IMG/VR virus record: IMGVR_UViG_3300033144_000144
Span: 1-61,941 of that record
Length of the DNA stretch: 61,941 nt
Strand: one strand, 5' to 3'
DNA from: a virus
Shown here: piece by piece, positions 1 through 61,941 of the stretch
Layout of the letters: every line of letters begins with the position of its first letter
How positions within the stretch are numbered: position 1 is the first letter of the stretch
Made by a program: the position numbers and the translations under genes
The notes under the pieces: model-generated
Told to the model about the DNA's origin: nothing
The model's input: only the letters and a program-made list of their open reading frames with translations
The model's database searches: none

Positions 1-114
1 CCTCCTGAAAGTCTAATGTTTTGATCATCAATAACCTCAAGAACCCAATAAGCCTCTCCGTCTGTTGTATTATATACAATTGCTCCTGGATTAATTCCAG
101 CTGCCTCCAAACCT
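1..114. repeat. Terminal direct repeat (left copy)
   Basis: These 114 bases are identical to 61828-61941. A perfect repeat at both ends of an assembled contig, with one reading frame continuing across it, shows that the sequence closes into a circle of 61,827 bp. It is most simply an assembly overlap from a circular or circularly permuted genome. A true short terminal repeat of the packaged DNA is less likely because the repeat lies inside a coding region. Confidence 0.95.
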
Positions 115-263
115 CCAGATGCTACAGTAGCTAAATCTGCTTTAGTGAAGTCACCTGTTTCGTTTGCAAGTGATAGTATTAATGAATTTGGATCAGGGAT
201 TCTAACTTCATCACTTGGGATGACAGCTAATGCCTGTGCGTAATTTAACTTTTGATATGCCAT
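1..263 (-). CDS. Virion-type protein, N-terminal part (continues at 61533-61827)
   Basis: The start ATG is at 261-263 and the frame runs leftwards off position 1. Because bases 1-114 repeat 61828-61941, it resumes at 61827 and stops at 61533, giving one 185-residue protein split by the contig ends. This part holds the N-terminus (MAYQKLNYAQALAVIPSDEV). Neither end has a signal peptide or membrane segment. The C-terminal part carries a short beta-rich segment resembling segments in several virion proteins of this genome, so a structural role is inferred. It is transcribed with the basic small-protein and lysis genes around it. The family is not recognised. Confidence 0.85.
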   Translation of the reverse strand, partial: MAYQKLNYAQALAVIPSDEVRIPDPNSLILSLANETGDFTKADLATVASGGLEAAGINPGAIVYNTTDGEAYWVLEVIDDQNIRLSG

Positions 264-269
264 TTTTAT

Positions 270-437
270 TTATTTATTATAAGGAAAGGCTCTGTTCAAG
301 CTATCTCTTCTCTTTCCACAACCACAGTCTTTACCAGTAGCTTTTGATACAGTATCAACTACTTTCTTTATTCCAGTTGCGGTAGTGAACTTCTCTATTG
401 AATCTCCTAACCCTCTTGATGTTTTAGTTCGTTTCAT
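270..437 (-). CDS. Small Cys/Lys-rich protein, 55 aa
   Basis: This 55-residue ORF follows the junction gene with a 6-nt gap. Its start ATG overlaps the stop of the upstream gene (TCA at 434-436), a translational-coupling arrangement that supports it being real. The C-terminal half has the motif DCGCGKRRDSLN, which resembles short Cys-rich tails I associate with small late proteins of Bacteroidetes phages. The function is unknown. The paired cysteines could bind metal, but this is inference. Confidence 0.75.
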   Translation of the reverse strand: MKRTKTSRGLGDSIEKFTTATGIKKVVDTVSKATGKDCGCGKRRDSLNRAFPYNK

Positions 438-574
438 TTTTTACAAGTACATAATTTATTAGGACAAGAATCTACACTGAACATTAACTTTCCAATAAGC
501 CAATTCCATCCACATTGAAACTTGCACCATACGGATTGCATCCACAATCCTATTTTAACAAATAGTTTTCCCAT
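434..574 (-). CDS. Small Trp/Cys-rich protein, 46 aa
   Basis: A 46-residue ORF starting at ATG 572-574 and ending 434-436, overlapping the next gene by 4 nt (ATGA). It is unusually rich in Trp (4) and Cys (5), with a C-terminal CPNKLCTCKK that could be a small metal-binding or disulfide cluster. The N-terminal 35 residues are hydrophobic (GKLFVKIGLW) and may associate with the membrane. It lies in the late lysis/small-protein cluster. No family is recognised. Confidence 0.65.
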   Translation of the reverse strand: MGKLFVKIGLWMQSVWCKFQCGWNWLIGKLMFSVDSCPNKLCTCKK

Positions 575-578
575 AATT

Positions 579-779
579 TTATCTTTTATATCCTTTAACA
601 GAGCCTTTCTTATTTCTACATCCCTTGCCGCTCTTGAGACTTCTTGAACAAATGTTTGCTAACTTTTGTCCAACTCTTGCTCCTTTATTAGCTCTTCTTT
701 TTGCTTTACGCATTGCTCGTCTTCCGTATCCTCCTCCTGAAGGTGTGGCTGCTAAAGGGATTGACTCTCTAAACTCCAT
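579..779 (-). CDS. Small basic protein, 66 aa
   Basis: The start is taken at ATG 777-779 (MEFRESIPLAATPSGGGYG), because the longer frame would run into the gene upstream and the 1-nt gap to the next CDS is typical of this operon. Residues 20-66 are dominated by Lys and Arg (GRRAMRKAKRRANKGARVG), ending in GKGCRNKKGSVKGYKR. Such a charge suggests DNA or RNA binding, for example condensing the packaged genome. That is inference from composition only. Confidence 0.75.
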   Translation of the reverse strand: MEFRESIPLAATPSGGGYGRRAMRKAKRRANKGARVGQKLANICSRSLKSGKGCRNKKGSVKGYKR

Positions 780-780
780 A

Positions 781-987
781 TTATTTTTTTGTTTTACAAC
801 CAAAGTTGTTGGCATAGTTCGCCATTTTAACTACTCTATCAGAATACTTGTCAGTCTTTTTCATAACAGCAGAAGCTGCACTACAAGCATCTTTGAATCC
901 ATTAGACTTAGCCCACTTAGTAAAATCACCCTGGCGAGACTTTTTAATCTCAGGAAACTTTTGTTTTGTTTTTCCTTTGTAAGCCAT
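781..987 (-). CDS. Small basic protein, 68 aa
   Basis: A 68-residue Lys-rich protein with a pattern of Lys, Ser and aromatic residues, including DFTKWAKSNGFKDAC. It overlaps the preceding gene by one base (ATG at 985-987, stop of the upstream gene at 987). The central AASAVMKKTDKYSDRVVK stretch is predicted helical. It belongs to the run of tiny basic late proteins between 59.4 kb and 1.9 kb. No named family is recognised. Confidence 0.75.
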   Translation of the reverse strand: MAYKGKTKQKFPEIKKSRQGDFTKWAKSNGFKDACSAASAVMKKTDKYSDRVVKMANYANNFGCKTKK

Positions 988-1205
988 TACTTTCTAATTG
1001 CAGATCCGATCTTTTTCTTCACATTATTAATGCACTCGTAAGACATATTGTGATCTCCACCATATGCATGACCGTAATCTTTTTTAGACATTGCTTTAGA
1101 CTCATCTCTTCTTGCTTTGAAAGACTGAGACTTCTTTCCGTTCTTAGCTCCCAAAGACTCATCAAGTCTTGAGTTGTAACCTTGCTTTTTAGATTTTTTA
1201 TACAT
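987..1205 (-). CDS. Small basic protein, 72 aa
   Basis: A 72-residue protein beginning MYKKSKKQGYNSRLDESLG, with the central SFKARRDESKAMSKKDYGHAYGGDHNMSYE and a basic tail. The start ATG at 1203-1205 lies about 24 nt from a good TATCTTTG promoter box (1229-1236), so this is probably the first gene of a short transcript that runs into the junction region. The sequence resembles small late proteins of marine Bacteroidetes phages. Function unknown. Confidence 0.8.
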   Translation of the reverse strand: MYKKSKKQGYNSRLDESLGAKNGKKSQSFKARRDESKAMSKKDYGHAYGGDHNMSYECINNVKKKIGSAIRK

Positions 1206-1228
1206 GATAATTAATTTTTAATATTTCA

Positions 1229-1236
1229 CAAAGATA
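1229..1236 (-). promoter_or_regulatory. Candidate Bacteroidetes-type promoter (-7 box)
   Basis: TATCTTTG on the minus strand matches the Bacteroidetes -7 consensus TAnnTTTG. It lies in the gap between two minus-strand genes, 24 nt before the ATG at 1205. No clear -33 TTG is visible at the expected spacing. Confidence 0.6.
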
Positions 1237-1251
1237 ATAATATTTTAAAGA

Positions 1252-1920
1252 CTATCCCCAGGTCTGATCCCAGCGTCTTAGCCCAGCTCTTTCTAATGCT
1301 TTAGCTCTGTTCTTCTTTCTTCTTTTGTTACCTCTTTTGTATCTACTCTCAGCCATATCCTCCCTCATGTTTGCTCTCTTGATTCTTCTTTCAGATGCTT
1401 TGTTAACCATCTTCATTCTTTTAGCACCCCTATCTTTAATCCTGTTTTCTGTCTTAGCTGCTCTACTTGCTGCTTTATCCATAGTCTTCATAGACTTACC
1501 AGCAACCTTCTTTTGTTTATCAGCTAACTTTTGCTTTCTTTTTTCAGAAGAGGTTTTGTTAATTTTGCTTTGAATCTTATCGTATTTAGCAATTGCTTTT
1601 GAAGCAGCATTACCAGCTTTCTTTTCAAAACGAGATTTACTCTTTTCAAGTTTAGCAGCCTGAGATTTTTTGTTTGCCCTATTCTTTTCTATATTCTTAT
1701 TAGCAGCCTTTACCCTTCTTGAAACAGCATCTCCTTTTGATTTAATGTTTCTTTTATCAGCGGCAATCTGTTTATTAGTTCTGTTCTTTCTAATTTTAGA
1801 TTGTCTTCTTGCAATCTTCTCATCTCTAACAGGATCTAAACTGGATGGTCTTTTAGCCCTAACTCTTTTGTGTTTTGAGTCTGGGCCAATATACTTCTTC
1901 CTTTTCTTATCTTCAGGCAT
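1252..1920 (-). CDS. Highly basic, Lys/Arg-rich protein (histone- or protamine-like composition)
   Basis: A 222-residue protein starting at MPEDKKRKKY (ATG 1918-1920). A longer frame starts 13 codons upstream but would overlap the promoter box, so it is rejected. Lys and Arg make up roughly a third or more of the residues along the whole length, alternating with Ala, Ser and Asn (for example AASRAAKTENRIKDRGAKRM, KKSQAAKLEKSKSRFEKK). Most of it should be a continuous positively charged helix. No catalytic motif is present. The composition suggests nucleic-acid binding or condensation inside the virion (inference). It is divergently transcribed from the winged-helix gene at 1970. Confidence 0.8.
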   Translation of the reverse strand: MPEDKKRKKYIGPDSKHKRVRAKRPSSLDPVRDEKIARRQSKIRKNRTNKQIAADKRNIKSKGDAVSRRVKAANKNIEKNRANKKSQAAKLEKSKSRFEKKAGNAASKAIAKYDKIQSKINKTSSEKRKQKLADKQKKVAGKSMKTMDKAASRAAKTENRIKDRGAKRMKMVNKASERRIKRANMREDMAESRYKRGNKRRKKNRAKALERAGLRRWDQTWG

Positions 1921-1941
1921 ATCTTTTAATTTTGTACTTTC

Positions 1942-1957
1942 GTATCCACAAAGATAC
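1942..1957 (-). promoter_or_regulatory. Divergent promoter/operator with inverted repeat
   Basis: The 49-nt gap between divergent genes holds TATCTTTG (minus strand, 1949-1956), a perfect TAnnTTTG -7 box for the basic-protein gene. It sits inside a small inverted repeat, GTATC (1942-1946) and GATAC (1953-1957) separated by 6 nt. The divergent winged-helix protein could bind here (inference). On the plus strand, TACTTTCG at 1935-1942 is a one-mismatch -7 box. Confidence 0.5.
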
Positions 1958-1969
1958 AAATTAAATTTA

Positions 1970-2440
1970 ATGCAAAATATAGTACGAAAGAACTACGATA
2001 GAGTTCAGCCCTCCCATGATTATATGAAGTATTGGAGGGTGATAAGGTATTGGGCTAAAGCCAAATACAAGGTCGGAACTCCAGACATTGATATGCTATT
2101 TTTTCTATATAGCGAACAGATATTCAATAAGACAAAGTTTAAAGAATTCGAAGAATGCATGTCTTGGGATGAACCCAGATTCCATAGGCTTCTAAAAGAA
2201 GGATGGATACATATATGGAGAAAGAGAAACGGTAGCGAAGCTACCTTGTACGAATTATCCTACAAAGGAAAGAGACTTGTCAATACTTTATATAAGAAAC
2301 TTAATGGAGAAGAAATAGGGGAGAACCCAAGAGTTAACCCCCTATTTAGAAATGATGCATCTTATATGGATAAGATATATCGGAATATGATTATAGAGAT
2401 GAATCAGTTTATAAAACAACAACGACATCTCTCTCAGTGA
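1970..2440 (+). CDS. Winged-helix (MarR-like) DNA-binding protein
   Basis: A 156-residue protein with the start at ATG 1970 (MQNIVRKNYDRVQ). The open frame extends further left, but only as a shadow of the basic-protein gene. After a basic N-terminus, residues about 35-115 look like a MarR-type winged helix: LFFLYSEQIFNKTKFKEFEEC, a recognition-helix region with EPRFHRLLKEGWIHIWRKR, then a beta wing (SEATLYELSYKGKRLVNTLY). The run ELSYKGKRLV is typical of the wing and final helix of this fold. It is the only plus-strand gene in the 1-5 kb region and is divergent from a late gene, so a transcription-switch role is plausible. Its 3' end overlaps groES tail to tail by 32 nt. Confidence 0.8.
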   Translation: MQNIVRKNYDRVQPSHDYMKYWRVIRYWAKAKYKVGTPDIDMLFFLYSEQIFNKTKFKEFEECMSWDEPRFHRLLKEGWIHIWRKRNGSEATLYELSYKGKRLVNTLYKKLNGEEIGENPRVNPLFRNDASYMDKIYRNMIIEMNQFIKQQRHLSQ

Positions 2441-2666
2441 TAACCATATAAGGATTATCCTCGATCAACATCTCGTGTCCAGATGATTTATCATAATAGA
2501 TAATATCACCTTCGTTTATAACACTCACATCTGTACCTGACTTAATTACCTCACCCTTACGATATCTAAAGTCCGATGCGTCTTGTGCTGAAAGCAAAAG
2601 ACCTGATTCGGTTTTTAGTTCTTCTTTAATGGTTTTGATAATAATGTATTTACCTATTGGTTTCAT
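2409..2666 (-). CDS. groES: GroES-like co-chaperonin (Cpn10)
   Basis: An 85-residue protein, slightly shorter than bacterial GroES (about 97). It begins MKPIGKYIIIKTIKEELKTESGLLL, matching the Cpn10 first strand and the start of the mobile loop. It continues with the conserved beta-barrel pattern GEVIKSGTDVSVINEGDIIYYDKSSGHEM and a final EDNPYMVITERDVVVVL. The protein would cap the chaperonin and bind it through the mobile loop. The mobile loop is short. Its ATG overlaps the groEL stop (ATGA), so the pair is translationally coupled in the unusual order groEL then groES. Confidence 0.9.
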   Translation of the reverse strand: MKPIGKYIIIKTIKEELKTESGLLLSAQDASDFRYRKGEVIKSGTDVSVINEGDIIYYDKSSGHEMLIEDNPYMVITERDVVVVL

Positions 2667-4321
2667 CTTTCAGCTCTTTTATGTGTAACGATTGCATTAG
2701 TAGTTAAGATAGTTGTGGCTACACTAATAGCATTCATCAATGCGTTCTTAGTTACTTTGGCTGGATCTACAATCCCCATCTCAATCATATCTCCATACTC
2801 TTGTTTAAACACATCGTATCCTTTTGTATTGAATGCTGGGTATGGTGCATTTTCGAAATCACCAAAAGCTCTCTCATCATATATCTCTTTCAATACTTCA
2901 TCTTCATCTAATCCAGCGTTCTTAAGTATTTGTTGAAGTGGTGCTTTAAGTGCTTCTCGAATAATCATTTCAGTAGCCTGGTCTTCTGCAATAGTTTCAT
3001 CTGTTGCATCTTCACAATTACAACCGAAGTGACGGTGTATATCATATAAGAATAATCCGCCTCCAGGCAGAATGCCTTCTTGTAGTGCGGAACGCACTGC
3101 ACACACCGAGTCATCGACTCGGTCAAATTTTTCTTTTTGCTCTATATCTGAGTTAGCTCCAACATATATACAACCAATACCTCCAGCCAAACTCGCAATC
3201 CTTTCGTTGATAAACTCTTTCTCATGTTTAGCTGTGGTATTATCTTGTTGAACTTTTAGTTCTGCAATTCTATTAGTTATCTCTTCTGACTGATCTCCAT
3301 CTTTTATAATTACTGTATTTGTTTTACCTACAATAATCTTATCTGCAAAACCTAAATCGTCTGCTGTGATTAAAGATAAATCATCTCCAGTCTTTTCAGA
3401 AAAGTATTTAGCCCCAATAGCTAAAGCAATATCTTGCATAAGCTCGTGAGTCTTATATCCAAATGAAGGCGGTAGTATATTACAGAACTTCAAACCATTA
3501 CGAGCAACATTAGCTGCCAGTGTATTAATTACATTACCAGAACATGTTCCTATGATAAGTAACTTTTCTCCAGCATTGATAATTGGTTTTAGAATATTTT
3601 CGATTTGAAGGATATTGTTAATCTCAGTATCACATACTAATACTCTAACACCCTCCATGATACACTCATCTTTTCTCTGGTCATTAATAAACAATGGTGA
3701 AGTATAACCTCTATCGATTCGAATACCGTTGGTAACTTCAGAGTAAGTTTCATCTGTTTGAGATCTTTCAACTGTTACTATTCCATCTTGACCAACTTGC
3801 TTATATGCATCAGCAATAATTTTACCTAAATCAAAATCATTGTTAGCAGAGATAGAAGCAATGTGATATAACATATCATCGGTAACCTCAACTGAGCGTT
3901 CTTTAATCTTTTTAAGAATAATTTCAGAGTCATACTTAATTCCATTAATTACCTCCCACACATTGTGATGAGGTTGTATCCATTTTAGTCCAGCCTTTAC
4001 AAAAGCCTCAGCTAATACAATAGCAGTAGTTGTTCCATCTCCAGCTACATTAGCTGTTTTCTCAGATGCTTGTTTAATCATTCTAACCGCAAGGTTCTCA
4101 ATTGGATCATCGAGATGAATTGACTTAGCTACAGTAACTCCATCTTTGGTAACTGTTAATCCTTGTAAATGGTCTGGTGATTCTACCAACACTGTTTTAC
4201 CTCGTGGCCCAAGTGTTGATTTAACTGCTTTAGAGATTTTAGTTATTCCGCTGATTAACTTCTCTCTTGCCTCCTTATCAAAAGTAAGGTCTTTTGGAAT
4301 GTATCCTTGTTCTGCATTCAT
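2663..4321 (-). CDS. groEL: GroEL chaperonin (Cpn60)
   Basis: A 552-residue full-length group I chaperonin. Visible hallmarks: TLGPRGKTV (36-44), TKDGVTVAKSI (58-68), the ATP-site GDGTTTA (94-100), RVDDSVCAVRSALQEGILPGGG near residues 400-425, which keeps the catalytic Asp, and GIVDPAKVTKNAL near the C-terminus with the Asp that contacts adenine. The C-terminal Gly-Gly-Met repeats of bacterial GroEL are absent; the chain ends THKRAER. ATP-driven folding with the adjacent GroES is expected, probably of phage capsid or tail proteins (inference). A TAnnTTTG promoter box and one arm of a repeat module lie directly upstream. Confidence 0.95.
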   Translation of the reverse strand: MNAEQGYIPKDLTFDKEAREKLISGITKISKAVKSTLGPRGKTVLVESPDHLQGLTVTKDGVTVAKSIHLDDPIENLAVRMIKQASEKTANVAGDGTTTAIVLAEAFVKAGLKWIQPHHNVWEVINGIKYDSEIILKKIKERSVEVTDDMLYHIASISANNDFDLGKIIADAYKQVGQDGIVTVERSQTDETYSEVTNGIRIDRGYTSPLFINDQRKDECIMEGVRVLVCDTEINNILQIENILKPIINAGEKLLIIGTCSGNVINTLAANVARNGLKFCNILPPSFGYKTHELMQDIALAIGAKYFSEKTGDDLSLITADDLGFADKIIVGKTNTVIIKDGDQSEEITNRIAELKVQQDNTTAKHEKEFINERIASLAGGIGCIYVGANSDIEQKEKFDRVDDSVCAVRSALQEGILPGGGLFLYDIHRHFGCNCEDATDETIAEDQATEMIIREALKAPLQQILKNAGLDEDEVLKEIYDERAFGDFENAPYPAFNTKGYDVFKQEYGDMIEMGIVDPAKVTKNALMNAISVATTILTTNAIVTHKRAER

Positions 4322-4353
4322 AAGAAATATATTTAATTTAAATTAATTATGGG

Positions 4354-4361
4354 CAAAGATA
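4354..4361 (-). promoter_or_regulatory. Candidate promoter of groEL-groES
   Basis: TATCTTTG on the minus strand matches TAnnTTTG, 33 nt before the groEL ATG. Upstream, TTGACAC units of the repeat module (4376-4390) place a TTG 18 nt from the box. This could act as the -33 element and would make the repeats an operator of this promoter. Confidence 0.6.
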
Positions 4362-4375
4362 CTAAAAAAATATTT

Positions 4376-4480
4376 GTGTCAATGTGTCAATGTTTTTTTA
4401 TTTATAGACTATATATATTCTATTACTATATATTATTTTTTTATTTATAAAATATTAGATTTCGTTGACACTTCGACACT
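4376..4480. repeat. Inverted iteron module 1 with AT-rich core
   Basis: The left arm is GTGTCAAT twice in tandem (4376-4391, period 8). TATAGACTAT follows at 4403-4412. After a 74-nt spacer that is almost entirely A/T comes the inverted right arm TTGACACT-TCGACACT (4465-4480). A further single GTGTCAA lies at 4518-4524. The same layout with almost the same spacings occurs at 13840-13943. Inverted iterons around an AT-rich core suggest a replication origin or a shared operator. Confidence 0.75.
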
Positions 4481-4550
4481 AATTAATATAAGTAACTATA
4501 AATGAGTAACTTACAAAGTGTCAATAAAAACAGGGCTTAACACTGTATAT

Positions 4551-4584
4551 AAAAAAAAGAGGCTACCTCTCAGTAAACCTCTCT
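4551..4584 (-). terminator. Rho-independent terminator
   Basis: On the minus strand an AGAGG...CCTCT hairpin (with two alternative upstream AGAGG copies) is followed by a run of eight T (plus-strand A run 4551-4558). It lies 25 nt beyond the stop of the 66-aa gene at 4609 and would stop that transcript before the groEL control region. Confidence 0.7.
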
Positions 4585-4608
4585 TACAACAGAACAAATG
4601 GGATTTCT

Positions 4609-4809
4609 TTAGAACTTAAATATCTTCTTATGTTCTTTACGCATCTCAGCTCTTTCAATACCGTCAGCGATTTTATCTATTTCATATTGCTTCTTCATTT
4701 GATTTCTATACATCGAAGCCTCTTGGATTCCAGTCATACCAACTGGGCGATCATTAATTAATCTTCCGTTCTTAATTCTTAATCCGTCCATGTCTGCGTA
4801 CTTTTTCAT
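4609..4809 (-). CDS. Small protein of unknown function, 66 aa
   Basis: A 66-residue hydrophilic protein (MKKYADMDGLRIKNGRLIND...), with a predicted helical, charged C-terminal half (IERAEMRKEHKKIF). It has its own TATCTTTG box 16 nt upstream and a hairpin terminator downstream, so it forms a single-gene transcript. That placement supports it being real. No domain is recognised. Confidence 0.75.
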   Translation of the reverse strand: MKKYADMDGLRIKNGRLINDRPVGMTGIQEASMYRNQMKKQYEIDKIADGIERAEMRKEHKKIFKF

Positions 4810-4824
4810 ATCGTTTATTTTTTA

Positions 4825-4832
4825 CAAAGATA
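4825..4832 (-). promoter_or_regulatory. Candidate promoter (-7 box)
   Basis: TATCTTTG on the minus strand lies 16 nt before the ATG at 4809. The predicted transcript would have only about a 10-nt leader. No convincing -33 element is seen. Confidence 0.55.
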
Positions 4833-4993
4833 TAAAAATTTTTTAGATGTCTGGGGGCTGAGGGTTATATGTCATCATACATTGCGTTGTGCGTTTAGAA
4901 AACAAAAAAAAATTTGCACCCCCCCCTAACCAAATCGGTTCACCTTGTCCAAATGTTTTGGCTTTTTTTCCAGCTGGGCTGGATGGCTACCTC

Positions 4994-5060
4994 TGTCCAG
5001 TTAGATAGGTGTACCAGTTACCCTTGTCCAGTTGTCGTTGTCCAGTTAAGTTGTCCAGTT
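4994..5060. repeat. Cluster of TGTCCAGTT repeats in the early control region
   Basis: TGTCCAGTT occurs four times in 67 nt (4994-5002, 5025-5033, 5039-5047, 5052-5060), with near copies at 4945-4952 and 5011-5019. The whole 4833-5258 stretch lacks a convincing gene. It also contains small hairpins (CCAAA-TGT-TTTGG followed by a T run at about 4949-4969, and CCAGC-TGG-GCTGG next to it). It lies upstream of the early promoter, so protein-binding sites or a structured regulatory segment are plausible. Confidence 0.5.
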
Positions 5061-5258
5061 AAGCTACCTTCCCCCATCTGACCAGTAAGGATAAGACAAA
5101 TGCTCACTTTGAATAGACAAAGAGAGATGTCTTATAACCCCTGACCGAGAGCCATAATGCGTAAACAAAACAAAAAAGTTATCAACAATCTAACTGACTG
5201 ATAATCACTGACATTACATATTGAATTTGTATGGGACAATGTATTCAACAAGTATTTG

Positions 5259-5290
5259 TTTGTCTATGTCATAGAATTAGACTATCTTTA
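5259..5290 (+). promoter_or_regulatory. Candidate early promoter
   Basis: TTTG at 5259-5262 and TATCTTTA at 5283-5290 are separated by exactly 20 nt. This fits the Bacteroidetes -33/-7 layout with one mismatch in the -7 box. The spacing is identical to the second plus-strand promoter at 11183-11214. The first early ATG is 36 nt downstream at 5326. Confidence 0.65.
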
Positions 5291-5325
5291 CACTGAATTT
5301 AAACATTAAACAAACACAAATTATT

Positions 5326-5583
5326 ATGAAAAATTACGAAAAAGCATTCGAAGAATTGAGAAAATTGAACATAGCTGTCCAGCGTAACTGGGGCGATGAC
5401 AAGGTACACGAAGACAGAGGTTACTTCTGGATATGGTGCGAAGGCATCACTGATGAAACCAGTTATCACATCGACTACTGGAACAGATTCGAAGGTAGCG
5501 AAAAGGTTCAGTCGATACTGGAGAAGCACGACCTATATTTCGAATGGGAGAATAGTGCAGTAGCATCAATCTACGATGCATAA
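5326..5583 (+). CDS. Early protein of unknown function, 85 aa
   Basis: This is the first gene after the early promoter. Its 85 residues include many Trp, Tyr and acidic residues (RGYFWIWCEGITDETSYHIDYWNRFEGSE). No signal peptide or membrane segment is present. The stop codon (5581-5583) is followed after one base by hammerhead ribozyme 1. Position and composition suggest a small host-takeover or anti-defence protein, but there is no direct evidence for that role. Confidence 0.8.
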   Translation: MKNYEKAFEELRKLNIAVQRNWGDDKVHEDRGYFWIWCEGITDETSYHIDYWNRFEGSEKVQSILEKHDLYFEWENSAVASIYDA

Positions 5584-5584
5584 A

Positions 5585-5638
5585 GGCAATCTGATGAGAC
5601 CTGAATGGTCGAAACTGGAGGAGACTCCAGTCATTGTC
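5585..5638 (+). ncRNA. Type I hammerhead ribozyme 1
   Basis: Stem I is GGCAAT (5585-5590) with ATTGTC (5633-5638). The core CTGATGA is at 5591-5597. Stem II is GACC/GGTC with loop TGAAT (5598-5610), followed by GAAA at 5611-5614. Stem III is CTGGAG-GAGA-CTCCAG (5615-5630) with a GNRA tetraloop. The TC at 5631-5632 completes the cleavage site, so the cut is expected after C5632. All invariant core positions (CUGANGA, GAA, A-U closing pair, H17=C) are present. The ribozyme starts one base after the upstream stop and its cut leaves a 30-nt leader before ATG 5663. Confidence 0.9.
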
Positions 5639-5662
5639 AAACAAAATTTAAACGAAATTATT

Positions 5663-5899
5663 ATGAATTTAATTGCAAAAAATCCCAAGCATCAAACGAT
5701 GGTTAACCGATGTGTTAACTGGTTAAAAAAGTACAATGAGTACAACACACAAAGAGACATTGCTGATGGCAATGGAGATGAAAAGCAGTATGCTAAATGG
5801 GACAAGAAATGCATCAAAGCATTCGATATGTACCTTGAGTACCTATCTGAATTACCGAAGAGAGAGGTAACTCAAATCGAGAAATCAGAATTATATTAA
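5663..5899 (+). CDS. Early protein of unknown function, 78 aa
   Basis: The start is set at ATG 5663 (MNLIAKNPKHQTMVNRC). The open frame extends back to 5576, but that extension is the hammerhead ribozyme sequence and the upstream gene end. The chosen start has the A/T-rich leader typical of this phage. The 78 residues are mostly helical and charged (VNWLKKYNEYNTQRDIADGNGDEKQYAKWDKK). No family is recognised. Confidence 0.75.
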   Translation: MNLIAKNPKHQTMVNRCVNWLKKYNEYNTQRDIADGNGDEKQYAKWDKKCIKAFDMYLEYLSELPKREVTQIEKSELY

Positions 5900-5919
5900 T
5901 CACTAAAAATCACACAGAA

Positions 5920-6492
5920 ATGAACACACAAAATTTGAATTTAATCGCAACTCAGCTGAAGGTAACTCAGCTGGTGAACCAGTACCACAAAGTGTACAAA
6001 GCTACACTGGAGAAGAATCTGAACGATAAACCAATCAAGAACGATGGCTGGGATTCTATGCAAGAGAGAGAAGAACAAGTATCTTACAAGTTAGGTAACA
6101 AGTTTTATCCGAAGTTAAGAATGATACTGGAAGAGGTAGGTATCTCAAATGATATGGCTACCACCATCGGACATCTGTTACTGGACGAGCCAAGTAAGGA
6201 ACACTGGACAATAATCAAGTCTTTCTTTGAGCCAATTGAATTCATCAGTGAGGATGAAATCAATAGATCTATAGAAAAGCATAATGGGTACACTAACATT
6301 GAGACCTACAGACTATGTCTGATACTGGATAACATTGTTATGAAACATAATGCTATGCACTACTTTTTCGAGTACCTCCAGCAAGGAGAATTCACTGAAA
6401 AAGACTACCATAAAATTAACTGGAACGAGGTTAATGAGAGGTATTTAGAACAACATATGGATATTAACTATGATAACATCCTGAATCGATAA
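5920..6492 (+). CDS. Early protein of unknown function, 190 aa
   Basis: 190 residues, soluble, predicted mainly helical (QLKVTQLVNQYHKVYKATLE near the N-terminus and EEVGISNDMATTIGHLLLDEPSKEHW in the middle). No catalytic signature is visible. The stop at 6490-6492 is immediately followed by hammerhead ribozyme 2, which begins at 6493. Confidence 0.85.
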   Translation: MNTQNLNLIATQLKVTQLVNQYHKVYKATLEKNLNDKPIKNDGWDSMQEREEQVSYKLGNKFYPKLRMILEEVGISNDMATTIGHLLLDEPSKEHWTIIKSFFEPIEFISEDEINRSIEKHNGYTNIETYRLCLILDNIVMKHNAMHYFFEYLQQGEFTEKDYHKINWNEVNERYLEQHMDINYDNILNR

Positions 6493-6555
6493 ATACTCTG
6501 ATGAGCAACACTGGAAGGTGGCGAAACTTCCCCAGTCAGCTGGGGGAGTCAGTAT
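6493..6555 (+). ncRNA. Type I hammerhead ribozyme 2
   Basis: Stem I is ATACT (6493-6497) with AGTAT (6551-6555). CTGATGA is at 6498-6504. Stem II (6505-6522) pairs GC-CAC with GTG-GC around an AA bulge, followed by GAAA at 6523-6526. Stem III is nine pairs, CTTCCCCAG with CTGGGGGAG, around loop TCAG (6527-6548). TC is at 6549-6550 with the cut expected after C6550, leaving a 23-nt leader before ATG 6574. Compared with copy 1 nearly every helix base differs while pairing is kept. Confidence 0.9.
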
Positions 6556-6573
6556 AAACTAAATAATATAAAA

Positions 6574-7011
6574 ATGGGATACAACACAGACTGGAATGGG
6601 TACTTGGAGACAAGTCGACCATTCACCGAAAGCGAGATTAATCAGTGGACAGAGATGGCTGAAACAAGGCACGATAGCGAGTACCATTATGGTAACTCAC
6701 AAAGGGAATACCCATCAATATGGTGCGACTTTGAAATCAGTAATCAGGAAGGTACTGGAGTCTTCCAGTGGAACGGAAGTGAAAAAACCTATGAAGGTTT
6801 AGGATGGATTAAATACTTCCTTAACTGGACAATGAAACTTGATGAACCAATGGTGGTGAAAGGTAGGTTTGATTGGGAAGGTGAAGAAGAAGGTGATGAA
6901 GGAGTAGTTATAGTAGAACGCAAAGATAGAGACTACATCATCCATATTGGTGAGGTAGAAAAACATTACCACAAAGTGATGAAGGCACATACTCTGATGA
7001 GACTTAAGTAG
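6574..7011 (+). CDS. Early protein of unknown function, 145 aa
   Basis: 145 residues, rich in Trp, Tyr and acidic residues (GYNTDWNGYLETSRPFTESEINQW; FDWEGEEEGDEGVVIVERKDRDYIIHIGEV), probably an alpha/beta fold. The last eight codons and the stop (about 6988-7011) are the same bases as the first part of hammerhead ribozyme 3, so this gene's end is both coding and catalytic RNA. No family is recognised. Confidence 0.85.
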   Translation: MGYNTDWNGYLETSRPFTESEINQWTEMAETRHDSEYHYGNSQREYPSIWCDFEISNQEGTGVFQWNGSEKTYEGLGWIKYFLNWTMKLDEPMVVKGRFDWEGEEEGDEGVVIVERKDRDYIIHIGEVEKHYHKVMKAHTLMRLK

Positions 7012-7043
7012 TCGAAACTACTCCAGCTGGAGTAGTCAGTATG
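6988..7043 (+). ncRNA. Type I hammerhead ribozyme 3 (overlaps the 3' end of a gene)
   Basis: Stem I is CATACT (6988-6993) with AGTATG (7038-7043). CTGATGA is at 6994-7000. Stem II is GACT-TAAGT-AGTC (7001-7013), followed by GAAA at 7014-7017. Stem III is CTACTCC-AGCT-GGAGTAG (7018-7035). TC is at 7036-7037, with the cut after C7037 and a 27-nt leader before ATG 7065. The 5' half encodes the last residues and TAG stop (7009-7011) of the upstream gene, so a terminating ribosome would sit on the core. Confidence 0.92.
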
Positions 7044-7064
7044 AATTTAAATAATAACACACAA

Positions 7065-7553
7065 ATGAAAAAGTACATTGTAATAGATACTTGGAATGGT
7101 GAAGGTTACTCCGACCAAAATGGAGTAGATACCAAGCAGTTTCAGTATAAAAAGTCAGCATTTAAATATGCTTATGACAGAACCTTAAGTAATGCTGATG
7201 GAGATGCAGATTTAGTTTGCAGATATTCAGATGAAGAATCTGATAGTGAACACTGGTCACCAGTTAAAAGAGATGCTGATGGAGATGGATTCTATTGGGA
7301 TACCTATGATGATAATTCAGGTAGCTATCAAGTTTATGAGATTAAAGATGCATATGCAGTTATGATACTATGCAACACAAACGAAGTTTATATGCTTACT
7401 GAAGATGAGTACATCGACAGAAAAAATGAATTGTATGAAGATTATGCTTCAGCTGAATATACAGATGAAATATATGAAGAAGAAAATGGTGATTCTTTTT
7501 ATCCAGCAATAGATGATTATGACTACCAATTTAGATTAATTAAAAACCTATAA
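7065..7553 (+). CDS. Early acidic protein of unknown function, 162 aa
   Basis: The start is set at ATG 7065 (MKKYIVIDTWNGEGYSDQNG). An earlier in-frame ATG at 7041 lies inside stem I of ribozyme 3, right after the cut site, and is less likely. The protein is strongly acidic (DADGDGFYWDTYDDNSGSYQ; EDYASAEYTDEIYEEENGD), a composition common in DNA-mimic and other host-interaction proteins, though no such function is shown. It ends 2 nt before the lipoprotein gene. Confidence 0.8.
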   Translation: MKKYIVIDTWNGEGYSDQNGVDTKQFQYKKSAFKYAYDRTLSNADGDADLVCRYSDEESDSEHWSPVKRDADGDGFYWDTYDDNSGSYQVYEIKDAYAVMILCNTNEVYMLTEDEYIDRKNELYEDYASAEYTDEIYEEENGDSFYPAIDDYDYQFRLIKNL

Positions 7554-7555
7554 AA

Positions 7556-7738
7556 ATGAAAAAGACAATAATAATATTCTCTGCAATAATCACATTGAGT
7601 AGTTGTGGAATGATGAACAAGTTATCTGATGAGCAATTACATCAAAGAAATAAAATTGATTATGAGATGTCAAAACTTTGGAATGAATACCAAGTAAAGA
7701 ACGACTCTTTACTAATTGAATACTATAAAATTAAATAG
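7556..7738 (+). CDS. Small phage-encoded lipoprotein, 60 aa
   Basis: The N-terminus MKKTIIIFSAIITL followed by SSCG is a textbook lipoprotein signal peptide with lipobox L14-S-S-C17. After signal peptidase II cleavage, Cys17 would be lipidated, leaving a 44-residue helical, charged domain. It lies in the early operon, immediately downstream of another early gene. A membrane-anchored early phage lipoprotein could block receptor use or DNA entry by a second phage, as the T5 lipoprotein does. This is an analogy from placement and architecture, not sequence similarity. Confidence 0.8.
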   Translation: MKKTIIIFSAIITLSSCGMMNKLSDEQLHQRNKIDYEMSKLWNEYQVKNDSLLIEYYKIK

Positions 7739-7740
7739 AT

Positions 7741-8079
7741 ATGGAAATGAAAATTATGAGATTAAGCGAAGTAACATTTGAGATGTTACAGAACCAGTAT
7801 CCTGAATGCTACAAATCAAAATTCGGCAGAGGTGTAACAATGCCAAATGCAGATGACTCACAAAGAGTAATATCTAATGAGGATGCGTTAACACACTACA
7901 AAGAATTAATGATTGGCATGTGGGGAGATGTAATGATTCAATTAAATCCTGAAAGTTTCACTTGGTTTGACCGAGTACAGATTCAGGATGCAAACTTCAA
8001 AGATGCACGAAGAAGATTTACAGAACACAAAGCCGAAGTCATTGCTGACTGGAGCAAAAAAGGATACAATACCGATTAG
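7741..8079 (+). CDS. Early protein of unknown function, 112 aa
   Basis: 112 residues, start at ATG 7741 just after the lipoprotein stop. It is soluble and mixed alpha/beta, with the C-terminal helical part DARRRFTEHKAEVIADWSKKGYNTD. No domain is recognised. A 110-nt gap with an RNA-like fold follows it. Confidence 0.75.
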   Translation: MEMKIMRLSEVTFEMLQNQYPECYKSKFGRGVTMPNADDSQRVISNEDALTHYKELMIGMWGDVMIQLNPESFTWFDRVQIQDANFKDARRRFTEHKAEVIADWSKKGYNTD

Positions 8080-8091
8080 TTTGTGTGTGAA

Positions 8092-8168
8092 GAAGGTTTA
8101 ATTCACCTTCCTACCTTAACCTCAATGCGTAAATGCATTGGGGATTTGGTGGTAGAGGGATGTTCCTC
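8092..8168 (+). ncRNA. Structured intergenic RNA of unknown class
   Basis: The 110-nt gap before the gene at 8190 folds on paper into three helices. They are GAAGGT/ACCTTC (8092-8097 with 8105-8110), CTACC (8111-8115) with GGTAG (8151-8155) enclosing a 9-bp stem CCTCAATGC/GCATTGGGG (8120-8128 with 8135-8143), and GAGG/CCTC (8155-8158 with 8165-8168). It is not a hammerhead: CTGATGA and GAAA are missing. It sits at the same kind of gene junction as the four ribozymes. It could be another processing element or a weak terminator. I could not fit it to twister, HDV-like or pistol patterns. Confidence 0.45.
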
Positions 8169-8189
8169 GCAAAATTAAATTAAATTATT

Positions 8190-8648
8190 ATGGCAAAAAG
8201 AATTGCAAATTTCAATGTATCTGACCACTTATCCAGTCAGATAGAATACTTTCAGAAAAACAAAGGAGAGTATCAAGAAAACTTTACCAATGGATTTGAT
8301 GACAGAAGTTTAGATCTAATTACTGACAAAGAGATACAAGATTATTTCTTTTCAGCTGATAGTGAAGAACACCATTATCACTGGGAAGACTTCCTCTATG
8401 ATTTAGAAGAAGAATTCAGTCAGTACATAGGTAAAGTAGTTTCTGTTGAAGGAAGAAATATGGGCTGGAATAATAAAACTGGCTACAAGACATTTCAAAT
8501 TGAATCTACTGAAGATATCTTCAGACAGATAGCACCTGAATGTGACTTGACTTTTTCAATAGACAAAGTAGATAACAAAGAATATGAGGTGGTCATAGCA
8601 CATCACGACTCACCAATGGGAGAAAATTATAACTTAAAAATTAAATAG
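8190..8648 (+). CDS. Early protein of unknown function, 152 aa
   Basis: 152 residues, acidic in the middle (SADSEEHHYHWEDFLYDLEEEFSQYIG), followed by a beta-rich half (VVSVEGRNMGWNNKTGYKTFQIES) and a C-terminal EVVIAHHDSPMGENYNL. No membrane segment and no recognised family. It is followed 2 nt later by a membrane protein gene. Confidence 0.85.
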   Translation: MAKRIANFNVSDHLSSQIEYFQKNKGEYQENFTNGFDDRSLDLITDKEIQDYFFSADSEEHHYHWEDFLYDLEEEFSQYIGKVVSVEGRNMGWNNKTGYKTFQIESTEDIFRQIAPECDLTFSIDKVDNKEYEVVIAHHDSPMGENYNLKIK

Positions 8649-8650
8649 AT

Positions 8651-8890
8651 ATGGCAATTAAAAGACATCCAAAAGACAGAGGATATGGTTACAAGAAATC
8701 ATATAACTATGAGCAATCGATAGCTGAACACGAAGATTTAGAACCAACAAAAGAAGACTGGGCAAAGTTAAGGGAGAGAATGCCTTCACTGATATGTGAG
8801 TCACTAATCTTTGGATTTGGGGCTGGTACATTCCTTCTGATTATAGCTTCGATAATCATCGGAGTATTGAACCTATTACACACATTATAA
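8651..8890 (+). CDS. Small membrane protein, 79 aa
   Basis: The 50-residue hydrophilic N-terminal part (KRHPKDRGYGYKKSYNYEQ...) is followed by one strong C-terminal membrane segment (LIFGFGAGTFLLIIASIIIGV, about residues 52-73). It is likely an inner-membrane tail-anchored protein with a cytoplasmic head. Its position in the early operon suggests a host-directed function, but none can be assigned. Confidence 0.8.
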   Translation: MAIKRHPKDRGYGYKKSYNYEQSIAEHEDLEPTKEDWAKLRERMPSLICESLIFGFGAGTFLLIIASIIIGVLNLLHTL

Positions 8891-8948
8891 ACACAAAAGT
8901 TTGGTTATTTAATATATTTAAACTATTATTGTACAAAATTTAAACATT

Positions 8949-9185
8949 ATGACAGAGCAACAATACCATTCTCTTACAAGATATCTTGCAGAGGAAACTG
9001 CACACCATAAGTTTGGTGAGGATGCAGTACACTACAACTCCAGCACTGGAGAACACGAATTCACACATCACGCTGAAAAATTTATTAGAGATGAAATTAG
9101 TAATCTTGAATTTCTGTTTGAGGTGTATGATGTGAAACCTAAATTAAGTTTAATTAAAAGAATAAAAAAATGGCTGAAAAATTAA
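8949..9185 (+). CDS. Early protein of unknown function, 78 aa
   Basis: 78 residues with a His- and Glu-rich N-terminus (SLTRYLAEETAHHKFGEDAVHYNSS) and a basic C-terminus (LSLIKRIKKWLKN). It overlaps the next gene by 16 nt in another frame. The 58-nt gap upstream shows only A/T-rich leader sequence. Function unknown. Confidence 0.75.
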   Translation: MTEQQYHSLTRYLAEETAHHKFGEDAVHYNSSTGEHEFTHHAEKFIRDEISNLEFLFEVYDVKPKLSLIKRIKKWLKN

Positions 9186-9538
9186 TTGACAAAGTAGATG
9201 ATGGATTCAACTACTTTAGTTACCGATTAGAAGAATTAAAGACAGATGATGTGTACTACATAAAAGCATTTATGAAGTACATTGAATCTCTTGAATCAAA
9301 ACTATCTAAAGTTAGTAAAGACTACAGAAACACATTAAATGATTATCAGTCACCTATGTGGCTGATGACATACAATGATGTTGTTGGAGGATCTACACAC
9401 GAGGTAGTTACAAATGATCCCCAGTTATATCTCAAGAGACTTAACAGAGACAGAGTAGCTGATGGTGAATTACCTGATACGATGGATGAATTCACCAAGA
9501 CCTTAATCAAATTAGAAACCTTTAAAAAATCAAAATAA
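9170..9538 (+). CDS. Early protein of unknown function, 122 aa
   Basis: 122 residues. The N-terminal half is predicted coiled coil or helical (YRLEELKTDDVYYIKAFMK, SLESKLSKVSKDYRNTL), the C-terminal half mixed. It overlaps the gene upstream by 16 nt and its stop shares one base with the next start (TAATG). No family is recognised. Confidence 0.75.
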   Translation: MAEKLIDKVDDGFNYFSYRLEELKTDDVYYIKAFMKYIESLESKLSKVSKDYRNTLNDYQSPMWLMTYNDVVGGSTHEVVTNDPQLYLKRLNRDRVADGELPDTMDEFTKTLIKLETFKKSK

Positions 9539-9801
9539 TGAGAGAAGTAAAGATTAGTAGTCGTACTATATACTCCAAGACTTGTGAGATATATATTGAA
9601 ATTCCAAAAGACATACCTCAAGATAAAGTATCAGACTGGTTATTCGAAAACGAAATAAAGTGGACTGATGCTATCGACAATGCAAATGGCGAAGCAGTTT
9701 TAGACTTCGGATTTGGATTAGATGATGGTATGGAAGATAAGAATTCTGAACACGAGATGAGATTTGACATCGTAGGTGAAAACTATGGTGGACATATTTA
9801 A
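9538..9801 (+). CDS. Early protein of unknown function, 87 aa
   Basis: 87 residues: a basic beta-strand N-terminus (REVKISSRTIYSKTCEIYIEI) and an acidic C-terminal half (LDFGFGLDDGMEDKNSEHEM). Its stop at 9799-9801 is immediately followed by hammerhead ribozyme 4. No recognised domain. Confidence 0.75.
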   Translation: MREVKISSRTIYSKTCEIYIEIPKDIPQDKVSDWLFENEIKWTDAIDNANGEAVLDFGFGLDDGMEDKNSEHEMRFDIVGENYGGHI

Positions 9802-9857
9802 ATACTCTGATGAGCCAATGAGATTTTGGCGAAACTGGTAGCAATACCAGTCAGTAT
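9802..9857 (+). ncRNA. Type I hammerhead ribozyme 4
   Basis: Stem I is ATACT (9802-9806) with AGTAT (9853-9857). It can extend through a 3-nt AAA bulge into TATTTAA/TTAAATA (9795-9801 with 9861-9867). CTGATGA is at 9807-9813. Stem II is GCCAA/TTGGC (9814-9830), followed by GAAA at 9831-9834. Stem III is CTGGTA-GCAA-TACCAG with a GNRA loop (9835-9850). TC is at 9851-9852, with the cut after C9852 and a 23-nt leader before ATG 9876. Confidence 0.92.
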
Positions 9858-9875
9858 AAATTAAATAAAATCGTT

Positions 9876-10604
9876 ATGCCTAATTATGTTTATTGTGGGA
9901 TATCTCCCACTAAAGATTTGACTCCTGAACAAATCGAGATAGCAAAAAAGATTCAGGAAGCTGGAGGATTATGTAGATATTATGTACCAAGACCAGCTGA
10001 ATTAGATAAGACTACTTCACCAACAAGAGTAGTTAGTGATGAAGAGTATCACAAAGCAATGAAACTCAATGAGACTGAAAAATTTAAATCTTATCCTATT
10101 ACAAGGGAGATGCAAAAGTCTTTATTGAAAGCACATAACTTTGACAATTGGTACGATTGGTCACACTATCACTGGGGAACAAAGTGGGGAGATTGTGACT
10201 TCGATATAGACTGGAATAAAGATGGAACTCACTTCGAAATGAGGTTTGATACTGCTTGGTCACCAATTGCTTTAGAAATTATTATTATGTTTGCTAAAGA
10301 TTTCCCTGATTTCACTTACTGGTGGGAAGAAGAACAAGGATGGGGAGGAGAATGCGACTACACTAATGGAGAAGAGTCAAGATATATGGAGTATGATATT
10401 CCAAACTGGACTGATGAAGAAGAAGTAGAGATCTCGCATAAAGGAAAGCTAATAGTTACTACGCTGACTAAACTTGCAGACCAGCATCCTAACTATGATA
10501 ATGGTACTGGATACTATTTAGATTATGGTCACGAATATGCTGGTAAGACAAGAATCGAAGCACTGGAATATGTGATGAAAAATTATGAGAAAGAAAATGT
10601 TTAG
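9876..10604 (+). CDS. Api92/DUF1281-like ferredoxin-fold protein
   Basis: 242 residues. The segment from about 80 to 160 resembles the ferredoxin-like Api92/YubB (DUF1281) family found on phages and plasmids: NWYDWSHYHWGTKWGDCDFD, then FDTAWSPIALEIIIMFAKDFPDFTY with the characteristic TAWSP and FPD, and an aromatic, acidic stretch. The biochemical role of the family is not established. It follows ribozyme 4 and overlaps the next gene by 8 nt. Confidence 0.75.
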   Translation: MPNYVYCGISPTKDLTPEQIEIAKKIQEAGGLCRYYVPRPAELDKTTSPTRVVSDEEYHKAMKLNETEKFKSYPITREMQKSLLKAHNFDNWYDWSHYHWGTKWGDCDFDIDWNKDGTHFEMRFDTAWSPIALEIIIMFAKDFPDFTYWWEEEQGWGGECDYTNGEESRYMEYDIPNWTDEEEVEISHKGKLIVTTLTKLADQHPNYDNGTGYYLDYGHEYAGKTRIEALEYVMKNYEKENV

Positions 10605-10893
10605 GTTAATTAGACAAGAGAAGCTGAAGTCGAAACCTGATGTAGATTATATCAGGTTTCTTCAGCAACTTACCGACAGAGAAAATGTTAAAGCATTCCT
10701 ATCCGAATATAAGCAAACTAAACATTTAGAAAAGCTACGCAAAGCCAATGTAATTGAATTAAATGACTACTTTAATTATAGTGGTAAGCGAGAAGAGAAC
10801 GGAAGAATAACAAAGAAACCAATTGAATATCAGGATAAAAAAACTATCACGATAATCAATGATATGAGTAAATATAAATTTAATAAAAATTAG
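10597..10893 (+). CDS. Small basic protein of unknown function, 98 aa
   Basis: ATG 10597 (MFRLIRQEKLKSKPDVDYI) is preferred. A start at 10585 would overlap the upstream gene more, and both are possible. The protein is helical and Lys-rich, with repeated short charged helices (FLQQLTDRENVKAFLSEYK). It ends one base before the DUF1599-like gene. No family recognised. Confidence 0.7.
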   Translation: MFRLIRQEKLKSKPDVDYIRFLQQLTDRENVKAFLSEYKQTKHLEKLRKANVIELNDYFNYSGKREENGRITKKPIEYQDKKTITIINDMSKYKFNKN

Positions 10894-10894
10894 T

Positions 10895-11176
10895 ATGAAA
10901 AAAACCACTGAAGAATTAATCAAAGAAGTAGGGAGAGAAGTAGTTATGTTGCTACTTGAAAAGAACAAAGCGTATGGCGATACTGCCAACAAGCCCCCTA
11001 AAATATTTTCAAAGCTATCAGCAAAGGAAGGTATCCTTGCAAGGATCGATGACAAGTTAAGTAGGATCAAGCAAGTAGGTATCAATGACAAAACAGAAGA
11101 CACTTTGCTGGATCTTATTGGCTACCTTATATTGTATAGAGTACAATGTAAGATGGAAGAAATTAAAAAAAGTTAA
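10895..11176 (+). CDS. DUF1599-like (nucleotide-modification-associated) small protein
   Basis: 93 residues with the family pattern LLLEKNKAYGDTANKPPKIFSK, then EGILARIDDKLSRIKQ, then EDTLLDLIGYLILYRV. This matches the all-helical DUF1599 type, related in fold to MazG-like nucleotide pyrophosphohydrolases and common near nucleotide-metabolism genes in phages. A role in nucleotide pools or DNA modification is a family-level inference. It is the last gene before the second plus-strand promoter. Confidence 0.75.
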   Translation: MKKTTEELIKEVGREVVMLLLEKNKAYGDTANKPPKIFSKLSAKEGILARIDDKLSRIKQVGINDKTEDTLLDLIGYLILYRVQCKMEEIKKS

Positions 11177-11182
11177 ACATAA

Positions 11183-11214
11183 TTTGCTCAAGTAATACTA
11201 AAGTATTATCTTTG
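11183..11214 (+). promoter_or_regulatory. Candidate promoter of the replication genes
   Basis: TTTG at 11183-11186 and a perfect TATCTTTG at 11207-11214 are separated by 20 nt, the same spacing as the early promoter at 5259-5290. A leader of about 110 nt follows before ATG 11332. It contains a hairpin, GTGTGT (11234-11239) with ACACAC (11265-11270), and an inner GTAG/CTAC pairing. Confidence 0.75.
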
Positions 11215-11331
11215 ACAACTAATAAAAATTAAGGTGTGTAATGGTAGTAGCGTAATTATCTACAACACACTTAATAAGAGAGAAATCATTTGCGAACCAA
11301 ACTCTTGCCTTATTTTTCTAAATTCAATTAA

Positions 11332-11625
11332 ATGAAAAAAAATATTTTCGATGCGTATGCGTTAGCAATCGCAAAGCAATTTCATCTGTCACTCGATCAG
11401 ATGTTTACCAAGACTAAAAGAAGAGAGGTAGTAGATGCAAGACAAATGTTATACTATCTCTGTATGGAAAGACCAATTCGTATATCCTACATACAAAGAT
11501 TTATGGAGGATGCTGGATTAAGCGTATGCCACTCTACTATTATACATGGTTACAAGAAAGCAAAGGAGACTATAGATAAAGATAAAGACTTTAAAGATAT
11601 AGTAACTCAACTTCAGGATGTATAA
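11332..11625 (+). CDS. Stand-alone DnaA domain IV-like DNA-binding protein
   Basis: 97 residues. The run REVVDARQMLYYLCMERP (about 31-48) and later CHSTIIHGYKKAKETI (66-81) match the helix-turn-helix of DnaA domain IV, where VDARQIAMYL and HSTVIHA carry the basic loop and signature helix. The AAA+ ATPase part of DnaA is absent. It probably recognises a specific DNA site. The GTGTCRA/TTGACAC iterons are candidate targets (inference). It is first in the replication operon, after a long structured leader. Confidence 0.8.
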   Translation: MKKNIFDAYALAIAKQFHLSLDQMFTKTKRREVVDARQMLYYLCMERPIRISYIQRFMEDAGLSVCHSTIIHGYKKAKETIDKDKDFKDIVTQLQDV

Positions 11626-12025
11626 TTTAGAAGACATATTTACTCAAGCCGAAGCTGATGCATCAGGGATACAGATTACAATGCTCAATGGGAAAAGCAT
11701 TGTAAACTATGGTGTAAAGATTCAGAAGTTTCCATCCAAGATCGAGATACTTAATTGTGGTCGAAGTGGAGATTACTTTAACGAATGCAACGATGATGAG
11801 TATAAACTTTTCTTCAAGTACGGATGGAGAGAAGGTGCATTAAGATTATCATTATCCAATTATAAACGGAAGTTAGATATGATTGAAGAAAAAATCAGGA
11901 CTGAAGTTAACACAAGGAAAAATGATAAGCACATTCAACGACTTAAAACGAGTCGAGAAAAATTATTAATTAAATATAGTAACAGAAATCGTAAATTAAA
12001 TTTATTAAACAATGGGACAAAGTAA
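11618..12025 (+). CDS. Protein of unknown function, 135 aa
   Basis: 135 residues, overlapping the preceding gene by 8 nt and the following by 14 nt. The N-terminal half is mixed alpha/beta with two cysteines (LNCGRSGDYFNECNDDEY). The C-terminal half is a long basic coiled coil (LDMIEEKIRTEVNTRKNDK...RLKTSREKLLIKYSNRNRK). It may be an accessory factor to recombination or replication, judging only by its neighbours. Confidence 0.75.
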   Translation: MYNLEDIFTQAEADASGIQITMLNGKSIVNYGVKIQKFPSKIEILNCGRSGDYFNECNDDEYKLFFKYGWREGALRLSLSNYKRKLDMIEEKIRTEVNTRKNDKHIQRLKTSREKLLIKYSNRNRKLNLLNNGTK

Positions 12026-12629
12026 GAAAAACAATTTCAAGGATTTATCTTCCATATCTATTGCAGATAAAACAGATAAGAAAGGAAAGTTTAGCTATTT
12101 ATCTTGGGCTACTGCTTGGTCGATGATCAAGACAGAACATCCTGATGCACAAAGAACAGTGTATGAATCTGAACATACTGGACTTAACTTCTTTACAGAT
12201 GGTAAGTCAGCATATGTGAAGGTAGGTATTACTATTGATGGTATGGAACACATAGATTACCTACCAGTAATGGACTATCGTAATAATTCTATTCCAATTG
12301 ATAAGGTAACATCAATGGATGTAAACACTGCAATTCAAAGATCAACTGCAAAAGCTATTGCTATGCATGGATTAGGTTTATCATTATGGATTGGTGAAGA
12401 CACAATGATGGTGGCTAAACCTACTGCACAAGCAGTGGCTAAAACACCAGTGCCACCAAAGAAAATTACCACAATGGAATTAAATATTGGTGATGAGAAT
12501 TGGGATAAAGTTATTAAGTACATAGTAGCTAATAAACAATTAGGGCTACCTAAAATTGTAAAGCAACTGGAAGCCAAGTACAAGATAAAAGCAGTAGTAA
12601 AAAAGGAATTATCAAAACATATTAAATAA
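12012..12629 (+). CDS. DUF1071/Sak-type single-strand annealing protein
   Basis: 205 residues with the family features FSYLSWATAWSMIKTEHPDA, a beta-sheet core (AYVKVGITIDGMEHIDYLPVMDYRN) and VNTAIQRSTAKAIAMHGLGLSLW. These match phage annealases of the DUF1071 group, which pair complementary single strands during recombination-dependent replication. After about residue 135 comes a Pro/Ala linker and a small helical C-terminal domain. It is directly followed (TAATG) by a PD-(D/E)XK exonuclease, the usual partner. Confidence 0.85.
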   Translation: MGQSKKNNFKDLSSISIADKTDKKGKFSYLSWATAWSMIKTEHPDAQRTVYESEHTGLNFFTDGKSAYVKVGITIDGMEHIDYLPVMDYRNNSIPIDKVTSMDVNTAIQRSTAKAIAMHGLGLSLWIGEDTMMVAKPTAQAVAKTPVPPKKITTMELNIGDENWDKVIKYIVANKQLGLPKIVKQLEAKYKIKAVVKKELSKHIK

Positions 12630-13387
12630 TGAAGTTTACTACTAAACAATGGAAAGAAAGCATTGAGAAGCTAAAAGATGATTCTCAATATTACGGAGAC
12701 TTTGGTAAACAATACTTATCAAACTCTGATATCATAACTCTACTTAATGATCCTAAAAATTTCAGGAAAGAAAAGGAGATGACCAAAGCTATGCTACTTG
12801 GAAGATACTTCCATACTGCAATGTTAGAACCTAACAAACTACATAGCGAAGAGTACATTCCTATTGATGCATCAAGTCGTAGCACTAAAAAGTATAAAGA
12901 AGAAATTCTACAATACAACAGACCGATAATGATGCTGAAAAAGGAAATGGAAGAGATAGATGTGGCTATCAATACAATGAAAGCTAACCTTGAATTCTAT
13001 GATGCAATCTATCATCCAAAGAATGAGTATGAAGTACCAGCTATCCAAGAGGTAGAAGGTATGATGTGGAAAGGTAAAGCTGATATTGTAGCTGAAGATA
13101 TTCTTATTGATCTGAAGACAACTTCAAACATCAAAGATTTTAAATACTCGGCTCGTAAGTATAATTACGATAGTCAAGCGTATCTTTACCAGCAATTCTT
13201 TGGTAAGCCACTGGTATTCTATGTGGTAGATAAATCAACATATGAATTAGGAATCTATTATCCATCTCAAACTTTCTTGGAGTATGGAAAAGACAAAGTA
13301 GAGAGAGCAATAGAAGTGTATAACAAATTCTTTAAAGAAAATGCAGAAGAAAATATTGAATCTTATATCATTAAAGAAACTCTTTAA
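12629..13387 (+). CDS. PD-(D/E)XK exonuclease (RecE/Cas4-like)
   Basis: 252 residues. The N-terminal LLGRYFHTAMLEPNKL is the conserved helix with His of this exonuclease family. The catalytic core is MWKGKADIVAEDILIDLKTTSNI (Asp...Asp-X-Lys) followed by YNYDSQAYLYQQFF with the motif-IV Gln and Tyr. It would resect double-stranded ends to feed the annealing protein upstream. Its last 47 bases overlap a 56-residue ORF in another frame. Confidence 0.85.
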   Translation: MKFTTKQWKESIEKLKDDSQYYGDFGKQYLSNSDIITLLNDPKNFRKEKEMTKAMLLGRYFHTAMLEPNKLHSEEYIPIDASSRSTKKYKEEILQYNRPIMMLKKEMEEIDVAINTMKANLEFYDAIYHPKNEYEVPAIQEVEGMMWKGKADIVAEDILIDLKTTSNIKDFKYSARKYNYDSQAYLYQQFFGKPLVFYVVDKSTYELGIYYPSQTFLEYGKDKVERAIEVYNKFFKENAEENIESYIIKETL

Positions 13388-13511
13388 GTATAAAAAAAAT
13401 GATGTCGTGTGGTTGCAAGTTCCTAACAACCTCAAGACTCAAGCTGATCGTGACAAGGTCATGGAGGCAACAATGAACAAATTGGAACAAATAATTTACA
13501 AATCAATTTAA
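13341..13511 (+). CDS. Small overlapping protein, 56 aa
   Basis: This 56-residue ORF fills the otherwise empty 126-nt gap between the exonuclease and the SSB-like gene. It begins inside the exonuclease gene at ATG 13341. Its outside-overlap part reads DVVWLQVPNNLKTQADRDKVMEATMNKLEQI, a sensible amphipathic sequence. Its stop is 2 nt before the next ATG, fitting the operon's tight packing. The start is uncertain because the N-terminal 15 residues lie in the overlap. Confidence 0.6.
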   Translation: MQKKILNLISLKKLFKYKKNDVVWLQVPNNLKTQADRDKVMEATMNKLEQIIYKSI

Positions 13512-13513
13512 TT

Positions 13514-13783
13514 ATGGCAGAAGAAAAAATCTATGTCGGAAACGGAGTTTCCAAATTCGAAGGGAATCTTATCTCTTGTAGTGTGTGCTTAACAGATCTT
13601 CCACAGGAACATATGTTCGAGTACAATGGTAAGAAGTACATTAAGTTAAATGTACAAGCAAAGCGTGATGGTGCTGATGAGTATGGCAAGACACACTATG
13701 TGGCAGTCGATACTTACAAACCTGAACCAAAGAAGGAAGAAGTAAAACCTACTGCACCAGCAGAGGAAGATCTTCCATTCTAA
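13514..13783 (+). CDS. Probable single-stranded DNA-binding protein (SSB-like tail)
   Basis: 89 residues. A beta-rich N-terminal part (KIYVGNGVSKFEGNLISCSVCLTDLP...KKYIKLNVQAKRDGADEYG...YVAVDTYKP) is followed by a Lys/Pro linker and the C-terminal tip EEDLPF. An acidic tip ending in Pro-Phe is the hallmark of bacterial and phage SSB tails that recruit other proteins. The compact N-terminus could be a small OB-like domain, with no clear homologue recognised. A terminator follows. Confidence 0.65.
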   Translation: MAEEKIYVGNGVSKFEGNLISCSVCLTDLPQEHMFEYNGKKYIKLNVQAKRDGADEYGKTHYVAVDTYKPEPKKEEVKPTAPAEEDLPF

Positions 13784-13804
13784 TACTTGTTTTAGTAGAA
13801 AAGT

Positions 13805-13834
13805 TAGGGGACTTGTTCCCCTTTCTTTTTCTTT
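13805..13834 (+). terminator. Rho-independent terminator
   Basis: AGGGG (13806-13810) pairs with CCCCT (13818-13822) around loop ACTTGTT and is followed by a T-rich run to 13834. It lies 22 nt after the SSB-like gene and just before iteron module 2. It would end the recombination-gene transcript. Confidence 0.75.
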
Positions 13835-13839
13835 AATCG

Positions 13840-13943
13840 GTGTCGAAGTGTCAAGTAAAATAAAATTATAGACTATTAGTATTAATATATACTTCTATCT
13901 ATTTACTTTTTACTTTTTTAAAATACTTTGACACTTTAACACT
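13840..13943. repeat. Inverted iteron module 2 with AT-rich core
   Basis: The left arm is GTGTCGAA-GTGTCAAG (13840-13855, period 8). TATAGACTAT (13867-13876) begins 27 nt from the arm start, exactly as in module 1. After an A/T-rich spacer the inverted right arm TTGACACT-TTAACACT is at 13928-13943. TTGACACTTCGACAC of module 1 equals the reverse complement of this module's left arm. It lies 32 nt before the primase/helicase ATG, a natural place for an origin or operator. Confidence 0.8.
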
Positions 13944-13975
13944 AAATATTAATTAAAATATATCAACCAACTCAA

Positions 13976-16387
13976 ATGGAAATAACAATATTTAAAGATA
14001 TTAAAGATACTGCTCAACCTTTTTATAGAGATGTATCGATAATATTAGACAGAATAAAAAAGGGAGCATCACAAGAGATAGTGAGAGCAATCCGATCAGA
14101 ATCAGATAAAGAAAAAAGAAATCTATTAAAGCAGTCATTACCAGCAATTTGTTTCAGTGGTAAATTTACCAAAAGAAATGACAGTTCATTGAGCCAACAT
14201 AGTGGTATCATATGTTTAGACTTCGACAACTTCCCATCAGAGAAGTTAATGCTGGAAGAAAAAGAAATTATAACACAAGATAGATATACCTATTCTTGTT
14301 TCATTTCACCAAGTGGTCTTGGGTTAAAGGTGTTGGTTAAGATACCAGCTGAAGAAGACAACCATAAAAAATTCTTCAACTCATTACAACATCATTATGG
14401 TTCAGAGTTCTTTGACCAAACATGCAAGAATGTATCAAGGGTTTGTTATGAATCATATGATCCACTGATTTACATCAACGAACAATCAAGTATATTCAAT
14501 CAAATAACTGAACAAGAATATCAAGAGGTAGTAAAACATAAAGATGCACAGACAATTCCAATCACAGATGAAAATAAAATAGTAGAGATACTTATGAAGT
14601 GGTGGGAAAGAAAATACGGATTTAAAAGTGGTGAAAGAAATAATAATATATATATTCTTGCATCAGCTTTCAATGACTTTGGTGTTACACAAACACTGGC
14701 GGAGTATGTAATGAATCCATTTACCTCTGATGACTTTAGTTCATATGAATTAAAAAGAACAATTAGATCAGCTTACGCACAGAAACAAAACTTCGGTACA
14801 AAGTATTACGAAGATGAGGAGAAAGTTAAAAGCGTAAAGCAAAAGATACGAAGAGGTATATCTAAAAGTGAAATCAAAAATCAATTGGTAGATTCAAGTG
14901 AGATAGATGAGGTAGTGGTTGATAATGTATTGAGAAGGTTTGAAGAGGAGCAAGATGAACAAAAGTTCTGGAGTAAAAGTGAGAAGGGTGTAGTAAAGAT
15001 TATTCATCTATCATTTAAAAACTTTTTAGAAGACAATGGATTCTATAAGTTTAGTCCTGAAGGTAGTAAAAACTATGTCTTTGTAAAGGTGACTAACAAC
15101 CTCATCGAACACGCATCAGAAAAAGAAATAAAAGATTTTGTATTGGAGTATCTATTAGAGATAGAAGATACCAGTATATATAATTACTTTGCTGAATGTA
15201 CTCGATACTTTAGAGAAGAGTTCCTCACATTACTTTCTTCTATCAGCGTTTACTTTATTGCAGATGATAAAGATACTGCATACTTATACTATACAAATTG
15301 TGCAGTAAAGATTACTAAAGATGATGTTACACCAATTGATTACTTGGATTTGGGTGGATATGTGTGGAAGGATCATGTAATAGATAGGGTGTTTGATATA
15401 TGTGAGATAACTGATTGTGATTTTCAAACTTTTATAAATAACATTTCAGGAAACGATAGCAAGAGAACCAAATCAATGGAATCCACTATTGGATTTTTAC
15501 TGCATGGTTGGAAGAATTTATCTTATTGTCCAGCCACTATATTAAATGATGAGATTATATCTGACAATCCTGAAGGTGGTACTGGTAAGGGTTTGTTTAT
15601 GAATGGAATATCCCATATGAAGAAGCTCGTAGTTATTGATGGAAAATCCTTTAACTTTGAAAAATCATTTGCATACCAGCTGGTGTCAGCTGACACACAA
15701 ATACTTTGTTTCGATGATGTTAAAAAGAATTTTAACTTTGAAAGATTATTTAGTGTGGTGACAGAAGGATTAACTTTAGAGAAGAAGAACAAGGATGCTA
15801 TCAAGATTCCTTTTTCTAAATCACCTAAAGTAGCAATCACTACTAACTATGCGATTAGAGGTAAGGGTAATTCATTTGCTCGTAGAAAGTGGGAGTTAGA
15901 ATTAAATCAATTCTATACTAAAGAGTTCACTCCACTTGTAGAGTTTGGTAAGCTAATGTTTGGGGAATGGGATGATAATGACTGGTGTCAGTTCGATAAT
16001 TATATGATTAAGAACCTTCAGTTATATTTAGATAAAGGTTTATTGAGAAGTGATTTCATTAATCAAAAGACCAGGACATTTGCCGCCAATACATCTTACT
16101 CATTTGTAGAATGGTGTGGTGTGATTGACAATAAGAGACACCCAAAGTTGGTGACTAAAACAAAAATCTATAAGAACGATTTGTATTTAGATTTTATAGA
16201 TGATTATCCTGATTACGCACCTAAAAGTAGGGAAGCAATCAGTCGTAATGAGTTTGGTAAATGGCTGATGTCATATGCAGATTTCCAGTACGGATGTGAT
16301 GCCTTACAAGGTAGGGACAACATAGGTAGATGGATAGAGTTTGTAACAAAAAGTTATTATGAAAAACAAGAAACATTAAAATTATGA
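13976..16387 (+). CDS. BT4734-type primase fused to SF3/D5-like helicase
   Basis: 803 residues. The N-terminal domain (about 50-180) matches the BT4734/VirE-N type seen in Bacteroidetes replication proteins: CFSGKFTKRNDSSLSQHSGIICLDFDN, then SCFISPSGLGLKVLVKIP and RVCYESYDP. The C-terminal half has Walker A EGGTGKG (533-539), a Walker B-like QILCFDDVKKNF and TTNYAIRGKGNSFARRKWELE typical of DUF5906/D5-type SF3 helicases. It would initiate and unwind at the replication origin. It sits directly behind iteron module 2. No DNA polymerase gene is present, so host polymerase is presumably recruited. Confidence 0.9.
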   Translation: MEITIFKDIKDTAQPFYRDVSIILDRIKKGASQEIVRAIRSESDKEKRNLLKQSLPAICFSGKFTKRNDSSLSQHSGIICLDFDNFPSEKLMLEEKEIITQDRYTYSCFISPSGLGLKVLVKIPAEEDNHKKFFNSLQHHYGSEFFDQTCKNVSRVCYESYDPLIYINEQSSIFNQITEQEYQEVVKHKDAQTIPITDENKIVEILMKWWERKYGFKSGERNNNIYILASAFNDFGVTQTLAEYVMNPFTSDDFSSYELKRTIRSAYAQKQNFGTKYYEDEEKVKSVKQKIRRGISKSEIKNQLVDSSEIDEVVVDNVLRRFEEEQDEQKFWSKSEKGVVKIIHLSFKNFLEDNGFYKFSPEGSKNYVFVKVTNNLIEHASEKEIKDFVLEYLLEIEDTSIYNYFAECTRYFREEFLTLLSSISVYFIADDKDTAYLYYTNCAVKITKDDVTPIDYLDLGGYVWKDHVIDRVFDICEITDCDFQTFINNISGNDSKRTKSMESTIGFLLHGWKNLSYCPATILNDEIISDNPEGGTGKGLFMNGISHMKKLVVIDGKSFNFEKSFAYQLVSADTQILCFDDVKKNFNFERLFSVVTEGLTLEKKNKDAIKIPFSKSPKVAITTNYAIRGKGNSFARRKWELELNQFYTKEFTPLVEFGKLMFGEWDDNDWCQFDNYMIKNLQLYLDKGLLRSDFINQKTRTFAANTSYSFVEWCGVIDNKRHPKLVTKTKIYKNDLYLDFIDDYPDYAPKSREAISRNEFGKWLMSYADFQYGCDALQGRDNIGRWIEFVTKSYYEKQETLKL

Positions 16388-17622
16388 TACAATTTAGAGA
16401 CTATCAATTAGATATTATTTCAAGAGGTTCAAAGATTCTTTATGAGAATAAATTTCTTTATCTCGCAATGGAAGTTCGAACAGGTAAAACACTCACAAGT
16501 TTAGGGATTTGTGATGGGCTTGACAACGCTAACAATGTCCTATTCATTACAAAGAAGAAAGCTATTTCAAGTATTCAAAATGATTATGATCTATTGAATC
16601 CTAACTATGCTTTGACTGTAATTAATTATGAATCATTACACAAGGTGAGACAAGATGAATGGGATGTAGTTATTTGTGATGAAGCACATGGTATGGGAGC
16701 ATATCCTAAACCAAGCGGTAGAGCAAAGAAGGTTAAGAAGTTAATCTTTGAATCTAATCCTTATGTAATATTATTAAGTGGAACACCTACACCTGAAGCA
16801 TATTCACAAATGTATCATCAGGTTTATTTTATTCCTGGTAATCCATTTCGTAAATTCAAAACCTTCTATCAGTTTGCTAATGAATATGTTAGTATAAAAA
16901 AGAAGAAGGTAGGGGGTAATTATATAAACGATTACTCAAAAGGAAGTGAACAGATCCTAACGGAGATGGCTCCTTATACAATTAGATATAGTCAGAAAGA
17001 TGCTGGGTTCGTTGTGAAGACTGAAGAGACTGTGCTAAATGTAGATATGCCATCAGACATTTCCAAGATGATCAATAAACTACAGAAAGATTTAGTTGTC
17101 GAAGGAGAAAGAGAAACAATCCTTGCGGACACTGCGGTTAAGTTAATGACTAAAACTCATCAGCTTACCAGTGGTACAATTAAATTTGAAAGCGGTAACT
17201 CAATGGTTCTTAATCCATACAAGGCAGAGTTTATTAAAAATAAATTTAAAGGTAAGAAGATAGGTATCTTCTATAAATTTAAAGAAGAACTCAATGCACT
17301 TAAGCAAGTGCTTGGTGATAAGATTGTCACAGAACTTGATGACTTTAATAAAGGTAAAAATAAAAAGTGGATAGCACTTCAGATTGTTTCAGGTAGAGAA
17401 GGCATATCATTAAGGAAAGCTGATGCTCTTGTATATTACAATATTGATTTCAGTGCTACATCATATTGGCAGTCAAGAGATAGGATGACAACCAAAGAAA
17501 GATTACACAACGATGTGTATTGGGTGTTCGCAAAGGGAGGTATAGAGCATGATATATATAAAGCAGTGATTGCTAAAAAGGATTATACGCTAAAACATTT
17601 TAAAAGAGATTTATTAAATTAG
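16384..17622 (+). CDS. SF2 (SNF2-like) DNA helicase
   Basis: 412 residues, short for this superfamily. Motif I is EVRTGKT (30-36), motif II DEAH (99-102), motif III LSGTPTPEAY, and C-terminal motifs are QIVSGREGISLRKADALVYY and WQSRDRM (motif VI with its Arg fingers). This is the pattern of phage SNF2-type helicases that remodel branched DNA or displaced strands. It overlaps the primase/helicase by 4 nt (ATGA). Confidence 0.9.
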   Translation: MIQFRDYQLDIISRGSKILYENKFLYLAMEVRTGKTLTSLGICDGLDNANNVLFITKKKAISSIQNDYDLLNPNYALTVINYESLHKVRQDEWDVVICDEAHGMGAYPKPSGRAKKVKKLIFESNPYVILLSGTPTPEAYSQMYHQVYFIPGNPFRKFKTFYQFANEYVSIKKKKVGGNYINDYSKGSEQILTEMAPYTIRYSQKDAGFVVKTEETVLNVDMPSDISKMINKLQKDLVVEGERETILADTAVKLMTKTHQLTSGTIKFESGNSMVLNPYKAEFIKNKFKGKKIGIFYKFKEELNALKQVLGDKIVTELDDFNKGKNKKWIALQIVSGREGISLRKADALVYYNIDFSATSYWQSRDRMTTKERLHNDVYWVFAKGGIEHDIYKAVIAKKDYTLKHFKRDLLN

Positions 17623-17626
17623 CAGT

Positions 17627-17809
17627 ATGAGGTTTATTCGATTTCTACTGATATGGATCAGTGAAAATTTAGCTATTCCTTTTTGGGTTGTTGGGCATAT
17701 ACACCTATCAATCCACACCTACCACGATTTAGTCGAGTTAATATCCTCACTCGGTATGAACATAATTGTGGCGATAGGTTTCTTTGAGGACTATAAAAAA
17801 AATGGATGA
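17627..17809 (+). CDS. Small membrane-associated protein, 60 aa
   Basis: 60 residues with two hydrophobic stretches (FIRFLLIWISENLAIPFWVVG, about 3-23, and LVELISSLGMNIIVAIGFF, about 35-53), suggesting a two-pass small membrane protein. It is tightly packed: its TGA overlaps the next ATG at 17806. Membrane proteins in phage replication operons sometimes anchor replication complexes, but there is no sequence evidence for that here. Confidence 0.65.
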   Translation: MRFIRFLLIWISENLAIPFWVVGHIHLSIHTYHDLVELISSLGMNIIVAIGFFEDYKKNG

Positions 17810-18054
17810 CTGAACAGCAAATACAAGCACAAAGGATAAAGCAATTAGAGTCAGAAGGATACTATGTTCTTAAGCTACTCAAGACTAATAAGAATGGTAT
17901 CCCTGATCTGATTGCAATACCACCTAACTGTGATGTTTTGTTTTCAGAAATTAAAAAACCAAATGGGAGATTATCTAAATTACAAGAGTATAGATTAAGA
18001 GAGTTAGAAAAACATGGAGTTAAAACAGAAGTATATAAAGGAAGGGGGTTATGA
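17806..18054 (+). CDS. VRR-NUC domain nuclease
   Basis: 82 residues, essentially one VRR-NUC (PD-(D/E)XK) domain: GYYVLKLLKTNKNGIPDLIAI, then VLFSEIKKPNGRLSKLQEYRLRELEKHG. The catalytic Asp (IPDLI), Glu-X-Lys (SEIKK) and the Gln in SKLQEYR are all present. Stand-alone VRR-NUC proteins in phages act on branched DNA, e.g. Holliday or fork structures. It lies in the replication operon next to the helicases. Confidence 0.9.
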   Translation: MTEQQIQAQRIKQLESEGYYVLKLLKTNKNGIPDLIAIPPNCDVLFSEIKKPNGRLSKLQEYRLRELEKHGVKTEVYKGRGL

Positions 18055-18382
18055 TATTGGTGAAGATTTTGTTGAGACAATACAAACTTTAGATATCAGA
18101 ACTGGAATAAAGGTTGCTCAATTTATAGATAAAAATATAGATAAAGTACCAGCAAACTCATTGGTGTCTACTGTACTGGGAGGTATAGTAGTTGATGACT
18201 TCAATGAAACTTTTCCTTTTGCATTAGAGGTTATTAAACACGATGAGGAATCAGAAGTTATTTTATCTGATCTTCAAATAATTTCTATGGATGAATACTT
18301 GGACTTATATAATATAAATTTAAATTTAATACAACATGAACATGAACATACAGAAAGTAAAAGCAGTAAAGAACCTGGTTAG
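18014..18382 (+). CDS. Protein of unknown function, 122 aa
   Basis: 122 residues from ATG 18014, which overlaps the VRR-NUC gene by 41 nt. No closer in-frame ATG exists before residue about 90, so this start or a non-ATG start is needed. It is acidic and mostly helical (GIKVAQFIDKNIDKVPANSLVSTVLGGIVV), ending in a His/Glu tail (QHEHEHTESKSSKEPG) coded within the overlap with the next gene. Function unknown. Confidence 0.65.
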   Translation: MELKQKYIKEGGYDIGEDFVETIQTLDIRTGIKVAQFIDKNIDKVPANSLVSTVLGGIVVDDFNETFPFALEVIKHDEESEVILSDLQIISMDEYLDLYNINLNLIQHEHEHTESKSSKEPG

Positions 18383-18860
18383 GACAGAGACTGGGGCGGA
18401 TGTAGACTCAAGAAGTAAAACAGATGAACTGGTAAAAGCCAGGGCGATGTGTTACAAAATACTTAGGGACGAATGTTATATGACATATTCATATATAGCA
18501 AACTCATTCAACAAGAATCACGCAACAATTATTCATGCACTCAGAGAGTTTGAGTGGATGCTAAAATCTGATAAGGGAATGGAGAGAATCTTCATTAGTG
18601 TTATCAATAAATGGAGACAACAAAAGGGAGACTATGAAGAATTAAATCCATATGATCTAAAAAAACAGCTAAATAATTTGGCTGAACAAAATAAATTGTT
18701 AAATTTGTCTTTAATAAATGTTCAAGAAAAGTGTGATGCTCTTCAAAATCATGCCAGTAAGTATGATAATATAATAGAATCTATTGAGGAGCATAAATTA
18801 ACAGACGAAAGGTTTGAGTCACTACAAAAGAAACTAAAACATTTACTGAATGGACTGTAA
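18336..18860 (+). CDS. Second DnaA domain IV-like DNA-binding protein
   Basis: 174 residues. ELVKARAMCYKILRDECYMTYSYIANSFNKNHATIIHALREFE (about 31-73) matches the DnaA domain IV helix-turn-helix with the signature NHATIIHA, at the same residue numbers as in the 97-aa protein at 11332. Residues 105-174 form a coiled coil (LAEQNKLLNLSLINVQEKCDAL...ESLQKKLKHLL), so it may dimerise, unlike the shorter paralogue. ATP-binding domains are absent. The start could also be the second ATG at 18342. Confidence 0.75.
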   Translation: MNMNIQKVKAVKNLVRTETGADVDSRSKTDELVKARAMCYKILRDECYMTYSYIANSFNKNHATIIHALREFEWMLKSDKGMERIFISVINKWRQQKGDYEELNPYDLKKQLNNLAEQNKLLNLSLINVQEKCDALQNHASKYDNIIESIEEHKLTDERFESLQKKLKHLLNGL

Positions 18861-19089
18861 ATACAAGCATACAGATGTCGAGAAGGTATTGGGATTTACC
18901 TCTTGGTCAAATAAAAAAAAGGTAGACACTCTACTTCATATTGACTGTATCATGTATTCCAACCTTGGAACAGAGACATCCATAGCAGAAAGAAAATCAA
19001 CAAAACAAATTTCAAAAAAGATTTATAGAGCAATACGAGAGATTAAGCCAGAGCTTGGTAACTCATTGCTATCAGCCATGGATAAATAA
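18850..19089 (+). CDS. Small protein of unknown function, 79 aa
   Basis: 79 residues, overlapping the upstream gene by 11 nt and sharing the last base with the next start. The C-terminal half is a basic helix region (SIAERKSTKQISKKIYRAIREIKPELG). The N-terminal CKYKHTDVEKVLGFTSWSNKKKVDTLL suggests a small helical DNA-binding fold, without a recognisable family. Confidence 0.65.
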   Translation: MDCKYKHTDVEKVLGFTSWSNKKKVDTLLHIDCIMYSNLGTETSIAERKSTKQISKKIYRAIREIKPELGNSLLSAMDK

Positions 19090-19280
19090 TGTCGAGAATA
19101 GCACCAGAGGATACACAGTCAATACAACATATACTACATGTATGTGAAAGTATTCACGACTTTGGTGATGAGCTTTATGAAGATCTAATGGACAGAGATC
19201 ACGAGTCTGCCAAGGTTAAAGCACAAGAGCTAATTAAAGAATTGGCTGACTTAATTCAATCTATGACAGATGAAATCTAA
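19089..19280 (+). CDS. Small acidic helical protein, 63 aa
   Basis: 63 residues, acidic, almost all helix (IQHILHVCESIHDFGDELYEDLMDRDHESAKVKAQELIKELADLI). It overlaps the phosphoesterase gene by 11 nt. No family recognised. Its charge is opposite to that of its neighbour, so the two could form a complex (speculative). Confidence 0.7.
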   Translation: MSRIAPEDTQSIQHILHVCESIHDFGDELYEDLMDRDHESAKVKAQELIKELADLIQSMTDEI

Positions 19281-19989
19281 CGAAATAAGACCAAGGCTGA
19301 GTGGTAATCGAAGAACCGCATACGAACAGCTGACAAAAAACGAAAGAAGAATATTAGTAATTGGAGATCTTCATTGCCCTTTTGAGTTGGAGGGTTATCA
19401 TCAGCACTGCCTGGACACCTATGCTAAATTTAATTGTAATCAAGTAATATTCATTGGGGATTGTTTGGATAATCATTATTCCAGCTACCATGAGACAGAT
19501 GCAAATGGTATGGGCGGAGCTGATGAACTCCATTACGCAATACATTGTTTGGCTAAATGGAATCATTCATTCCCAAAAGCAGATGTTATAATCGGAAATC
19601 ATGATCGCATGATAATGAGACGAGCTCAAACTTCTAATGTACCAGCTGAATGGATCAAGACTTACAATGAAGTATTAGGAACTAATTGGAACTGGACAGA
19701 AAGAGTTGTGTACGATGGTGTACAATACATACATGGGGAAGGGGGTACTGCTCGTACCAAAGCAAAAAATGATATGATGTCGACTGTACAGGGCCATATC
19801 CATACACAGGCGTACTGTGAGTGGATGGTTGGTAGAAACTTTAGGGTGTTTGGAATGCAAGTGGGCTGTGGAATTGATGCCTCATCATATGCGGCAGCTT
19901 ATGCAAAACACTTTAAGAAACAAGCAATTGGTTGTGGAGTAGTAATAGGAGGACATACTGCTATCAATTGTTTAATGGATTTAAAATAA
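19270..19989 (+). CDS. Calcineurin-like metallophosphoesterase
   Basis: 239 residues with all motifs of the superfamily: VIGDLHCPF (Asp33, His35), FIGDCLDNH (Asp64), IIGNHDRMI (Asn110-His111), YIHGEGG (His156) and GHIHTQ (His176, His178). These coordinate two metal ions. Phage enzymes of this type include nucleases and nucleotide phosphatases, and which applies here cannot be told from sequence. It is the last protein gene before the tRNA. Confidence 0.9.
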   Translation: MKSNEIRPRLSGNRRTAYEQLTKNERRILVIGDLHCPFELEGYHQHCLDTYAKFNCNQVIFIGDCLDNHYSSYHETDANGMGGADELHYAIHCLAKWNHSFPKADVIIGNHDRMIMRRAQTSNVPAEWIKTYNEVLGTNWNWTERVVYDGVQYIHGEGGTARTKAKNDMMSTVQGHIHTQAYCEWMVGRNFRVFGMQVGCGIDASSYAAAYAKHFKKQAIGCGVVIGGHTAINCLMDLK

Positions 19990-19995
19990 GAACCA

Positions 19996-20069
19996 GGACG
20001 AGTAGCTCAATTGGATAGAGCATTAGCCTTCTAAGCTAACGGTTGAAGGTTCGAGTCCTTCCTCGTTCA
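19996..20069 (+). tRNA. tRNA-Arg (anticodon TCT)
   Basis: A complete 74-nt cloverleaf. The acceptor GGACGAG pairs with CTCGTTC (one G-T). The D arm is GCTC...GAGC. The anticodon stem TTAGC/GCTAA encloses loop CTTCTAA with anticodon TCT (20030-20032). The T arm is GAAGG-TTCGAGT-CCTTC and the discriminator base is A. CCA is not encoded. It reads AGA, the dominant Arg codon in the phage's many Arg-rich proteins. Confidence 0.95.
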
Positions 20070-20118
20070 CGAAATAAAATAAAATGTTTAGAGAAAAATT
20101 AATAGTAATCTGGCCATC

Positions 20119-20514
20119 ATGAATAAACAAATAGCACACGAGCTCAATAAGTTCAGTAAAAAAATAGCAGAGAAATATTCTCGCAAAGATAGAGAAGGTA
20201 ATTTCAACGGAGAAACTTTTAGTGTAGATGAGATTATACCCACATCAGATCATACAGCTGTAATTAATTTTAAAAAAAATACTGGTAAGATTGGGGTTGC
20301 TTTTTGTTATTATATAAATAGAGGAATGTCTAAAGGCTGGAAATATTTTTTTCCTACTGACTCACATGTGAATGGATTCCAGGCTTTCTTATACTATAAG
20401 TTAGATGCTGAAAGAAGAAACTTTGATAAGAATTTTTTAGTAAAACAGTATAATAGAAACAGAGCTCCTGAAGATCATATTAAATACCCTCATGAAATAC
20501 CCTCTGAGAGTTGA
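20119..20514 (+). CDS. Protein of unknown function, 131 aa
   Basis: 131 residues, the last plus-strand gene. It is basic with beta strands in the middle (TAVINFKKNTGKIGVAFCYYINRGMSKGWKYFFPTDSHVNGF), ending YPHEIPSES. Its 3' end overlaps the convergent minus-strand gene by 25 nt, so opposing transcripts meet here without a visible terminator. No family recognised. Confidence 0.8.
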   Translation: MNKQIAHELNKFSKKIAEKYSRKDREGNFNGETFSVDEIIPTSDHTAVINFKKNTGKIGVAFCYYINRGMSKGWKYFFPTDSHVNGFQAFLYYKLDAERRNFDKNFLVKQYNRNRAPEDHIKYPHEIPSES

Positions 20515-20741
20515 ATAGAACGCTTCTTATGAAGTATCTCTGCACATTTCTCATACTCTTCCGTTGAGGTAAAATACTCTATTAAAACATCGTATACATC
20601 GTCAATCATAACGATGGTTGGTTTAGAAGGATTATGTATAAAGTAAAGAACTTCTTGTTCTTCCAGTAATTCATCAATTGTTTTCTTACCAAGTAGCAAT
20701 TGATAGCTACTTCTCATACATAAGTCTTCATTAAAATCCAT
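20490..20741 (-). CDS. Small late protein of unknown function, 83 aa
   Basis: 83 residues: GKKTIDELLEEQEVLYFIHNP followed by IVMIDDVYDVLIEYFTSTEEYEKCAEIL. This short acidic pattern (two helices with an EEYEKCAE motif) resembles small conserved proteins of Bacteroidetes phages. It is the last gene of the long minus-strand virion operon, 10 nt after the giant internal protein gene. Confidence 0.75.
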   Translation of the reverse strand: MDFNEDLCMRSSYQLLLGKKTIDELLEEQEVLYFIHNPSKPTIVMIDDVYDVLIEYFTSTEEYEKCAEILHKKRSIQLSEGIS

Positions 20742-20751
20742 ATTTATTTAT

Positions 20752-23700
20752 TTAATTATTAAATGCTTCGTCTAAGGCTTGTTGTCTCATTTGTTTTTCT
20801 TGTTGCTTAAACTCTTTCATCATCTCATTATACTCTTGCATCTCAGGAGAATTATTGAACTCATCTATCTGATCCATTGCATCAGGAAAGTATTTTCTCA
20901 TTTCAGTCTTATTTAACTTTTTTGGCTTCGGCTTCTTCTCTGGCTTACCTTCAATTACATAGTCCGAATAATTAAACATTCGCAAGAACACTTCTTTAGG
21001 ATCACCTCCACTGTTTATAATCTTCTGCATATTCATTCTCATCCTATCTAAAGTTTTAAGAGGTAGGGATGCAATGTTTCCTGGCACACCCAGTACAGCA
21101 GTAAGAGGTAGTAAAGCAAAGTACGCTTGTTTCTCTGCCTCTGCTTGTTTAGCTGGATCTTTTAAATTCTGAGCCTTAACAAGTTTATCATAGAAGTCTG
21201 TAAACAAATCAAATATTGGGAATTGTTTAGTGTCTTTCCACCAAGGCTTACCTTGTGCAACATCAGCTGTTTGTTCTAAGATTTGTCCAACAACAAAGAT
21301 TGAGTTAAACACACTAAGTATAGATGCTCTTAACATATCTTCTTTGTCCTCATCATCCCAATCTGTAACAGGGAATCCTGAACCAGCCCATTGGAATATC
21401 ATTGGCATAGCAAATTGATAAACCATAATTGTTCTTAGGTTTTGTTGCCATGTTCCTTTTCCTGAACCATCAACAATGTTTCTACCTAACTCTCTATATC
21501 CTCCAAAGATTTGTCTGAAGTATGCTTTAGGTGCAGACATAAACATATTAAACAACTGAATGTAACCACCAGCATTTTGCAATGCATCTTTGTCTTGCTT
21601 GTCTGAAGACTGCTGAACTTCTTTTGTTTGTTCTTCAAACTTTATCATAGCTTTTTTCTTAGCAGCTTCAGGACTCATACCTTCTTTCTGGTATTTGTTT
21701 TTCAGATAAACATAGTTGGGAATACCACCTAAAAATATAGCTTGTTTATCACCAGCTTTAATTGGTGACATAAGAAGTCGAGTAATCTTATCTCCTTTAT
21801 TTCCAGGAGTATAAGTTTCCATCTGCTTCTCTCCATACGACTCAATAGTCTTACTAATCTGTTCCCAGTATCGGTACTTAATATATACTGACTCTTCCGA
21901 TATTTCTTGCCACGCTTTTTTAAATTCAGAAACACCCATCGTACTGGCTGTCTTAATCCAATTACGGTAACCAATATAGTTTCCATATGTAGCAATAGAT
22001 GTAAGCTGTTTTAAATAAACAGTTAGTCCAGCTCCTAACTTCTGTACAATAAATACATTGTTGGCTCTGTTAACTCTTTGAACCATAGCATCAGATTGAT
22101 TAGCACCTCTTTTAGCTGTAGCCATCAATGCGTTTCTAACAGTGTCATATACTCCTTTACCATGTATGTTTACAATAGTATTAGCAATATCTTTATTGAA
22201 GAACACTTTAGATATATCATTCATATTCTCACCGTAAGCAGCAAAGTGTTCCATATCTTTTATATATGTATCAATTGCAGTGAACGCATCAACAGGCATA
22301 ATAGCTTTGTTGTTCTTCCTGGTTAACTTAGTAGAGTTACCAATCACATTCATACTCATTTGAGATGTACCTTGATCTGACAATAAAGAAAGAGGATCAT
22401 ACTTCTCCATCTCAACTTTATCACCAACACTTAACTGTCTAAATGTTCTACCAGAATAACTATCTCGTTGAGGTAAATCAGTATTATATAATCTTCTATA
22501 TACTTTATTATACTTCTCATATAAAGTTGGAAGCATTTCTTCTACTTGCCATCTACCCATTTCTAAAAGGTCAGAATAGTTTTCTTCAAAATACTTACTT
22601 AAACCATCCATAATTTCAGCATAGTTATCTCCTAATGAAGTTTCAAAACCAGCATGAGTGTCAGGTTGTTTGTATTGGAAGTATAGATATTGTAATTGAA
22701 GTGGAGTCAATCCAGAAAATGGAATGTTTTCTCTTATGGTTTTATTTAAGTTCTCCTTGTTCTTTGAAGTTGGATCATTATCAAACTTCTTTTGAGCTTC
22801 TTGAACTTCTTGAGGATTCTTAAATAAATTACCATCTTCAATTTGAGTAAAGTCTAATTGCTTTCTATACTGTTTTATCTTCTTTAAATAGTCTGGCCCT
22901 AAATACTCTCTACTCTTTTCTGTAATGAGTTGATCAAGAGCCATAATACTTTCTTTATACATACGAGTAGACTCATTTACTTTACGATAAACAAAGTCTT
23001 TTATAAAGCCATCACCAAATACTTCGCCTGGAAGTCTATCTAAAGTTTCTGATAACTGGCTCAAACCAAGAGTACCTTCCTTCAAGAAACTACTAATGTT
23101 GTTTCCAATATTTTGGAAGTATTTTTTAATACGGTTTCTACCATAGTCAGATGCCTTTTCATCCGCTCTTCTTTTTATTTCTTTTCTAACCTCCTCTAAA
23201 ACTTCTGGATCACTAAAGTCTCTGGACTCTTTCTGACCAGTTAATGCTTGATAAAACTTAGATGTGTTTTCAGCATACTTTTTAGATCTTCGAGCAGCTG
23301 CATCTTTAAAGTTATTACGACCAGTTGTAACTAATGATTTTAGATTTTCATAAACCTCAGCTAACTGATCAGCTTTTCGAGGATTGTTATCCTCCATTAA
23401 CTTAGAGTTGTTAATACCTAAAGCAATATTTAAAACTAACATTTGAGTTTCCTCTTCAGGTGTCAATGTAGTTTTCTCATTAAGTTTATTTATTTCTGTA
23501 ATGATATTAGTTTGCTCTGCGATAATATCATCTTTTATTTCAGCACCTTTATATAGTTTCTCTTTTATTTTTTCTACTATCTTTCTGGTCTGCATGTCTA
23601 TCTTGACACCTCGCTTTACACCACCTATGTTTACTTCAAACTCTTTACTCAGAATTTTATCTATAAGTTTATTTAAAGTAGAAACATTTTTGGTAGCAGC

Positions 23701-26700
23701 CATTTCCTCAATCTTACCGATTAAGTTTCTTAGATTACCCTTCAACCATTTTGGTTCGGCTTCCTGGATAGTTCTAAGTAAAGATCTAACCTCTCCTTTG
23801 GTGTAATCACCTTTAGGCATGATCTCTCTTATAGCTCTTTGCAATTGTCTTTTAATATCACGAATCTCTCTCGCCCCTCTTTTCTTTTGGCGAATAAGTT
23901 TCTTAAGATTACTTATAGTTTTACTAACATCCTTAACTGCTCTACCACCCAACGCTTCTTGCATTTCAACCTCAAGCTGTTGTTGTAAAGTAGACTGTTC
24001 TTTTTTAGAGACAACACCTTCAGTAGATTCTTGATAAGGCTTAAGAGTTTTCATAAACTCTATAGACTCATTAATAATATCTGCTATGCTTCTCTGTTTT
24101 TTCTTAGGAAGTTTATTATTCTTTTTAATTAAAGCATCAAACTTTCTTTTAGTTGCTTCAAAAAGTTTTCTCCCTACATTCATACCTCCTGGAACATTAC
24201 CAAATACTGGAGGGATAGAATCAAATAAATCTAAATCTATTTTTAATAGATCTTTAATCTCTTTTACTTTAAGTTTCTTACCGTCTTTCTTTTTGTATTC
24301 GTTTCTTAAAAAGTATTCTATCTCGCTATTTTCAAAACCAGCTTGACGAGCTAACTTAATTATATCAATAGGGTTATCAAACTTATTGAAAGTCTTTTGC
24401 CATCGTTGTCTACCGTACTGATTCTTTCTTTGAGATGGGAATTTAACCATGCTTCCACCTTGAGATCTTGGTCTGGTGTAAAAAGCATAACCTGTTAATC
24501 TACCTCTGTCATATCCTTCTTGAGAATACAATGCTTCTAATGTATACCCAAGCTCCTCAGCTTTTCTTCGTAGAGCTTGAGGGTTAAATAATGTAGCTGG
24601 GAAAAAGTTATTTTGTTTTAAACCATATTGGTTACCCAACTTAAACAACATGTCTTTACGACTTGCTTGTTTTTGTTCTCTAACTGCAACTGATTCTTTA
24701 TCTTGAGTAGTTTCCGTTTGTGTTTCACCAGATTTTACTTTACCAGTTACTACACTAACATTTCTTACAGCATATGCTTTACCAGAAGATTGAACCAAAA
24801 CATCACCACCTGGTTGTCTATTCTTAAATAAATGAAGGATAGGTTTACCCCCACCTTTTAACGCTATATGAAATGGGTAGCTTGGATGAGAGTCTTCTCT
24901 TACCTCTACCTCACCATCAACTTCTATTGCGGCATAAACATCTCCTACATTTAAACCTTTGGTTAGTTTTTCAGCTGCCATCTTAGCAACTAAATCAACC
25001 AGTGACTGAGAGCCTGGCCCTCTAACTCCAGCTGGAGTATTACCTACACCAACATTTTTCTGAATATCTCCACCTAAAAATTCAGCAATAGCTGCTTGAC
25101 TTTCTTTAGGTAAATTCTTAGCTATAGTAGCTACAATATCTTTTACTACAAATCCTCTCTTCTCAAATGTACTTGTGTTTGGATCAGTGAAATATTTTTT
25201 TATGTCAGCTTTTAAATCTTTAGCACTTTGTCTTAAATTAATTTCACCTTTTGCTTTTCTTACCGCAGAAGATACTGCTGATCTAAATAATGATGGACTA
25301 ATTAATTTATTATCCAACATAGTATTAAGTATAGCTAATGTAGAGTTAACTCCTGACGCACTACTAACTAACTTAGCATCAGTACCTTTAGTTAAAACCA
25401 AATACGCTTTGCCATCATTTGTTTTTATTTGTTTGTTTAAAGCATTGGCTATGGTATTTGCAGTTCCTTTTTTACCAGAAGCCCAAACATCTCCAAACTT
25501 AGTTACAAAGAATACACCACCTTCACCCTCAAATATAACCTTATTGTTATACTTTATTTCACCAGCCAACATATCATCAGGAGCAGTGATTGTAACATCC
25601 TTACCTTCCATGAAAGATGTATCCATAGGTTCTTTAATCAAACCTTTCTTAATCATCTCAGCCACACTATCTTGTTGTGTATATGTAACTTCAAACCCAC
25701 CAACCTTTTGCTCTCTTAAAGCAGCAGCTGGGTTCTTTACTTTTTGCCCTCCTTCTATTTGTTCTATATCACCCTCTTGGATTTCTTCTCCAGTGGTAAC
25801 CTTAGATGCAATAGTGTTTAGTAAATCAATAACAGCTTGATCATCAGCAGTTATATCATTAATTTTAATACCGAACTTTTTAGCAACCTTTTCTATCCAT
25901 CTACGAACCACACTCTTTTGAGGAACAGTTAACTGAGAATAGTTTGCAGATAACTGACCTATAATTTCAGCTAACTTCTCTTCGTTCTGAATATTTTCTT
26001 CATAAGATTCTGCGAAGTTATCAATCTTCTTTTTTAACGGACTGTTCTTATCAAGTGTTTTACTTACGGACTGCATCATTGCCTTAGTAACACGCTGAGT
26101 TTCTAAGTCAGTTCCTAATTTACTTAACAAGATAGCATGAAACGCTTCGTGTGCTACTGTAGAATTAGTTGCGTCCTGAAGATTAATATGAATAGTATTA
26201 TCAAAGAAAGTACCTCTACCTCTTGAACCTGTTGCTTTGGTAAAATCGTCTGCACTTTCATGCATAATGATTTTAATATTAGGCACTACTTTCTTAAGGG
26301 CTTTAGATGCGAGGTCTACCCTACGCATTATACTATCCTTTAACGGATTCTGTTCAGTAACTGGGGACTTAGATTTGTTAATAGAAACAACATCATCAAC
26401 CTCCTCTAATTGTTCACGAGGTATAGGTTCTTTGGTTTGCTCTTGAGAGTCTTCTTGTTCTTGTTGAACCAACTCTTTTATTTGATCAGACCTTTCTTCT
26501 ATTGTTACTTCCGTTTCCGCATCCTGGGTACTACTGGTCTCACCTTCTTGCCCACCCTCTTGGGTAATCTCAATGTTGGTGTTTCCATCTCCCACTTCCT
26601 GGCTACTGTCGGTAGATTCTTGTACATCCACCTTCTCTGTGCTTGACTCTTGAATGGCATCTTCTTTGGTTTTAGTTTCTTTTAAATCAACTGATCCTTC

Positions 26701-29433
26701 TTCTGATGTACCTATTTTAGACAACTGCTCTTTAATTTTATTTACAGTTTCTTGTTTAGCTTTATAAGTACCAAGGTCAGGATCAAGACCTTCCATTTCG
26801 TTTTCTATTTTATTCTTCAAGAAGACTAATCCTAAAGCCTTCTTTGTTTGGTTTTCATTTAACTGATTATCCTTAGATATAGTTTGTGCTGCACCAGAAA
26901 GCATTTCGAAGTTCATCATCTCCTGTTCTGCTTGTGCTTTAGTTAGTTCTTTATTAGCAACCTTTATATCTAACTGAGATCTAAATGCTTCTACAGTTAC
27001 TTCGTCATTACGAATCTGATTAAATAAAGTTACTAACTCATCAGACACACCCTCTATATCTCCCTTACTAAACGCAGTGGTAAGTGCACCAGGTGTCCCT
27101 AAAACAAAACCACCAACAGCTTCAGCTAAGGATGCTCTAACTACTTGATCAGCAAACTCTTCCGACCACATCTCTGGAGTTTTAAACATGTCTTTTTCAT
27201 ACATGTCATTCCAGACATTCTTCATTGATATCTCTGCAATTTGTTGTAGACCACCTGTCTCTGCTTCTGCCAAGGTAGCACCAGCTACTCTAAATACACC
27301 TTGAGAAATTTTGTTCTGAACTACTTTATTCAAAGCCGCTCTAAACATAGAAGGAGTTGCTCCTTTAGGTAGCATTTTAGTAACCTGGCCCATTAGACCA
27401 GAGATAATTGTTTTATTAGTAGCTATGTTTCTTAAACCATATCTTTCTAATACAGCTGTTGTCATAGCTAATGGAAGTATGATAGCTTTCTTTTCTGTCT
27501 CTGTAACTTGTGCAAAGTCTGGATCGTTCTCCATCTCTTCCATCAAAGCATCTGTTTGCAGTAAACTAAACCCTACTGTTTGAGCTACTGCACCTCTATT
27601 GGTAATATAGTTTTTAAAACTTTGCTGAAGTTTTTTAACCACACCCTTTACTTGTTGTTGAGATGCTTTAGATTTACCTCTACCAAGAAGACCTAACATA
27701 ATAGATGGGCCTGATTGAGCTAAACCAAATAGCCCTTCATATATAAATGAACGCTCTTTCATGTCTGCCATCAACTCATCAGATACACCTTCAGCTGCGG
27801 CAAAGTTCAGCATGTTTCTTACAAACTCCTTTTGAGGGTTTTTAGTTTCCTTAACCTCACGATCTAACACAAGTCTTCTTAACTTGTCATCTATTGATTT
27901 ATCAAAAATATCTACAGGAACTTCTTCATACCCACCTTTACCAAGAATACCTCCGTCCTTCTTCCACATCAACATGTCACCATCTGCATTTAAAATTCTA
28001 CTGGTGTCATATCCTTGTGCTTGTAAGTCAGCCTTAACTTTTTCTTGATACTCTGCGTCTATCTCATCTCTGTTTAAAGATTGATACCATTTATTATAAA
28101 CAGCTTCATCCTCTATATTATCAGGCAGAACATACCCTAATTCTTTAGCAACCTCTATGTATCTATCTTTCTTTTCTTCAGTACTCATACCGAAGTCCTC
28201 ATCAATCTTTTGGGCTATACCATAGAAGGTGTCAACAAGTCCACCCCAACCAGCAGCTAAAGGTTTAGTGATACCTCTTGTAACGAATTCATTATACATT
28301 CCTTTTACAACAGCACTAACAGGGTTTCCTATCTCCTCTTTCATTAAGGTGTAATCACCAACAGCTGAGTTTATTTGAGCTTCATAAGATTGAAAATCTT
28401 TAAACTCATTTTGTAGCTGAACCTTTATTGTGTTAAGAGATTGTTTATCTTTAAGTAACTGATTGTATTGAGCTACTTGTTCAGGGTTTAATTCAGGAAG
28501 TGTAGCTAACGCATCTATCTTTGCATCAACAGCTGTGTTATTACTTAAATAACTTTTGTACCTCTCAGTAAGTGTAGCCGCTTTTTGTTTGACATTCTTG
28601 ATGTCAGCCATCATAGCTGCTGAACTAAAATATTTTTTTCTACTCTGGTCGTATTCGTCTATCAGTAAATCCATTTCAGGAGTTACTATTTTATTCTTTT
28701 CTAAAAAGTTTTTTAATTCTTGAGCCTTCTCTTCACTACGAAAACCAAAGTTAGGATCTAAGTTTACTATTAACTTTTCTCCATTCTCAGCCTCAACGAC
28801 CATGCTATCCCCAATACCTCTTTCAGTAAATTCAAAACCATAATCTTTAAAATGATATTTCATTTTAGCAACTACTTCCTCCTCTTCTCTCTCTATCATT
28901 TCACCAGTTATGTAGGCTAATGATCTTTCAAAAGGAGATGCGTTTGCATCATACTCTACAGTGGCATCTACACCACGCTCCAAAGGATCGTATTGTACAT
29001 CTTCTGTAATAGTCTGGTCTTCTACAATCTCTTCCCCTTCAGGAGTATCTTGTATAGACTCACTATCAAACTGAGAAGTAACAACATCTTCTGTAGCTTC
29101 AGGAGTATCTTGATTATTATCTAATGGGTTTGTTGGATCTGAAGACTCCGATGAGCCAGGTACTTCCTCTTGAACTTGAGTATTTGATTCCGTAAGCTCC
29201 TCTTCTCCAGTAGGTTGAGCAATGTCTTTTTTTTTTACTTTCACCATCCACTGTTCGAATGGTTCTCTTTCCTCAAAAGTATTATCAGTGGAGGCAATCC
29301 ACTCATACAGTTCTTTAGAATATTCTTTATCCTGTCCAACCTTTACAGACCACTCTTCAAAAGGTTCTCTTTCTGCAAATGTAGGATCTGTTTCTGAAAT
29401 CCAATCGTATAATAATTGTGGGTAATCTTCCAT
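20752..29433 (-). CDS. Giant internal virion (ejection) protein with zincin protease motif
   Basis: 2893 residues. The N-terminus carries two tandem 34-residue repeats (4-32 and 38-66) with the pattern LYxWI-STDxTFxEREPFExW. Residues about 70-170 are acidic and low-complexity. Around residue 1095 the sequence VAHEAFHAILL has the HExxH of a zinc metallopeptidase, with EEKLAEIIGQL downstream as a possible third ligand. Long coiled coils follow. Giant multidomain proteins at this position in podoviruses are packed in the head and injected with the DNA. That, and a protease role in the cell envelope or host, is inference. There is no frameshift or stop along 8.7 kb. Confidence 0.85.
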   Translation of the reverse strand: MEDYPQLLYDWISETDPTFAEREPFEEWSVKVGQDKEYSKELYEWIASTDNTFEEREPFEQWMVKVKKKDIAQPTGEEELTESNTQVQEEVPGSSESSDPTNPLDNNQDTPEATEDVVTSQFDSESIQDTPEGEEIVEDQTITEDVQYDPLERGVDATVEYDANASPFERSLAYITGEMIEREEEEVVAKMKYHFKDYGFEFTERGIGDSMVVEAENGEKLIVNLDPNFGFRSEEKAQELKNFLEKNKIVTPEMDLLIDEYDQSRKKYFSSAAMMADIKNVKQKAATLTERYKSYLSNNTAVDAKIDALATLPELNPEQVAQYNQLLKDKQSLNTIKVQLQNEFKDFQSYEAQINSAVGDYTLMKEEIGNPVSAVVKGMYNEFVTRGITKPLAAGWGGLVDTFYGIAQKIDEDFGMSTEEKKDRYIEVAKELGYVLPDNIEDEAVYNKWYQSLNRDEIDAEYQEKVKADLQAQGYDTSRILNADGDMLMWKKDGGILGKGGYEEVPVDIFDKSIDDKLRRLVLDREVKETKNPQKEFVRNMLNFAAAEGVSDELMADMKERSFIYEGLFGLAQSGPSIMLGLLGRGKSKASQQQVKGVVKKLQQSFKNYITNRGAVAQTVGFSLLQTDALMEEMENDPDFAQVTETEKKAIILPLAMTTAVLERYGLRNIATNKTIISGLMGQVTKMLPKGATPSMFRAALNKVVQNKISQGVFRVAGATLAEAETGGLQQIAEISMKNVWNDMYEKDMFKTPEMWSEEFADQVVRASLAEAVGGFVLGTPGALTTAFSKGDIEGVSDELVTLFNQIRNDEVTVEAFRSQLDIKVANKELTKAQAEQEMMNFEMLSGAAQTISKDNQLNENQTKKALGLVFLKNKIENEMEGLDPDLGTYKAKQETVNKIKEQLSKIGTSEEGSVDLKETKTKEDAIQESSTEKVDVQESTDSSQEVGDGNTNIEITQEGGQEGETSSTQDAETEVTIEERSDQIKELVQQEQEDSQEQTKEPIPREQLEEVDDVVSINKSKSPVTEQNPLKDSIMRRVDLASKALKKVVPNIKIIMHESADDFTKATGSRGRGTFFDNTIHINLQDATNSTVAHEAFHAILLSKLGTDLETQRVTKAMMQSVSKTLDKNSPLKKKIDNFAESYEENIQNEEKLAEIIGQLSANYSQLTVPQKSVVRRWIEKVAKKFGIKINDITADDQAVIDLLNTIASKVTTGEEIQEGDIEQIEGGQKVKNPAAALREQKVGGFEVTYTQQDSVAEMIKKGLIKEPMDTSFMEGKDVTITAPDDMLAGEIKYNNKVIFEGEGGVFFVTKFGDVWASGKKGTANTIANALNKQIKTNDGKAYLVLTKGTDAKLVSSASGVNSTLAILNTMLDNKLISPSLFRSAVSSAVRKAKGEINLRQSAKDLKADIKKYFTDPNTSTFEKRGFVVKDIVATIAKNLPKESQAAIAEFLGGDIQKNVGVGNTPAGVRGPGSQSLVDLVAKMAAEKLTKGLNVGDVYAAIEVDGEVEVREDSHPSYPFHIALKGGGKPILHLFKNRQPGGDVLVQSSGKAYAVRNVSVVTGKVKSGETQTETTQDKESVAVREQKQASRKDMLFKLGNQYGLKQNNFFPATLFNPQALRRKAEELGYTLEALYSQEGYDRGRLTGYAFYTRPRSQGGSMVKFPSQRKNQYGRQRWQKTFNKFDNPIDIIKLARQAGFENSEIEYFLRNEYKKKDGKKLKVKEIKDLLKIDLDLFDSIPPVFGNVPGGMNVGRKLFEATKRKFDALIKKNNKLPKKKQRSIADIINESIEFMKTLKPYQESTEGVVSKKEQSTLQQQLEVEMQEALGGRAVKDVSKTISNLKKLIRQKKRGAREIRDIKRQLQRAIREIMPKGDYTKGEVRSLLRTIQEAEPKWLKGNLRNLIGKIEEMAATKNVSTLNKLIDKILSKEFEVNIGGVKRGVKIDMQTRKIVEKIKEKLYKGAEIKDDIIAEQTNIITEINKLNEKTTLTPEEETQMLVLNIALGINNSKLMEDNNPRKADQLAEVYENLKSLVTTGRNNFKDAAARRSKKYAENTSKFYQALTGQKESRDFSDPEVLEEVRKEIKRRADEKASDYGRNRIKKYFQNIGNNISSFLKEGTLGLSQLSETLDRLPGEVFGDGFIKDFVYRKVNESTRMYKESIMALDQLITEKSREYLGPDYLKKIKQYRKQLDFTQIEDGNLFKNPQEVQEAQKKFDNDPTSKNKENLNKTIRENIPFSGLTPLQLQYLYFQYKQPDTHAGFETSLGDNYAEIMDGLSKYFEENYSDLLEMGRWQVEEMLPTLYEKYNKVYRRLYNTDLPQRDSYSGRTFRQLSVGDKVEMEKYDPLSLLSDQGTSQMSMNVIGNSTKLTRKNNKAIMPVDAFTAIDTYIKDMEHFAAYGENMNDISKVFFNKDIANTIVNIHGKGVYDTVRNALMATAKRGANQSDAMVQRVNRANNVFIVQKLGAGLTVYLKQLTSIATYGNYIGYRNWIKTASTMGVSEFKKAWQEISEESVYIKYRYWEQISKTIESYGEKQMETYTPGNKGDKITRLLMSPIKAGDKQAIFLGGIPNYVYLKNKYQKEGMSPEAAKKKAMIKFEEQTKEVQQSSDKQDKDALQNAGGYIQLFNMFMSAPKAYFRQIFGGYRELGRNIVDGSGKGTWQQNLRTIMVYQFAMPMIFQWAGSGFPVTDWDDEDKEDMLRASILSVFNSIFVVGQILEQTADVAQGKPWWKDTKQFPIFDLFTDFYDKLVKAQNLKDPAKQAEAEKQAYFALLPLTAVLGVPGNIASLPLKTLDRMRMNMQKIINSGGDPKEVFLRMFNYSDYVIEGKPEKKPKPKKLNKTEMRKYFPDAMDQIDEFNNSPEMQEYNEMMKEFKQQEKQMRQQALDEAFNN

Positions 29434-31592
29434 TAAGATATTTGTTTAAAGGTTACATCAACTTTACTATAATCAACATGATAGTAATCACCAACTTTTA
29501 CTTGAGCGTCTGGAACTTCTTGTGCCATTACACCTTGATATACACCTGAGCCATAAGACTTCTTATCTCTATATTCAAAGGTATAAATATTATGACCGCT
29601 TTTAGAAACACCAATTTTATTTATATTGGTTTTTAATCTTCTGTCTGATGGAGCTTGATTGCCTGTCTTCTTTTTATTCCTTTGAGTCTTCTTATAGTTA
29701 TTGATTACTTTTTGAAGTTCACTTTGGAATTTTTGAGGTTCTTTCCTTGAATCAAACTCAATCCTTGTCTTATTACCGTCAATAGTAACTTCTACTGCGT
29801 TTTTGTCTCCAGTGCCTGTAAAAATGTCATCACTGTTTACACTATAATTAGTTGTCAGATCTTTCAATTCTTCAGCTAAAAGACTTGATGTTACAGTTGT
29901 ATATTCGTTTAATAGAAGCTCATCTGCACCTTCCATCTTAGCTATAGTATTAAATCTATCTGCTAATTTTACAGGAGATCCCTCTACCAATACCATTTTT
30001 GTTCCAAGGTTAGTATCTTTAATTACTTTATCACCAATACCTGTATAGTTAACTGTCTTACCTGAGCCGCCATAATCTTTTAATCCACCAGGATTAGCTT
30101 TGTTGTACTCTTTATATATTTGATCAGTTGAACCTTCTACTGGAGACATATATGACATTACTTCAGAGTTCATTAACTGTTGTGATCTTGGTATCTTTTT
30201 ACCATTAGAATCTAACTTAGGATTCCCTGAAGAATCTACTTCAAAACGAGCTACTTTTCTTGTGTCTCCATCTGCGTAAGTAATAACAATATTATTTGGA
30301 TCGCTGTTTCTATCTACTGGGTTATCTGCCAAAGGTTTTATTTTACCTTTATTTGATGCGTTATAAGAGTTTGCAAGTGTGGTAACACCAGCGTTAAAGT
30401 CTTCTTGATCACCTGATATAATTTGTTGTGCTTGATTTACATAACTAAAGTTATCTTGCTGTAATTTTTCATTACCAAGTGTAGTTGCTGACTTTTGTTG
30501 CCACTGGAAACTACTTTCTTTCATGTCTTCTTTTCGACCTAACTTAGCTTTCATACTTCTTACGAAGTAATCTTCAGCAGCCTTTTGTTGTCCTTCAGTA
30601 ATAGTTGGCTCTACGATAACACCGTTTTCTTTGTAGCCCATAACAATAATAGGATTCTGATCCTCCATACCTGGGTTAGCTGCATTCCATTCATCGAAGT
30701 CTTTTTGATCTCCACCTCTAAACTTCTCACCCTTACTATTAGTAACACCATTATCAGCAAGTACACTACCTGTAGAAAAAGGACTTGATGTTACTGCTTT
30801 AGCTTTATCTCTTAAATAAGTTTCAGCCTCTGGTGTCTGCATAAAGTCATCAATAGTAACAACCGCTCTTGCACTTCCGTCTTTACCCATAGTACTTGCA
30901 TTACCAGCTGTAATATAATCACCAAGTTCAGTGGCAGTAGTATTAACTATTTCACCTACATTTACATTATCAATCTCTTGCTTACTAATAGCAGTCATTC
31001 TATTGATACTAATCAAGTCATCTGGCCCATCAAGTAGGTTTCCATTTTCATCTATTCTACCAAAAGCTAAATTACCTGTTACTGGATTAGTAACTAACTG
31101 TAAGTTTTTAAGATTACCAAAAGCCTCCATACGCTCACCAAGGTATGCTTCAAGAGAACTACCCTCACCATCTTTTAATCTTTTAGTGTATCGAGCAAAG
31201 TCCGTATCCCAGCTCTTTGCATTTTTCTGAAACTGAGTAAACCCTGAGCTAATGTTTTGTTTTAGTTTTTGAAAGTCTTGAGGTCTTAATTCACCTCTTT
31301 TCATTTTTTGTTCTGCCTCATAAATTGCATTGGCTGCACCATTAGCTCCATCGATAGTCATATTCATGAGCGTTGGATTATCCATCGCATCAAGATTATT
31401 TAACTTATCTAAATTAGTTTTGGTATCAGCATCAATCTCGTCTTTTCTTTTTTGACGATCTTCAGCTACATCAGAAAAAGCTGTAGCAACTGACGAAAGT
31501 TGTTCTTGCCAATTTACATTCTGACTTGGATCAGGCTTTTCATAGACATTAAAGTCTATATTTCTTTTTGCTTTAGTAGGATCTACTGCCAT
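29433..31592 (-). CDS. Internal virion protein with C-terminal S74-type self-cleaving chaperone domain
   Basis: 719 residues, hydrophilic, largely helical and Asn/Asp-rich. The last about 71 residues start at Ser649 with SDRRLKTNI and continue GVYQGVMAQEVPDAQVKVGDYYHVDYSKVD. This is the peptidase S74 / intramolecular chaperone signature, in which the Ser-Asp-Arg-Arg-Leu-Lys motif marks the self-cleavage site and trimerisation. Such domains are usual on tail spikes. Here the protein lies among ejection-type genes. Its start shares the last base with the giant gene upstream in the list. Confidence 0.8.
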   Translation of the reverse strand: MAVDPTKAKRNIDFNVYEKPDPSQNVNWQEQLSSVATAFSDVAEDRQKRKDEIDADTKTNLDKLNNLDAMDNPTLMNMTIDGANGAANAIYEAEQKMKRGELRPQDFQKLKQNISSGFTQFQKNAKSWDTDFARYTKRLKDGEGSSLEAYLGERMEAFGNLKNLQLVTNPVTGNLAFGRIDENGNLLDGPDDLISINRMTAISKQEIDNVNVGEIVNTTATELGDYITAGNASTMGKDGSARAVVTIDDFMQTPEAETYLRDKAKAVTSSPFSTGSVLADNGVTNSKGEKFRGGDQKDFDEWNAANPGMEDQNPIIVMGYKENGVIVEPTITEGQQKAAEDYFVRSMKAKLGRKEDMKESSFQWQQKSATTLGNEKLQQDNFSYVNQAQQIISGDQEDFNAGVTTLANSYNASNKGKIKPLADNPVDRNSDPNNIVITYADGDTRKVARFEVDSSGNPKLDSNGKKIPRSQQLMNSEVMSYMSPVEGSTDQIYKEYNKANPGGLKDYGGSGKTVNYTGIGDKVIKDTNLGTKMVLVEGSPVKLADRFNTIAKMEGADELLLNEYTTVTSSLLAEELKDLTTNYSVNSDDIFTGTGDKNAVEVTIDGNKTRIEFDSRKEPQKFQSELQKVINNYKKTQRNKKKTGNQAPSDRRLKTNINKIGVSKSGHNIYTFEYRDKKSYGSGVYQGVMAQEVPDAQVKVGDYYHVDYSKVDVTFKQIS

Positions 31593-31595
31593 GTT

Positions 31596-32585
31596 TTATA
31601 ATTCTTTAAATTCTACATCTATCATAGCGTAGTTAACCATATCATAAACCCCTGATCTAACAACCGCTTCTTTTGGAACTTCGTCAGACATAACTCCTTG
31701 GTATGTACCTTCTTGGTCTTTATACTTAAAACTATATATATTTAATCCGCTTGGGGAAACCCCTATCTTCTTAATGTTTTCTTTCAGCCTTCTGTCTGAT
31801 CCAAATAAATTTGGATCTAATCCTAATGCGTTGCCTCCAAATTGATAGTTTTGATTTGTTAAACTAAATTTAGGCTTAGGTGAAAAAGAATTTAAACTTA
31901 AACCACCTGGCTGATTCATTTTTAAACTACCACTTAATGATGCTGGTGGTTGGAATCCGCCACTGGAAAAGCTATTACTACCAAAAGAAGACTTAGCAGC
32001 TGTATCACCAAGAGATTTACCAACACCCTTACTCTTTCCGAACAATGGTGCAGCAGCTCCTATAGCAGTAACAGTAGAACCTATACCTTGTATACCCTGT
32101 TGAATAGACTCTGCTCTGGCAGCTTCAGCTGCATTCTTACGCTGGTTTTGTTCCTTTGCATAAGCCACATCCATTTCTAAAAGTTGTTGATTGACAGCGT
32201 CTTTAGATTGAGCTTTAGTTGCCTGAAGGTCAGATAGTTCTTGCCCCATAGCAATACGAGTATTCTCCGCATTCTCTGCTGAAGAAGCACCTATTCTACC
32301 TACACCAGCAGCTAATGCTCTGGCATCACCTTCTTGTAATGCTTCTGTATTTTGTTGAGCTACTGCTAAATTGTTTTCAAATTCTGCTTCATACGCATCA
32401 AGAGGTACATTAAGACCTTCGTAAAAATCTTTTGATGCTTTTGTTTTAGCATCTAACATTGCTTGTTTTGCTGCTTTATCAGCTTCTTCAGCTGCTCTCT
32501 TTTGCTTTGCGGCATTGGCGAAACTCATACCTGTACTGGCTACTGCTGTTCCTATTCCTACAACCGCTGATGTTACTGCTGCCAT
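31596..32585 (-). CDS. Internal virion protein with C-terminal S74-type domain
   Basis: 329 residues. The N-terminus is Ala-rich and hydrophobic (AAVTSAVVGIGTAVASTGMSFANAA), followed by a long Ala/Glu helix to about 150 and a Gly/Ser/Asn-rich linker. From Ser263 the C-terminus reads SDRRLKENI...GTYQGVMSDEVP...VNYAMIDVEF, an S74 chaperone like that of the neighbouring 719-aa protein. The N-terminal Ala helix resembles internal core proteins that cross the cell membrane during ejection (inference). Confidence 0.8.
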   Translation of the reverse strand: MAAVTSAVVGIGTAVASTGMSFANAAKQKRAAEEADKAAKQAMLDAKTKASKDFYEGLNVPLDAYEAEFENNLAVAQQNTEALQEGDARALAAGVGRIGASSAENAENTRIAMGQELSDLQATKAQSKDAVNQQLLEMDVAYAKEQNQRKNAAEAARAESIQQGIQGIGSTVTAIGAAAPLFGKSKGVGKSLGDTAAKSSFGSNSFSSGGFQPPASLSGSLKMNQPGGLSLNSFSPKPKFSLTNQNYQFGGNALGLDPNLFGSDRRLKENIKKIGVSPSGLNIYSFKYKDQEGTYQGVMSDEVPKEAVVRSGVYDMVNYAMIDVEFKEL

Positions 32586-32586
32586 A

Positions 32587-32997
32587 TTATATTGTTTTAA
32601 TCATTTCGTGAGTGTAAGTACTGCCTTCAACAAAACCTACTTTTTTATATACATTAATTAAAGGTTTGTTTTTAATTAATGCGTATATATATTTTTTACC
32701 CATTCTCTCCGCATCATCGCTGATGGTTTGTACCAAAAGTTCTAATGCTTCTTTTCTTTTTTGTCTGTCTTTATATTTGAGATTAGATATAATCCAATCA
32801 CACCATACTGCCTTAGAGTTAGTTACATACATAAACCCAGCACATATTGGGGTATCTTTATCATAAACAATGTAACCACCCATTCCGTCTTCTGGTAAAA
32901 ACTCTTTTGAAGGAGGAGTCCACCTCCAATCTTTCCACCATCCACACAGAATATCTTTATAATCATTTTCTCTAAGCGGTATTATACTTAATTCCAT
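32587..32997 (-). CDS. GNAT-family acetyltransferase
   Basis: 136 residues from ATG 32995-32997. A start three codons earlier would overlap the promoter box. The GNAT layout is visible: YIVYDKDTPICAGFMYV, AVWCDWIISNLKYKDRQKRKEALELLVQT (the loop and helix that hold acetyl-CoA, without a clean RxxGxG/A), then YIYALIKNKPLINVYKKVGFVEGS with the typical Asn-x-x-x-Val-Tyr-Lys-Lys-x-Gly-Phe. Target unknown. It lies between tail and ejection genes. Confidence 0.85.
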   Translation of the reverse strand: MELSIIPLRENDYKDILCGWWKDWRWTPPSKEFLPEDGMGGYIVYDKDTPICAGFMYVTNSKAVWCDWIISNLKYKDRQKRKEALELLVQTISDDAERMGKKYIYALIKNKPLINVYKKVGFVEGSTYTHEMIKTI

Positions 32998-33003
32998 TAC
33001 TCG

Positions 33004-33011
33004 CAAAGATA
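33004..33011 (-). promoter_or_regulatory. Candidate promoter (-7 box) before the acetyltransferase
   Basis: TATCTTTG on the minus strand lies in the 22-nt gap between two genes, only 7 nt before the ATG at 32997. If active, transcription would start at or next to that ATG, giving a leaderless message. Confidence 0.5.
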
Positions 33012-33019
33012 ATAAAAAT

Positions 33020-33799
33020 CTATGGATATGATTTCATCACACTACTACCGACAGAAAACAGCTCAACCGCTTGAGTGTTTGTGTTTTCAAGCGTATACTG
33101 CATAAAGTAACCACGAGCACCATGAGATTCGGCAACTGGGTTCTTGTAATAAAATATATATGATCCGTTTGGAGGAATAATACCAGCCTGTCCAATAGGA
33201 TCAGGAACTGATTCGTCTACTGTTAATACATTATTTACTTGATCTATACCTGTTACCTGACCAAAGTAAAGAGAGTTAGCACCAGCATATATATAGTCTC
33301 CTATACTTATTATACTTCCAAGATCAACATTGAATGAAATTGTAAATGCACCAGGGATACCTCCAATAAGTAAACAAGATCCTATTCCGTTAGCTGACCT
33401 TAGATTGAAGTTGACATTAGTACTATTGTCTCTAAGGAATGTAAACCATTCTCTTTCCTTCTGTACAAAATAAGTATCCAACATTGATCCTCCACTTAAC
33501 TCTGTAAACAAAGCTGTACAAGCCCAAGCGTCATCACTTTCGTAAGACATTGTTTTAAACAACTTAATGGTTTGAGGTTCAGTATTAAAGACAGATGTTA
33601 TTCGAGAGTTATATTGAACACCATAATAATTGTTTCTTAATACATTGGTATTGTGTCTATAGAGATTTCCATTTCTAAATGTATAGAAATAACTATTCAT
33701 CCCAATCATAAAATCAGGAATGTATGAATAGAAAGAAGGCCAACCTTTAGCCTCTTCGCTATATGATAATGTATACTCTTCTGCTGTTTGTACCGCCAT
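33020..33799 (-). CDS. Tail/virion structural protein, 259 aa
   Basis: 259 residues. The signature GWPSFYSYIPDFMIGMNSYFYTFRNGNLYRHNTN at residues 19-52 is of a type I recognise from tail proteins of Bacteroidetes podoviruses including crAss-like phages. Around 160-205 it carries SIGDYIYAGANSLYFGQVTGIDQVNNVLTVDE, one of the repeated beta motifs found in several virion proteins here. It lies between the long tail protein and the ejection genes. Precise role unknown. Confidence 0.75.
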   Translation of the reverse strand: MAVQTAEEYTLSYSEEAKGWPSFYSYIPDFMIGMNSYFYTFRNGNLYRHNTNVLRNNYYGVQYNSRITSVFNTEPQTIKLFKTMSYESDDAWACTALFTELSGGSMLDTYFVQKEREWFTFLRDNSTNVNFNLRSANGIGSCLLIGGIPGAFTISFNVDLGSIISIGDYIYAGANSLYFGQVTGIDQVNNVLTVDESVPDPIGQAGIIPPNGSYIFYYKNPVAESHGARGYFMQYTLENTNTQAVELFSVGSSVMKSYP

Positions 33800-33800
33800 A

Positions 33801-34739
33801 TTAACAAATACTTAATTGTTTAACTACTCCGTTCTCTACTTGCATACACTGATTAATACCAGCTACTACCGCTCTATAATATCCATCAGCCATTTCAGTA
33901 ACTCCATTTGAATCTATAAATACCCAGTCATGTAATTGTACTAAACCACCAGCTTGTCCACTAACTGGGTAATGGTATTTTGTTACTGGATCATTTACAT
34001 TTTGACATGCACTTATACAGTCTGTAAGTGATGCAATATCATCTACAGTAAATGGGGATAATGAAGTAGGACATTCTACTTGAAAAGTCCAAGGAATAAT
34101 ACCACTAACATTAGGAGCCATGTCTATTTCAAATGTAGCTGTCGAAGGTGCTGCATTTGGTTTTGGTATAATCATAGTTGTTACACCATATCCACCAGCT
34201 GGATTCAAAGTTACATCGTTGGCTGTATAAGGGCCCCAGTTAGCAACACCATTGTTTACCCATCCAGTTGGATCTAACTGATATTCAGTTCCATTATAAG
34301 CAACACCATTACTACCGTTTATATTATCTACACCACAACATACTTCAGAACCTATTAAACCTTGAGCATATCCCCAGTTAGGAGAAGAGTATTCAGAAGC
34401 AGTTGTTCCGTCATATGTCCATGTGCATCTCACTGCTGAGTCAACACCTACAAAAAACTTAACCGCAACAGCACCAGTTGCTGATCCTAAATCTACAGTA
34501 ATTTTGTATTTACCAAAAGCACCTGTCCCTTCGCCTGATAAAGCTGGATCATTACAAGCAAACCCACAGGAAGCACAAGTTTGAGGGTTGCCCAATATGC
34601 CACCAGCCATTTGTCTATATATTCCACCTTGAGAATACCAGCCATTTGGTGCTACTTGAGTTAAACCAGAGTCTGTACAAAGTGTAGTTGCACTTGCAAA
34701 GCTCGTTCCGTCATAATAATAAGTTCCTAATGTTGCCAT
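33801..34739 (-). CDS. Cys-rich tail appendage protein, 312 aa
   Basis: 312 residues: TYYYDGTSFASATTLCTDSGLTQVAPNGWYSQGGIYRQMAGG, then TCASCGFACNDPA and a beta-sandwich-like centre. The C-terminal part includes FTVDDIASLTDCISACQNVNDP and MADGYYRAVV...CMQVENGVV. The modules 'LxxDGYY' and CxxCxFxC also appear at the end of the adjacent 1603-residue protein, so the two probably share a domain. Ten or more cysteines suggest disulfide or metal stabilisation outside the cell. Confidence 0.75.
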   Translation of the reverse strand: MATLGTYYYDGTSFASATTLCTDSGLTQVAPNGWYSQGGIYRQMAGGILGNPQTCASCGFACNDPALSGEGTGAFGKYKITVDLGSATGAVAVKFFVGVDSAVRCTWTYDGTTASEYSSPNWGYAQGLIGSEVCCGVDNINGSNGVAYNGTEYQLDPTGWVNNGVANWGPYTANDVTLNPAGGYGVTTMIIPKPNAAPSTATFEIDMAPNVSGIIPWTFQVECPTSLSPFTVDDIASLTDCISACQNVNDPVTKYHYPVSGQAGGLVQLHDWVFIDSNGVTEMADGYYRAVVAGINQCMQVENGVVKQLSIC

Positions 34740-34752
34740 ATTTATTTAATTT

Positions 34753-37700
34753 TTAACATGTTCCTCCATCTATTACTGCACCGTTATTACCAATTTCAAT
34801 CCAAGTTTTAGGGAAAGGCCCTGGATTAGCATTAGCTACAATGTAGAATCCTGATGGAAGAGGATCATTGAAATTGCAATTGTTATTGTTAAAGCAAACC
34901 TCTCCAATCTGAGGAACAGATCCAGTACCATGGAATGTATTTTTTATACTTCCAGGATCTCCAACATTTGTTGTACAAGCTAATGATTGAGTAGATTGCA
35001 TTGGCCCAAACCATGCTTCAGTACAAGTAAAGTTACAACCACAACACGCATCAGCTGGAGTTGTAGCGGAGTAACATAATTGTGACTGAGTAGTTTCTCG
35101 TAAATCCCAAACTAAGTACAAGTACTGATTAGCTGGAGGCATAGTTGCCGCAGTTGTAGTTACAGATGCCTCATAATTTCCACTGCTTGGATTTAGAATT
35201 GGTACAATCTCTGCAATATTTGGATCTTGTAACAATAAATTCATACCAGCTGGAGTGTTAGGATATAAAGAATTCGATGATAACCATTTGAAACTATCCT
35301 GTAAAGGATTAAAGTCAAAGTCATCAAAGTTCTGTTTTAAACTACGCATAGTAATTGTAGCTCCAGAATAAGGGAAAACCCCAACTGAAGAATTACCAGT
35401 TTGCGATATATACTCTGCTGGAGTATTGGTAGATAAAGAAGCTAAGTCATTTACATTTGGACTAACCGTAGTGGTATCATTCCAGTTATATTCATAGTGA
35501 ATAAACTTCCCAGTATCACTTGGTGAGTTTAGTACTACTCTAACAATAGTAAGCTCGTTAGATGGAATACAATTAACTGTAACCCCATAACTTGCACTAC
35601 CTTGTGGCTGTACTGTTATCTCAACTTCATTTGGAATACCAACTCCTTTATTAAAAGTAAGAGTTCCTGAAGAATTTACAACACCAGTTGAATAAGCTAC
35701 ACCGTTATATACAGCAGTAACTATAATAGATCCAGAGGTTATGGTGTATGGTATATCTACATCCCCAATAGACTCTCCTAAATTTACTATATAGTTTAAA
35801 TCAGAGACTGCGTTTACTTGAGTGATAGTAGTTCCACATGGAGTTCCAACTTGAGGAGTTGGTATCTCTCTATTGTTTGTACTCAGTACATACTCATTCA
35901 TGTACGGATCAAATCCACCTAACTTTTGAGTACTAAGCTGAGTAACAAATTGGTCTCTAAACCAAGAACGCATACCATATGAAGATACAATTTGTATCTG
36001 ATCATTACCTCTTGATGTTCCTCTTAAATTAATTACTGAAGACCTTTTAGTGTCCGTAAAGAACATGTCAGCTCCCCAAGCAGCAAAACTCTCAGGATTA
36101 AAACTAATACCATATTCTTCAATACGAGCTACTTGCGTTCCTAAAACTTCTGGCACAGATGCAATTGCTCCACCACCAGTAGAATCTGTTATAACATTTT
36201 TAGATGATAACACATAAGATATTCTGTCTTCTTGTAAAGTAAGTATATCTGTTTCTCTTGAATGTAATAATTGTATAGGGCCAAATGATGGCTCACAATC
36301 TTTGTAGTTAACTAATCCTAAATTAAACTCATTTAAGTTATTTGAATTAGCAGCTCCACTAAACACACCACTATATGTCATACCAGCAAAACGATCTGCT
36401 TCTTTGTAATCTTGATTAGATACAGCTAAAACTCTTTGCCCCATAACCATAGACTTGGTTGTTGGAGAATCAGTTATTCTAAAACTTTCTACACCATTAC
36501 CAAAAGTATAACAGTTAGCAAACTTTAAAGTCTGTATTAAAGGTTGAGCAGCGTTTTGATTTTGATCTGATGAGCCTCCAGCTGATTGATGATATCTTTT
36601 ACCATCAGCTGGATCTACCACGATATCCATCATTTCTGAAGCATCATAAAATAAATTTGGATCTGCTTCTTGTGGTTCAGTTTCCCATACAATTAATTGT
36701 CCACCACGAGTGATTTCAATTCTTGTTCCAACATGTCCTGGTCTTTTATCGTAGAAAGGCCCACATCTTGGAATACCACATCTATTTCTAAAAAATAACT
36801 CTCCACCTTGTTCGTATACAAATAGCTTTGTTACGAAACAAGAAGATCCAATAGCATTAGATGAGTTGTAAGGCCCTAATCCATTATTTAAAAATTGCTG
36901 ACACGACACCCCATTACTACTACCTGTAGTAAAGTCTTGCCCATCACCATTCCACCATAGATAAAAGTTAGGGTAATCTTGACTGGCTACAAAAGACTCG
37001 TCATATCTGTAATGTTTCTTATTACAATTATTTCCTTTACTACCTCTCCAGTTATCTATTTGAACTCTAATAGTAGAACCAGCTGGTAGGTCATATGGGT
37101 TTCCAGCGTTAGGTGATGTAGAAGGAAAGTTTAAACTATAACTTTTTGAAAGACTACAACCTGTACTATTAGAAGAACCACTCTTCATACCATAGTTTAT
37201 AGTGGCATCTTCTCCTATCTCCGTATTAAACCCACCAGGTTTTATAGACATATATAAACCAGGTAAACTACTCGCTGGAGCATTAGCTAACTCATCTTTA
37301 CCGTAGGCTTTTATTTCTAATATCTTACAAATCTCTTGAGTGTTAGTAGGCCCTAAAGTATCCATTTTGATAATTAGGTTCATTCCTGTTTGAGCAATAC
37401 TTGTATTGTCTCCTTCAAGTTTAAACCAAAATACCGAAGCATCTTGTGGATCTTCATAATAAGTACTTGCGTATATTGTATTGTAACTTCCTTCACTTGG
37501 CTTAACAACAAACTTATATTTAGTTGCCCAGTATGGAGGTAGGTTACTTAAAGTAACTTGAATAGCATTTTTATCAGGTGCTGAAGATGGTGGAACAAAT
37601 ATGGTATTTGAATTAGAAACCAAAGCTGTTGATGCTCTACCAAAATCATCCATATAAACAATAGCGGTTTCATAATCTCTATTACTATGAAGACTTTGAG

Positions 37701-39564
37701 TGTCTGATAACAATAAAAAAGCACCGCTACTTGCGTAATCTAAAAATGTAAAAAACTCCCACTGCTCAGAAACATCTACACCAGGTGCTGTTTCTGAATA
37801 ATATCTTACAGCTGGTGCTTGAAGCTGAAACCCAGTAGCAGTAGGGGTGTACGCAAATCCTTGTTGAGTACATATACTTGTGGCTGGAGGGCCTGGAGCG
37901 GCACAACCTGTAGTGATAGAACTATTTATAATCTCCATATTAGTTGCTGGAGGTGCTATAATATAGTTGTTAAATTTATCTGTTAATGTTCCTCCGTTAC
38001 CTGATAAGTTTACAGGTGTTAAGGGTTGGAAGTTGCCAAGAGGTGTTGTCCCTATTGGTGTTTCAAACTCTACAGAGTTAACTAAATCATTTAGAGAGTT
38101 ATATTGTTGTGTAGCAATAAAACTCCATTGTAAATCAAATGGGCCTGTTTGCTTAAATGTTGGATCAACATCAACTCCACCGTTATCCTGTGGGTTGTTA
38201 CCACCTGGTGCAGACTGCATGGAGACCTCAAAGTTTAATGTAAAACCAGCGTATATAGGAAAAGTAATATTACTTAAATCAAAAGTAATTAACGACTCGT
38301 TAAAAGTTCCAGTCCCTGGTTGTCCAACTGTATAGTTAACACCATTCCCAGAAACAGGAGCTGCTAACTCTTCAGCACCAATATCCTGAATAAGATGATT
38401 AGTAATATAATCAATAGGAATTTTAGCTCCGTTTTCATTTACAATATCATAACCATCTACATAGTTTCCGTATACCAACCTATTACCCTGAATGGTTTGA
38501 GCTTTAGCTATTCGAGGAACATTATCATACTGTCTTAGTAATTCATCTGATCCTAAAGTTGTGTATATTTTACTATTAGTAAAAGTTAAACTTTTTTGAA
38601 TATTATCAGCCCAACCTAAATCAGATTTGTTATATCTTTCAATAACATATATAACATTAGTATTAGAGTCTTTATATAATAAGTCAACTTGAGTAACTCT
38701 TTTAGATCCAGTGGAAAAGGTAATGGTAGCTCCATTATACCTGTTTATCATACCACCATTATTATATTTATCTAAATCAAACCTAAATGCTTTAGGCTGA
38801 AAAGCTGCATTACTAAATAAAGAAGTGGCACTATATCCGCCATCGGTGTATCTATATCTATACGCAAAAGATAAGAATCTTGTTTCCATATAATTCTCAT
38901 CCCCAGGAAAGTTTTCAAGTTTTACATTTGGAACTGGTAAAGGAATATTACCACCAATAGGTGTTTCAAACCCAGGGGGCTTGACAATAACCGTCAAGTC
39001 TTCAGGAACTATTTGATCTACACCAGCCGCTGGATCTAAATAATTTCTTTTTACATTAATTGTTCTCGGAGGATTTAAATCATCCGTAAAAAATAATAAG
39101 TCTTCTATTTTATTGACTCCTGTTATTAAATACTTAGGATCAAAATTCAAAGTAGTTTTACCAGAACCGCTACCATCATCTATTGATACCACATGATATT
39201 GCGTAATCTCTGTATTAGTATTAAATGATACTATTAAATCTACCTTACCAGAAGGAGATAATGGGTTGTTAGAATCATGAACAAACCAGTATATGGTTTC
39301 ATTCATACCATCTTCAAACGCACCAATACAAAATGTAGTAGGAGGTTGACCAGGTAATGCTGGGGTTGATAAAGGGCTTCCACCATACTGCAAAAAACTT
39401 AATTGAGTATTACCCTTAGAGTTTTCTACCGCACCAATCTCAGTAGTTTCGGTAGATCCTAAACGAACATTTAATGCATCAACATACTCGCCTGGAGGAA
39501 CTAATCGTTCATCCACACTCTTGTTCATTTTACCAGCTATAAAATTTGATCTAATATCCGCCAT
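34753..39564 (-). CDS. Large tail (stabilisation / nozzle-type) protein
   Basis: 1603 residues. The N-terminus SNFIAGKMNKSVDERLVPPGEYVDALNVRLGSTE...GAVENSKGNTQL is the characteristic start of the large tail stabilisation/tail-tube-B-like protein of Bacteroidetes podoviruses. The rest is predominantly beta, with Gly/Asn/Pro loops and several Cys pairs. The C-terminal about 130 residues are Cys-rich (ADACCGCNFTCTEAWFGP) and end DPLPSGFYIVANANPGPFPKTWIEIGNNGAVIDGGTC. It follows the two connector genes in transcription order, as expected for the tail. Confidence 0.85.
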   Translation of the reverse strand: MADIRSNFIAGKMNKSVDERLVPPGEYVDALNVRLGSTETTEIGAVENSKGNTQLSFLQYGGSPLSTPALPGQPPTTFCIGAFEDGMNETIYWFVHDSNNPLSPSGKVDLIVSFNTNTEITQYHVVSIDDGSGSGKTTLNFDPKYLITGVNKIEDLLFFTDDLNPPRTINVKRNYLDPAAGVDQIVPEDLTVIVKPPGFETPIGGNIPLPVPNVKLENFPGDENYMETRFLSFAYRYRYTDGGYSATSLFSNAAFQPKAFRFDLDKYNNGGMINRYNGATITFSTGSKRVTQVDLLYKDSNTNVIYVIERYNKSDLGWADNIQKSLTFTNSKIYTTLGSDELLRQYDNVPRIAKAQTIQGNRLVYGNYVDGYDIVNENGAKIPIDYITNHLIQDIGAEELAAPVSGNGVNYTVGQPGTGTFNESLITFDLSNITFPIYAGFTLNFEVSMQSAPGGNNPQDNGGVDVDPTFKQTGPFDLQWSFIATQQYNSLNDLVNSVEFETPIGTTPLGNFQPLTPVNLSGNGGTLTDKFNNYIIAPPATNMEIINSSITTGCAAPGPPATSICTQQGFAYTPTATGFQLQAPAVRYYSETAPGVDVSEQWEFFTFLDYASSGAFLLLSDTQSLHSNRDYETAIVYMDDFGRASTALVSNSNTIFVPPSSAPDKNAIQVTLSNLPPYWATKYKFVVKPSEGSYNTIYASTYYEDPQDASVFWFKLEGDNTSIAQTGMNLIIKMDTLGPTNTQEICKILEIKAYGKDELANAPASSLPGLYMSIKPGGFNTEIGEDATINYGMKSGSSNSTGCSLSKSYSLNFPSTSPNAGNPYDLPAGSTIRVQIDNWRGSKGNNCNKKHYRYDESFVASQDYPNFYLWWNGDGQDFTTGSSNGVSCQQFLNNGLGPYNSSNAIGSSCFVTKLFVYEQGGELFFRNRCGIPRCGPFYDKRPGHVGTRIEITRGGQLIVWETEPQEADPNLFYDASEMMDIVVDPADGKRYHQSAGGSSDQNQNAAQPLIQTLKFANCYTFGNGVESFRITDSPTTKSMVMGQRVLAVSNQDYKEADRFAGMTYSGVFSGAANSNNLNEFNLGLVNYKDCEPSFGPIQLLHSRETDILTLQEDRISYVLSSKNVITDSTGGGAIASVPEVLGTQVARIEEYGISFNPESFAAWGADMFFTDTKRSSVINLRGTSRGNDQIQIVSSYGMRSWFRDQFVTQLSTQKLGGFDPYMNEYVLSTNNREIPTPQVGTPCGTTITQVNAVSDLNYIVNLGESIGDVDIPYTITSGSIIVTAVYNGVAYSTGVVNSSGTLTFNKGVGIPNEVEITVQPQGSASYGVTVNCIPSNELTIVRVVLNSPSDTGKFIHYEYNWNDTTTVSPNVNDLASLSTNTPAEYISQTGNSSVGVFPYSGATITMRSLKQNFDDFDFNPLQDSFKWLSSNSLYPNTPAGMNLLLQDPNIAEIVPILNPSSGNYEASVTTTAATMPPANQYLYLVWDLRETTQSQLCYSATTPADACCGCNFTCTEAWFGPMQSTQSLACTTNVGDPGSIKNTFHGTGSVPQIGEVCFNNNNCNFNDPLPSGFYIVANANPGPFPKTWIEIGNNGAVIDGGTC

Positions 39565-40485
39565 CTATTTTATCCATTTATCCTGGCCTCTTAAATTCTG
39601 TAAAAGTCTACCAGGGTGTATGTTACTTAATCTTAGTTTAGCATTTCTTAGCAAAGAAGATTTATCTTTTCTTGCTCTGTTTACTATATATTCCTGGACT
39701 CCTAACTTGCCATTCAAAATAGAATATCTAATATATGCATATAGAAATTCTTCAAACAATTTGTTTACTTGCACACGAGAGTCATTACCATTTTCCATAC
39801 CATCAGAAACATACTCAAGAATTACAAACTCTCCAGCCATCTCTGAATTAAAAGTGATTAAACCATCTCTCTTATTAATACTAAATGTAGGATTAATATT
39901 AGCTGTTTCAGTATTGAGTCCGAAGCGTCCTCCAATTTGATAATCAAAACACCACTCTCCATTTACACACCAGCCCATCTTACCATTGTAAGGGCCTGTA
40001 CCCATGTACATATTTTTTTGTGTTCCTTCAAGTCTTTTTATATCAAAGAAAGAATCTTTTGGTTTTAAAACATTCCCATCTATATCAAACAATATTCTAC
40101 AGTCATGGTCTTGCAAATAAGCTCCACTCCAGTTGGTTTGTATGTTTTGAGTCATAGGATATAGCATCCCATTCTTCATTAAATTTACCCTAACCCAGTT
40201 AACATAATCAGGTGGCAATACAAACCTTAATGTATCACAAACTTTTAATTCTAATATTTTTATTTCTTTCATTGCATCATAATGCAATTCTTGTATTCCT
40301 CTTTTAGCGTGGAATAAAACTTGGTATCTATTGAGATTGTTTACTAATTCATGGTTTCCTTGATATATTAGCATAAAGTTATTTACAATATCTTCCAGGC
40401 TAACATATTGATATGAACCCCAATTCTCATCAGTAGGTATTATCCCACTGTTTTCGTAATACTGATAATCTGTTATATAACTCAT
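39565..40485 (-). CDS. Head-tail connector / tail tube A-like protein
   Basis: 306 residues. RYQVLFHAKRGIQELHYDAMKEIKILELKVCDTLRFVLPPDYVNWVRVNLM at about 53-103 is typical of a podoviral head-tail adaptor (tubular A-like) conserved in Bacteroidetes phages. The C-terminal part is helical and basic (NRARKDKSSLLRNAKLRLSNIHPGRLLQNLRG). It is flanked by a second connector and the large tail protein, which fits an adaptor ring between portal and tail. Confidence 0.8.
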   Translation of the reverse strand: MSYITDYQYYENSGIIPTDENWGSYQYVSLEDIVNNFMLIYQGNHELVNNLNRYQVLFHAKRGIQELHYDAMKEIKILELKVCDTLRFVLPPDYVNWVRVNLMKNGMLYPMTQNIQTNWSGAYLQDHDCRILFDIDGNVLKPKDSFFDIKRLEGTQKNMYMGTGPYNGKMGWCVNGEWCFDYQIGGRFGLNTETANINPTFSINKRDGLITFNSEMAGEFVILEYVSDGMENGNDSRVQVNKLFEEFLYAYIRYSILNGKLGVQEYIVNRARKDKSSLLRNAKLRLSNIHPGRLLQNLRGQDKWIK

Positions 40486-40487
40486 AA

Positions 40488-41441
40488 TTAACTACTTTCT
40501 TGGGTTTCTGTTTGTTCTAATGTATTTCCAAATCCATACACCATTTCTTCTCTAATCTCTATACCTATGTACTGACATATCTTAGCAATTAATGTAGGCT
40601 CGTCAGAGTCTGGTAATTCAAACTCTTGAAAGTCAGGCTGAGTCTGATCAAACATCGGTTCTCCTCCAGCTAAGTTTAACCAAGTCCACTTTGGATCACG
40701 AGGATATCTTATATACTGAGACATCACATCTCCAGGATTCATTATAGTGGTTGGATATACAGTAATTGAATTACCATCCAATACATATGCTGGATATGTT
40801 GTGCTTGGCTGAGTAAGCATAGAGTTTGTTAAGTAAAACATTTTACTCTGACTAACTCTTTCTACTTCTCTAATATTAGTAGGCGAATACATTGCATAAG
40901 ACATCATTGGTGCAGTAAATATATCTGCACTTAATGTTACTGTATTTGCATTTAAAACCCCTGTTACATAAGCCTCATCAAATGTAGATGTGTTTACCAC
41001 TAAAGTGCCTATATGTGGTGTAGGATTTGAAGCTGGTATAGTAGTCCAACCTACAGCCAAAGGATCTATTAATTGATTAGCTACTGGCCCAGCTGCATTA
41101 CCAGAAAATAAAAGAGTAGAATAATAGTAAACTTTATTTATTAAATAATAATCATTAGGCAAAGAATATACATTAGCATTAACTTGATTAAGGTGTACTT
41201 GAGTTGAAAAACTATCTATAACCTCAGCTAACCCTTTAACAATGTTTGCATATTCTGTTCCTGACGATCTATTGTTCTCTCTATTAATCCAGTTATTATA
41301 CTGATAAAAATAGTCCTCAAACATATCCATCTGGGCTTGTTTAGCATATAGATTAAAATCTTGAGGAGAAATGTATCCGTAATTATTTTTATTCGCTATA
41401 GCTAATACAGTATTTCGTACTTCATTTATTGATGCCGCCAT
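40488..41441 (-). CDS. Head-tail adaptor-like virion protein, 317 aa
   Basis: 317 residues. The N-terminal helical part (INEVRNTVLAIANKNNYGYISPQDFNLYAKQAQMDMFEDYF) is typical of phage connector proteins with a tubular-A-like fold. Residues 145-175 contain the motif HIGTLVVNTSTFDEAYVTGVLNANTVTLSADI, an inserted beta module. The C-terminal part ends LIAKICQYIGIEIREEMVYGFG. It follows its own promoter and an upstream terminator. Confidence 0.75.
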   Translation of the reverse strand: MAASINEVRNTVLAIANKNNYGYISPQDFNLYAKQAQMDMFEDYFYQYNNWINRENNRSSGTEYANIVKGLAEVIDSFSTQVHLNQVNANVYSLPNDYYLINKVYYYSTLLFSGNAAGPVANQLIDPLAVGWTTIPASNPTPHIGTLVVNTSTFDEAYVTGVLNANTVTLSADIFTAPMMSYAMYSPTNIREVERVSQSKMFYLTNSMLTQPSTTYPAYVLDGNSITVYPTTIMNPGDVMSQYIRYPRDPKWTWLNLAGGEPMFDQTQPDFQEFELPDSDEPTLIAKICQYIGIEIREEMVYGFGNTLEQTETQESS

Positions 41442-41459
41442 ATTATAAAATGATTTCTA

Positions 41460-41467
41460 CAAAGATA
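41460..41467 (-). promoter_or_regulatory. Candidate promoter (-7 box) of the connector/tail operon
   Basis: TATCTTTG on the minus strand, 18 nt before the ATG at 41441. It lies immediately behind a strong terminator, so this junction both ends one transcript and starts another. Confidence 0.65.
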
Positions 41468-41469
41468 AC

Positions 41470-41503
41470 AAAAAAAAAGAGGCCTACTTTTTTTGTAGAC
41501 CTC
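41470..41503 (-). terminator. Rho-independent terminator
   Basis: On the minus strand GAGGTCTAC pairs with GTAGGCCTC (9 bp, one U-G wobble) around an A-rich 7-nt loop, followed by nine T. The wobble pairs only on the minus strand, which fixes the direction. It lies 23 nt after the stop of the gene at 41526. Confidence 0.85.
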
Positions 41504-41525
41504 CTTTAAATTTAGTGAAATAAGG

Positions 41526-42296
41526 TTACGACCAAACAACACCAGTAGCGTAAAGTACTGGAGATGTACTGCCTGACGGAGAAGGAATTAGTGGCATTTC
41601 ATTTACCACATGTGTCCACTCCGCTGCCATAGTTTCTTCCATTAGATTTAACCATGCTTTGGAATAACTATAGTCTGCTTGAGGTTCGTTTATCTCTATC
41701 TGAACTTTCTTAGTACCGTTAGATTCTTTGTACTCTATTTCAAGAGGTGTAGTACCAGCTCCACCAGCTGTTACTCCTGGCATTAAGATATCTTTTAGAT
41801 TTACTAAATGACATCCAAATCCATTACGAGAAATAATTACTGCTGTATCAGAAGCGTTATCATCAAAGATCAAAGTATCCATCATGATTTCAGTTGCACT
41901 TGTAATAGAAGTTACCGTAGCGTGTCTGCCAGTGTCTGAGTTTAAAACAAAGTCACCAGGTCTAACACTACCAAAAGATCCACTTCCACCTTTCTTTAAA
42001 GAGTAAGCATCACTTCTTGGCCAAATCTTAAAGTTTGCACCACTTAATTCTAATGTTTTGTTTCCAGCTCCAGAAATACTAAGTTCTGTATCACTATCAA
42101 TTGCAGTTACTATAGAAGTAACCCAATTGTCTGTGTCTAATACTATATCCCCTACAGATACTGCTCCTTCAAATCCTCCTGTTCCATAAGTCAAATGACC
42201 TATGAGAGTTGCTGAAGTTGCTCCACCTATAATGGGATTAGCCATGTCCGCCTGTTGTTGGTACAGGGGGGTTGGCACACTAATAAACTTCCCCAT
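41526..42296 (-). CDS. Virion structural protein, 256 aa
   Basis: The start is at ATG 42294-42296 (MGKFISVPTPLYQQQADM). The longer frame overlaps the previous gene. Two copies of a short beta module are visible (GDIVLDTDNWVTSIVTAIDSDTELSIS near 70 and GDFVLNSDTGRHATVTSITSATEIMM near 125). Its N-terminus resembles that of the 92-aa protein immediately upstream (MEKFLSIPV). Location just after capsid genes suggests a head-associated or decoration protein. Confidence 0.75.
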   Translation of the reverse strand: MGKFISVPTPLYQQQADMANPIIGGATSATLIGHLTYGTGGFEGAVSVGDIVLDTDNWVTSIVTAIDSDTELSISGAGNKTLELSGANFKIWPRSDAYSLKKGGSGSFGSVRPGDFVLNSDTGRHATVTSITSATEIMMDTLIFDDNASDTAVIISRNGFGCHLVNLKDILMPGVTAGGAGTTPLEIEYKESNGTKKVQIEINEPQADYSYSKAWLNLMEETMAAEWTHVVNEMPLIPSPSGSTSPVLYATGVVWS

Positions 42297-42574
42297 TAGG
42301 CGATTACGATTCCAGATACCGCTTGTGGAGGTACTACTGAGTAAGTTACACGAGTCCAAGAAGTTGATAGTGCTGCCACCATTGCGTCTTGAATTGCTTT
42401 TCTCATACTGAAGTCTACTTGAGCATCAGATGTAATTGTCGCTGTATTACCGTTTAGGTAAGCGATTACTGTATCAGTTGCAGTTGCACTTCCAGCTGAA
42501 ACTGATATTACTTCATTGACATTCAAAAGAATGTCCCCAGATCCTGTCACTGGGATAGATAAAAATTTTTCCAT
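42296..42574 (-). CDS. Small virion-type protein, 92 aa
   Basis: The start is at ATG 42572-42574 (MEKFLSIPVTGSGDILLNVNEVIS). A longer frame runs into the promoter box. The protein is beta-rich (ATDTVIAYLNGNTATITSDAQ, TRVTYSVVPPQAVSGIVIA). Its stop overlaps the next ATG by one base (TAATG). The shared MxKFxSVP start with the following protein suggests a common ancestor of the pair. It is probably structural. Confidence 0.75.
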   Translation of the reverse strand: MEKFLSIPVTGSGDILLNVNEVISVSAGSATATDTVIAYLNGNTATITSDAQVDFSMRKAIQDAMVAALSTSWTRVTYSVVPPQAVSGIVIA

Positions 42575-42607
42575 TTTATAAATAGTTTTTAATGGGTTAA
42601 TAAAGTA

Positions 42608-42615
42608 CAAATATA
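42608..42615 (-). promoter_or_regulatory. Candidate promoter (-7 box)
   Basis: TATATTTG on the minus strand matches TAnnTTTG and sits directly after the T run of the terminator at 42619-42644, 34 nt before the ATG at 42574. This is the same terminator-then-promoter arrangement as at 41460-41503. Confidence 0.6.
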
Positions 42616-42618
42616 ACC

Positions 42619-42644
42619 AAAAAAAAACACCCCTTTCGGAGTGT
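42619..42644 (-). terminator. Rho-independent terminator
   Basis: On the minus strand ACACTCC pairs with GGGGTGT around a GAAA tetraloop, followed by nine T. It lies 11 nt after the stop of the 250-aa gene. One U-G wobble is only possible in the minus-strand RNA. Confidence 0.85.
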
Positions 42645-42654
42645 TCTTAAATTG

Positions 42655-43407
42655 TTAATCTTTTAATAGTTTCTTGAGTGTTTTATAAACCTCAATTCCA
42701 TCATCACTTTGCAAGAATGATGCTACCATATATTCAGGTTCTTCTCCAAAAGGAACAGACAACATTTTCTTTTTATTGTTTTTCAAATTAAAGTAAATAT
42801 CTTTTCCGTTGTTTCTAAGCATTAGTTTCCCAGTTTGGAAAAGCATAACAACATCCTCTTGTACTTGTAATGTAGGATCATTTAATACCTCCATAAAATC
42901 ATGAGGGTAGTTTTTAGCATAAACTAAAACATCTCTTTTTAGTTCGGCTGTACTCATATTCTCTACATTAGATCCTAATAGAACTCTACCTACTGTAACA
43001 AGTTTTTCTACAGATAAAGAACGAGCTTCAATCTGAGCGTCAAGCTCAATGTTAGCCATTTCTAAATCTTCTTGTGCATCTCTTTGATCATTTACTTCCT
43101 CAAAGACTTGTCCATTCCCTGGATGTAATGCTAAAAAGTGTTGTAGTACTTGATTGTTTTTAGGTACATGTAAAAAACCATCTTCAAAAATAATAGGCTC
43201 CATGATAACATTACCATCTTGCTCATCTTCAAAAGGTGATTTTTGATTTCTTGCGTAACGCAAAGCTCTGTTTTCTCCTGTGCTATCATCGAAGTGTAGA
43301 AGACTACTTCTTTTAGAATTGTGTGATGATAACATGTATGCTAACGGTGTGTTGTTAGACATTAGTCTGTAGTTCTTAGCTACAAATTGTTTTGATTTTT
43401 TTGCCAT
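42655..43407 (-). CDS. Virion-associated protein of unknown function, 250 aa
   Basis: 250 residues, mixed alpha/beta: AKKSKQFVAKNYRLMSNNTPLAYMLSSHNSKRSSLLHFDD at the start, a helical acidic centre (EVNDQRDAQEDLEMANIELDAQIEARS) and a C-terminal domain VVMLFQTGKLMLRNNGKDIYFNLKNNKKKM. It follows the major capsid gene after a terminator. Its position suggests a head protein, perhaps a completion or decoration factor. Not recognised by name. Confidence 0.75.
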   Translation of the reverse strand: MAKKSKQFVAKNYRLMSNNTPLAYMLSSHNSKRSSLLHFDDSTGENRALRYARNQKSPFEDEQDGNVIMEPIIFEDGFLHVPKNNQVLQHFLALHPGNGQVFEEVNDQRDAQEDLEMANIELDAQIEARSLSVEKLVTVGRVLLGSNVENMSTAELKRDVLVYAKNYPHDFMEVLNDPTLQVQEDVVMLFQTGKLMLRNNGKDIYFNLKNNKKKMLSVPFGEEPEYMVASFLQSDDGIEVYKTLKKLLKD

Positions 43408-43431
43408 TTTATTATATATTAAATTAAAATT

Positions 43432-43461
43432 AAAAAAAAGGGGAGGAGTTTAACCCTCCCC
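43432..43461 (-). terminator. Rho-independent terminator after the capsid gene
   Basis: On the minus strand a perfect 7-bp stem, GGGGAGG with CCTCCCC (loop of 8 nt), is followed by seven to eight T. It lies 13 nt behind the major capsid stop. No TAnnTTTG box is seen before the next gene, so termination is probably partial and lowers expression of genes after the capsid gene. Confidence 0.85.
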
Positions 43462-43473
43462 CTAATTACTTAC

Positions 43474-44889
43474 TTAGTCTTGGAATAAGAAGAAGTTGTT
43501 AGCACCTAAAGTACAACAAGCTCTCTCACTCAAGAAGTTTACTTGCATTGCATCCAAGTCAGAAGTTCTTGCTCCACCAGCAGAACCAGTGATCCAAGTT
43601 TTGTATCTTCTGTCTTCAGCTTCTGAAGCTCTATATCTAACATGCAAGAATGGTCTTTTAGCATTCTTACCTAAGATTTGGTCATATACAGAAGTAGATC
43701 CAGCTGGAACTAATAGTCCGCTAATTCCACCACCTACGATATCACCTCTCATAGTTGCATCGTTTAGATACTTCCAGTCAGACTTGTAGAAGTCATAACC
43801 TCTTCTGAAACCTGTGAATCCAAGATTCAAAGCCATATCCTCATCATTGTCAAATAGACCATATGAAGTACCACCAGCTCCGTAAGAGTTTTGAGCAGCT
43901 AACATATCATCAATATCAAATGAGAACTGACGGTCTACGAAAAGAACATTCTCTTCGATAGCACCTTGCTTATCTAATCTCTGAATAACTGTATCGAATC
44001 CAGCAAGTGTTGTTGGGTTACCACCGCCCCATACATTTCCTCGTGTACCTACTACATAGAATACACCTTCAGAACCAGCGTTGATTGTACCAGCGGCTGG
44101 AGCTGATGTAGAAAGAGCAGCTTCTGCACCAGAACCTGGAGCAGCTGGAACAGCTTCGATCATTGCAGTTTCAAGATAATCTTCGAATCTCAATCTTGTT
44201 TCATGCTCAGACTTCAAATACCATAGGTATCCTGATCCGCCATTTTCTGTAGAGATTTCTACCCAACCAATTTGAGCCATGTCAGAACCACTTACTTCGT
44301 AAGTATCCTTAATGATAATTGGTTTGTTGTCAAAGAATACATCGTTTGCTTCTAATGAATCATTCATTCCTGGAGTTCCTTTTGCAAATTCAGATCCGTA
44401 AATCATTACAGATAAGTTTGTTGCAGCTGGAACAACACCAGCGATTTCATAATAAGAAGCAGTAAATGTGTTCTGAGTCACAGCAGTTACTACAGCTTTA
44501 TTGCTAAGTGCAGATCCTGGAGTGTTGTCAGAAATGAAAACCGTTTGTCCAATTCTAACTGCAATGTTAGAACCAGCTGGAGTAAGCGGATCATTTACTG
44601 TAAATACACCAGCAGTACCACCAGCCGCAGCTACTGTTACTTGTGTGTATTTTGTGTGTAGTCTACCTTGTTCAGCCCATTTAATCATGTCTGAGTTTGA
44701 AGGCATTTCAGCACCCACCATTCTTAAGAATGATGCTACTGTTCTGTTACCATATCTTTCGAATTCTTTCTCGTAAGTATCAGGAAGATACTGATTCAAG
44801 AAGTCGAAGTTGGTAATGTAATTTGTAGGAAGTGCAACTCTTTCCGATGAAGGTTGTAGTTGAAATCCTGGGTTTGCTAATACTGGCAT
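43474..44889 (-). CDS. Major capsid protein (HK97-like)
   Basis: 471 residues, the expected size and position between scaffold-like and head-completion genes. The N-terminal arm is short. SFLRMVGAEMPSNSDMIKWAEQGRLHTKY and VFFDNKPIIIKDTYEVSGSDMAQIGWVEIS are capsid-like segments of Bacteroidetes podoviruses, followed by VIQRLDKQGAIEENVLFVDRQFSFDIDDML. It carries the beta module RIGQTVFISDNTPGSALSNKAVVTAVTQNTFTAS near residue 110. It ends in FLSERACCTLGANNFFLFQD. Very strong terminator downstream. Confidence 0.85.
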   Translation of the reverse strand: MPVLANPGFQLQPSSERVALPTNYITNFDFLNQYLPDTYEKEFERYGNRTVASFLRMVGAEMPSNSDMIKWAEQGRLHTKYTQVTVAAAGGTAGVFTVNDPLTPAGSNIAVRIGQTVFISDNTPGSALSNKAVVTAVTQNTFTASYYEIAGVVPAATNLSVMIYGSEFAKGTPGMNDSLEANDVFFDNKPIIIKDTYEVSGSDMAQIGWVEISTENGGSGYLWYLKSEHETRLRFEDYLETAMIEAVPAAPGSGAEAALSTSAPAAGTINAGSEGVFYVVGTRGNVWGGGNPTTLAGFDTVIQRLDKQGAIEENVLFVDRQFSFDIDDMLAAQNSYGAGGTSYGLFDNDEDMALNLGFTGFRRGYDFYKSDWKYLNDATMRGDIVGGGISGLLVPAGSTSVYDQILGKNAKRPFLHVRYRASEAEDRRYKTWITGSAGGARTSDLDAMQVNFLSERACCTLGANNFFLFQD

Positions 44890-44909
44890 TTCTTTTAATT
44901 TTTAAATTA

Positions 44910-46049
44910 TCAACTTTTTTTAATACTTCTAATCTTGAGTCCTCGTCCACTACTCGTGTCACCTACCGCTCTGATTTTTAATCCATCTTTGCTCATTGTG
45001 GTTGGTGTCTTTCTCATCTCCATATTTATGTTCTTAGATTTTTTACTTACTTCATCTACAGTGGATGTTACTCCTTGATTGTAGAAGAACTCTGCAAACT
45101 TATCTAAGTTCATAGCAACAGACATAGCTCGATGGTATCCTTCAGCATCTTTAATCATTCCTGTCTCCTCATCCATGTATTTACCCACGAAATTGTTGAC
45201 ATCAGATTGTCGACTCTTCAATTCATTTCCATCACCAGGTTTGAATGTAAACTTTTTCTCTCCGACATTGAACTCAAAACCTTTGAACTCATCGTTAAAA
45301 ACCTCATTGGTTTTATCCAAGAAATAATCATACCTTCTTTTCTGTGCTTCTTGAGCAGTCTTTGATTCCTCAATATAACTTCTATAACTTTCGAATTTCT
45401 CTTTGTCTTCAGATGATAACCCACCCCCACTTGACTCAAGAGGAGTTTTATACTTATCTCGTTGTTCATTAAGATACTTCTTAGCTTTAACAAGTTCTCT
45501 TTTTTTGGCTAATTGCTTTTTCTTAATATCTTTCGGATCATCTAACTCTTCGTCAAAGCTAAACTTATCCTCCATAATACTTTGAATATCATCACTATCC
45601 AAACCTTCTTCGGTTGAATTGTAATAAGCTCTTAGCACTTGGTCACTGTCCATTTCATCATAGTCCTTTTGCAATTTGTAAAAGTCCTCAATTCCACGAC
45701 CAGTGTCTTTCTTGTATTTTAAATATGCAGCAACATCTTCTGGTAAATCTTCATTTGATTCTTTAGCGTCAAATAATTGATCTACTGATTCAATGTTTTT
45801 GTCATATCTATTTTTAATATATGAAAGAACATCTGCATCATTTAACTCTGATGCTGGAGTTTTATCTTCATTAGAAGTTTCTTTCAGCTCTACCTTTTCT
45901 GCTTCTTCTTCTTTTGGTTTAGCGTCATCAAACTTCTCTTCATGTTTATCTAACAACTCTTGCTCAACTTCTGCACGAGATTTCTCTTCTCCAGATACTT
46001 CTCTTACAGTGAACTGTTGTTCTTGTGTTTCTTTTTTATTCTCTTCCAT
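44910..46049 (-). CDS. Capsid scaffold-like protein
   Basis: 379 residues, very Glu/Lys/Asp-rich and almost entirely helical (QEQQFTVREVSGEEKSRAEVEQELLDK, KKQLAKKRELVKAKKYLNEQRDKYK). It sits between portal and major capsid genes, the usual place of a scaffold. The last about 30 residues are basic (DGLKIRAVGDTSSGRGLKIRSIKKS), as in scaffolds that bind capsid through a basic C-terminus. No protease domain is seen. Confidence 0.75.
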   Translation of the reverse strand: MEENKKETQEQQFTVREVSGEEKSRAEVEQELLDKHEEKFDDAKPKEEEAEKVELKETSNEDKTPASELNDADVLSYIKNRYDKNIESVDQLFDAKESNEDLPEDVAAYLKYKKDTGRGIEDFYKLQKDYDEMDSDQVLRAYYNSTEEGLDSDDIQSIMEDKFSFDEELDDPKDIKKKQLAKKRELVKAKKYLNEQRDKYKTPLESSGGGLSSEDKEKFESYRSYIEESKTAQEAQKRRYDYFLDKTNEVFNDEFKGFEFNVGEKKFTFKPGDGNELKSRQSDVNNFVGKYMDEETGMIKDAEGYHRAMSVAMNLDKFAEFFYNQGVTSTVDEVSKKSKNINMEMRKTPTTMSKDGLKIRAVGDTSSGRGLKIRSIKKS

Positions 46050-46069
46050 TTTATTTAATTTAATTTGTA

Positions 46070-46077
46070 CAAAGTTA
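46070..46077 (-). promoter_or_regulatory. Candidate promoter (-7 box) of scaffold and capsid genes
   Basis: TAACTTTG on the minus strand matches TAnnTTTG. It lies in the 55-nt gap between portal and scaffold genes, 21 nt before the scaffold ATG. Confidence 0.55.
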
Positions 46078-46104
46078 ATATATTATTTCTTGTTTATTTA
46101 AGGT

Positions 46105-48540
46105 CTACCTTGGGTTAAATTCAGCAAGATCAAAACCATCTAAACTGTCTTCGTTAGACTCAAAGTTTATTGGAGGGCCTCCAGTTTTTCTTTGAGTAAT
46201 CATTTTAGATTGTTGAGTGTTGGCTTCAGCTATTCTTTTAGATTTACCATCTTCTCTTTGTTTCTCTCGCATATCTACTTGCTGCTGCTCCATACCCCTT
46301 AACTGCATATTGTAGTTAAACTCAACATCCATTAATCTTCTTTTTAGTTCAGCTTCATTGTTTTGCTTTTCCATCTCAAACTGTATCTCTGCTTGTTTGA
46401 TTTGAATCTTAGCTTGTATCTCAGCTTGAGTTTGTTGCATCTTAGCTTGAGCAGCTTGTTGCTGAATTTGCATTTGTTGCTGACCTTGCATAGCTTGAGC
46501 TTGTTGTTTTTGTTGTTGCTCTTGCTCTTGCTTTTGTTTTCTCTTAACTTTTAATAGCTGGTTAGCCATCTTTAAATTATTAAGAGTTCTAATATCAATA
46601 GCGTCTTCTAAATCAATGCCACCCTTTTGTAAAGCCATTTGAATGTTTTGTTCAAGTTGTGCTTTCTCTTCTTCATCAGGTGTCATTTCAATATATATAC
46701 CAAAATCATATAGGTAAAGGTTTTTAATCTCTTCTAAAATACCTAAGTTATACTTACCTATTTGCATTGCAAACTCATCTCTAAAGTCTGCATACTCTAA
46801 AATATCCGCAGTTCTTATAGATAATGCTTCAGCTAAAGTTCTTGTTATATATAAACTTGATTGGAGAATATGTCTTGTAGCTACATTAGAATTAAGTGCA
46901 GCTAATTTTTGTACACCAACTAATGAATTAGGATCTGGTGTAGAAGCATCTCTGGCTTCATTAAGCCCTGTTACTTGTCGTAACATATTTAGATAGTGAT
47001 TATAGTTACCTATAAGCATTTGCATTTTGCTACCACCACTATTAGATGTTAACTGAGAGATAGGAACTTTAGCATTATTAAATTCACCATCTTGTGTATA
47101 CGACCTACCCACAACACTACCTGTTTGGAAATAAAGTCTTAATGCATCTGAAGGATCATAAGCATTACCTGTACCTAAATCTACTTCACTTAATCCATCC
47201 GCATCTATAAATACACCATCAGGTACAACTTTAGAAACTACTTGTTGTATTTTTAAGTGAGTCATTTGAATTAAATCAGCAAAAGGTATCATCCTTCTAA
47301 CTAAAGAATCTAATGCTCCTTTATACATTCTTGGTGCACATGCTACATAATTAGGCATAGCAAATTGATTAGCAGAATTAGGGCGAACCATATTCTCCAT
47401 CAATTCCCACTTCAATAAAAGGTTACTACCCATAACCATTACACCATCATACCAAACATCTATTCTCTTTTCAACTCTTTCAAAGTTTCCTTCATCCATC
47501 ATTTCTTGTGGTGGATTAAACTCATCGGTTTTTTCTACAGTCTTAAATGTTCCTTCAGCTAATTGTTTCTTTTTGTAAACAAAACTGTTTGTGCTTTTGT
47601 AATTAAAAAACAATAATGTACAAGTATCTCTTGCAAACATACTGTTCTCATACATTGCAGCTACATTATAATAATCATACCACGACTGACTGTACTTAGA
47701 TATTTCATCTAAATCCTCTTCTGTTAAGTCTGGGTTTATTTTTAAAACTTCTGTAATTGGAACTGTTTTAATTTCACCCCAATAAAAACAATCCTTAAAG
47801 TAAGGATCTTCAGTATAACTATAAACAACATTAGCTGGATCAACATACTCTACACGAATACCATCACCTTGCTGAAACATATGTTTAGTCATACCTATAC
47901 CTAAAGTAGCTAAATCCATATCCACTCTTTTACGAGTATCTTGATAATGGTTTTCTTCAAGCATAGTATTAATAGCAATCTCATTAGCAATTTCTATAGA
48001 TGGCTTATAATTTAATTGCATATAAAGCTCCATCTCAGAATCACTTTGTGGTAATGTTTTAGGATCAACCTGAAACACTTCCATTTGAAAATCCTTTTCT
48101 ACTTGATGAAATAAATCTTGAGCAGCAACATTAACCTCAACCATCTTTTGGAATTGGTTTCTTTTCTCGGCTGACATAGCATCTGAAGCTACACAGTTTA
48201 CTTTGAATAATCTATCAGCCATACCGTTAACAACGATATCTACAAACTTGGGAATAATAGGTATAGGAGTCCAATCTAAATTTAAGTAAGACAAATCACC
48301 GTCTACTGCTAATTCTTCTTTGTATTTTGCTATTGACTGCTCTCCTCTTGCGTATAACCTGAGTCGGTTAAATTCCGTCCATTGATTGTAGAATCTACAA
48401 CTCATGCCATCCTTTCTGAACCACTCGTATTGTATAGCTTGACCTACCTGTAATCCGAACTCTTTTGTAGCTTTCGTAGAATCAGACACAAATTGATCAG
48501 GAAATGCAGCAGACTGTATATCTATTTGGACTGCTTTCAT
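46105..48540 (-). CDS. Portal protein
   Basis: 811 residues. The N-terminal part (YNQWTEFNRLRLYARGEQSIAKYKEELAVDGDLSYLNLDWTPIPIIPKFVDIVVNGMADRLFKV) and the following helical/beta core (IANEIAINTMLEENHYQDTRKRVDMDLATLGIGMTKHMFQQGDGIRVEYVDPANVVYSYTEDPYFKDCFYWGEI) are typical of large portals of Bacteroidetes podoviruses. From about residue 690 the chain is a Gln/Glu-rich coiled coil (barrel helix region) ending in a Gly/Asn tail. It lies between terminase and scaffold. Confidence 0.85.
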   Translation of the reverse strand: MKAVQIDIQSAAFPDQFVSDSTKATKEFGLQVGQAIQYEWFRKDGMSCRFYNQWTEFNRLRLYARGEQSIAKYKEELAVDGDLSYLNLDWTPIPIIPKFVDIVVNGMADRLFKVNCVASDAMSAEKRNQFQKMVEVNVAAQDLFHQVEKDFQMEVFQVDPKTLPQSDSEMELYMQLNYKPSIEIANEIAINTMLEENHYQDTRKRVDMDLATLGIGMTKHMFQQGDGIRVEYVDPANVVYSYTEDPYFKDCFYWGEIKTVPITEVLKINPDLTEEDLDEISKYSQSWYDYYNVAAMYENSMFARDTCTLLFFNYKSTNSFVYKKKQLAEGTFKTVEKTDEFNPPQEMMDEGNFERVEKRIDVWYDGVMVMGSNLLLKWELMENMVRPNSANQFAMPNYVACAPRMYKGALDSLVRRMIPFADLIQMTHLKIQQVVSKVVPDGVFIDADGLSEVDLGTGNAYDPSDALRLYFQTGSVVGRSYTQDGEFNNAKVPISQLTSNSGGSKMQMLIGNYNHYLNMLRQVTGLNEARDASTPDPNSLVGVQKLAALNSNVATRHILQSSLYITRTLAEALSIRTADILEYADFRDEFAMQIGKYNLGILEEIKNLYLYDFGIYIEMTPDEEEKAQLEQNIQMALQKGGIDLEDAIDIRTLNNLKMANQLLKVKRKQKQEQEQQQKQQAQAMQGQQQMQIQQQAAQAKMQQTQAEIQAKIQIKQAEIQFEMEKQNNEAELKRRLMDVEFNYNMQLRGMEQQQVDMREKQREDGKSKRIAEANTQQSKMITQRKTGGPPINFESNEDSLDGFDLAEFNPR

Positions 48541-50783
48541 GTAATTATTTTACTTTGAGTACTCTTATTATTATATCTCGCAAAGTTAATACTTATTTTT
48601 GATTTTGGTTTAGACGGTGTGTATAAGTGCTTTTGTGTAGCCATTATCGCTAAACCTGAACTAATAGCGGCATCAAACTTTGTTCTCTTTGTTATATCGA
48701 ATTTTGCCCAGTCCTCTAATGTTCTACCAAAATACATAGAACCCATATCTCCTGAATCTCTATAAGTACCTTCAAAATCAATACCAACATATTTTTCTAT
48801 ATACGATTCTATGGCAGATGCGTGAGACTGTTTTACATCTTCTGAACTGTTAGGTATTCCCCCAAGTTCTCTTTCTGTTTTAGAAAGTTTATTATATACT
48901 TTGTCAGGCCTATTCATTGAATAACCTCTATATCCTCTATTCTTTAAATGATATAGTAATCTTGGTTTATTGTTCTCACACAATATAGGCATACCGTAAA
49001 AAACCAAAGCCATTAAAACTTCTTCAAAAAATATCTCTGCTGTTTGTGGTCTTGCTATGTATTCTAAAAAGAATTCATTACTTGGTGCTTCATCCATATT
49101 AAATTTAGTTAGACCATGTAATGCACCATTAGATCCTTTACCAACAACAACACCAGATATATCATAACTATCACATCCAAATGCACCCAGATGTTCGTTG
49201 CCTGGTTTCTTCATACCACGCTCAACAACCTGTCTATTTTGTAAATGAGCTGGAGGCATCCATGTACAAAGAAACCTACCGTTTTTATTTGGTGTCCAAA
49301 TTACTTTAGTATCCTTTATACCATCTTTCCAGTGAAACGATCCTCTGGTTACATGGTGTGACATAATTAAAGAATCATTGTAATCTATTTGCTGATATAT
49401 CTTAGTTAGATTAAATAAAGATTGTTTACTTTCATCTCTAAATGCGTGTGATTCTGTTCTTGGGAATTGTCTATAAAACTCATTTAAAGCATCAGGATCT
49501 TGTGATAAAGACTCTACTTCATTTTCCCAATAATCTATAGCCCCCATTGTTATATCTTCTCCATCAATTCCTATGATAGTTTTAATAGGTGTTTTTAATA
49601 CAGGCATACCATACCTATCTATATAACCCTCAAAGTTCCATTCCATAGGAATGAACAGGCAATATAATCCGCTTTTAGTTTGACCGTTAGCGTTTCTCTC
49701 ACTCGGCATAGAGTCATTGTATAATTTTTTAAAATTATCACCACCCTTATCCAAAGCATTAGATGTAGATCCCATCATACACTTACCGATAATCTTACTA
49801 CCTAATCTTAAACAAGTCTTTGTAACTCTCCAGTTGTTTAATATATTATCTGGCTTTTCCCATTTACCACTTTCATCATGTAATAGTAGTTGTAGTTTCT
49901 CACCATCATAACTATTATCTCCAGTGTTCTTCCAGTCAATAGTAGTGTCTAATCCTTCAAGCTCCTCATCAGCAATACTATGCATATTCTTTTTAGTAAT
50001 CTTAGATGCTGGAACTCTATATGCTAATTCTGTTTTAGGTTTATCCATACCATCTTGTATGGGTTTAAAAAAGAAAGGGTAGTTATTAGATATAGGAACT
50101 ACCTTATCAGTAAACATTTTTTTAGCATCCGAACCTGTCTTAGATAATATACCTATACGAGCATCCTTAGTAATAGTTGCTTGGTTGACTCCTTCAGAAG
50201 AACTCATAAAAGAAAATCCAGATCGTCTTATCTTTAAATAACACATTCCAAAACTTCTTTTATCTGCTTTACATGCTTCCCAAAAAATATAGAACACTCT
50301 ATTTGCTTCTCTAAAATCAGGATTACCTACATCAATCTTTGTCCATTGTAAATACATATAGTGTGTTCCTGTAATGTATGTAGGAACTCCTTTATTCATG
50401 AACCAATGTCCCTGTTCTCTTCTGTCAAACTCTTCTTCAATATACTCTACCCATTGAGACTTAAATACATCAGGAGTATCGTGCCATTGAAATATAGATT
50501 TTATTCTACTTAATTCTTTTGATATAGGTGTGGATTCCCAGTATTGGTCTTCCTTTTTATTAGCCCTACTATATACATTTTTAGGGGGTTTAGGTAAAGC
50601 AATCTTTAAACCATTGACATCAATAATAGTTTCAATCTGACCTGTTTTAGATATTACAACAATGTCATACTTTTCATTATAACCATACACCCAACTTCTT
50701 GCTCTATTTTTATTTGTTAAAACAGATTTAGGTATATGATTATTTATTGTTTTGTATAAACTATTTTGATCTTGATTCTGCAA
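48537..50783 (-). CDS. terL: Large terminase (packaging ATPase and nuclease)
   Basis: 748 residues. The ATPase has the Walker A-like CYLKIRRSGFSF (181-192), the Walker B LLLHDES (299-305) and a coupling motif CMMGSTSN. The C-terminal RNase H-like nuclease has GAFGCDSYDISGVVVGKGSNG, YGMPILCENN and a final Asp in TKRTKFDAAI. It translocates DNA into the head and cuts it. The start shown is TTG 50783, because no in-frame ATG precedes the conserved region. The 23-nt overlap with the upstream gene is consistent with coupled translation. Confidence 0.9.
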   Translation of the reverse strand: MQNQDQNSLYKTINNHIPKSVLTNKNRARSWVYGYNEKYDIVVISKTGQIETIIDVNGLKIALPKPPKNVYSRANKKEDQYWESTPISKELSRIKSIFQWHDTPDVFKSQWVEYIEEEFDRREQGHWFMNKGVPTYITGTHYMYLQWTKIDVGNPDFREANRVFYIFWEACKADKRSFGMCYLKIRRSGFSFMSSSEGVNQATITKDARIGILSKTGSDAKKMFTDKVVPISNNYPFFFKPIQDGMDKPKTELAYRVPASKITKKNMHSIADEELEGLDTTIDWKNTGDNSYDGEKLQLLLHDESGKWEKPDNILNNWRVTKTCLRLGSKIIGKCMMGSTSNALDKGGDNFKKLYNDSMPSERNANGQTKSGLYCLFIPMEWNFEGYIDRYGMPVLKTPIKTIIGIDGEDITMGAIDYWENEVESLSQDPDALNEFYRQFPRTESHAFRDESKQSLFNLTKIYQQIDYNDSLIMSHHVTRGSFHWKDGIKDTKVIWTPNKNGRFLCTWMPPAHLQNRQVVERGMKKPGNEHLGAFGCDSYDISGVVVGKGSNGALHGLTKFNMDEAPSNEFFLEYIARPQTAEIFFEEVLMALVFYGMPILCENNKPRLLYHLKNRGYRGYSMNRPDKVYNKLSKTERELGGIPNSSEDVKQSHASAIESYIEKYVGIDFEGTYRDSGDMGSMYFGRTLEDWAKFDITKRTKFDAAISSGLAIMATQKHLYTPSKPKSKISINFARYNNKSTQSKIIT
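48581..48588 (-). promoter_or_regulatory. Possible internal promoter before the portal gene
   Basis: TAACTTTG on the minus strand, 41 nt before the portal ATG but inside the last codons of the terminase gene. A chance match inside coding sequence is likely enough that confidence is low. Confidence 0.3.
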
Positions 50784-51039
50784 ATCCTTTTAATGTATTA
50801 GTTTTCTTTTCAGCTACATCTCCATTTAACATAGCTCTTTCTTCATCTATTTTTTTTATAATTTCAAACGCATCCATTATGCAAAGTTTTTTAGTAGCAG
50901 CAGCGTTCTTTAATCTATCAGCAGCAAGTTCATCATCTTTTTCATATTTAATAATATCTTCTTTAGCCACCTTTATAAGTTGTTGAACAGCTTTCTCTCC
51001 AGCTTCTATAATACTTTCTTTTAATTTCTTCGTATCCAT
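50761..51039 (-). CDS. Small helical protein next to terminase (possible small terminase)
   Basis: 92 residues, highly charged and helical (LIKVAKEDIIKYEKDDELAADRLKNAAATKKLCIMDAFEIIKKIDEERAML). It is located directly before the large terminase and overlaps it by 23 nt. Its size is smaller than most small terminases but the place is right. Assignment is by position only. Confidence 0.6.
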   Translation of the reverse strand: MDTKKLKESIIEAGEKAVQQLIKVAKEDIIKYEKDDELAADRLKNAAATKKLCIMDAFEIIKKIDEERAMLNGDVAEKKTNTLKGFAESRSK

Positions 51040-51611
51040 TATTTAAATTTATAAAACATTACATATACTTCCCTTCCCTCTTTCCAAGATCTATTAGGAT
51101 ATTTACTATGGAAATAGTTAGAAGGATAAGATACAAGTCTGTTTTGTTCATAACCAAGTACAGATGTTAGTCTCCACTTATTTAACATTTCAGCATCTTC
51201 CGTAAGCAATAAATCAAATTCTTTATCGCTAATATCCATGGGTAGTTTATCACCATATATATCATGTTCCCACAAAGCAGTTCCATTTAACTCTTCTAAT
51301 TCTCTTGGTGACATATAAAGAACTAAAGCTCTATCTGGCTGTTCTCCATTTATTTTTGCGTCTGCATGTATTCTCCAGCTTGTATCTAAATCATCATTAG
51401 ACATTCTAAAGAAACTTAATATATTGTATAACTCTTTTCCTTCAAAGTTAGACAGCTTACTTAATACATAATCATCAAATGCTTTCGGTGACTCTTGAGT
51501 ATAGAAGTGTTTTTCACCCACCTTTCTATCAAGCCATTTACCTTTTTTTAAATAGTCAGTAGCTATTTTAAATAAATCTTTATCTACGAAATCATCTAAT
51601 ATATATATCAT
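51039..51611 (-). CDS. 2-oxoglutarate/Fe(II)-dependent oxygenase-like protein
   Basis: 190 residues, a small double-stranded beta-helix protein. WRIHADAKINGEQPDRALVLYMSP gives the Fe(II) ligands His82 and Asp84 (HxD). RLVSYPSNYFHSKYPNRSWKEGREVYVMFYKF gives the distal His168 and an Arg174 that could hold 2-oxoglutarate. GTALWEHDIYG is the typical loop between them. The reaction could be hydroxylation of protein or nucleic acid; the target is unknown. It sits in the packaging module, overlapping its neighbours by 1-4 nt. Confidence 0.85.
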   Translation of the reverse strand: MIYILDDFVDKDLFKIATDYLKKGKWLDRKVGEKHFYTQESPKAFDDYVLSKLSNFEGKELYNILSFFRMSNDDLDTSWRIHADAKINGEQPDRALVLYMSPRELEELNGTALWEHDIYGDKLPMDISDKEFDLLLTEDAEMLNKWRLTSVLGYEQNRLVSYPSNYFHSKYPNRSWKEGREVYVMFYKFK

Positions 51612-52171
51612 AAAGTCATGGTTATATTATTAGTAAACATTCGATATAGCTTTTCCCCTTCCACTTGAAAAGGATATTCACTACCAGGAGTGAATGATAT
51701 CTCATCTCCTTGTTTTACACCTAAATCCAACAACTCTTGATTAATATATTTTATTTTACCAAACAGAGGTTCTTCTCCTCCTGGTTTAAATATGTATGAG
51801 TCCTTTATATCTACAGGTTCAACAAAACAATACTTTCCCCAAGCATTCCATTCTTTACCATTATGATACATATAAAATTGTTCTTGGTCTACTAAGAACA
51901 AATTTTCTTTTAAATAACTTCTTCCGCTTTTTCTTCTACCCTTCATATCGTTGTAGAATTTAAAAACATTGTGATGCACTAATAAAGTATCACCCTTTTT
52001 AATAGGGCCTTTATATCCAATAGGAGTTTCAACAACTATTGCAAAACGATTAGATGCGGTATGATCTTCCTCAGAAACACTGGTAATAAAATTAACTCCA
52101 CCAATCTCTTTCTGATTATCATACCTCCTGTCGTTAACTGGAGTTACAATAAAGCAGTATGGAGATTTCAT
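51608..52171 (-). CDS. Virion-module protein with GroES-like beta pattern, 187 aa
   Basis: 187 residues. A beta-rich N-terminal part (YKGPIKKGDTLLVHHNVFKFYNDM) and the C-terminal pattern GVKQGDEISFTPGSEYPFQVEGEKLYRM resemble Cpn10/GroES barrel strands (a glycine-aspartate turn, then a Val/Ile-Asp/Glu-Gly-Glu-x-Leu/Tyr ending). It could be a beta-barrel virion protein or an accessory co-chaperonin for the phage GroEL. The similarity is weak and by eye only. Confidence 0.6.
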   Translation of the reverse strand: MKSPYCFIVTPVNDRRYDNQKEIGGVNFITSVSEEDHTASNRFAIVVETPIGYKGPIKKGDTLLVHHNVFKFYNDMKGRRKSGRSYLKENLFLVDQEQFYMYHNGKEWNAWGKYCFVEPVDIKDSYIFKPGGEEPLFGKIKYINQELLDLGVKQGDEISFTPGSEYPFQVEGEKLYRMFTNNITMTL

Positions 52172-52386
52172 TAGAAGTTTATATTATATTCTACAGATAT
52201 TGGTAGGGTATTTAAAAACTCTTTCCACACAAAAACTTTTTCGTCTTTCTGTACCCAGATTCTAAAAGATTCTTTTTGTGCTTGTATAAGGTGTATGGTG
52301 TGAGAACCTCCTAAGACCTCTTGTCCTTTAATGTAGTGCATTCCTGTTTTGTAGTCTGCACCAACTGATATTTTTCTAATGTCCAT
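52171..52386 (-). CDS. Small virion-module protein, 71 aa
   Basis: 71 residues, beta-rich (ISVGADYKTGMHYIKGQEVLGGSHTIHLIQAQKESFRIWVQKDEKVFVWKEF). Its stop shares one base with the start of the 187-aa gene. Proteins of this type recur next to terminase genes in Bacteroidetes phages. Function unknown. Confidence 0.75.
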   Translation of the reverse strand: MDIRKISVGADYKTGMHYIKGQEVLGGSHTIHLIQAQKESFRIWVQKDEKVFVWKEFLNTLPISVEYNINF

Positions 52387-52405
52387 TTCATTTTATTTAA
52401 TTATT

Positions 52406-55291
52406 TTATACTACATATAGCCTCTCCAATTCAATATCAATCTGTCCTGAGAACTTAAATAAAGAAGTTGCAGTTGTCGTTACAGCCATCATAATAGCCT
52501 CATCTTGTCCTAATCTCTTATCTGATGTAGGTATTCCTGATAAATCCATTTGACAACAATTCATATCATTATATAAACCAGCTGTTTGTATAAGAGTACA
52601 ACTACCCATTAATGTCCATGTTACAACATCTGCTTCATTATTACATATGGCTCTTTTATAAAGATTTACAGTTAGATTTTTTATATCCATAGCTAACCGT
52701 ACATTAACCGTACACAACTCATAAAACTCATTAGATGTACATGGGCCATTTGATCCAGGTGAAGCCCACAAGATTGAGTTCATAATTCTTCCTCCATTGC
52801 TTGGATTAGTTATTGTAGGATCAAAAATATTATAACCTATCAAATCGTTAGACATTATTGTGTTAGGAGGAAGAGGGGCTGTAGGATCGCAAGGATCTTC
52901 GAAAAGCCAAAAGTCTTTGTTTGGATCTTGTTTTGTTAGACCAGCATTAGGACTATAAAACTTTCTACTTCTAAAAATAGTATTATTTCCACTACCACCA
53001 CCAGAAGCTGCGATAGTAACTGAACCAGTGCTTTGATTTATATTAATTCCAGCACCAGCAACAATTTCTGTTACACCAGTGTTGGTGATTGTAAGAGTAT
53101 CAACATTACTTGTTGTGGTTTGTATACCAGTTCCTCCTAAGACATCAAGTTTATCCTGATCACTAATAGTTTGAGTTGGGCCTCCATCAGCTGTAACATC
53201 AAAAGATGTCATACCACCACCACCGCCACCAGAAGATGCGATAGTTATTTCATTAGAACCATTGTCTGTTAAGGTAATATTAGCACCAGCTACTAATTTT
53301 ACTATATCAGTATTAGCTGGATTACTTTGTAGATAAGTCATATCTACATTAGAACCGTTTTGTGCACTGGTAAATGTTGCAGATCCACCTACTGTTCCGT
53401 TAGAAGCAGCGGTAATCTGTCCTTGAGCATTTACTGTGATATCAGCATTTGTGTAAGCCCCAGCCACTACCCCTGTATTAGCTAAAGTATAAGTAACAGT
53501 ATCTACCGCTGTAACAGCAGATGTTAATCCTGTTCCAGCTAAGAAGAAAACACTATCACCATCAGTAACACCTTGGGTTGCTCCAGCACCATCTTCTATC
53601 TTAAATGAACTCATAGATCCACCACCACCAGTAGCGTCAAGTGTTATTGAACTTCCAGTATCAGTAATGGTAATATTAGTACCAGCAATAATCTGAACAT
53701 TATCTATTGTGCCATCACTACCTATTAAACTTAGGGTTGAATTGTTTCCGTTCTGTTGTGATGATAAATCATATGTTGTGTCTGTTGGAGTAGCTCCACT
53801 ACTAATAGCAGATACATGGCCATACTGATCAACTGTAACGGTTGCATAAGTAAATTGTCCAGCTGGGCCTGTACCAAGAGCGTGGTGTATCTCTACGGTA
53901 TCTACCGCCATTGCCTTAGTGTAAATAGGATTGTTACCTACTTGACCTGTAAAAGTAAGTATATCATTATTTACTATTGGTAGGTTAGCACCACTATCAG
54001 CTCTTACATCAAAAGTACTCATTCCTCCAGGTGCATTCACCCATGTTATAGAGTTACCATTTGATTGTAGTATTTGACCAGCAGCTCCTGTTCCATTGTT
54101 AGCTACTATGAATCCAGGAGTCATAGAAGGTGCGGTTATATTTGCTGCACCTGTTAATATGATATTATTATTTGAGGTATTACCAACAGTTAAGGTATCA
54201 TCTAAATCACAACACTTTAGAGAAGGTGTAGTCCACTCAACTCCTGTTGCTGTTGCTGTTAAATAATCACCCACATTACCTACTGATGCATTTGCACTAA
54301 TTGTAGTGTTCGTTCCTAAAACTAAACTTCCTGATAAATCAATAAGACCTGTTAGATTAATATCTTGTACAGCTGTATTACCAGCATCTAAAACCTCTTG
54401 AAGTGTCGATGCTCCTGTATTATTTATCCAAGCAACTCCAGCTCCAGTTGAGCTAAGGATTTGACCAGCAACTCCAACTAATCCGTTGTTGTCTTCTATT
54501 GGCCCATCAACATCTAAAGTTCCAGAGAAAGTATTTGTTCCACTCCATGTATTTGCACCTGAAGATTGGATTAATGCATTAGCATCAAAGGTTGTGCTAC
54601 TCGGCCCTTCAAAGTTAATGCCTACACCTATAGCGGTATTACCAGCTGTTAAAGTTCCCTGAATAGTACAGCAATTTGCTAAGGCTGGATCAGCCCAAAC
54701 TATTTGTGCACCATCCCAAGTTAATACTTGACCAGGAGCACCGAATGTTCCTGTAGCATCATCAATAGTAGTACCTGGTGCTATATTAATAGAACCTGAT
54801 CCATCAATAACAAGATCAGTTCCGTTTGTCATTGAAAGAGTTTGGTTTGCACCTGACATTAATATACTTCCAGTAGTCAGTATATCTGTTCCGCCAGTTG
54901 TGTTACCAACTGCAAGTGTATCTTTTAATGAACAACAATTTGCCGCAGCTGGTGATGTCCAAGTAGCACATGCTCCTATACCTTGTGATGTTAAAACATC
55001 GCCAGGAGCACCAACGCTACCAGATAAAAATATTTGACATAAGTCAAGGTAGCCGACTCCAGGGCCACCAAACAATTCAATATGACCAGTTAAGTTAATA
55101 TCTTGTGTGGCAGCATTACCTGTATCCAACACAGACTGCAATCCTTGAAGAAGACCACCGCCACCCCCAGCGATATCACTAACTAAAAAAGTGACCGTCT
55201 TATTATCGTCACTTACATCAGTTCCAACTATGTAGTCATCCATTGCTGGAGTGACCGTAGGGTATACCGTAGTATTCTCAATTTTTGCCAT
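52406..55291 (-). CDS. Large fibre-type protein with five repeats
   Basis: 961 residues. The first half contains five copies of a roughly 70-90-residue unit with the pattern LxxxLxxGNTAxQDINLTG and, at its end, GxxGQxLxSxGxGVxW. Three copies carry a Cys-Cys pair (ANCCSLKDTL, ANCCTIQGTL, LKCCDLDDTL). The second half has GVVAGAYTNADITVNAQGQITAASNG-type repeats common in tail fibres. The last about 200 residues form a distinct, Cys-containing domain. Such alternating beta repeats build trimeric fibre shafts. The Cys pairs could cross-link chains. Confidence 0.8.
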   Translation of the reverse strand: MAKIENTTVYPTVTPAMDDYIVGTDVSDDNKTVTFLVSDIAGGGGGLLQGLQSVLDTGNAATQDINLTGHIELFGGPGVGYLDLCQIFLSGSVGAPGDVLTSQGIGACATWTSPAAANCCSLKDTLAVGNTTGGTDILTTGSILMSGANQTLSMTNGTDLVIDGSGSINIAPGTTIDDATGTFGAPGQVLTWDGAQIVWADPALANCCTIQGTLTAGNTAIGVGINFEGPSSTTFDANALIQSSGANTWSGTNTFSGTLDVDGPIEDNNGLVGVAGQILSSTGAGVAWINNTGASTLQEVLDAGNTAVQDINLTGLIDLSGSLVLGTNTTISANASVGNVGDYLTATATGVEWTTPSLKCCDLDDTLTVGNTSNNNIILTGAANITAPSMTPGFIVANNGTGAAGQILQSNGNSITWVNAPGGMSTFDVRADSGANLPIVNNDILTFTGQVGNNPIYTKAMAVDTVEIHHALGTGPAGQFTYATVTVDQYGHVSAISSGATPTDTTYDLSSQQNGNNSTLSLIGSDGTIDNVQIIAGTNITITDTGSSITLDATGGGGSMSSFKIEDGAGATQGVTDGDSVFFLAGTGLTSAVTAVDTVTYTLANTGVVAGAYTNADITVNAQGQITAASNGTVGGSATFTSAQNGSNVDMTYLQSNPANTDIVKLVAGANITLTDNGSNEITIASSGGGGGGMTSFDVTADGGPTQTISDQDKLDVLGGTGIQTTTSNVDTLTITNTGVTEIVAGAGININQSTGSVTIAASGGGSGNNTIFRSRKFYSPNAGLTKQDPNKDFWLFEDPCDPTAPLPPNTIMSNDLIGYNIFDPTITNPSNGGRIMNSILWASPGSNGPCTSNEFYELCTVNVRLAMDIKNLTVNLYKRAICNNEADVVTWTLMGSCTLIQTAGLYNDMNCCQMDLSGIPTSDKRLGQDEAIMMAVTTTATSLFKFSGQIDIELERLYVV

Positions 55292-55551
55292 TACTCAACT
55301 TTTTCTAATTCATTTTTTTCTTTTTCGGAAATTTCTCCAGTTTGAATATCGATAACAGCGTCTTCACCATACTTCTCAGTTAGTCTATCTTCGACTAATT
55401 TGTAACTATCTTTTAGCTTCTTAACTTCTGCAAGAAGATGCTCTTTAGTTAGTTCAGTATCAGCGATCTTTAATTTAAGCTGATTAAAAGCGTTATTCAT
55501 AGATTGAACTTCAACCAATTCTGCTTCCGTAATTTTTTTTGCTTCTGCCAT
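55291..55551 (-). CDS. Small coiled-coil protein, 86 aa (paralogue of 59152-59400)
   Basis: 86 residues forming one coiled coil (ELVEVQSMNNAFNQLKLKIADTELTKEHLLAEVKKLKDSYKLVEDRL) followed by the conserved ending EKYGEDAVIDIQTGEISEKE. It matches the 82-aa protein at 59152 (EKYGKDAIINLETGVIKEKE), each lying next to a group of fibre genes. Probably a fibre-associated or assembly factor. No family name known. Confidence 0.75.
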   Translation of the reverse strand: MAEAKKITEAELVEVQSMNNAFNQLKLKIADTELTKEHLLAEVKKLKDSYKLVEDRLTEKYGEDAVIDIQTGEISEKEKNELEKVE

Positions 55552-55584
55552 TTTATTTAATTTTAGATTAATATTTAATAGTTA

Positions 55585-55592
55585 CAAAGATA
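55585..55592 (-). promoter_or_regulatory. Candidate promoter (-7 box)
   Basis: TATCTTTG on the minus strand, 34 nt before the ATG at 55551. A small hairpin with stem GTCG/CGAC (55607-55620) lies just behind the stop of the gene upstream, so the pattern terminator-like hairpin then promoter may be repeated here in a weaker form. Confidence 0.55.
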
Positions 55593-55619
55593 GTAAAATA
55601 TATTTTGTCGGTCTAACGA

Positions 55620-56309
55620 CTATCTCCCACTTTCAGCTGACTCAAGAATACCATCCGCAAAGTTAAGTCTTACAGGATTACCTCTACAATCACACAGATC
55701 TATTGTTCCTGTAAATCCAACTGTACCAGTTATAAATCCAGCACCATTAGTTAACATATTAGTATTTATTGAGGAAATAGGAGCTTTCTGAACTCCACGA
55801 CCTGGCTCGTCAAATATAAACTGACACTCTTTATTGGGTTGACCACTTGGTGCTGCAAGAATTACATTGTTATTTGAAAGGCCATAATCTACCTCTACAC
55901 TTGCAGTTCCAGAAGTAGAACCTCCAGTTAGTCCAAGTAATGTTGTTACACCAGTTATAGTACCTACTCCATAACCAGCTCCATTTGTGAGTTGATTATT
56001 GTTTGTGATATAATTAGCATTAGTATCTCCTGTAAATCCTAAAGTACCCAGAGACATTGTTCTGGTAGTTACTGATAGAACAACACCATCTTTTGTGTCT
56101 AAAGAAGCTAATACATTTTGACCTGAATAGTTAAGGCTTGAGGTTGTACCAATAACTGTGTTACCACTGCTTGTTACATAACCAGCTCCATTGATGAGCT
56201 GATTATTATCAGTGGGTATAGTAGTACTGGTAAACGCATTAAGTCCAAGGTTGTTTCCATTAATTTGAATATCTGGGACTTGTATGTCATCCTTAAATTG
56301 TATTGCCAT
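55620..56309 (-). CDS. Fibre-type protein with NNQLxNGAGY repeats
   Basis: 229 residues. Its centre repeats TDNNQLINGAGYV, NNNQLTNGAGYG and NMLTNGAGFI, typical of tail-fibre shaft motifs. It ends FTGTIDLCDCRGNPVRLNFADGILESAESGR. It is part of a group of four adjacent fibre-type genes. The N-terminal start MAIQFKDDIQV resembles that of the next fibre protein (MAIQFLEGID), which suggests a common attachment domain. Confidence 0.8.
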   Translation of the reverse strand: MAIQFKDDIQVPDIQINGNNLGLNAFTSTTIPTDNNQLINGAGYVTSSGNTVIGTTSSLNYSGQNVLASLDTKDGVVLSVTTRTMSLGTLGFTGDTNANYITNNNQLTNGAGYGVGTITGVTTLLGLTGGSTSGTASVEVDYGLSNNNVILAAPSGQPNKECQFIFDEPGRGVQKAPISSINTNMLTNGAGFITGTVGFTGTIDLCDCRGNPVRLNFADGILESAESGR

Positions 56310-56319
56310 TTATATATGT

Positions 56320-58398
56320 TTATGATACCTTGGCTATCGTGTAGTTTAATGCATTAGCACCTACAGAAGCTGCAACGGTAATTGTTACTTCATTTACCGA
56401 TGGTCGTGTAATTCGTGCATAAACAGTATCATAATTTCCACTATTTAAGTAAACTTCCACCTGTACATTTCTTGTGTTAAATCCATGATTTATAGTCCAA
56501 GATGCTGCACTACCAATAGTTCCGCTTTTATGGTTACCAGTAGAAACACATGATTCAACTTCATCACAGAAGTTAGTTACTTGAGAAGCAGCTATTTGAA
56601 TGCTTTGTGCTGACTTAGATGTTACCCTACCTTTAGAATCTGTAGTTATACTTAACGATTGACTCGCACTACCTACTGAACCTGAAGATCCTGTATTTGG
56701 TAAACTTACCGCACCAGATGAAACGCTAAGTCCACCAGCTGTTGGGAAGTTTGCGATACCTAATACTGTAGCTGTTGCTACATCAATGTTCTTGTTAATC
56801 TCTGTCCAATCACCAGCATTTACAGGGTTGTCTTGATTAGCAATAATCAAATCACCAACTTCTAATTGAGGACTCCAGAATCCAGCTGGACTACCTGTAC
56901 CAGCAACTGTTACTGCATAAGTAAATCCTTTCTTAATTGAAGTTCCTGTTGGTGCAGCTGTTGTTGCATCGTAACCACCTTGATAAATTAAAGCTCCTGA
57001 TCCAGCAAAAGTTGTATCTACATAGTTCTTAGTTGCCGCATCTTGAGCAGCAGTAGGATCAGTAACATTAATAAGTTTTTTATTATTGATACTAAGGTTT
57101 GCTGAAGGTACAGCAAATTGGCTTAATGAAATCTTCTCACTTAAAATTCTTTTATTACCACTACCGTCCCAGAAAGCTAAGTAATCAGTTGATTGATTCC
57201 ATGATGTTTCAATTGAAAGCTCATCTAAAGCTAAAGCAAAAGATACCTCATCACCAGCAAGGCCTCGTGTTGCAATTCCATTATCACCAGTAAGTGTTAA
57301 TGTATTACCATCACTTATTGTATTTGTTTGTCCACCATCCGCAGCAACTTCAAAAGAACTCATAGTTCCTGGTGCACTACCAGCAGTAATTGCTGTGACA
57401 TGGCCAAATGCATTAACCGTAACAGAAGATGGATATGCACTTGTACCAGCGGTTACACCTGAGTTATCATGCTTTACAGTAACTGTATCTGGAGAACTAA
57501 CTACTGTTGATATTGGAGCAGTTCCAGCAATTGTAACTGTATTACCATCACTAACAGTTTCTGTTGTTCCAGAATCCGCAGCTAAATCCCAAGAAGTCAT
57601 TGTACCAGCACCACCAGCTGTAGCGGCAGTTACCCTACCGTATTGGTCAACTGTAATGTTAGCCGATGTATATGAACCAGCTGAAACACCTGAATTTGTT
57701 AAATTAACATCTAAAGTGTTAGCTGTAGAAGCGTCAAAAGAAAGAGTACCTGTTGAACTTAAAAACTCTACCGTAGCCGCTGAAGCAACAGTAAATGTAT
57801 TACTACCATCACTAACCTCCCAGCCATTATATCCAGCTGGAACACTTGCCCAAGTACCGTCTTGTCTTAAGAACTGACCAGAACTACCACCAGTTAGGTT
57901 AAAGGTTATTGTACCACCTGAACCAGTTAAAGGAGAATTTCCTACAGCAAATGCTGCAATGTTAGAAGTAAATCCAACACTTGTAATTCCAGAATTGTTA
58001 GTGAATGGCAAGTCACTAACATTACCAAAGTTTACGACAGAAGATCCATCGCTATACAGAATATCCGCAGATGCTGGTATAGCTGTTCCTTGTGCGTCAG
58101 TAGCTTTTAAAACAACATTGTTTGAAGTGTCATAAGCTACAGAAACTGTAGCAACACCAGCACTTGTATTTACTTTAATACCAGAACCAGCTGATACTCC
58201 AGTAACAGAACCTTGTCCATCTAATTCTACCCATTGATTGTTAACACCATCGTAGTACTTAATAGTACCAGCGTTAGAGTCATAAACTATTTGACCACCA
58301 CCGAGATTTGATGATGGTGTACCTGTTGAACTTTGTAATAGAACATTTGATATCTCTGTTCCGTTAAAATCAATTCCTTCTAAAAACTGTATTGCCAT
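56320..58398 (-). CDS. Large tail fibre-type protein, 692 aa
   Basis: 692 residues. The N-terminus MAIQFLEGIDFNGTEISNVLLQ has the common attachment start. The middle has repeats of the type NSGVSAGSYTSANITVDQYGRVTAATAG and SGVTAGTSAYPSSVTVNAFGHVTAITAG. The C-terminal about 70 residues (SGTIGSAASWTINHGFNTRNVQVEVYLNSG...TITVAASVGANALNYTIAKV) form a knob-type domain. It very likely is a receptor-binding fibre. Confidence 0.85.
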   Translation of the reverse strand: MAIQFLEGIDFNGTEISNVLLQSSTGTPSSNLGGGQIVYDSNAGTIKYYDGVNNQWVELDGQGSVTGVSAGSGIKVNTSAGVATVSVAYDTSNNVVLKATDAQGTAIPASADILYSDGSSVVNFGNVSDLPFTNNSGITSVGFTSNIAAFAVGNSPLTGSGGTITFNLTGGSSGQFLRQDGTWASVPAGYNGWEVSDGSNTFTVASAATVEFLSSTGTLSFDASTANTLDVNLTNSGVSAGSYTSANITVDQYGRVTAATAGGAGTMTSWDLAADSGTTETVSDGNTVTIAGTAPISTVVSSPDTVTVKHDNSGVTAGTSAYPSSVTVNAFGHVTAITAGSAPGTMSSFEVAADGGQTNTISDGNTLTLTGDNGIATRGLAGDEVSFALALDELSIETSWNQSTDYLAFWDGSGNKRILSEKISLSQFAVPSANLSINNKKLINVTDPTAAQDAATKNYVDTTFAGSGALIYQGGYDATTAAPTGTSIKKGFTYAVTVAGTGSPAGFWSPQLEVGDLIIANQDNPVNAGDWTEINKNIDVATATVLGIANFPTAGGLSVSSGAVSLPNTGSSGSVGSASQSLSITTDSKGRVTSKSAQSIQIAASQVTNFCDEVESCVSTGNHKSGTIGSAASWTINHGFNTRNVQVEVYLNSGNYDTVYARITRPSVNEVTITVAASVGANALNYTIAKVS

Positions 58399-58410
58399 AA
58401 TTGTTATTCT

Positions 58411-59145
58411 TTAGTTACAAAACGCTTCTCCTGAAAAAGGTGCGTTAAATGTTATTGTTAATTTATTTTTATCTATATAATCTACTCTTCCGTACACTTG
58501 CTCCTTAAATGAGTTAACCACACTTACTGATGGATACTTATTTAAGTTGTGATTTACAACCCATACTAACTGTGGTGTTCCTTGTGAAAAATTAAAGGTT
58601 TTGTCACCACCTATTGCAGTAGGATTCCAATTCAACAAAGATATGAAATATTCTTCACCAGCTACAAGCGATCCTTGAGACGCTTGATGAGTTAAAGATA
58701 TATTATAAAAATCCGTTTCTATAGGATCTGGAGTTGCATTACTCCACATATATACTCCGAATTTACTTATGTCTTTTGTGTTAGAAATAAAAACACGAGA
58801 GTCAATTAGTTTAGTATAAAAATCAGAAATATCAATTGGATTATTACCCATTGCCAAATACTGTAAGGAATAGTTACTTAACATGAACTGAAGGTTCGCA
58901 TTAAAAGAAACTTGTGTTCCTTGATTTGGATTAAAAGAAATTGTTCCTTTCTCTCTGGGCATAGTTGGCTGAACAAATTGAAATTTATATCTCAATGTTT
59001 GCGAATCTACTGCTGAGGTAAGATTGATAAATTCAATCACCTCTTCAACCGTAAAGTTTTTAGTAGCATCAGTACCTTGCTTAGTACCTATCCACTTGTC
59101 TCCCAGTTGAACATTAGACGCTATTGGATAACTTTCAATTCTCAT
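58411..59145 (-). CDS. Fibre-type protein with knob-like C-terminus, 244 aa
   Basis: 244 residues. The C-terminal domain (TPQLVWVVNHNLNKYPSVSVVNSFKEQVYGRVDYIDKNKLTITFNAPFSGEAFCN) is the widespread fibre tip pattern with HNLxKYPSV and a final FSGxAxxN. The start of the protein is polar with a YPIASNVQLGDKWIGTKQGTD segment seen in phage baseplate/fibre proteins. It is first in the cluster of four fibre genes in transcription order. Confidence 0.8.
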   Translation of the reverse strand: MRIESYPIASNVQLGDKWIGTKQGTDATKNFTVEEVIEFINLTSAVDSQTLRYKFQFVQPTMPREKGTISFNPNQGTQVSFNANLQFMLSNYSLQYLAMGNNPIDISDFYTKLIDSRVFISNTKDISKFGVYMWSNATPDPIETDFYNISLTHQASQGSLVAGEEYFISLLNWNPTAIGGDKTFNFSQGTPQLVWVVNHNLNKYPSVSVVNSFKEQVYGRVDYIDKNKLTITFNAPFSGEAFCN

Positions 59146-59151
59146 GTTCTT

Positions 59152-59400
59152 TTACTTTTCTACCTTGAGTTCTTCTTTCTCTTTTATAACACCTGTCTCT
59201 AAATTGATTATAGCATCCTTGCCATACTTCTCTCCGAGATCAGTTTCTAAAGCCTGAAACTCTGCTTTAATTCTTTCTACCTTCAAACACAATCCATGTT
59301 TTTGTAATGTAAGATCTCCTAATTGAGACTTAACAGTATTAAACTCTGTGTTTAAAGATTGGAGCTTTGTAAGCTCTTGTTCACTTAATTTTTTTTCCAT
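59152..59400 (-). CDS. Small coiled-coil protein, 82 aa (paralogue of 55291-55551)
   Basis: 82 residues, a heptad-rich coiled coil (SEQELTKLQSLNTEFNTVKSQLGDLTLQKHGLCLKVERIKAEFQALETDL) with the conserved ending EKYGKDAIINLETGVI. It has a TATCTTTG box 24 nt upstream. Together with its paralogue at 55291 it frames the fibre cluster. Likely a fibre-assembly helper or structural component. Confidence 0.75.
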   Translation of the reverse strand: MEKKLSEQELTKLQSLNTEFNTVKSQLGDLTLQKHGLCLKVERIKAEFQALETDLGEKYGKDAIINLETGVIKEKEELKVEK

Positions 59401-59423
59401 TATAGTAAATTTAATTATTTACG

Positions 59424-59431
59424 CAAAGATA
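59424..59431 (-). promoter_or_regulatory. Candidate promoter (-7 box) of the fibre operon
   Basis: TATCTTTG on the minus strand in the 52-nt gap between two genes, 24 nt before the ATG at 59400. The context TTATTATCTTTG recurs at other promoters of this genome (33004, 1229). Confidence 0.65.
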
Positions 59432-59452
59432 ATAAAAGTTATCGAACCTCTT

Positions 59453-59587
59453 TTACTTTCCTTGCCCCCTATATTTTTTAGAATAGTTCTTGCTTGACTT
59501 AAGAGAACTGGTTTTAGATTTGCTATGTACCCCTGGTCTTTTTTTCTTAGATGAAGACCTATATACAAACGCTACTGATTTAGCCAT
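59453..59587 (-). CDS. Tiny basic protein, 44 aa
   Basis: 44 residues: MAKSVAFVYRSSSKKKRPGVHSKSKTSSLKSSKNYSKKYRGQGK. The pattern KKKRxGVHSKxKxS...KNYxKxYxGQG is a motif I recognise in tiny late proteins of many marine Bacteroidetes phages. The gap to the 130-aa gene is 1 nt. Probably DNA-binding by charge. Not present in longer form anywhere else here. Confidence 0.75.
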   Translation of the reverse strand: MAKSVAFVYRSSSKKKRPGVHSKSKTSSLKSSKNYSKKYRGQGK

Positions 59588-59588
59588 T

Positions 59589-59981
59589 TTATTTTTTTAT
59601 TTTTTCAAATGTTCTTCCACCGAAATAAGATCCAATAACAACCATCAAGATTACTTCTAAAAGTGAAGTCCACTTTTCTTCTACATTAAATGAAATCGTT
59701 CCAGCGTCAATGAATATTAGGAGAACTGTACACAACACTAAGAATATTAAGACCATAGGCCTAACATTCTTACTGAGCCACGAATCGGATTTCAAATCGT
59801 AGCCCCAACGCTCAGTTACATTTCTTTGCATCTCTGCTTCAGCTTCGATAAAAAGTTTTTGCATTTCCATTTCAAAGGCTGCTTTTTCTTCCTTTGTTTG
59901 AATAAACTTATCTGCAATGTTAGCTACCTTATCAGCTACATTTAATGCACCCTTACCAAATATCTTAGTCCATATACTCAT
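59589..59981 (-). CDS. Holin-like membrane protein (3TM-holin type)
   Basis: 130 residues. A hydrophilic, helical N-terminal half (ALNVADKVANIADKFIQTKEEKAAFEMEMQKLFIEAEAEMQRNVTERW) is followed by WLSKNVRPMVLIFLVLCTVLLIFIDAG (about 68-95) and a second membrane segment LLEVILMVVIGSYFGG (107-122). The SWLSKNxRPxVLI run is typical of the 'holin of 3TMs' family, which releases endolysin or is involved in lysis. Only two strong membrane segments are visible. It lies in the lysis module near the amidase. Confidence 0.8.
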   Translation of the reverse strand: MSIWTKIFGKGALNVADKVANIADKFIQTKEEKAAFEMEMQKLFIEAEAEMQRNVTERWGYDLKSDSWLSKNVRPMVLIFLVLCTVLLIFIDAGTISFNVEEKWTSLLEVILMVVIGSYFGGRTFEKIKK

Positions 59982-60235
59982 TATCTTCTTGATTTTTTAC
60001 CTACACATTTCCATCTCTTACGAGATAAATTATTAGGAGTGTTAGGATCATTTCTTTTCCCAATAGGTAATCCCATTTTTATTCCATAACTTCTTGCACA
60101 ATATGAATCACCTTTAGAAGTACCAGGCTTTACTCTTGGGCCTCCGCCTTTAGCCTTACCAGCTTGTCCGTAACTAACCTTCTTACCACTTGCGGTAATT
60201 TTTACTTTTGCTTTTCCTTTTCTTGGTGTTGCCAT
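59981..60235 (-). CDS. Small basic Cys-containing protein, 84 aa
   Basis: 84 residues: TPRKGKAKVKITASGKKVSYGQAGKAKGGGPRVKPGTSKGDSYCARSYGIKMGLPIGKRNDPNTPNNLSRKRWKCVGKKSRR. The combination of Gly/Lys-rich and SYCARSYGI resembles a small phage protein seen in several marine phages. A nucleic-acid-binding role is inferred from charge only. One-base overlap with the next start. Confidence 0.75.
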   Translation of the reverse strand: MATPRKGKAKVKITASGKKVSYGQAGKAKGGGPRVKPGTSKGDSYCARSYGIKMGLPIGKRNDPNTPNNLSRKRWKCVGKKSRR

Positions 60236-60236
60236 A

Positions 60237-60464
60237 TTATACTCCTTTTACATTTTTAACAAATTGTTTTCCTTTAGATCCTTCTTTCTTTTTCTTTCTT
60301 GCGGTTGCAGAAAGTTTACTTTTAGATAATCGTCTTGCTTTTGCTAATGGTAAACAACGATCAGGATTCTTTTTGTTTTTAGATGTACCACATGGCCCTT
60401 TTATTTTACCATCAGTTCCAATACGAACCCACTTCTCTTCTCTCCATTTTTTTAACTCCCCCAT
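60237..60464 (-). CDS. Small basic phage protein, 75 aa (conserved in marine phages)
   Basis: 75 residues with EKWVRIGTDGKIKGPCGTSKNKKNPDRCLPLAKARRLSKSK, a pattern (W-x-R-x-G...GPCGTSK...RCLPxAKA) shared by short proteins of many marine phages. Two cysteines in a fixed spacing and the high Lys content could bind metal or nucleic acid. It overlaps the 53-aa gene by one base. Confidence 0.8.
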   Translation of the reverse strand: MGELKKWREEKWVRIGTDGKIKGPCGTSKNKKNPDRCLPLAKARRLSKSKLSATARKKKKEGSKGKQFVKNVKGV

Positions 60465-60625
60465 TACTTTTTCTTTTTACCTTTTGCGTAATTAGGATCT
60501 TTACAATACTTAGATGCTGCCATGTTAGCATATGCACTTGGGTATTTATCAAATGTTCTTTTTGCCCAAGCTATTCCAGCTGGACAAATTTTATTTCCTT
60601 TTTTCTTTTTAGTTCTTCCAGCCAT
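60464..60625 (-). CDS. Tiny basic protein with two Cys, 53 aa
   Basis: 53 residues: MAGRTKKKKGNKICPAGIAWAKRTFDKYPSAYANMAASKYCKDPNYAKGKKKK. KICPAGIAWAKRTFDKYPSAYANMAASKYC is a recurrent small-protein motif of phage late operons. It fills the gap between the 75-aa gene and the amidase, overlapping the amidase stop by 17 nt. Confidence rests on the motif and the tight packing. Confidence 0.75.
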   Translation of the reverse strand: MAGRTKKKKGNKICPAGIAWAKRTFDKYPSAYANMAASKYCKDPNYAKGKKKK

Positions 60626-61034
60626 TAGTTATGTCTTTATATTCTTCTGTCGCATCAAAAGAAGGACAGGCTTTAGATGAAAAATCCCGATGACCATGTA
60701 TAATAGCATCAGGGTGTAACTTGACTAAAACAGTTAGTAACTGTCTTAAACTAATGATTTGTTCTGGTGTTCTTGTGTCTTTTGGATTTAAGTCTTTATC
60801 GACTCCTCCGATATAACATATCCCAATGCTATATTTATTTTTTCCTTTAGTATGAGCTCCTGGTGTAGCGACAGGTCTTCCGTACTCTATTGATCCATCT
60901 AATCCTATAACGAAATGATATCCGATTCCTGACCAGCCTCGTGCCTTATGCCAAACATCTATCGTGGCAGCATCGATGTTCTGTCCCTCTCTGGTTGCAG
61001 AACAGTGAACTATAATTTTTCTAATCTTTCTCAT
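60609..61034 (-). CDS. N-acetylmuramoyl-L-alanine amidase (endolysin, T7 lysozyme-like)
   Basis: 141 residues from ATG 61032-61034. Zinc ligands of the Amidase_2 family are visible: His10 (IIVHCSAT), His115 (IIHGHRDF) and Cys123 (KACPSF). The supporting GYHFVI Tyr39 and Lys121 are also present. The enzyme cuts the bond between muramic acid and the peptide in the host wall. No signal peptide is present, so release needs a holin. Candidates are at 59589 and 61021. The gene overlaps the holin-like gene by 14 nt. Confidence 0.93.
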   Translation of the reverse strand: MRKIRKIIVHCSATREGQNIDAATIDVWHKARGWSGIGYHFVIGLDGSIEYGRPVATPGAHTKGKNKYSIGICYIGGVDKDLNPKDTRTPEQIISLRQLLTVLVKLHPDAIIHGHRDFSSKACPSFDATEEYKDITNGWKN

Positions 61035-61188
61035 TATCCTTTCCCTTCGCAAACTTGTAAATCGTAAACGCAATGGCAAGGCTTAATGATATAAATTGTA
61101 AAATTTCGTTACACTCGGTAAGTGTTAATCCTAATGCTCCAGCATTTGCCAGGCCTACTTCTACGGTATCTTTCACGCTTTTAGTCAT
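61021..61188 (-). CDS. Small holin-like membrane protein, 55 aa
   Basis: 55 residues from ATG 61186-61188. The upstream in-frame start would overlap the 27-aa ORF fully, so the shorter version is preferred. It has a hydrophobic segment (ILQFISLSLAIAFTIYKF, about 31-48) and a charged C-terminus (AKGKDNEKD). The N-terminal half (VEVGLANAGALGLTLTECNE) is moderately hydrophobic. Immediately before the amidase, it is the likely class II or III holin. Confidence 0.75.
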   Translation of the reverse strand: MTKSVKDTVEVGLANAGALGLTLTECNEILQFISLSLAIAFTIYKFAKGKDNEKD

Positions 61189-61264
61189 TTTTAATGTTAA
61201 TTGTATCGCTTTGATACCACTCAATCATTTCAGTATGTGTCGATGTTTCTATCCAGTTGATCAT
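61181..61264 (-). CDS. Tiny ORF before the holin, 27 aa
   Basis: 27 residues (MINWIETSTHTEMIEWYQSD...), between a promoter box and the holin-like gene, overlapping it by 8 nt. The start ATG is just 6 nt from the -7 box, so a leaderless message is possible. It could be a leader peptide or a real small protein. Evidence is limited to position. Confidence 0.4.
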   Translation of the reverse strand: MINWIETSTHTEMIEWYQSDTINIKND

Positions 61265-61269
61265 GGTTA

Positions 61270-61277
61270 CAAAGATA
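61270..61277 (-). promoter_or_regulatory. Candidate promoter (-7 box) of the lysis operon
   Basis: TATCTTTG on the minus strand in the 24-nt gap between two genes. It would drive the tiny ORF, holin-like protein and amidase. No clear -33 element was found. Confidence 0.6.
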
Positions 61278-61288
61278 TAATTATTTAT

Positions 61289-61522
61289 TTAGACTTTTCG
61301 GCCAGGTTTCATGGCTCTGGTTGCGTCTCGGACACCCTTACTTTTCTTATGTAAATCGGTATGAGCTTTAACAACACTCTTAACCATGTTGTAAGCTGTC
61401 TTGACAGGATTTGGGGGACTACCCATCTTAACTTTCTTTTCAGCCGCAGTTAGCCTACGAAGTTGTTTGTTGGCATTCCTGTGGTTCTTGTTGGTTTTAT
61501 TTTTTCCGTTGGGATCTGGCAT
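61289..61522 (-). CDS. Small basic protein, 77 aa
   Basis: 77 residues, Lys/Asn-rich: DPNGKNKTNKNHRNANKQLRRLTAAEKKVKMGSPPNPVKTAYNMVKSVVKAH...MKPGRKV. It lies just after the junction-spanning gene in transcription order and ahead of the lysis genes. Charge again suggests nucleic-acid binding. No recognised family. Confidence 0.75.
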   Translation of the reverse strand: MPDPNGKNKTNKNHRNANKQLRRLTAAEKKVKMGSPPNPVKTAYNMVKSVVKAHTDLHKKSKGVRDATRAMKPGRKV

Positions 61523-61532
61523 AACTATCTGA

Positions 61533-61941
61533 TTACCAAAGTGCTACAATATTCTCTACAGTAGTTCCTGTTTTTCTTACCATTATAACATTGATAGGAT
61601 GATAGTGCCCAGGGATTACATTCTTATATGTAATAGGACTCATTCCTGTAACATCATCAGCTTGAGTCCAAGAATGATTTTGTTCTGCCATAACAACTGT
61701 TAGGTCACCACCAATAGCTGGGTTTGTCGGCCCAACATTACCTGATACAAATCCTCCAGTATATAGGTTACATGCTTCGGCTTGTCTGTTATAAATATTA
61801 AATACTGCACCAGCTGAACCTGTAGCTCCTCCTGAAAGTCTAATGTTTTGATCATCAATAACCTCAAGAACCCAATAAGCCTCTCCGTCTGTTGTATTAT
61901 ATACAATTGCTCCTGGATTAATTCCAGCTGCCTCCAAACCT
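61533..61941 (-). CDS. Virion-type protein, C-terminal part (starts at 263 across the join)
   Basis: This is the C-terminal part of the 185-residue protein described at 1-263. The contig end is not a true gene start. It contains PGAIVYNTTDGEAYWVLEVIDDQNIRLSGG, the same short beta module (Gly-x-x-Val...Val-x-x-Val...x-x-Leu-Ser) as in the connector, capsid and tail proteins, and ends HPINVIMVRKTGTTVENIVALW. It is probably a structural protein. Confidence 0.85.
   Translation of the reverse strand, partial: GLEAAGINPGAIVYNTTDGEAYWVLEVIDDQNIRLSGGATGSAGAVFNIYNRQAEACNLYTGGFVSGNVGPTNPAIGGDLTVVMAEQNHSWTQADDVTGMSPITYKNVIPGHYHPINVIMVRKTGTTVENIVALW
61828..61941. repeat. Terminal direct repeat (right copy)
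   Basis: Identical over all 114 bases to 1-114. Removing one copy gives a circular sequence of 61,827 bp with an intact gene across the join. Confidence 0.95.

Follow-up and report, generated by a model that had tools for sequence, protein, structure and literature searches.

We report here two inverted-repeat modules in the genome of an aquatic phage that are probably iteron-type replication origins, or an origin and its cis-acting partner, recognised by the phage primase-helicase. The repeats shift in step with residues in the tail of the primase-helicase among more than 100 relatives, and the modules are thus probable replication start sites read by this protein. The architecture of the modules, their conservation, the agreement of the copies within a genome and the covariation with the primase wing are established.

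Architecture of the two modules

The window studied, i.e. the whole 61.9-kb record IMGVR_UViG_3300033144_000144 (61,941 nt), contains two modules (4376-4479 and 13840-13942). Each consists of a pair of direct 7-bp units, an A/T-rich stretch of about 70 nt and a pair of inverted units. In copy 1, the left arm (4376..4390, + strand; GTGTCAATGTGTCAA) carries two direct GTGTCAA units at 8-bp spacing and the right arm (4465..4479, - strand; TTGACACTTCGACAC) carries the inverted units TTGACAC and TCGACAC; the intervening spacer (4391..4464), a candidate unwinding element, is T-rich on the + strand and contains TATAGACTAT at 4403-4412. In copy 2, the units GTGTCGA and GTGTCAA of the left arm (13840..13854, + strand; GTGTCGAAGTGTCAA), also at 8-bp spacing, are followed by an A/T-rich spacer (13855..13927) with TATAGACTAT at 13867-13876, and by the inverted units TTGACAC and TTAACAC of the right arm (13928..13942, - strand; TTGACACTTTAACAC). 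The start of groEL (2663..4321, - strand) adjoins copy 1, in relatives too, and copy 2 lies upstream of the primase-helicase gene (13976..16387, + strand). The places and neighbours of the modules, the order of the arms, their arm-to-arm separation (89 nt in copy 1, 88 nt in copy 2) and the distance of 27 nt between the arm start and TATAGACTAT in either copy had all been described in the first-pass annotation and are matched exactly by the window, where TATAGACTAT begins at 4403 and 13867.

The 15-mer GTGTYRAWGTGTCAA occurs exactly four times in the window, always inside module arms, and five matches were found with up to two mismatches versus 1.3 expected. Within the window, neither the lone unit TTGACAC (9 matches vs 8.5 expected) nor TATAGACTAT with one mismatch (11 vs 10.6) was enriched: the signal is the arrangement, rather than single units or TATAGACTAT. 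The latter had been proposed as a conserved core, a view that we abandon, as TATAGACTAT, with at most one mismatch allowed, is confined to spacers of the window or its close relatives (5 of 81 distinct spacers).

The spacer of copy 1 includes the lowest-GC 70-nt stretch of the record (7.1 %, at 4393) and that of copy 2 the second lowest (at 13856), whose 11.4 % is shared by one further stretch. The spacers of MW202828, a complete relative, are likewise A/T-rich but do not represent the minimum of that genome. The ranking in the window had been overlooked at first reading, as had two further units to the right of copy 1, GTGTCAA (4518..4524, + strand) and TTAACAC (4537..4543, - strand). GC skew in the window switches with gene orientation and is therefore uninformative on origins.

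A degenerate element resembling the IHF consensus (AATGAGTAACTTA; 4501..4513, + strand; two mismatches to WATCAANNNNTTR) is located 21 nt beyond the right arm of copy 1. Many relatives carry an exact match at this offset: exact elements were found in 12 of 52 primase-side copies (0.3 expected) and in 6 of 15 groEL-side copies (0.2 expected), in nearly all cases at an offset of 10 or 20-22 from the right arm.

Conservation among related phages

Of 81 related loci, 49 show the four-unit layout upstream of the primase, with a span of 102-109 nt and unrelated spacers; among random windows, it was seen in 1 of 2,883. The units read RTG(T/A)(C/T)RA. Units vary between phages and agree inside one genome, left and right arms agreeing at 0.857 within genomes versus 0.743 between them (0 of 20,000 permutations). 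The narrow span and the covarying units bear out the earlier view that spacing and motifs are under selection. The other copy, 8-11 kb away from the primase-side one and just upstream of groEL, carries that genome's own units (agreement of groEL-side with same-genome primase-side copies, 0.880 vs 0.742; 0 of 100,000 permutations). The paired layout, whose absence from close relatives would have told against the first-pass reading, is kept by relatives next to groEL as well as next to the primase.

Some relatives (L062, L065 and L067) lack the primase-side copy, and this copy is thus not essential everywhere. In Elemovirus isolates, no convincing module was obtained by scanning, or by eye upstream of the replication gene block or of groEL; a megablast search with the first 20 kb as query gave no match among annotated phages.

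Covariation of units with primase residues

Whole-protein and sliding-window distance correlations were dominated by phylogeny and no protein stood out, so that a per-column analysis with close-pair weighting was needed. We used 1,714 columns of 12 conserved proteins as predictors of unit bases. The top column was primase residue 785 for unit position 5, residue 780 for A at position 4 and residue 782 for position 1.

The prediction concerning residue 785 was set down before 70 new genomes were read, and it passed: at unit position 5, R785 was associated with 116 C and 10 T, and K785 with 0 C and 14 T. Residue 785 also ranked first among all variable primase columns in these new genomes and first of 588 columns in the pooled 119 genomes. 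A third set was weaker (R785, 23 C and 31 T; K785, 18 T and 2 C); the rule is asymmetric, and a strict rule equating R785 with C was rejected on this set. Some of the exceptions may be due to residue 733. At unit position 4, AA was found in 10/10 genomes with K780 or a residue other than G at 784, and in 0/108 with R780 and G784. Among groEL-side copies, position 5 was C in 23/24 units with R785 and in 2/28 with K785 (with R780). The number of phylogenetically independent contrasts is small (mostly 5-6 concordant and 0 discordant). For unit position 6 and the 8/9 spacing, many columns tie and we make no claim, since both are confounded with deep clades.

The primase-helicase (803 aa), which we propose as the initiator, matches BT4734-like_N, DUF5906 and, weakly, PriCT_1 in Pfam. 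Its residues 697-790 (16064..16345, + strand) form a predicted winged-helix domain, the proposed origin-binding domain, and the residues covarying with the units lie at the wing tip (residues 780-785, R D N I G R; 16313..16330, + strand). AF2, run on the domain with window and IMG/VR sequences as input, predicted a winged helix with confidence (pLDDT 91, pTM 0.82), residues 780-785 forming its wing. The AF2 model of the full protein was poor over residues 515-663, so that the helicase core is a putative one. PDB sequence searches using the full primase or the C-terminal domain gave no meaningful match, and none of the Foldseek matches of the domain in PDB was significant.

Origin reading and its alternatives

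The covariation suggests that the C-terminal winged helix of the primase-helicase would bind the 7-bp units, residues 780-785 of the wing tip reading unit positions 4 and 5. Bound unit pairs, separated by about ten helical turns, would then flank the ~70-nt A/T-rich element, one strand of which is rich in T; they could position helicase rings and melt the spacer, after which one polypeptide would unwind and prime. In the numerous relatives carrying the IHF-like element, a bend by an IHF- or HU-like protein 10 or 21 nt beyond the right arm would assist. Accessory units close to the start of the primase could also serve its autoregulation, and the groEL-adjacent copy may also influence groEL.

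Both copies lie directly upstream of genes, as operators would, which we counted against the origin reading. The modules could be operators only, binding of the primase-helicase controlling transcription (autorepression of primase and groEL) and replication starting elsewhere. Besides the position of both modules before start codons, the 2-3 additional units, 11 bp apart, found immediately before the ATG in many primase-side copies favour this explanation, as do the reduced primase-side copies of some relatives, in which the right arm and downstream units persist but a clear left arm is missing. A host-type promoter element (TAnnTTTG) also adjoins the groEL-side copy in 13/15 genomes: in the window, a region with a Bacteroidota-type -7 element (TATCTTTG; 4343..4362, - strand) that is aimed at groEL lies 14 nt to the left of the left arm and outside the repeated module. 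However, the distance of TAnnTTTG from the groEL-side module varies (6-44 nt), and it is present in 0/15 primase copies on either side; the part common to both copies thus has no recognisable host promoter, and a promoter as the common element was rejected. Moreover, an operator needs neither the fixed ~106-nt span nor an extremely A/T-rich, strand-asymmetric spacer, and the predicted binder is a primase-helicase of initiator type. We therefore consider an operator-only role unlikely.

Two small phage proteins resembling DnaA domain IV (11332-11625 and 18336-18860), which the first-pass annotation had listed with the primase/helicase for binding tests, could instead bind the modules in the manner of DnaA-box origins. 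Both match Bac_DnaA_C, and the first is present in 74 of the 82 loci searched, but neither ranked first at unit position 1, 4 or 5 in the 1,714-column screen, the primase wing columns winning in the discovery, held-out and pooled sets, and the units are unlike the DnaA box TTATCCACA. Binding by these proteins is accordingly very improbable, covariation favouring the winged helix of the primase-helicase instead. We likewise give very little credence to a cruciform, hairpin or recombination site in which the arms would act as structured DNA or RNA: the arms are indeed inverted repeats, but they are often imperfect, with unequal internal spacing in L044, L079 and L083 (7 left, 9 right), extra units occur outside them in either orientation, a 73-nt loop is long, and the unit sequences vary together with a DNA-binding wing whose coding sequence is 8-11 kb away from the groEL-side copy. 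An origin of the modules by chance, or by a recent local duplication of low-complexity intergenic DNA, would agree with the A/T-rich context and the chance frequency of single units; the layout was however recovered in 0 of 1,620 dinucleotide shuffles, the module was found de novo in dozens of divergent phages and the spacers of the two copies are unrelated, so that this explanation is already refuted and can practically be dismissed. The original proposal of a duplicated replication origin or protein-binding switch thus fits the evidence, the paired layout being kept in relatives, with its predicted binder and its core corrected and the common element not being a promoter.

Comparison with known replicons

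In iteron plasmids (RK2, F, R6K, pSC101), iterons adjoin an A/T-rich unwinding element, as in the phage modules, and IHF assists several of these plasmids; their Rep is not a primase-helicase, however, and their iterons are in tandem on one side, not in inverted pairs on both. The satellite phage P4 has two separated cis sites, ori1 and crr, with the same iterons, and the phage likewise has two separated cis sites with the same units. The P4 origin-binding domain (1ka8) was no more than a non-significant structural match to the phage domain (E = 1.0, TM 0.31-0.34). P4 alpha is a primase and helicase (PMC8628076) with C-terminal winged-helix origin binding in the same protein, which the phage protein may resemble, given its Pfam matches to a primase-related N-terminal domain and DUF5906 and the winged helix predicted by AF2; the N-terminal primase-related family differs, being BT4734-like_N in the phage. 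As for iteron-plasmid Rep, its binding targets are the iterons and a single strand of the unwinding element (PMC4081077).

The closest layout is that of SaPI/PICI elements, where an A/T-rich region is bordered on either side by a set of short iterons, next to the gene of a helicase or primase-helicase initiator (PMC6092414, PMC7581432), an organisation seen in no other known bacterial replicon according to PMC6092414. A C-terminal iteron-binding domain has been reported for both SaPI Rep and SCC Cch2 (PMC7581432). In SaPI/PICI Rep, this domain recognises element-specific iterons, and covariation with primase residues 780-785 suggests the same here. Unlike these satellites, whose ori is immediately 3' of rep, the phages form a ~60-kb tailed-phage family in which the modules are 5' of the primase-helicase and 5' of groEL, i.e. 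present twice, 8-11 kb apart, with a phased IHF-like element and a specificity that maps to wing residues. SCCmec Cch2 offers a similar case: the C-terminal domain of this D5-family helicase, taken in isolation, binds short iterons adjacent to the helicase gene (PMC7581432). This system differs by a separate polymerase-type primase, by three iterons downstream of the gene and by binding without need for a paired inverted layout.

Significance

It is rare for the replication origins of uncultured phages to be located. In this case, sequence covariation alone yielded an origin candidate together with its probable initiator, the putative binding domain and individual candidate specificity residues, with a testable prediction, namely that K785 should disfavour C at unit position 5. 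More tentatively, this widespread aquatic phage family might possess a twin origin, i.e. modules of same specificity and same orientation 8-11 kb apart that would be bridged or co-fired by the primase-helicase, and whose wing code (residues 780/784/785 for unit positions 4/5) would shift both sites together, making lineages replication-incompatible with their relatives. If the origin reading is true, a PICI-like origin layout enters a large phage family, and one may ask why two copies persist and by what means both switch specificity together.

Modules in the window and their gene setting

Both inverted-unit modules proposed by the first-pass annotation were found in the window (a 61,941-bp IMG/VR virus record) exactly as described, i.e. 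copy 1 at 4376-4479 and copy 2 at 13840-13942, each composed of two direct 7-bp units (left arm), an A/T-rich spacer and two inverted units (right arm). All four occurrences of the 15-mer arm GTGTYRAWGTGTCAA in the window fall within module arms; single units were at chance frequency, so the signal is carried by their arrangement. The two spacers rank lowest in GC content among all 70-nt windows of the record, the second sharing its rank with one other window. To the right of copy 1 there are two accessory units (4518-4524 and 4537-4543).

Copy 1 is flanked by groEL (2663-4321, minus strand) and, on its right, by a 66-aa ORF (4609-4809, minus strand), relatives of which were found in 22 of 82 searched loci. 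Copy 2 has on its left a gene for a small protein with an acidic tail (13514-13783) and on its right that of the 803-aa primase-helicase (BT4734-like_N and DUF5906, weak PriCT_1). Neighbouring genes encode a Sak-type annealing protein, an exonuclease, a SNF2/ResIII-type helicase, a VRR nuclease and two DnaA-domain-IV-like proteins; a tRNA-Arg (tct) gene (19996-20070, plus strand) is located close to the end of the rightward gene block. Among annotated relatives, the closest is MW202828.1, a circular podovirus genome of 60,850 bp from Manatee Spring. The host phylum is probably Bacteroidota, judging by the family of the primase, the promoter element and the labels of some MAGs. Primase relatives also occur on contigs (L170-L175, L180, L184) binned into MAGs labelled Pseudomonadales, Aliivibrio, Gammaproteobacteria, Pacearchaeota and Taylorbacteria, probably mis-binned phage contigs.

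Distribution of the module among relatives

Using a four-unit finder on 80 related primase loci (mostly metagenomic contigs) and the window, the module was detected in 49 of 81 loci, against 0/1,620 dinucleotide shuffles and 1/2,883 random windows. There were 33 distinct arm sets; modules spanned 102-109 nt, with unit spacing of 8/8 or 9/9 in the majority. Four loci (L044, L079, L083, L084) carry an asymmetric variant spaced 7 bp in the left and 9 bp in the right arm. Units varied (GTGTCAA, ATGTTAA, ATGACGA, ATGATAA, ATGCTCA, ATGTTCA; ATTCCAA or ATGGCAG in some phages), and the two arms agreed far better within than between genomes (0/20,000 permutations). Spacers of 81 distinct modules averaged 84% A+T, and 93% of them had an excess of T over A on one and the same strand.

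Primase residues associated with unit sequence

Associations were scored over 1,714 columns of 12 conserved proteins in 34 non-redundant genomes, close relatives being weighted most. Top-ranking columns were primase residues 785 for unit position 5, 780 for A at position 4 and 782 for position 1. The residue-785 prediction was fixed before 80 new loci were read; in the 70 scored, R785 accompanied C 116 times and T 10 times, K785 accompanied T 14 times and C never, and residue 785 ranked first among primase columns. A third set (n=46) was weaker (K785, 18 T/2 C; R785, 23 C/31 T); thus K785 is nearly always accompanied by T, whereas R785 tolerates either base. In the pooled 119 genomes, residues 785 and 733 ranked first and second of 588 columns for position 5. 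Residue 733 (16172-16174), which may be a second contact, is K with C and other residues mostly with T. AA at position 4 was found in 10/10 genomes with K780 or a non-glycine 784 and in 0/108 with R780 and G784, genome counts in these associations not being counts of events. Independent pairs on a tree of residues 1-690, although few, were mostly 5-6 concordant and 0 discordant.

With AlphaFold2, the C-terminal part of the primase-helicase was confidently predicted to fold as a winged helix (pLDDT 91, pTM 0.82), in which residues 780-785 form the wing tip and residue 733 begins a helix. Foldseek against PDB gave no significant match, mostly weak ones to winged-helix proteins (P4 origin-binding domain, E = 1.0); the best viral-model match was another virulence-protein-E-type phage protein (E = 4e-4).

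The groEL-side copy and candidate function

Combined motif-free and unit scans revealed a second module in 15 genomes including the window, directly upstream of the groEL start wherever groEL was in reach. Its units and spacing match those of the primase-side copy in the same genome (0/100,000 permutations), and the two copies have identical orientation along the genome; MW202828 and the window have two modules each and no further ones at the scan threshold. Three loci (L058, L062, L063) kept the groEL-side copy, the primase-side one being reduced or gone. Their units upstream of groEL are strongly diverged (ATTCCAA/TTTGGAAT; GTCTGCCAT on the right side in L062), an exact AATCAA....AGTTA element being kept, which is suggestive of a greater shift in specificity than the base changes examined above.

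To the right of the right arm there is an element that conforms to the E. coli IHF consensus WATCAANNNNTTR, usually at an offset of 10 or 20-22 nt, positions that differ by about one helical turn. It was exact in 12/52 primase copies (0.3 expected) and 6/15 groEL copies (0.2 expected), and may be bound by an IHF-family protein. In the window, it is degenerate at copy 1 and absent from copy 2.

Arm binding could influence groEL transcription, a Bacteroidota-type -7 element (TAnnTTTG) lying nearby. The main alternative, i.e. that the modules are operators only, is weakened because such elements, directed at groEL, attend 13/15 groEL-side copies at varying distance (6-44 nt from the left arm), i.e. 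in the window (4343-4362) and loci L012, L017, L020, L026, L034, L041, L042, L047, L049, L056, L084 and L087, and 0/15 primase copies. As candidate origins, the two copies could be either two origins or one origin plus a helper site, as in P4. The layout corresponds to that of PICI origins (PMC6092414), but in the phage the module is found 5' of the putative initiator gene and occurs in two copies. Most likely, the primase-helicase would bind both unit pairs, melt the A/T spacer between them and load itself, following the model put forward for SaPI Rep and SCC Cch2 (PMC7581432).

Follow-up and report, generated by a model that had tools for sequence, protein, structure and literature searches.

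Serial type I hammerhead ribozymes between small phage genes as probable separators of a long transcript

Four type I hammerhead ribozymes stand in series between small genes of a phage genome, and elements of the same kind recur in related phages and at a chromosomal site in Flavobacteriales. All invariant core bases are present in the four elements, which by that measure are real type I hammerheads. Such ribozymes would, with good probability, self-cleave and divide a long phage transcript into messages of one gene or a few genes. This reading is built on the observed structure, covariation, strand, layout and recurrence of the elements. The window referred to below is the whole stretch of DNA that was analysed, a virus record of 61,941 bases.

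Four elements in one phage genome

All four elements lie on the + strand where the original prediction had placed them, and each reads CTGATGA, helix II, GAAA, helix III, T-C and the closing strand of helix I. Copy 1 (5585..5638) has stem I GGCAAT/ATTGTC, stem II GACC/GGTC and a stem III of 7 bp; copy 2 (6493..6555) has ATACT/AGTAT, a bulged GC-AA-CAC/GTG-GC and 10 bp; copy 3 (6988..7043) has CATACT/AGTATG, GACT/AGTC and 8 bp; and copy 4 (9802..9857) has ATACT/AGTAT, GCCAA/TTGGC and 7 bp. The predicted cuts fall after C5632, C6550, C7037 and C9852, as had been claimed (copy 2 was counted by hand). The core C3 U4 G5 A6 N7 G8 A9, G12 A13 A14 and A15.1-U16.1 is present in 4/4 copies and the cleaved base is not G. 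Each copy has three helices, with stem I open-ended and stems II and III closed by loops.

The hammerhead is the minimum-energy fold of copies 1, 3 and 4, while that of copy 2 is not a hammerhead. Helices II and III had been described as pairing in every copy; this stands, but helix II of copy 2 is no simple stem, being GC-[AA bulge]-CAC/GTG-GC. The bulged stem recurs in L030, L116 and L117, and in other phages with compensating changes (GTA-AA-GGT/ACC-TAC), the recurrent pairs being GCAACAC..GTGGC and GTAAAGGT..ACCTAC. Likewise, the intergenic placement holds except at copy 3, where the stop codon of the upstream ORF (7009-7011) lies in helix II, so that the 5′ half of the element is coding.

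Copies 1, 3 and 4 match a strict descriptor made of the core and three helices, which has 0 matches when the whole window is dinucleotide-shuffled 60 times; copy 2 is missed because its helix II is bulged. A covariance model trained on 11 phage sequences, mostly from other phages, scores copies 1-4 at 69.4, 32.9, 60.1 and 52.4 bits (E 3e-19, 1.5e-7, 3e-16 and 9e-14), E-values that are not fully independent because copy 1 is in the model, whose remaining seeds were gathered via stem I of copies 2-4. Beyond these four, the model has no convincing match in the window (next best E 0.06). Independent weight comes from the shuffles, from an unselected Rfam match of copy 3 to RAGATH-1, and from covariation.

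At relaxed Rfam thresholds, copy 3 reaches 34.9 bits (E 0.0077) against the RAGATH-1-hammerhead, and copy 1 reaches 19.7 bits against type I (RF00163, cut-off 34). A covariance-model search had been put forward as a check on the original prediction, and its outcome is divided: our own model finds all four copies, but 0/4 reach the Rfam gathering cut-off, which is an annotation threshold and not a chemical criterion. In eleven related loci scanned, only two ribozymes pass the RF00163 cut-off (in L191 and L196). Nearly all of these elements are thus hidden by Rfam cut-offs, and the phenomenon is probably under-counted.

Judged from its sequence, the window phage is a relative of the Elemovirus podoviruses of Flavobacteriia. 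Its portal protein has 45% identity, over nearly the full length, to that of Flavobacterium elemo phages and 68% to the portal of an environmental podovirus, with further matches in Maribacter, Cellulophaga and Tenacibaculum phages. The genome encodes a GroEL-like protein together with replication and recombination genes. The chaperonin gene (2663-4321, - strand; 552 aa, phrog_5725) is overlapped at its 3′ end by a few bases of an 85-aa ORF (2409-2666), at a place where relatives have GroES. A single ORF of 2893 aa (20752-29433, - strand) lies on the same strand as the structural genes.

Helix covariation and occurrence in other genomes

In an alignment of 68 matches (66 distinct), 97.8% of 1033 helix cells are paired and 15/17 helix pairs have changes on both sides. 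The covariation score is 0.755, against 0.152 for shuffled alignments and at most 0.09 with slid helices, in an alignment that was fitted to the model structure and is biased towards it; covariation is found in all three helices. As for a possible tertiary contact between loop II and stem I, loop II is conserved across the family (UNAAU or UGAAAU-like) and the flanks of stem I are A-rich. Among 184 distinct sequences, part of them collected by patterns with the core fixed and the model matches being free to vary, all variation in the core is at N7 (T 157, C 14, A 11, G 2), a hammerhead position known to tolerate change.

These data bear on whether the elements are catalytic at all. Intergenic hairpins are common in phages and stem III is long in several copies, as would be expected of hammerhead look-alikes that act as 3′-end stabilisers, attenuators or host RNase processing sites. 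We consider this highly improbable, since unpaired core positions that a hairpin does not need are invariant bar N7, copies 1, 3 and 4 fold into a three-way junction, and no terminator-like site was scored at the elements.

A nucleotide search of a phage collection with the window region gave no match, and neither did a search of viral contigs with the 190-aa ORF between ribozymes 1 and 2. Searching with stem I ATACT/AGTAT as a pattern turned up 27 stretches in viral contigs, and a stem II pattern turned up 72. By a route independent of the ribozymes, homologues of the 803-aa replication protein (at 13976) led to 80 loci, which together with three phage-collection records hold 30 ribozymes. 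Model matches occur in 24/39 whole records of a first set and in 40/40 of a second that was itself picked by a ribozyme pattern; since 15/39 records of the first set have no match, the device is not essential for this phage group. The longest chains have 13, 11 and 9 model matches in single records, all on one strand bar one 17.5-bit match in the third. Elements of this kind are found in related contigs as well.

Among cultured Flavobacterium phages, 68 GenBank records, all with host Flavobacterium sp. BAL314, carry the locus at ≥95% identity, and the model scores it at 52.8 bits in elemoA (MT497065) and elemoE (MT497072) and at 37.6 in elemoF (MT497071). The cultured elemo phages carry one hammerhead, found in L033 (MT497072.1) at 16304-16361 on the - strand, a place where the GenBank annotation has a small ORF on the opposite strand. 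The elemoF hammerhead is a variant with mismatches in stem II.

The stem I pattern also matched 11 contigs of bacterial genomes, all titled Flavobacteriales or Bacteroidetes. Here the hammerhead separates the gene of a TonB-dependent receptor from that of a small, Cys/His-rich lipoprotein (example, L219:2801-2853; contigs L209-L219 and L220-L248). That these eleven contigs are prophage was considered and rejected, as the neighbours are the receptor and the lipoprotein and not phage genes. The neighbouring genes were scanned in one contig, L219; there, the receptor is similar to hemin receptors, and genes for iron transport come next. The model finds the chromosomal element in 22/52 genomes of one family and in 27/298 of the order, and the receptor-lipoprotein hammerhead is present in about 25 Flavobacteriales genomes; all contexts read are this gene pair, except the phage-like L241 and a second copy beside a receptor fragment (L242). 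In the family, the ribozyme is present in 19/20 genomes with a lipoprotein match, and in the remaining genome the match is a weak one, to another protein of 302 aa.

The chromosomal helices are 98.5% paired, with a covariation score of 0.441 versus 0.158, and the loci keep the phage layout of stop, ribozyme, leader and ATG. Rfam cut-offs are reached by 0/15 chromosomal loci. A phylum-wide sample of 396 genomes, with few scored candidates per genome, returned only the seed genome, and this lone match limits false positives. No paper on the receptor-lipoprotein hammerhead was found in a literature search mostly without subscription papers. Retained between this one gene pair in many Flavobacteriales, the hammerhead would represent use by the cell itself, outside mobile DNA.

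Gene layout, transcript cleavage and stem I

The ribozymes of the window sit in a block of small genes ahead of the recombination and replication genes, and we infer early transcription of the block solely from its position beside them. The non-coding gap ahead of the first gene (4938-5062) contains several copies of TGTCCAGTT, two of them in a perfect 13-nt tandem, which are possible iterons or operator sites. The Bacteroidetes promoter consensus used was TTTG-N19..21-TAnnTTTG, and a + strand candidate with one mismatch, TTTG-N20-TATCTTTA (5259..5290), precedes the first gene of the chain.

That gene, an ORF of 85 aa (5326..5583, +), terminates 1 nt ahead of ribozyme 1. Between ribozymes 1 and 2 (5663..6492, +) are two ORFs of 78 aa (5663-5899) and 190 aa (5920-6492), for which no confident family match was obtained. 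The interval between ribozymes 2 and 3 holds an ORF of 145 aa (6574..7011, +; phrog_38666, function unknown) and that between 3 and 4 holds eight small ORFs (7065..9801, +), while ribozyme 4 is followed by an ORF of 242 aa (9876..10604, +; DUF1281_C, Api92-like). The spacing in the window is thus uneven, with about 1-2, 1 and 8 genes between successive ribozymes. In eight chains counted, 15/34 intervals have one ORF and 7/34 have two. No + strand terminator-like site was found within 5300-9900, including between and at the ribozymes, and the first one downstream of the chain is at 13806..13822 (+). Further candidate promoters lie near 8900 and inside genes, so the chain need not be one transcript. 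A perfect promoter of the same type, TTTG-N20-TATCTTTG (11183-11214), is found in the gap ahead of the gene at 11332.

The position of the ribozymes relative to the genes is narrowly set. The upstream stop ends -12 to +7 nt from CTGATGA in 140/169 cases, and in 45 cases the offset is 0 or +4, so that the stop ends right where stem I does or within the core. From the predicted cut to the next ATG the median distance is 25 nt (interquartile 22-28, n=167), and the predicted cut follows a C in 168 cases and an A in 18. With this geometry, the cut would spare the upstream stop codon and leave the downstream gene a short A-rich leader. Such leaders resemble those of neighbouring ribozyme-free genes. 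In L119, L123, L133, L021, L029 and others, the new 5′ end has AGUAUCAUAAGAUACC just 3′ of stem I, where a 5-bp hairpin is possible; it could compete with stem I, driving product release and blocking religation.

Co-transcriptional segmentation of polycistronic mRNA by self-cleavage is in our judgement the best and simplest reading, and a likely one; the same was put forward for other phages by Perreault et al. RNA polymerase would start upstream, for instance at the candidate promoter at 5259, and read through the gene block. Each ribozyme would fold when helix I closes and cut after C17, shortly past the stop codon of the preceding gene and some 25 nt ahead of the start codon that follows. 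Of the two products, the upstream one would keep its stop codon and end in the two ribozyme hairpins with a 2′,3′-cyclic phosphate; the downstream one would begin with a 5′-OH, the end expected from hammerhead chemistry, followed by an unstructured, A-rich leader with room for a ribosome. Neighbouring genes would probably benefit by separate stability and translation. We infer cleavage, co-transcription and the effects on stability and translation from the sequence. The uneven spacing, the records with no match and the further candidate promoters given above count against segmentation. So do the predicted misfolding of copy 2 and the prospect that translating ribosomes impede the folding of a ribozyme that contains their stop codon. 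The separator role given in the original prediction is nevertheless well supported by structure, covariation and layout, with cleavage as its predicted part. The recurrence of the layout in a conserved operon of bacterial chromosomes speaks for it too, as does the cleavage in cells reported for a similar array of phage hammerheads (PMC3088659).

The elements might instead be seams or passengers of gene cassettes, a common core letting small early genes recombine or move while cutting is incidental. In 47 cross-genome pairs the same upstream family and ribozyme are followed by non-homologous downstream genes, and stems II and III are combined in many ways, both as this idea would have it. We nonetheless give it a small chance: the stop/start fit, the conservation of the core and the heavy compensatory change in the helices need selection on the RNA, the chromosomal element keeps to a single site within one gene pair, and in the window neither a transposase nor an endonuclease was seen next to the elements.

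Ribozymes of one genome also tend to share stem I. Its 5 bp are identical in 45/111 within-genome pairs (40.5%) versus 7.9% between genomes, with a permutation maximum of 21, whereas stem II has no within-genome excess (21/111, 18.9%, versus 16.2% between genomes). The sharing persists in loci not chosen by stem I (40/98 versus 8.1%; permutation maximum 27), and 28/53 adjacent ribozymes are able to cross-pair over ≥5 bp, versus 12.7% between genomes. A stop-codon constraint as the sole cause was rejected for the ATACT group, in which the stop is usually outside stem I. The sharing may come from duplication or gene conversion, or from a need of the ends to pair.

If the ends do pair, cleavage could be followed by ligation, the ends of an excised fragment re-pairing through the common stem I and restoring a hammerhead that would ligate them to give circular or rearranged/recombined early mRNAs, which we regard as quite unlikely. 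There is an equally slim prospect that stem I is kept identical per genome because fragments pair their own or each other's ends. The excess confined to stem I, its persistence in loci not picked for that stem and the cross-pairing of neighbours all speak for such pairing, as does the lack of AGTAT in the window leaders of ribozyme-free genes, for which reason AGTAT was also dismissed as a general leader motif. However, duplication or gene conversion could give a common stem I, and spliced or circular products were sought in other arrays and none were seen (Perreault et al., PMC3088659). The sharing also has exceptions: stem I of window copy 1 is a different one, which would keep the piece bounded by copies 1 and 2 from closing, and stems I differ within chains such as L196 and L150. 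These exceptions, copy 1 and chains like L196, speak against circularisation as the main function.

Relation to known hammerheads

Series of hammerheads between phage genes had been thought undescribed, which is wrong: clusters in prophages were reported in 2011 as arrays in Agrobacterium tumefaciens, Clostridium scindens and Azorhizobium caulinodans, which are active in vitro and in one case in E. coli, and for which message processing was proposed (Perreault et al., PMC3088659). Our elements resemble these arrays in that several close hammerheads lie on the gene strand of phage DNA and flank single genes or short blocks. They differ in numbering up to 13 per record, in belonging to a lineage related to Flavobacteriia podoviruses, in their fixed stop-codon/leader geometry and in a stem I common within genomes.

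With Rfam RF00163 (Hammerhead_1) the elements share an open stem I, closed stems II and III and the same core, although the sole window copy listed there scores far short of the cut-off, as given above. RAGATH-1 (RF03152), in which a pseudoknot with an upstream stem-loop replaces helix II (structure, PMC11300833), is the best Rfam match for copies 1-3 and likewise has an A-rich stretch ahead of stem I. Here, in contrast, helix II is a normal hairpin and the scores are 24.6-34.9 bits against a cut-off of 56.3; membership of RAGATH-1 was rejected, there being no pseudoknot and the folds of copies 1, 3 and 4 having a normal helix II.

The published work that we found has neither chains of this length nor a stem I common within a genome without a like sharing of stem II. 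With a large covarying family of fixed gene geometry in cultured phages, mRNA segmentation becomes directly testable. Segmentation of the kind proposed by Perreault et al. would thus be extended in chain length, in fixed geometry, in its spread through a phage lineage and by a chromosomal example.
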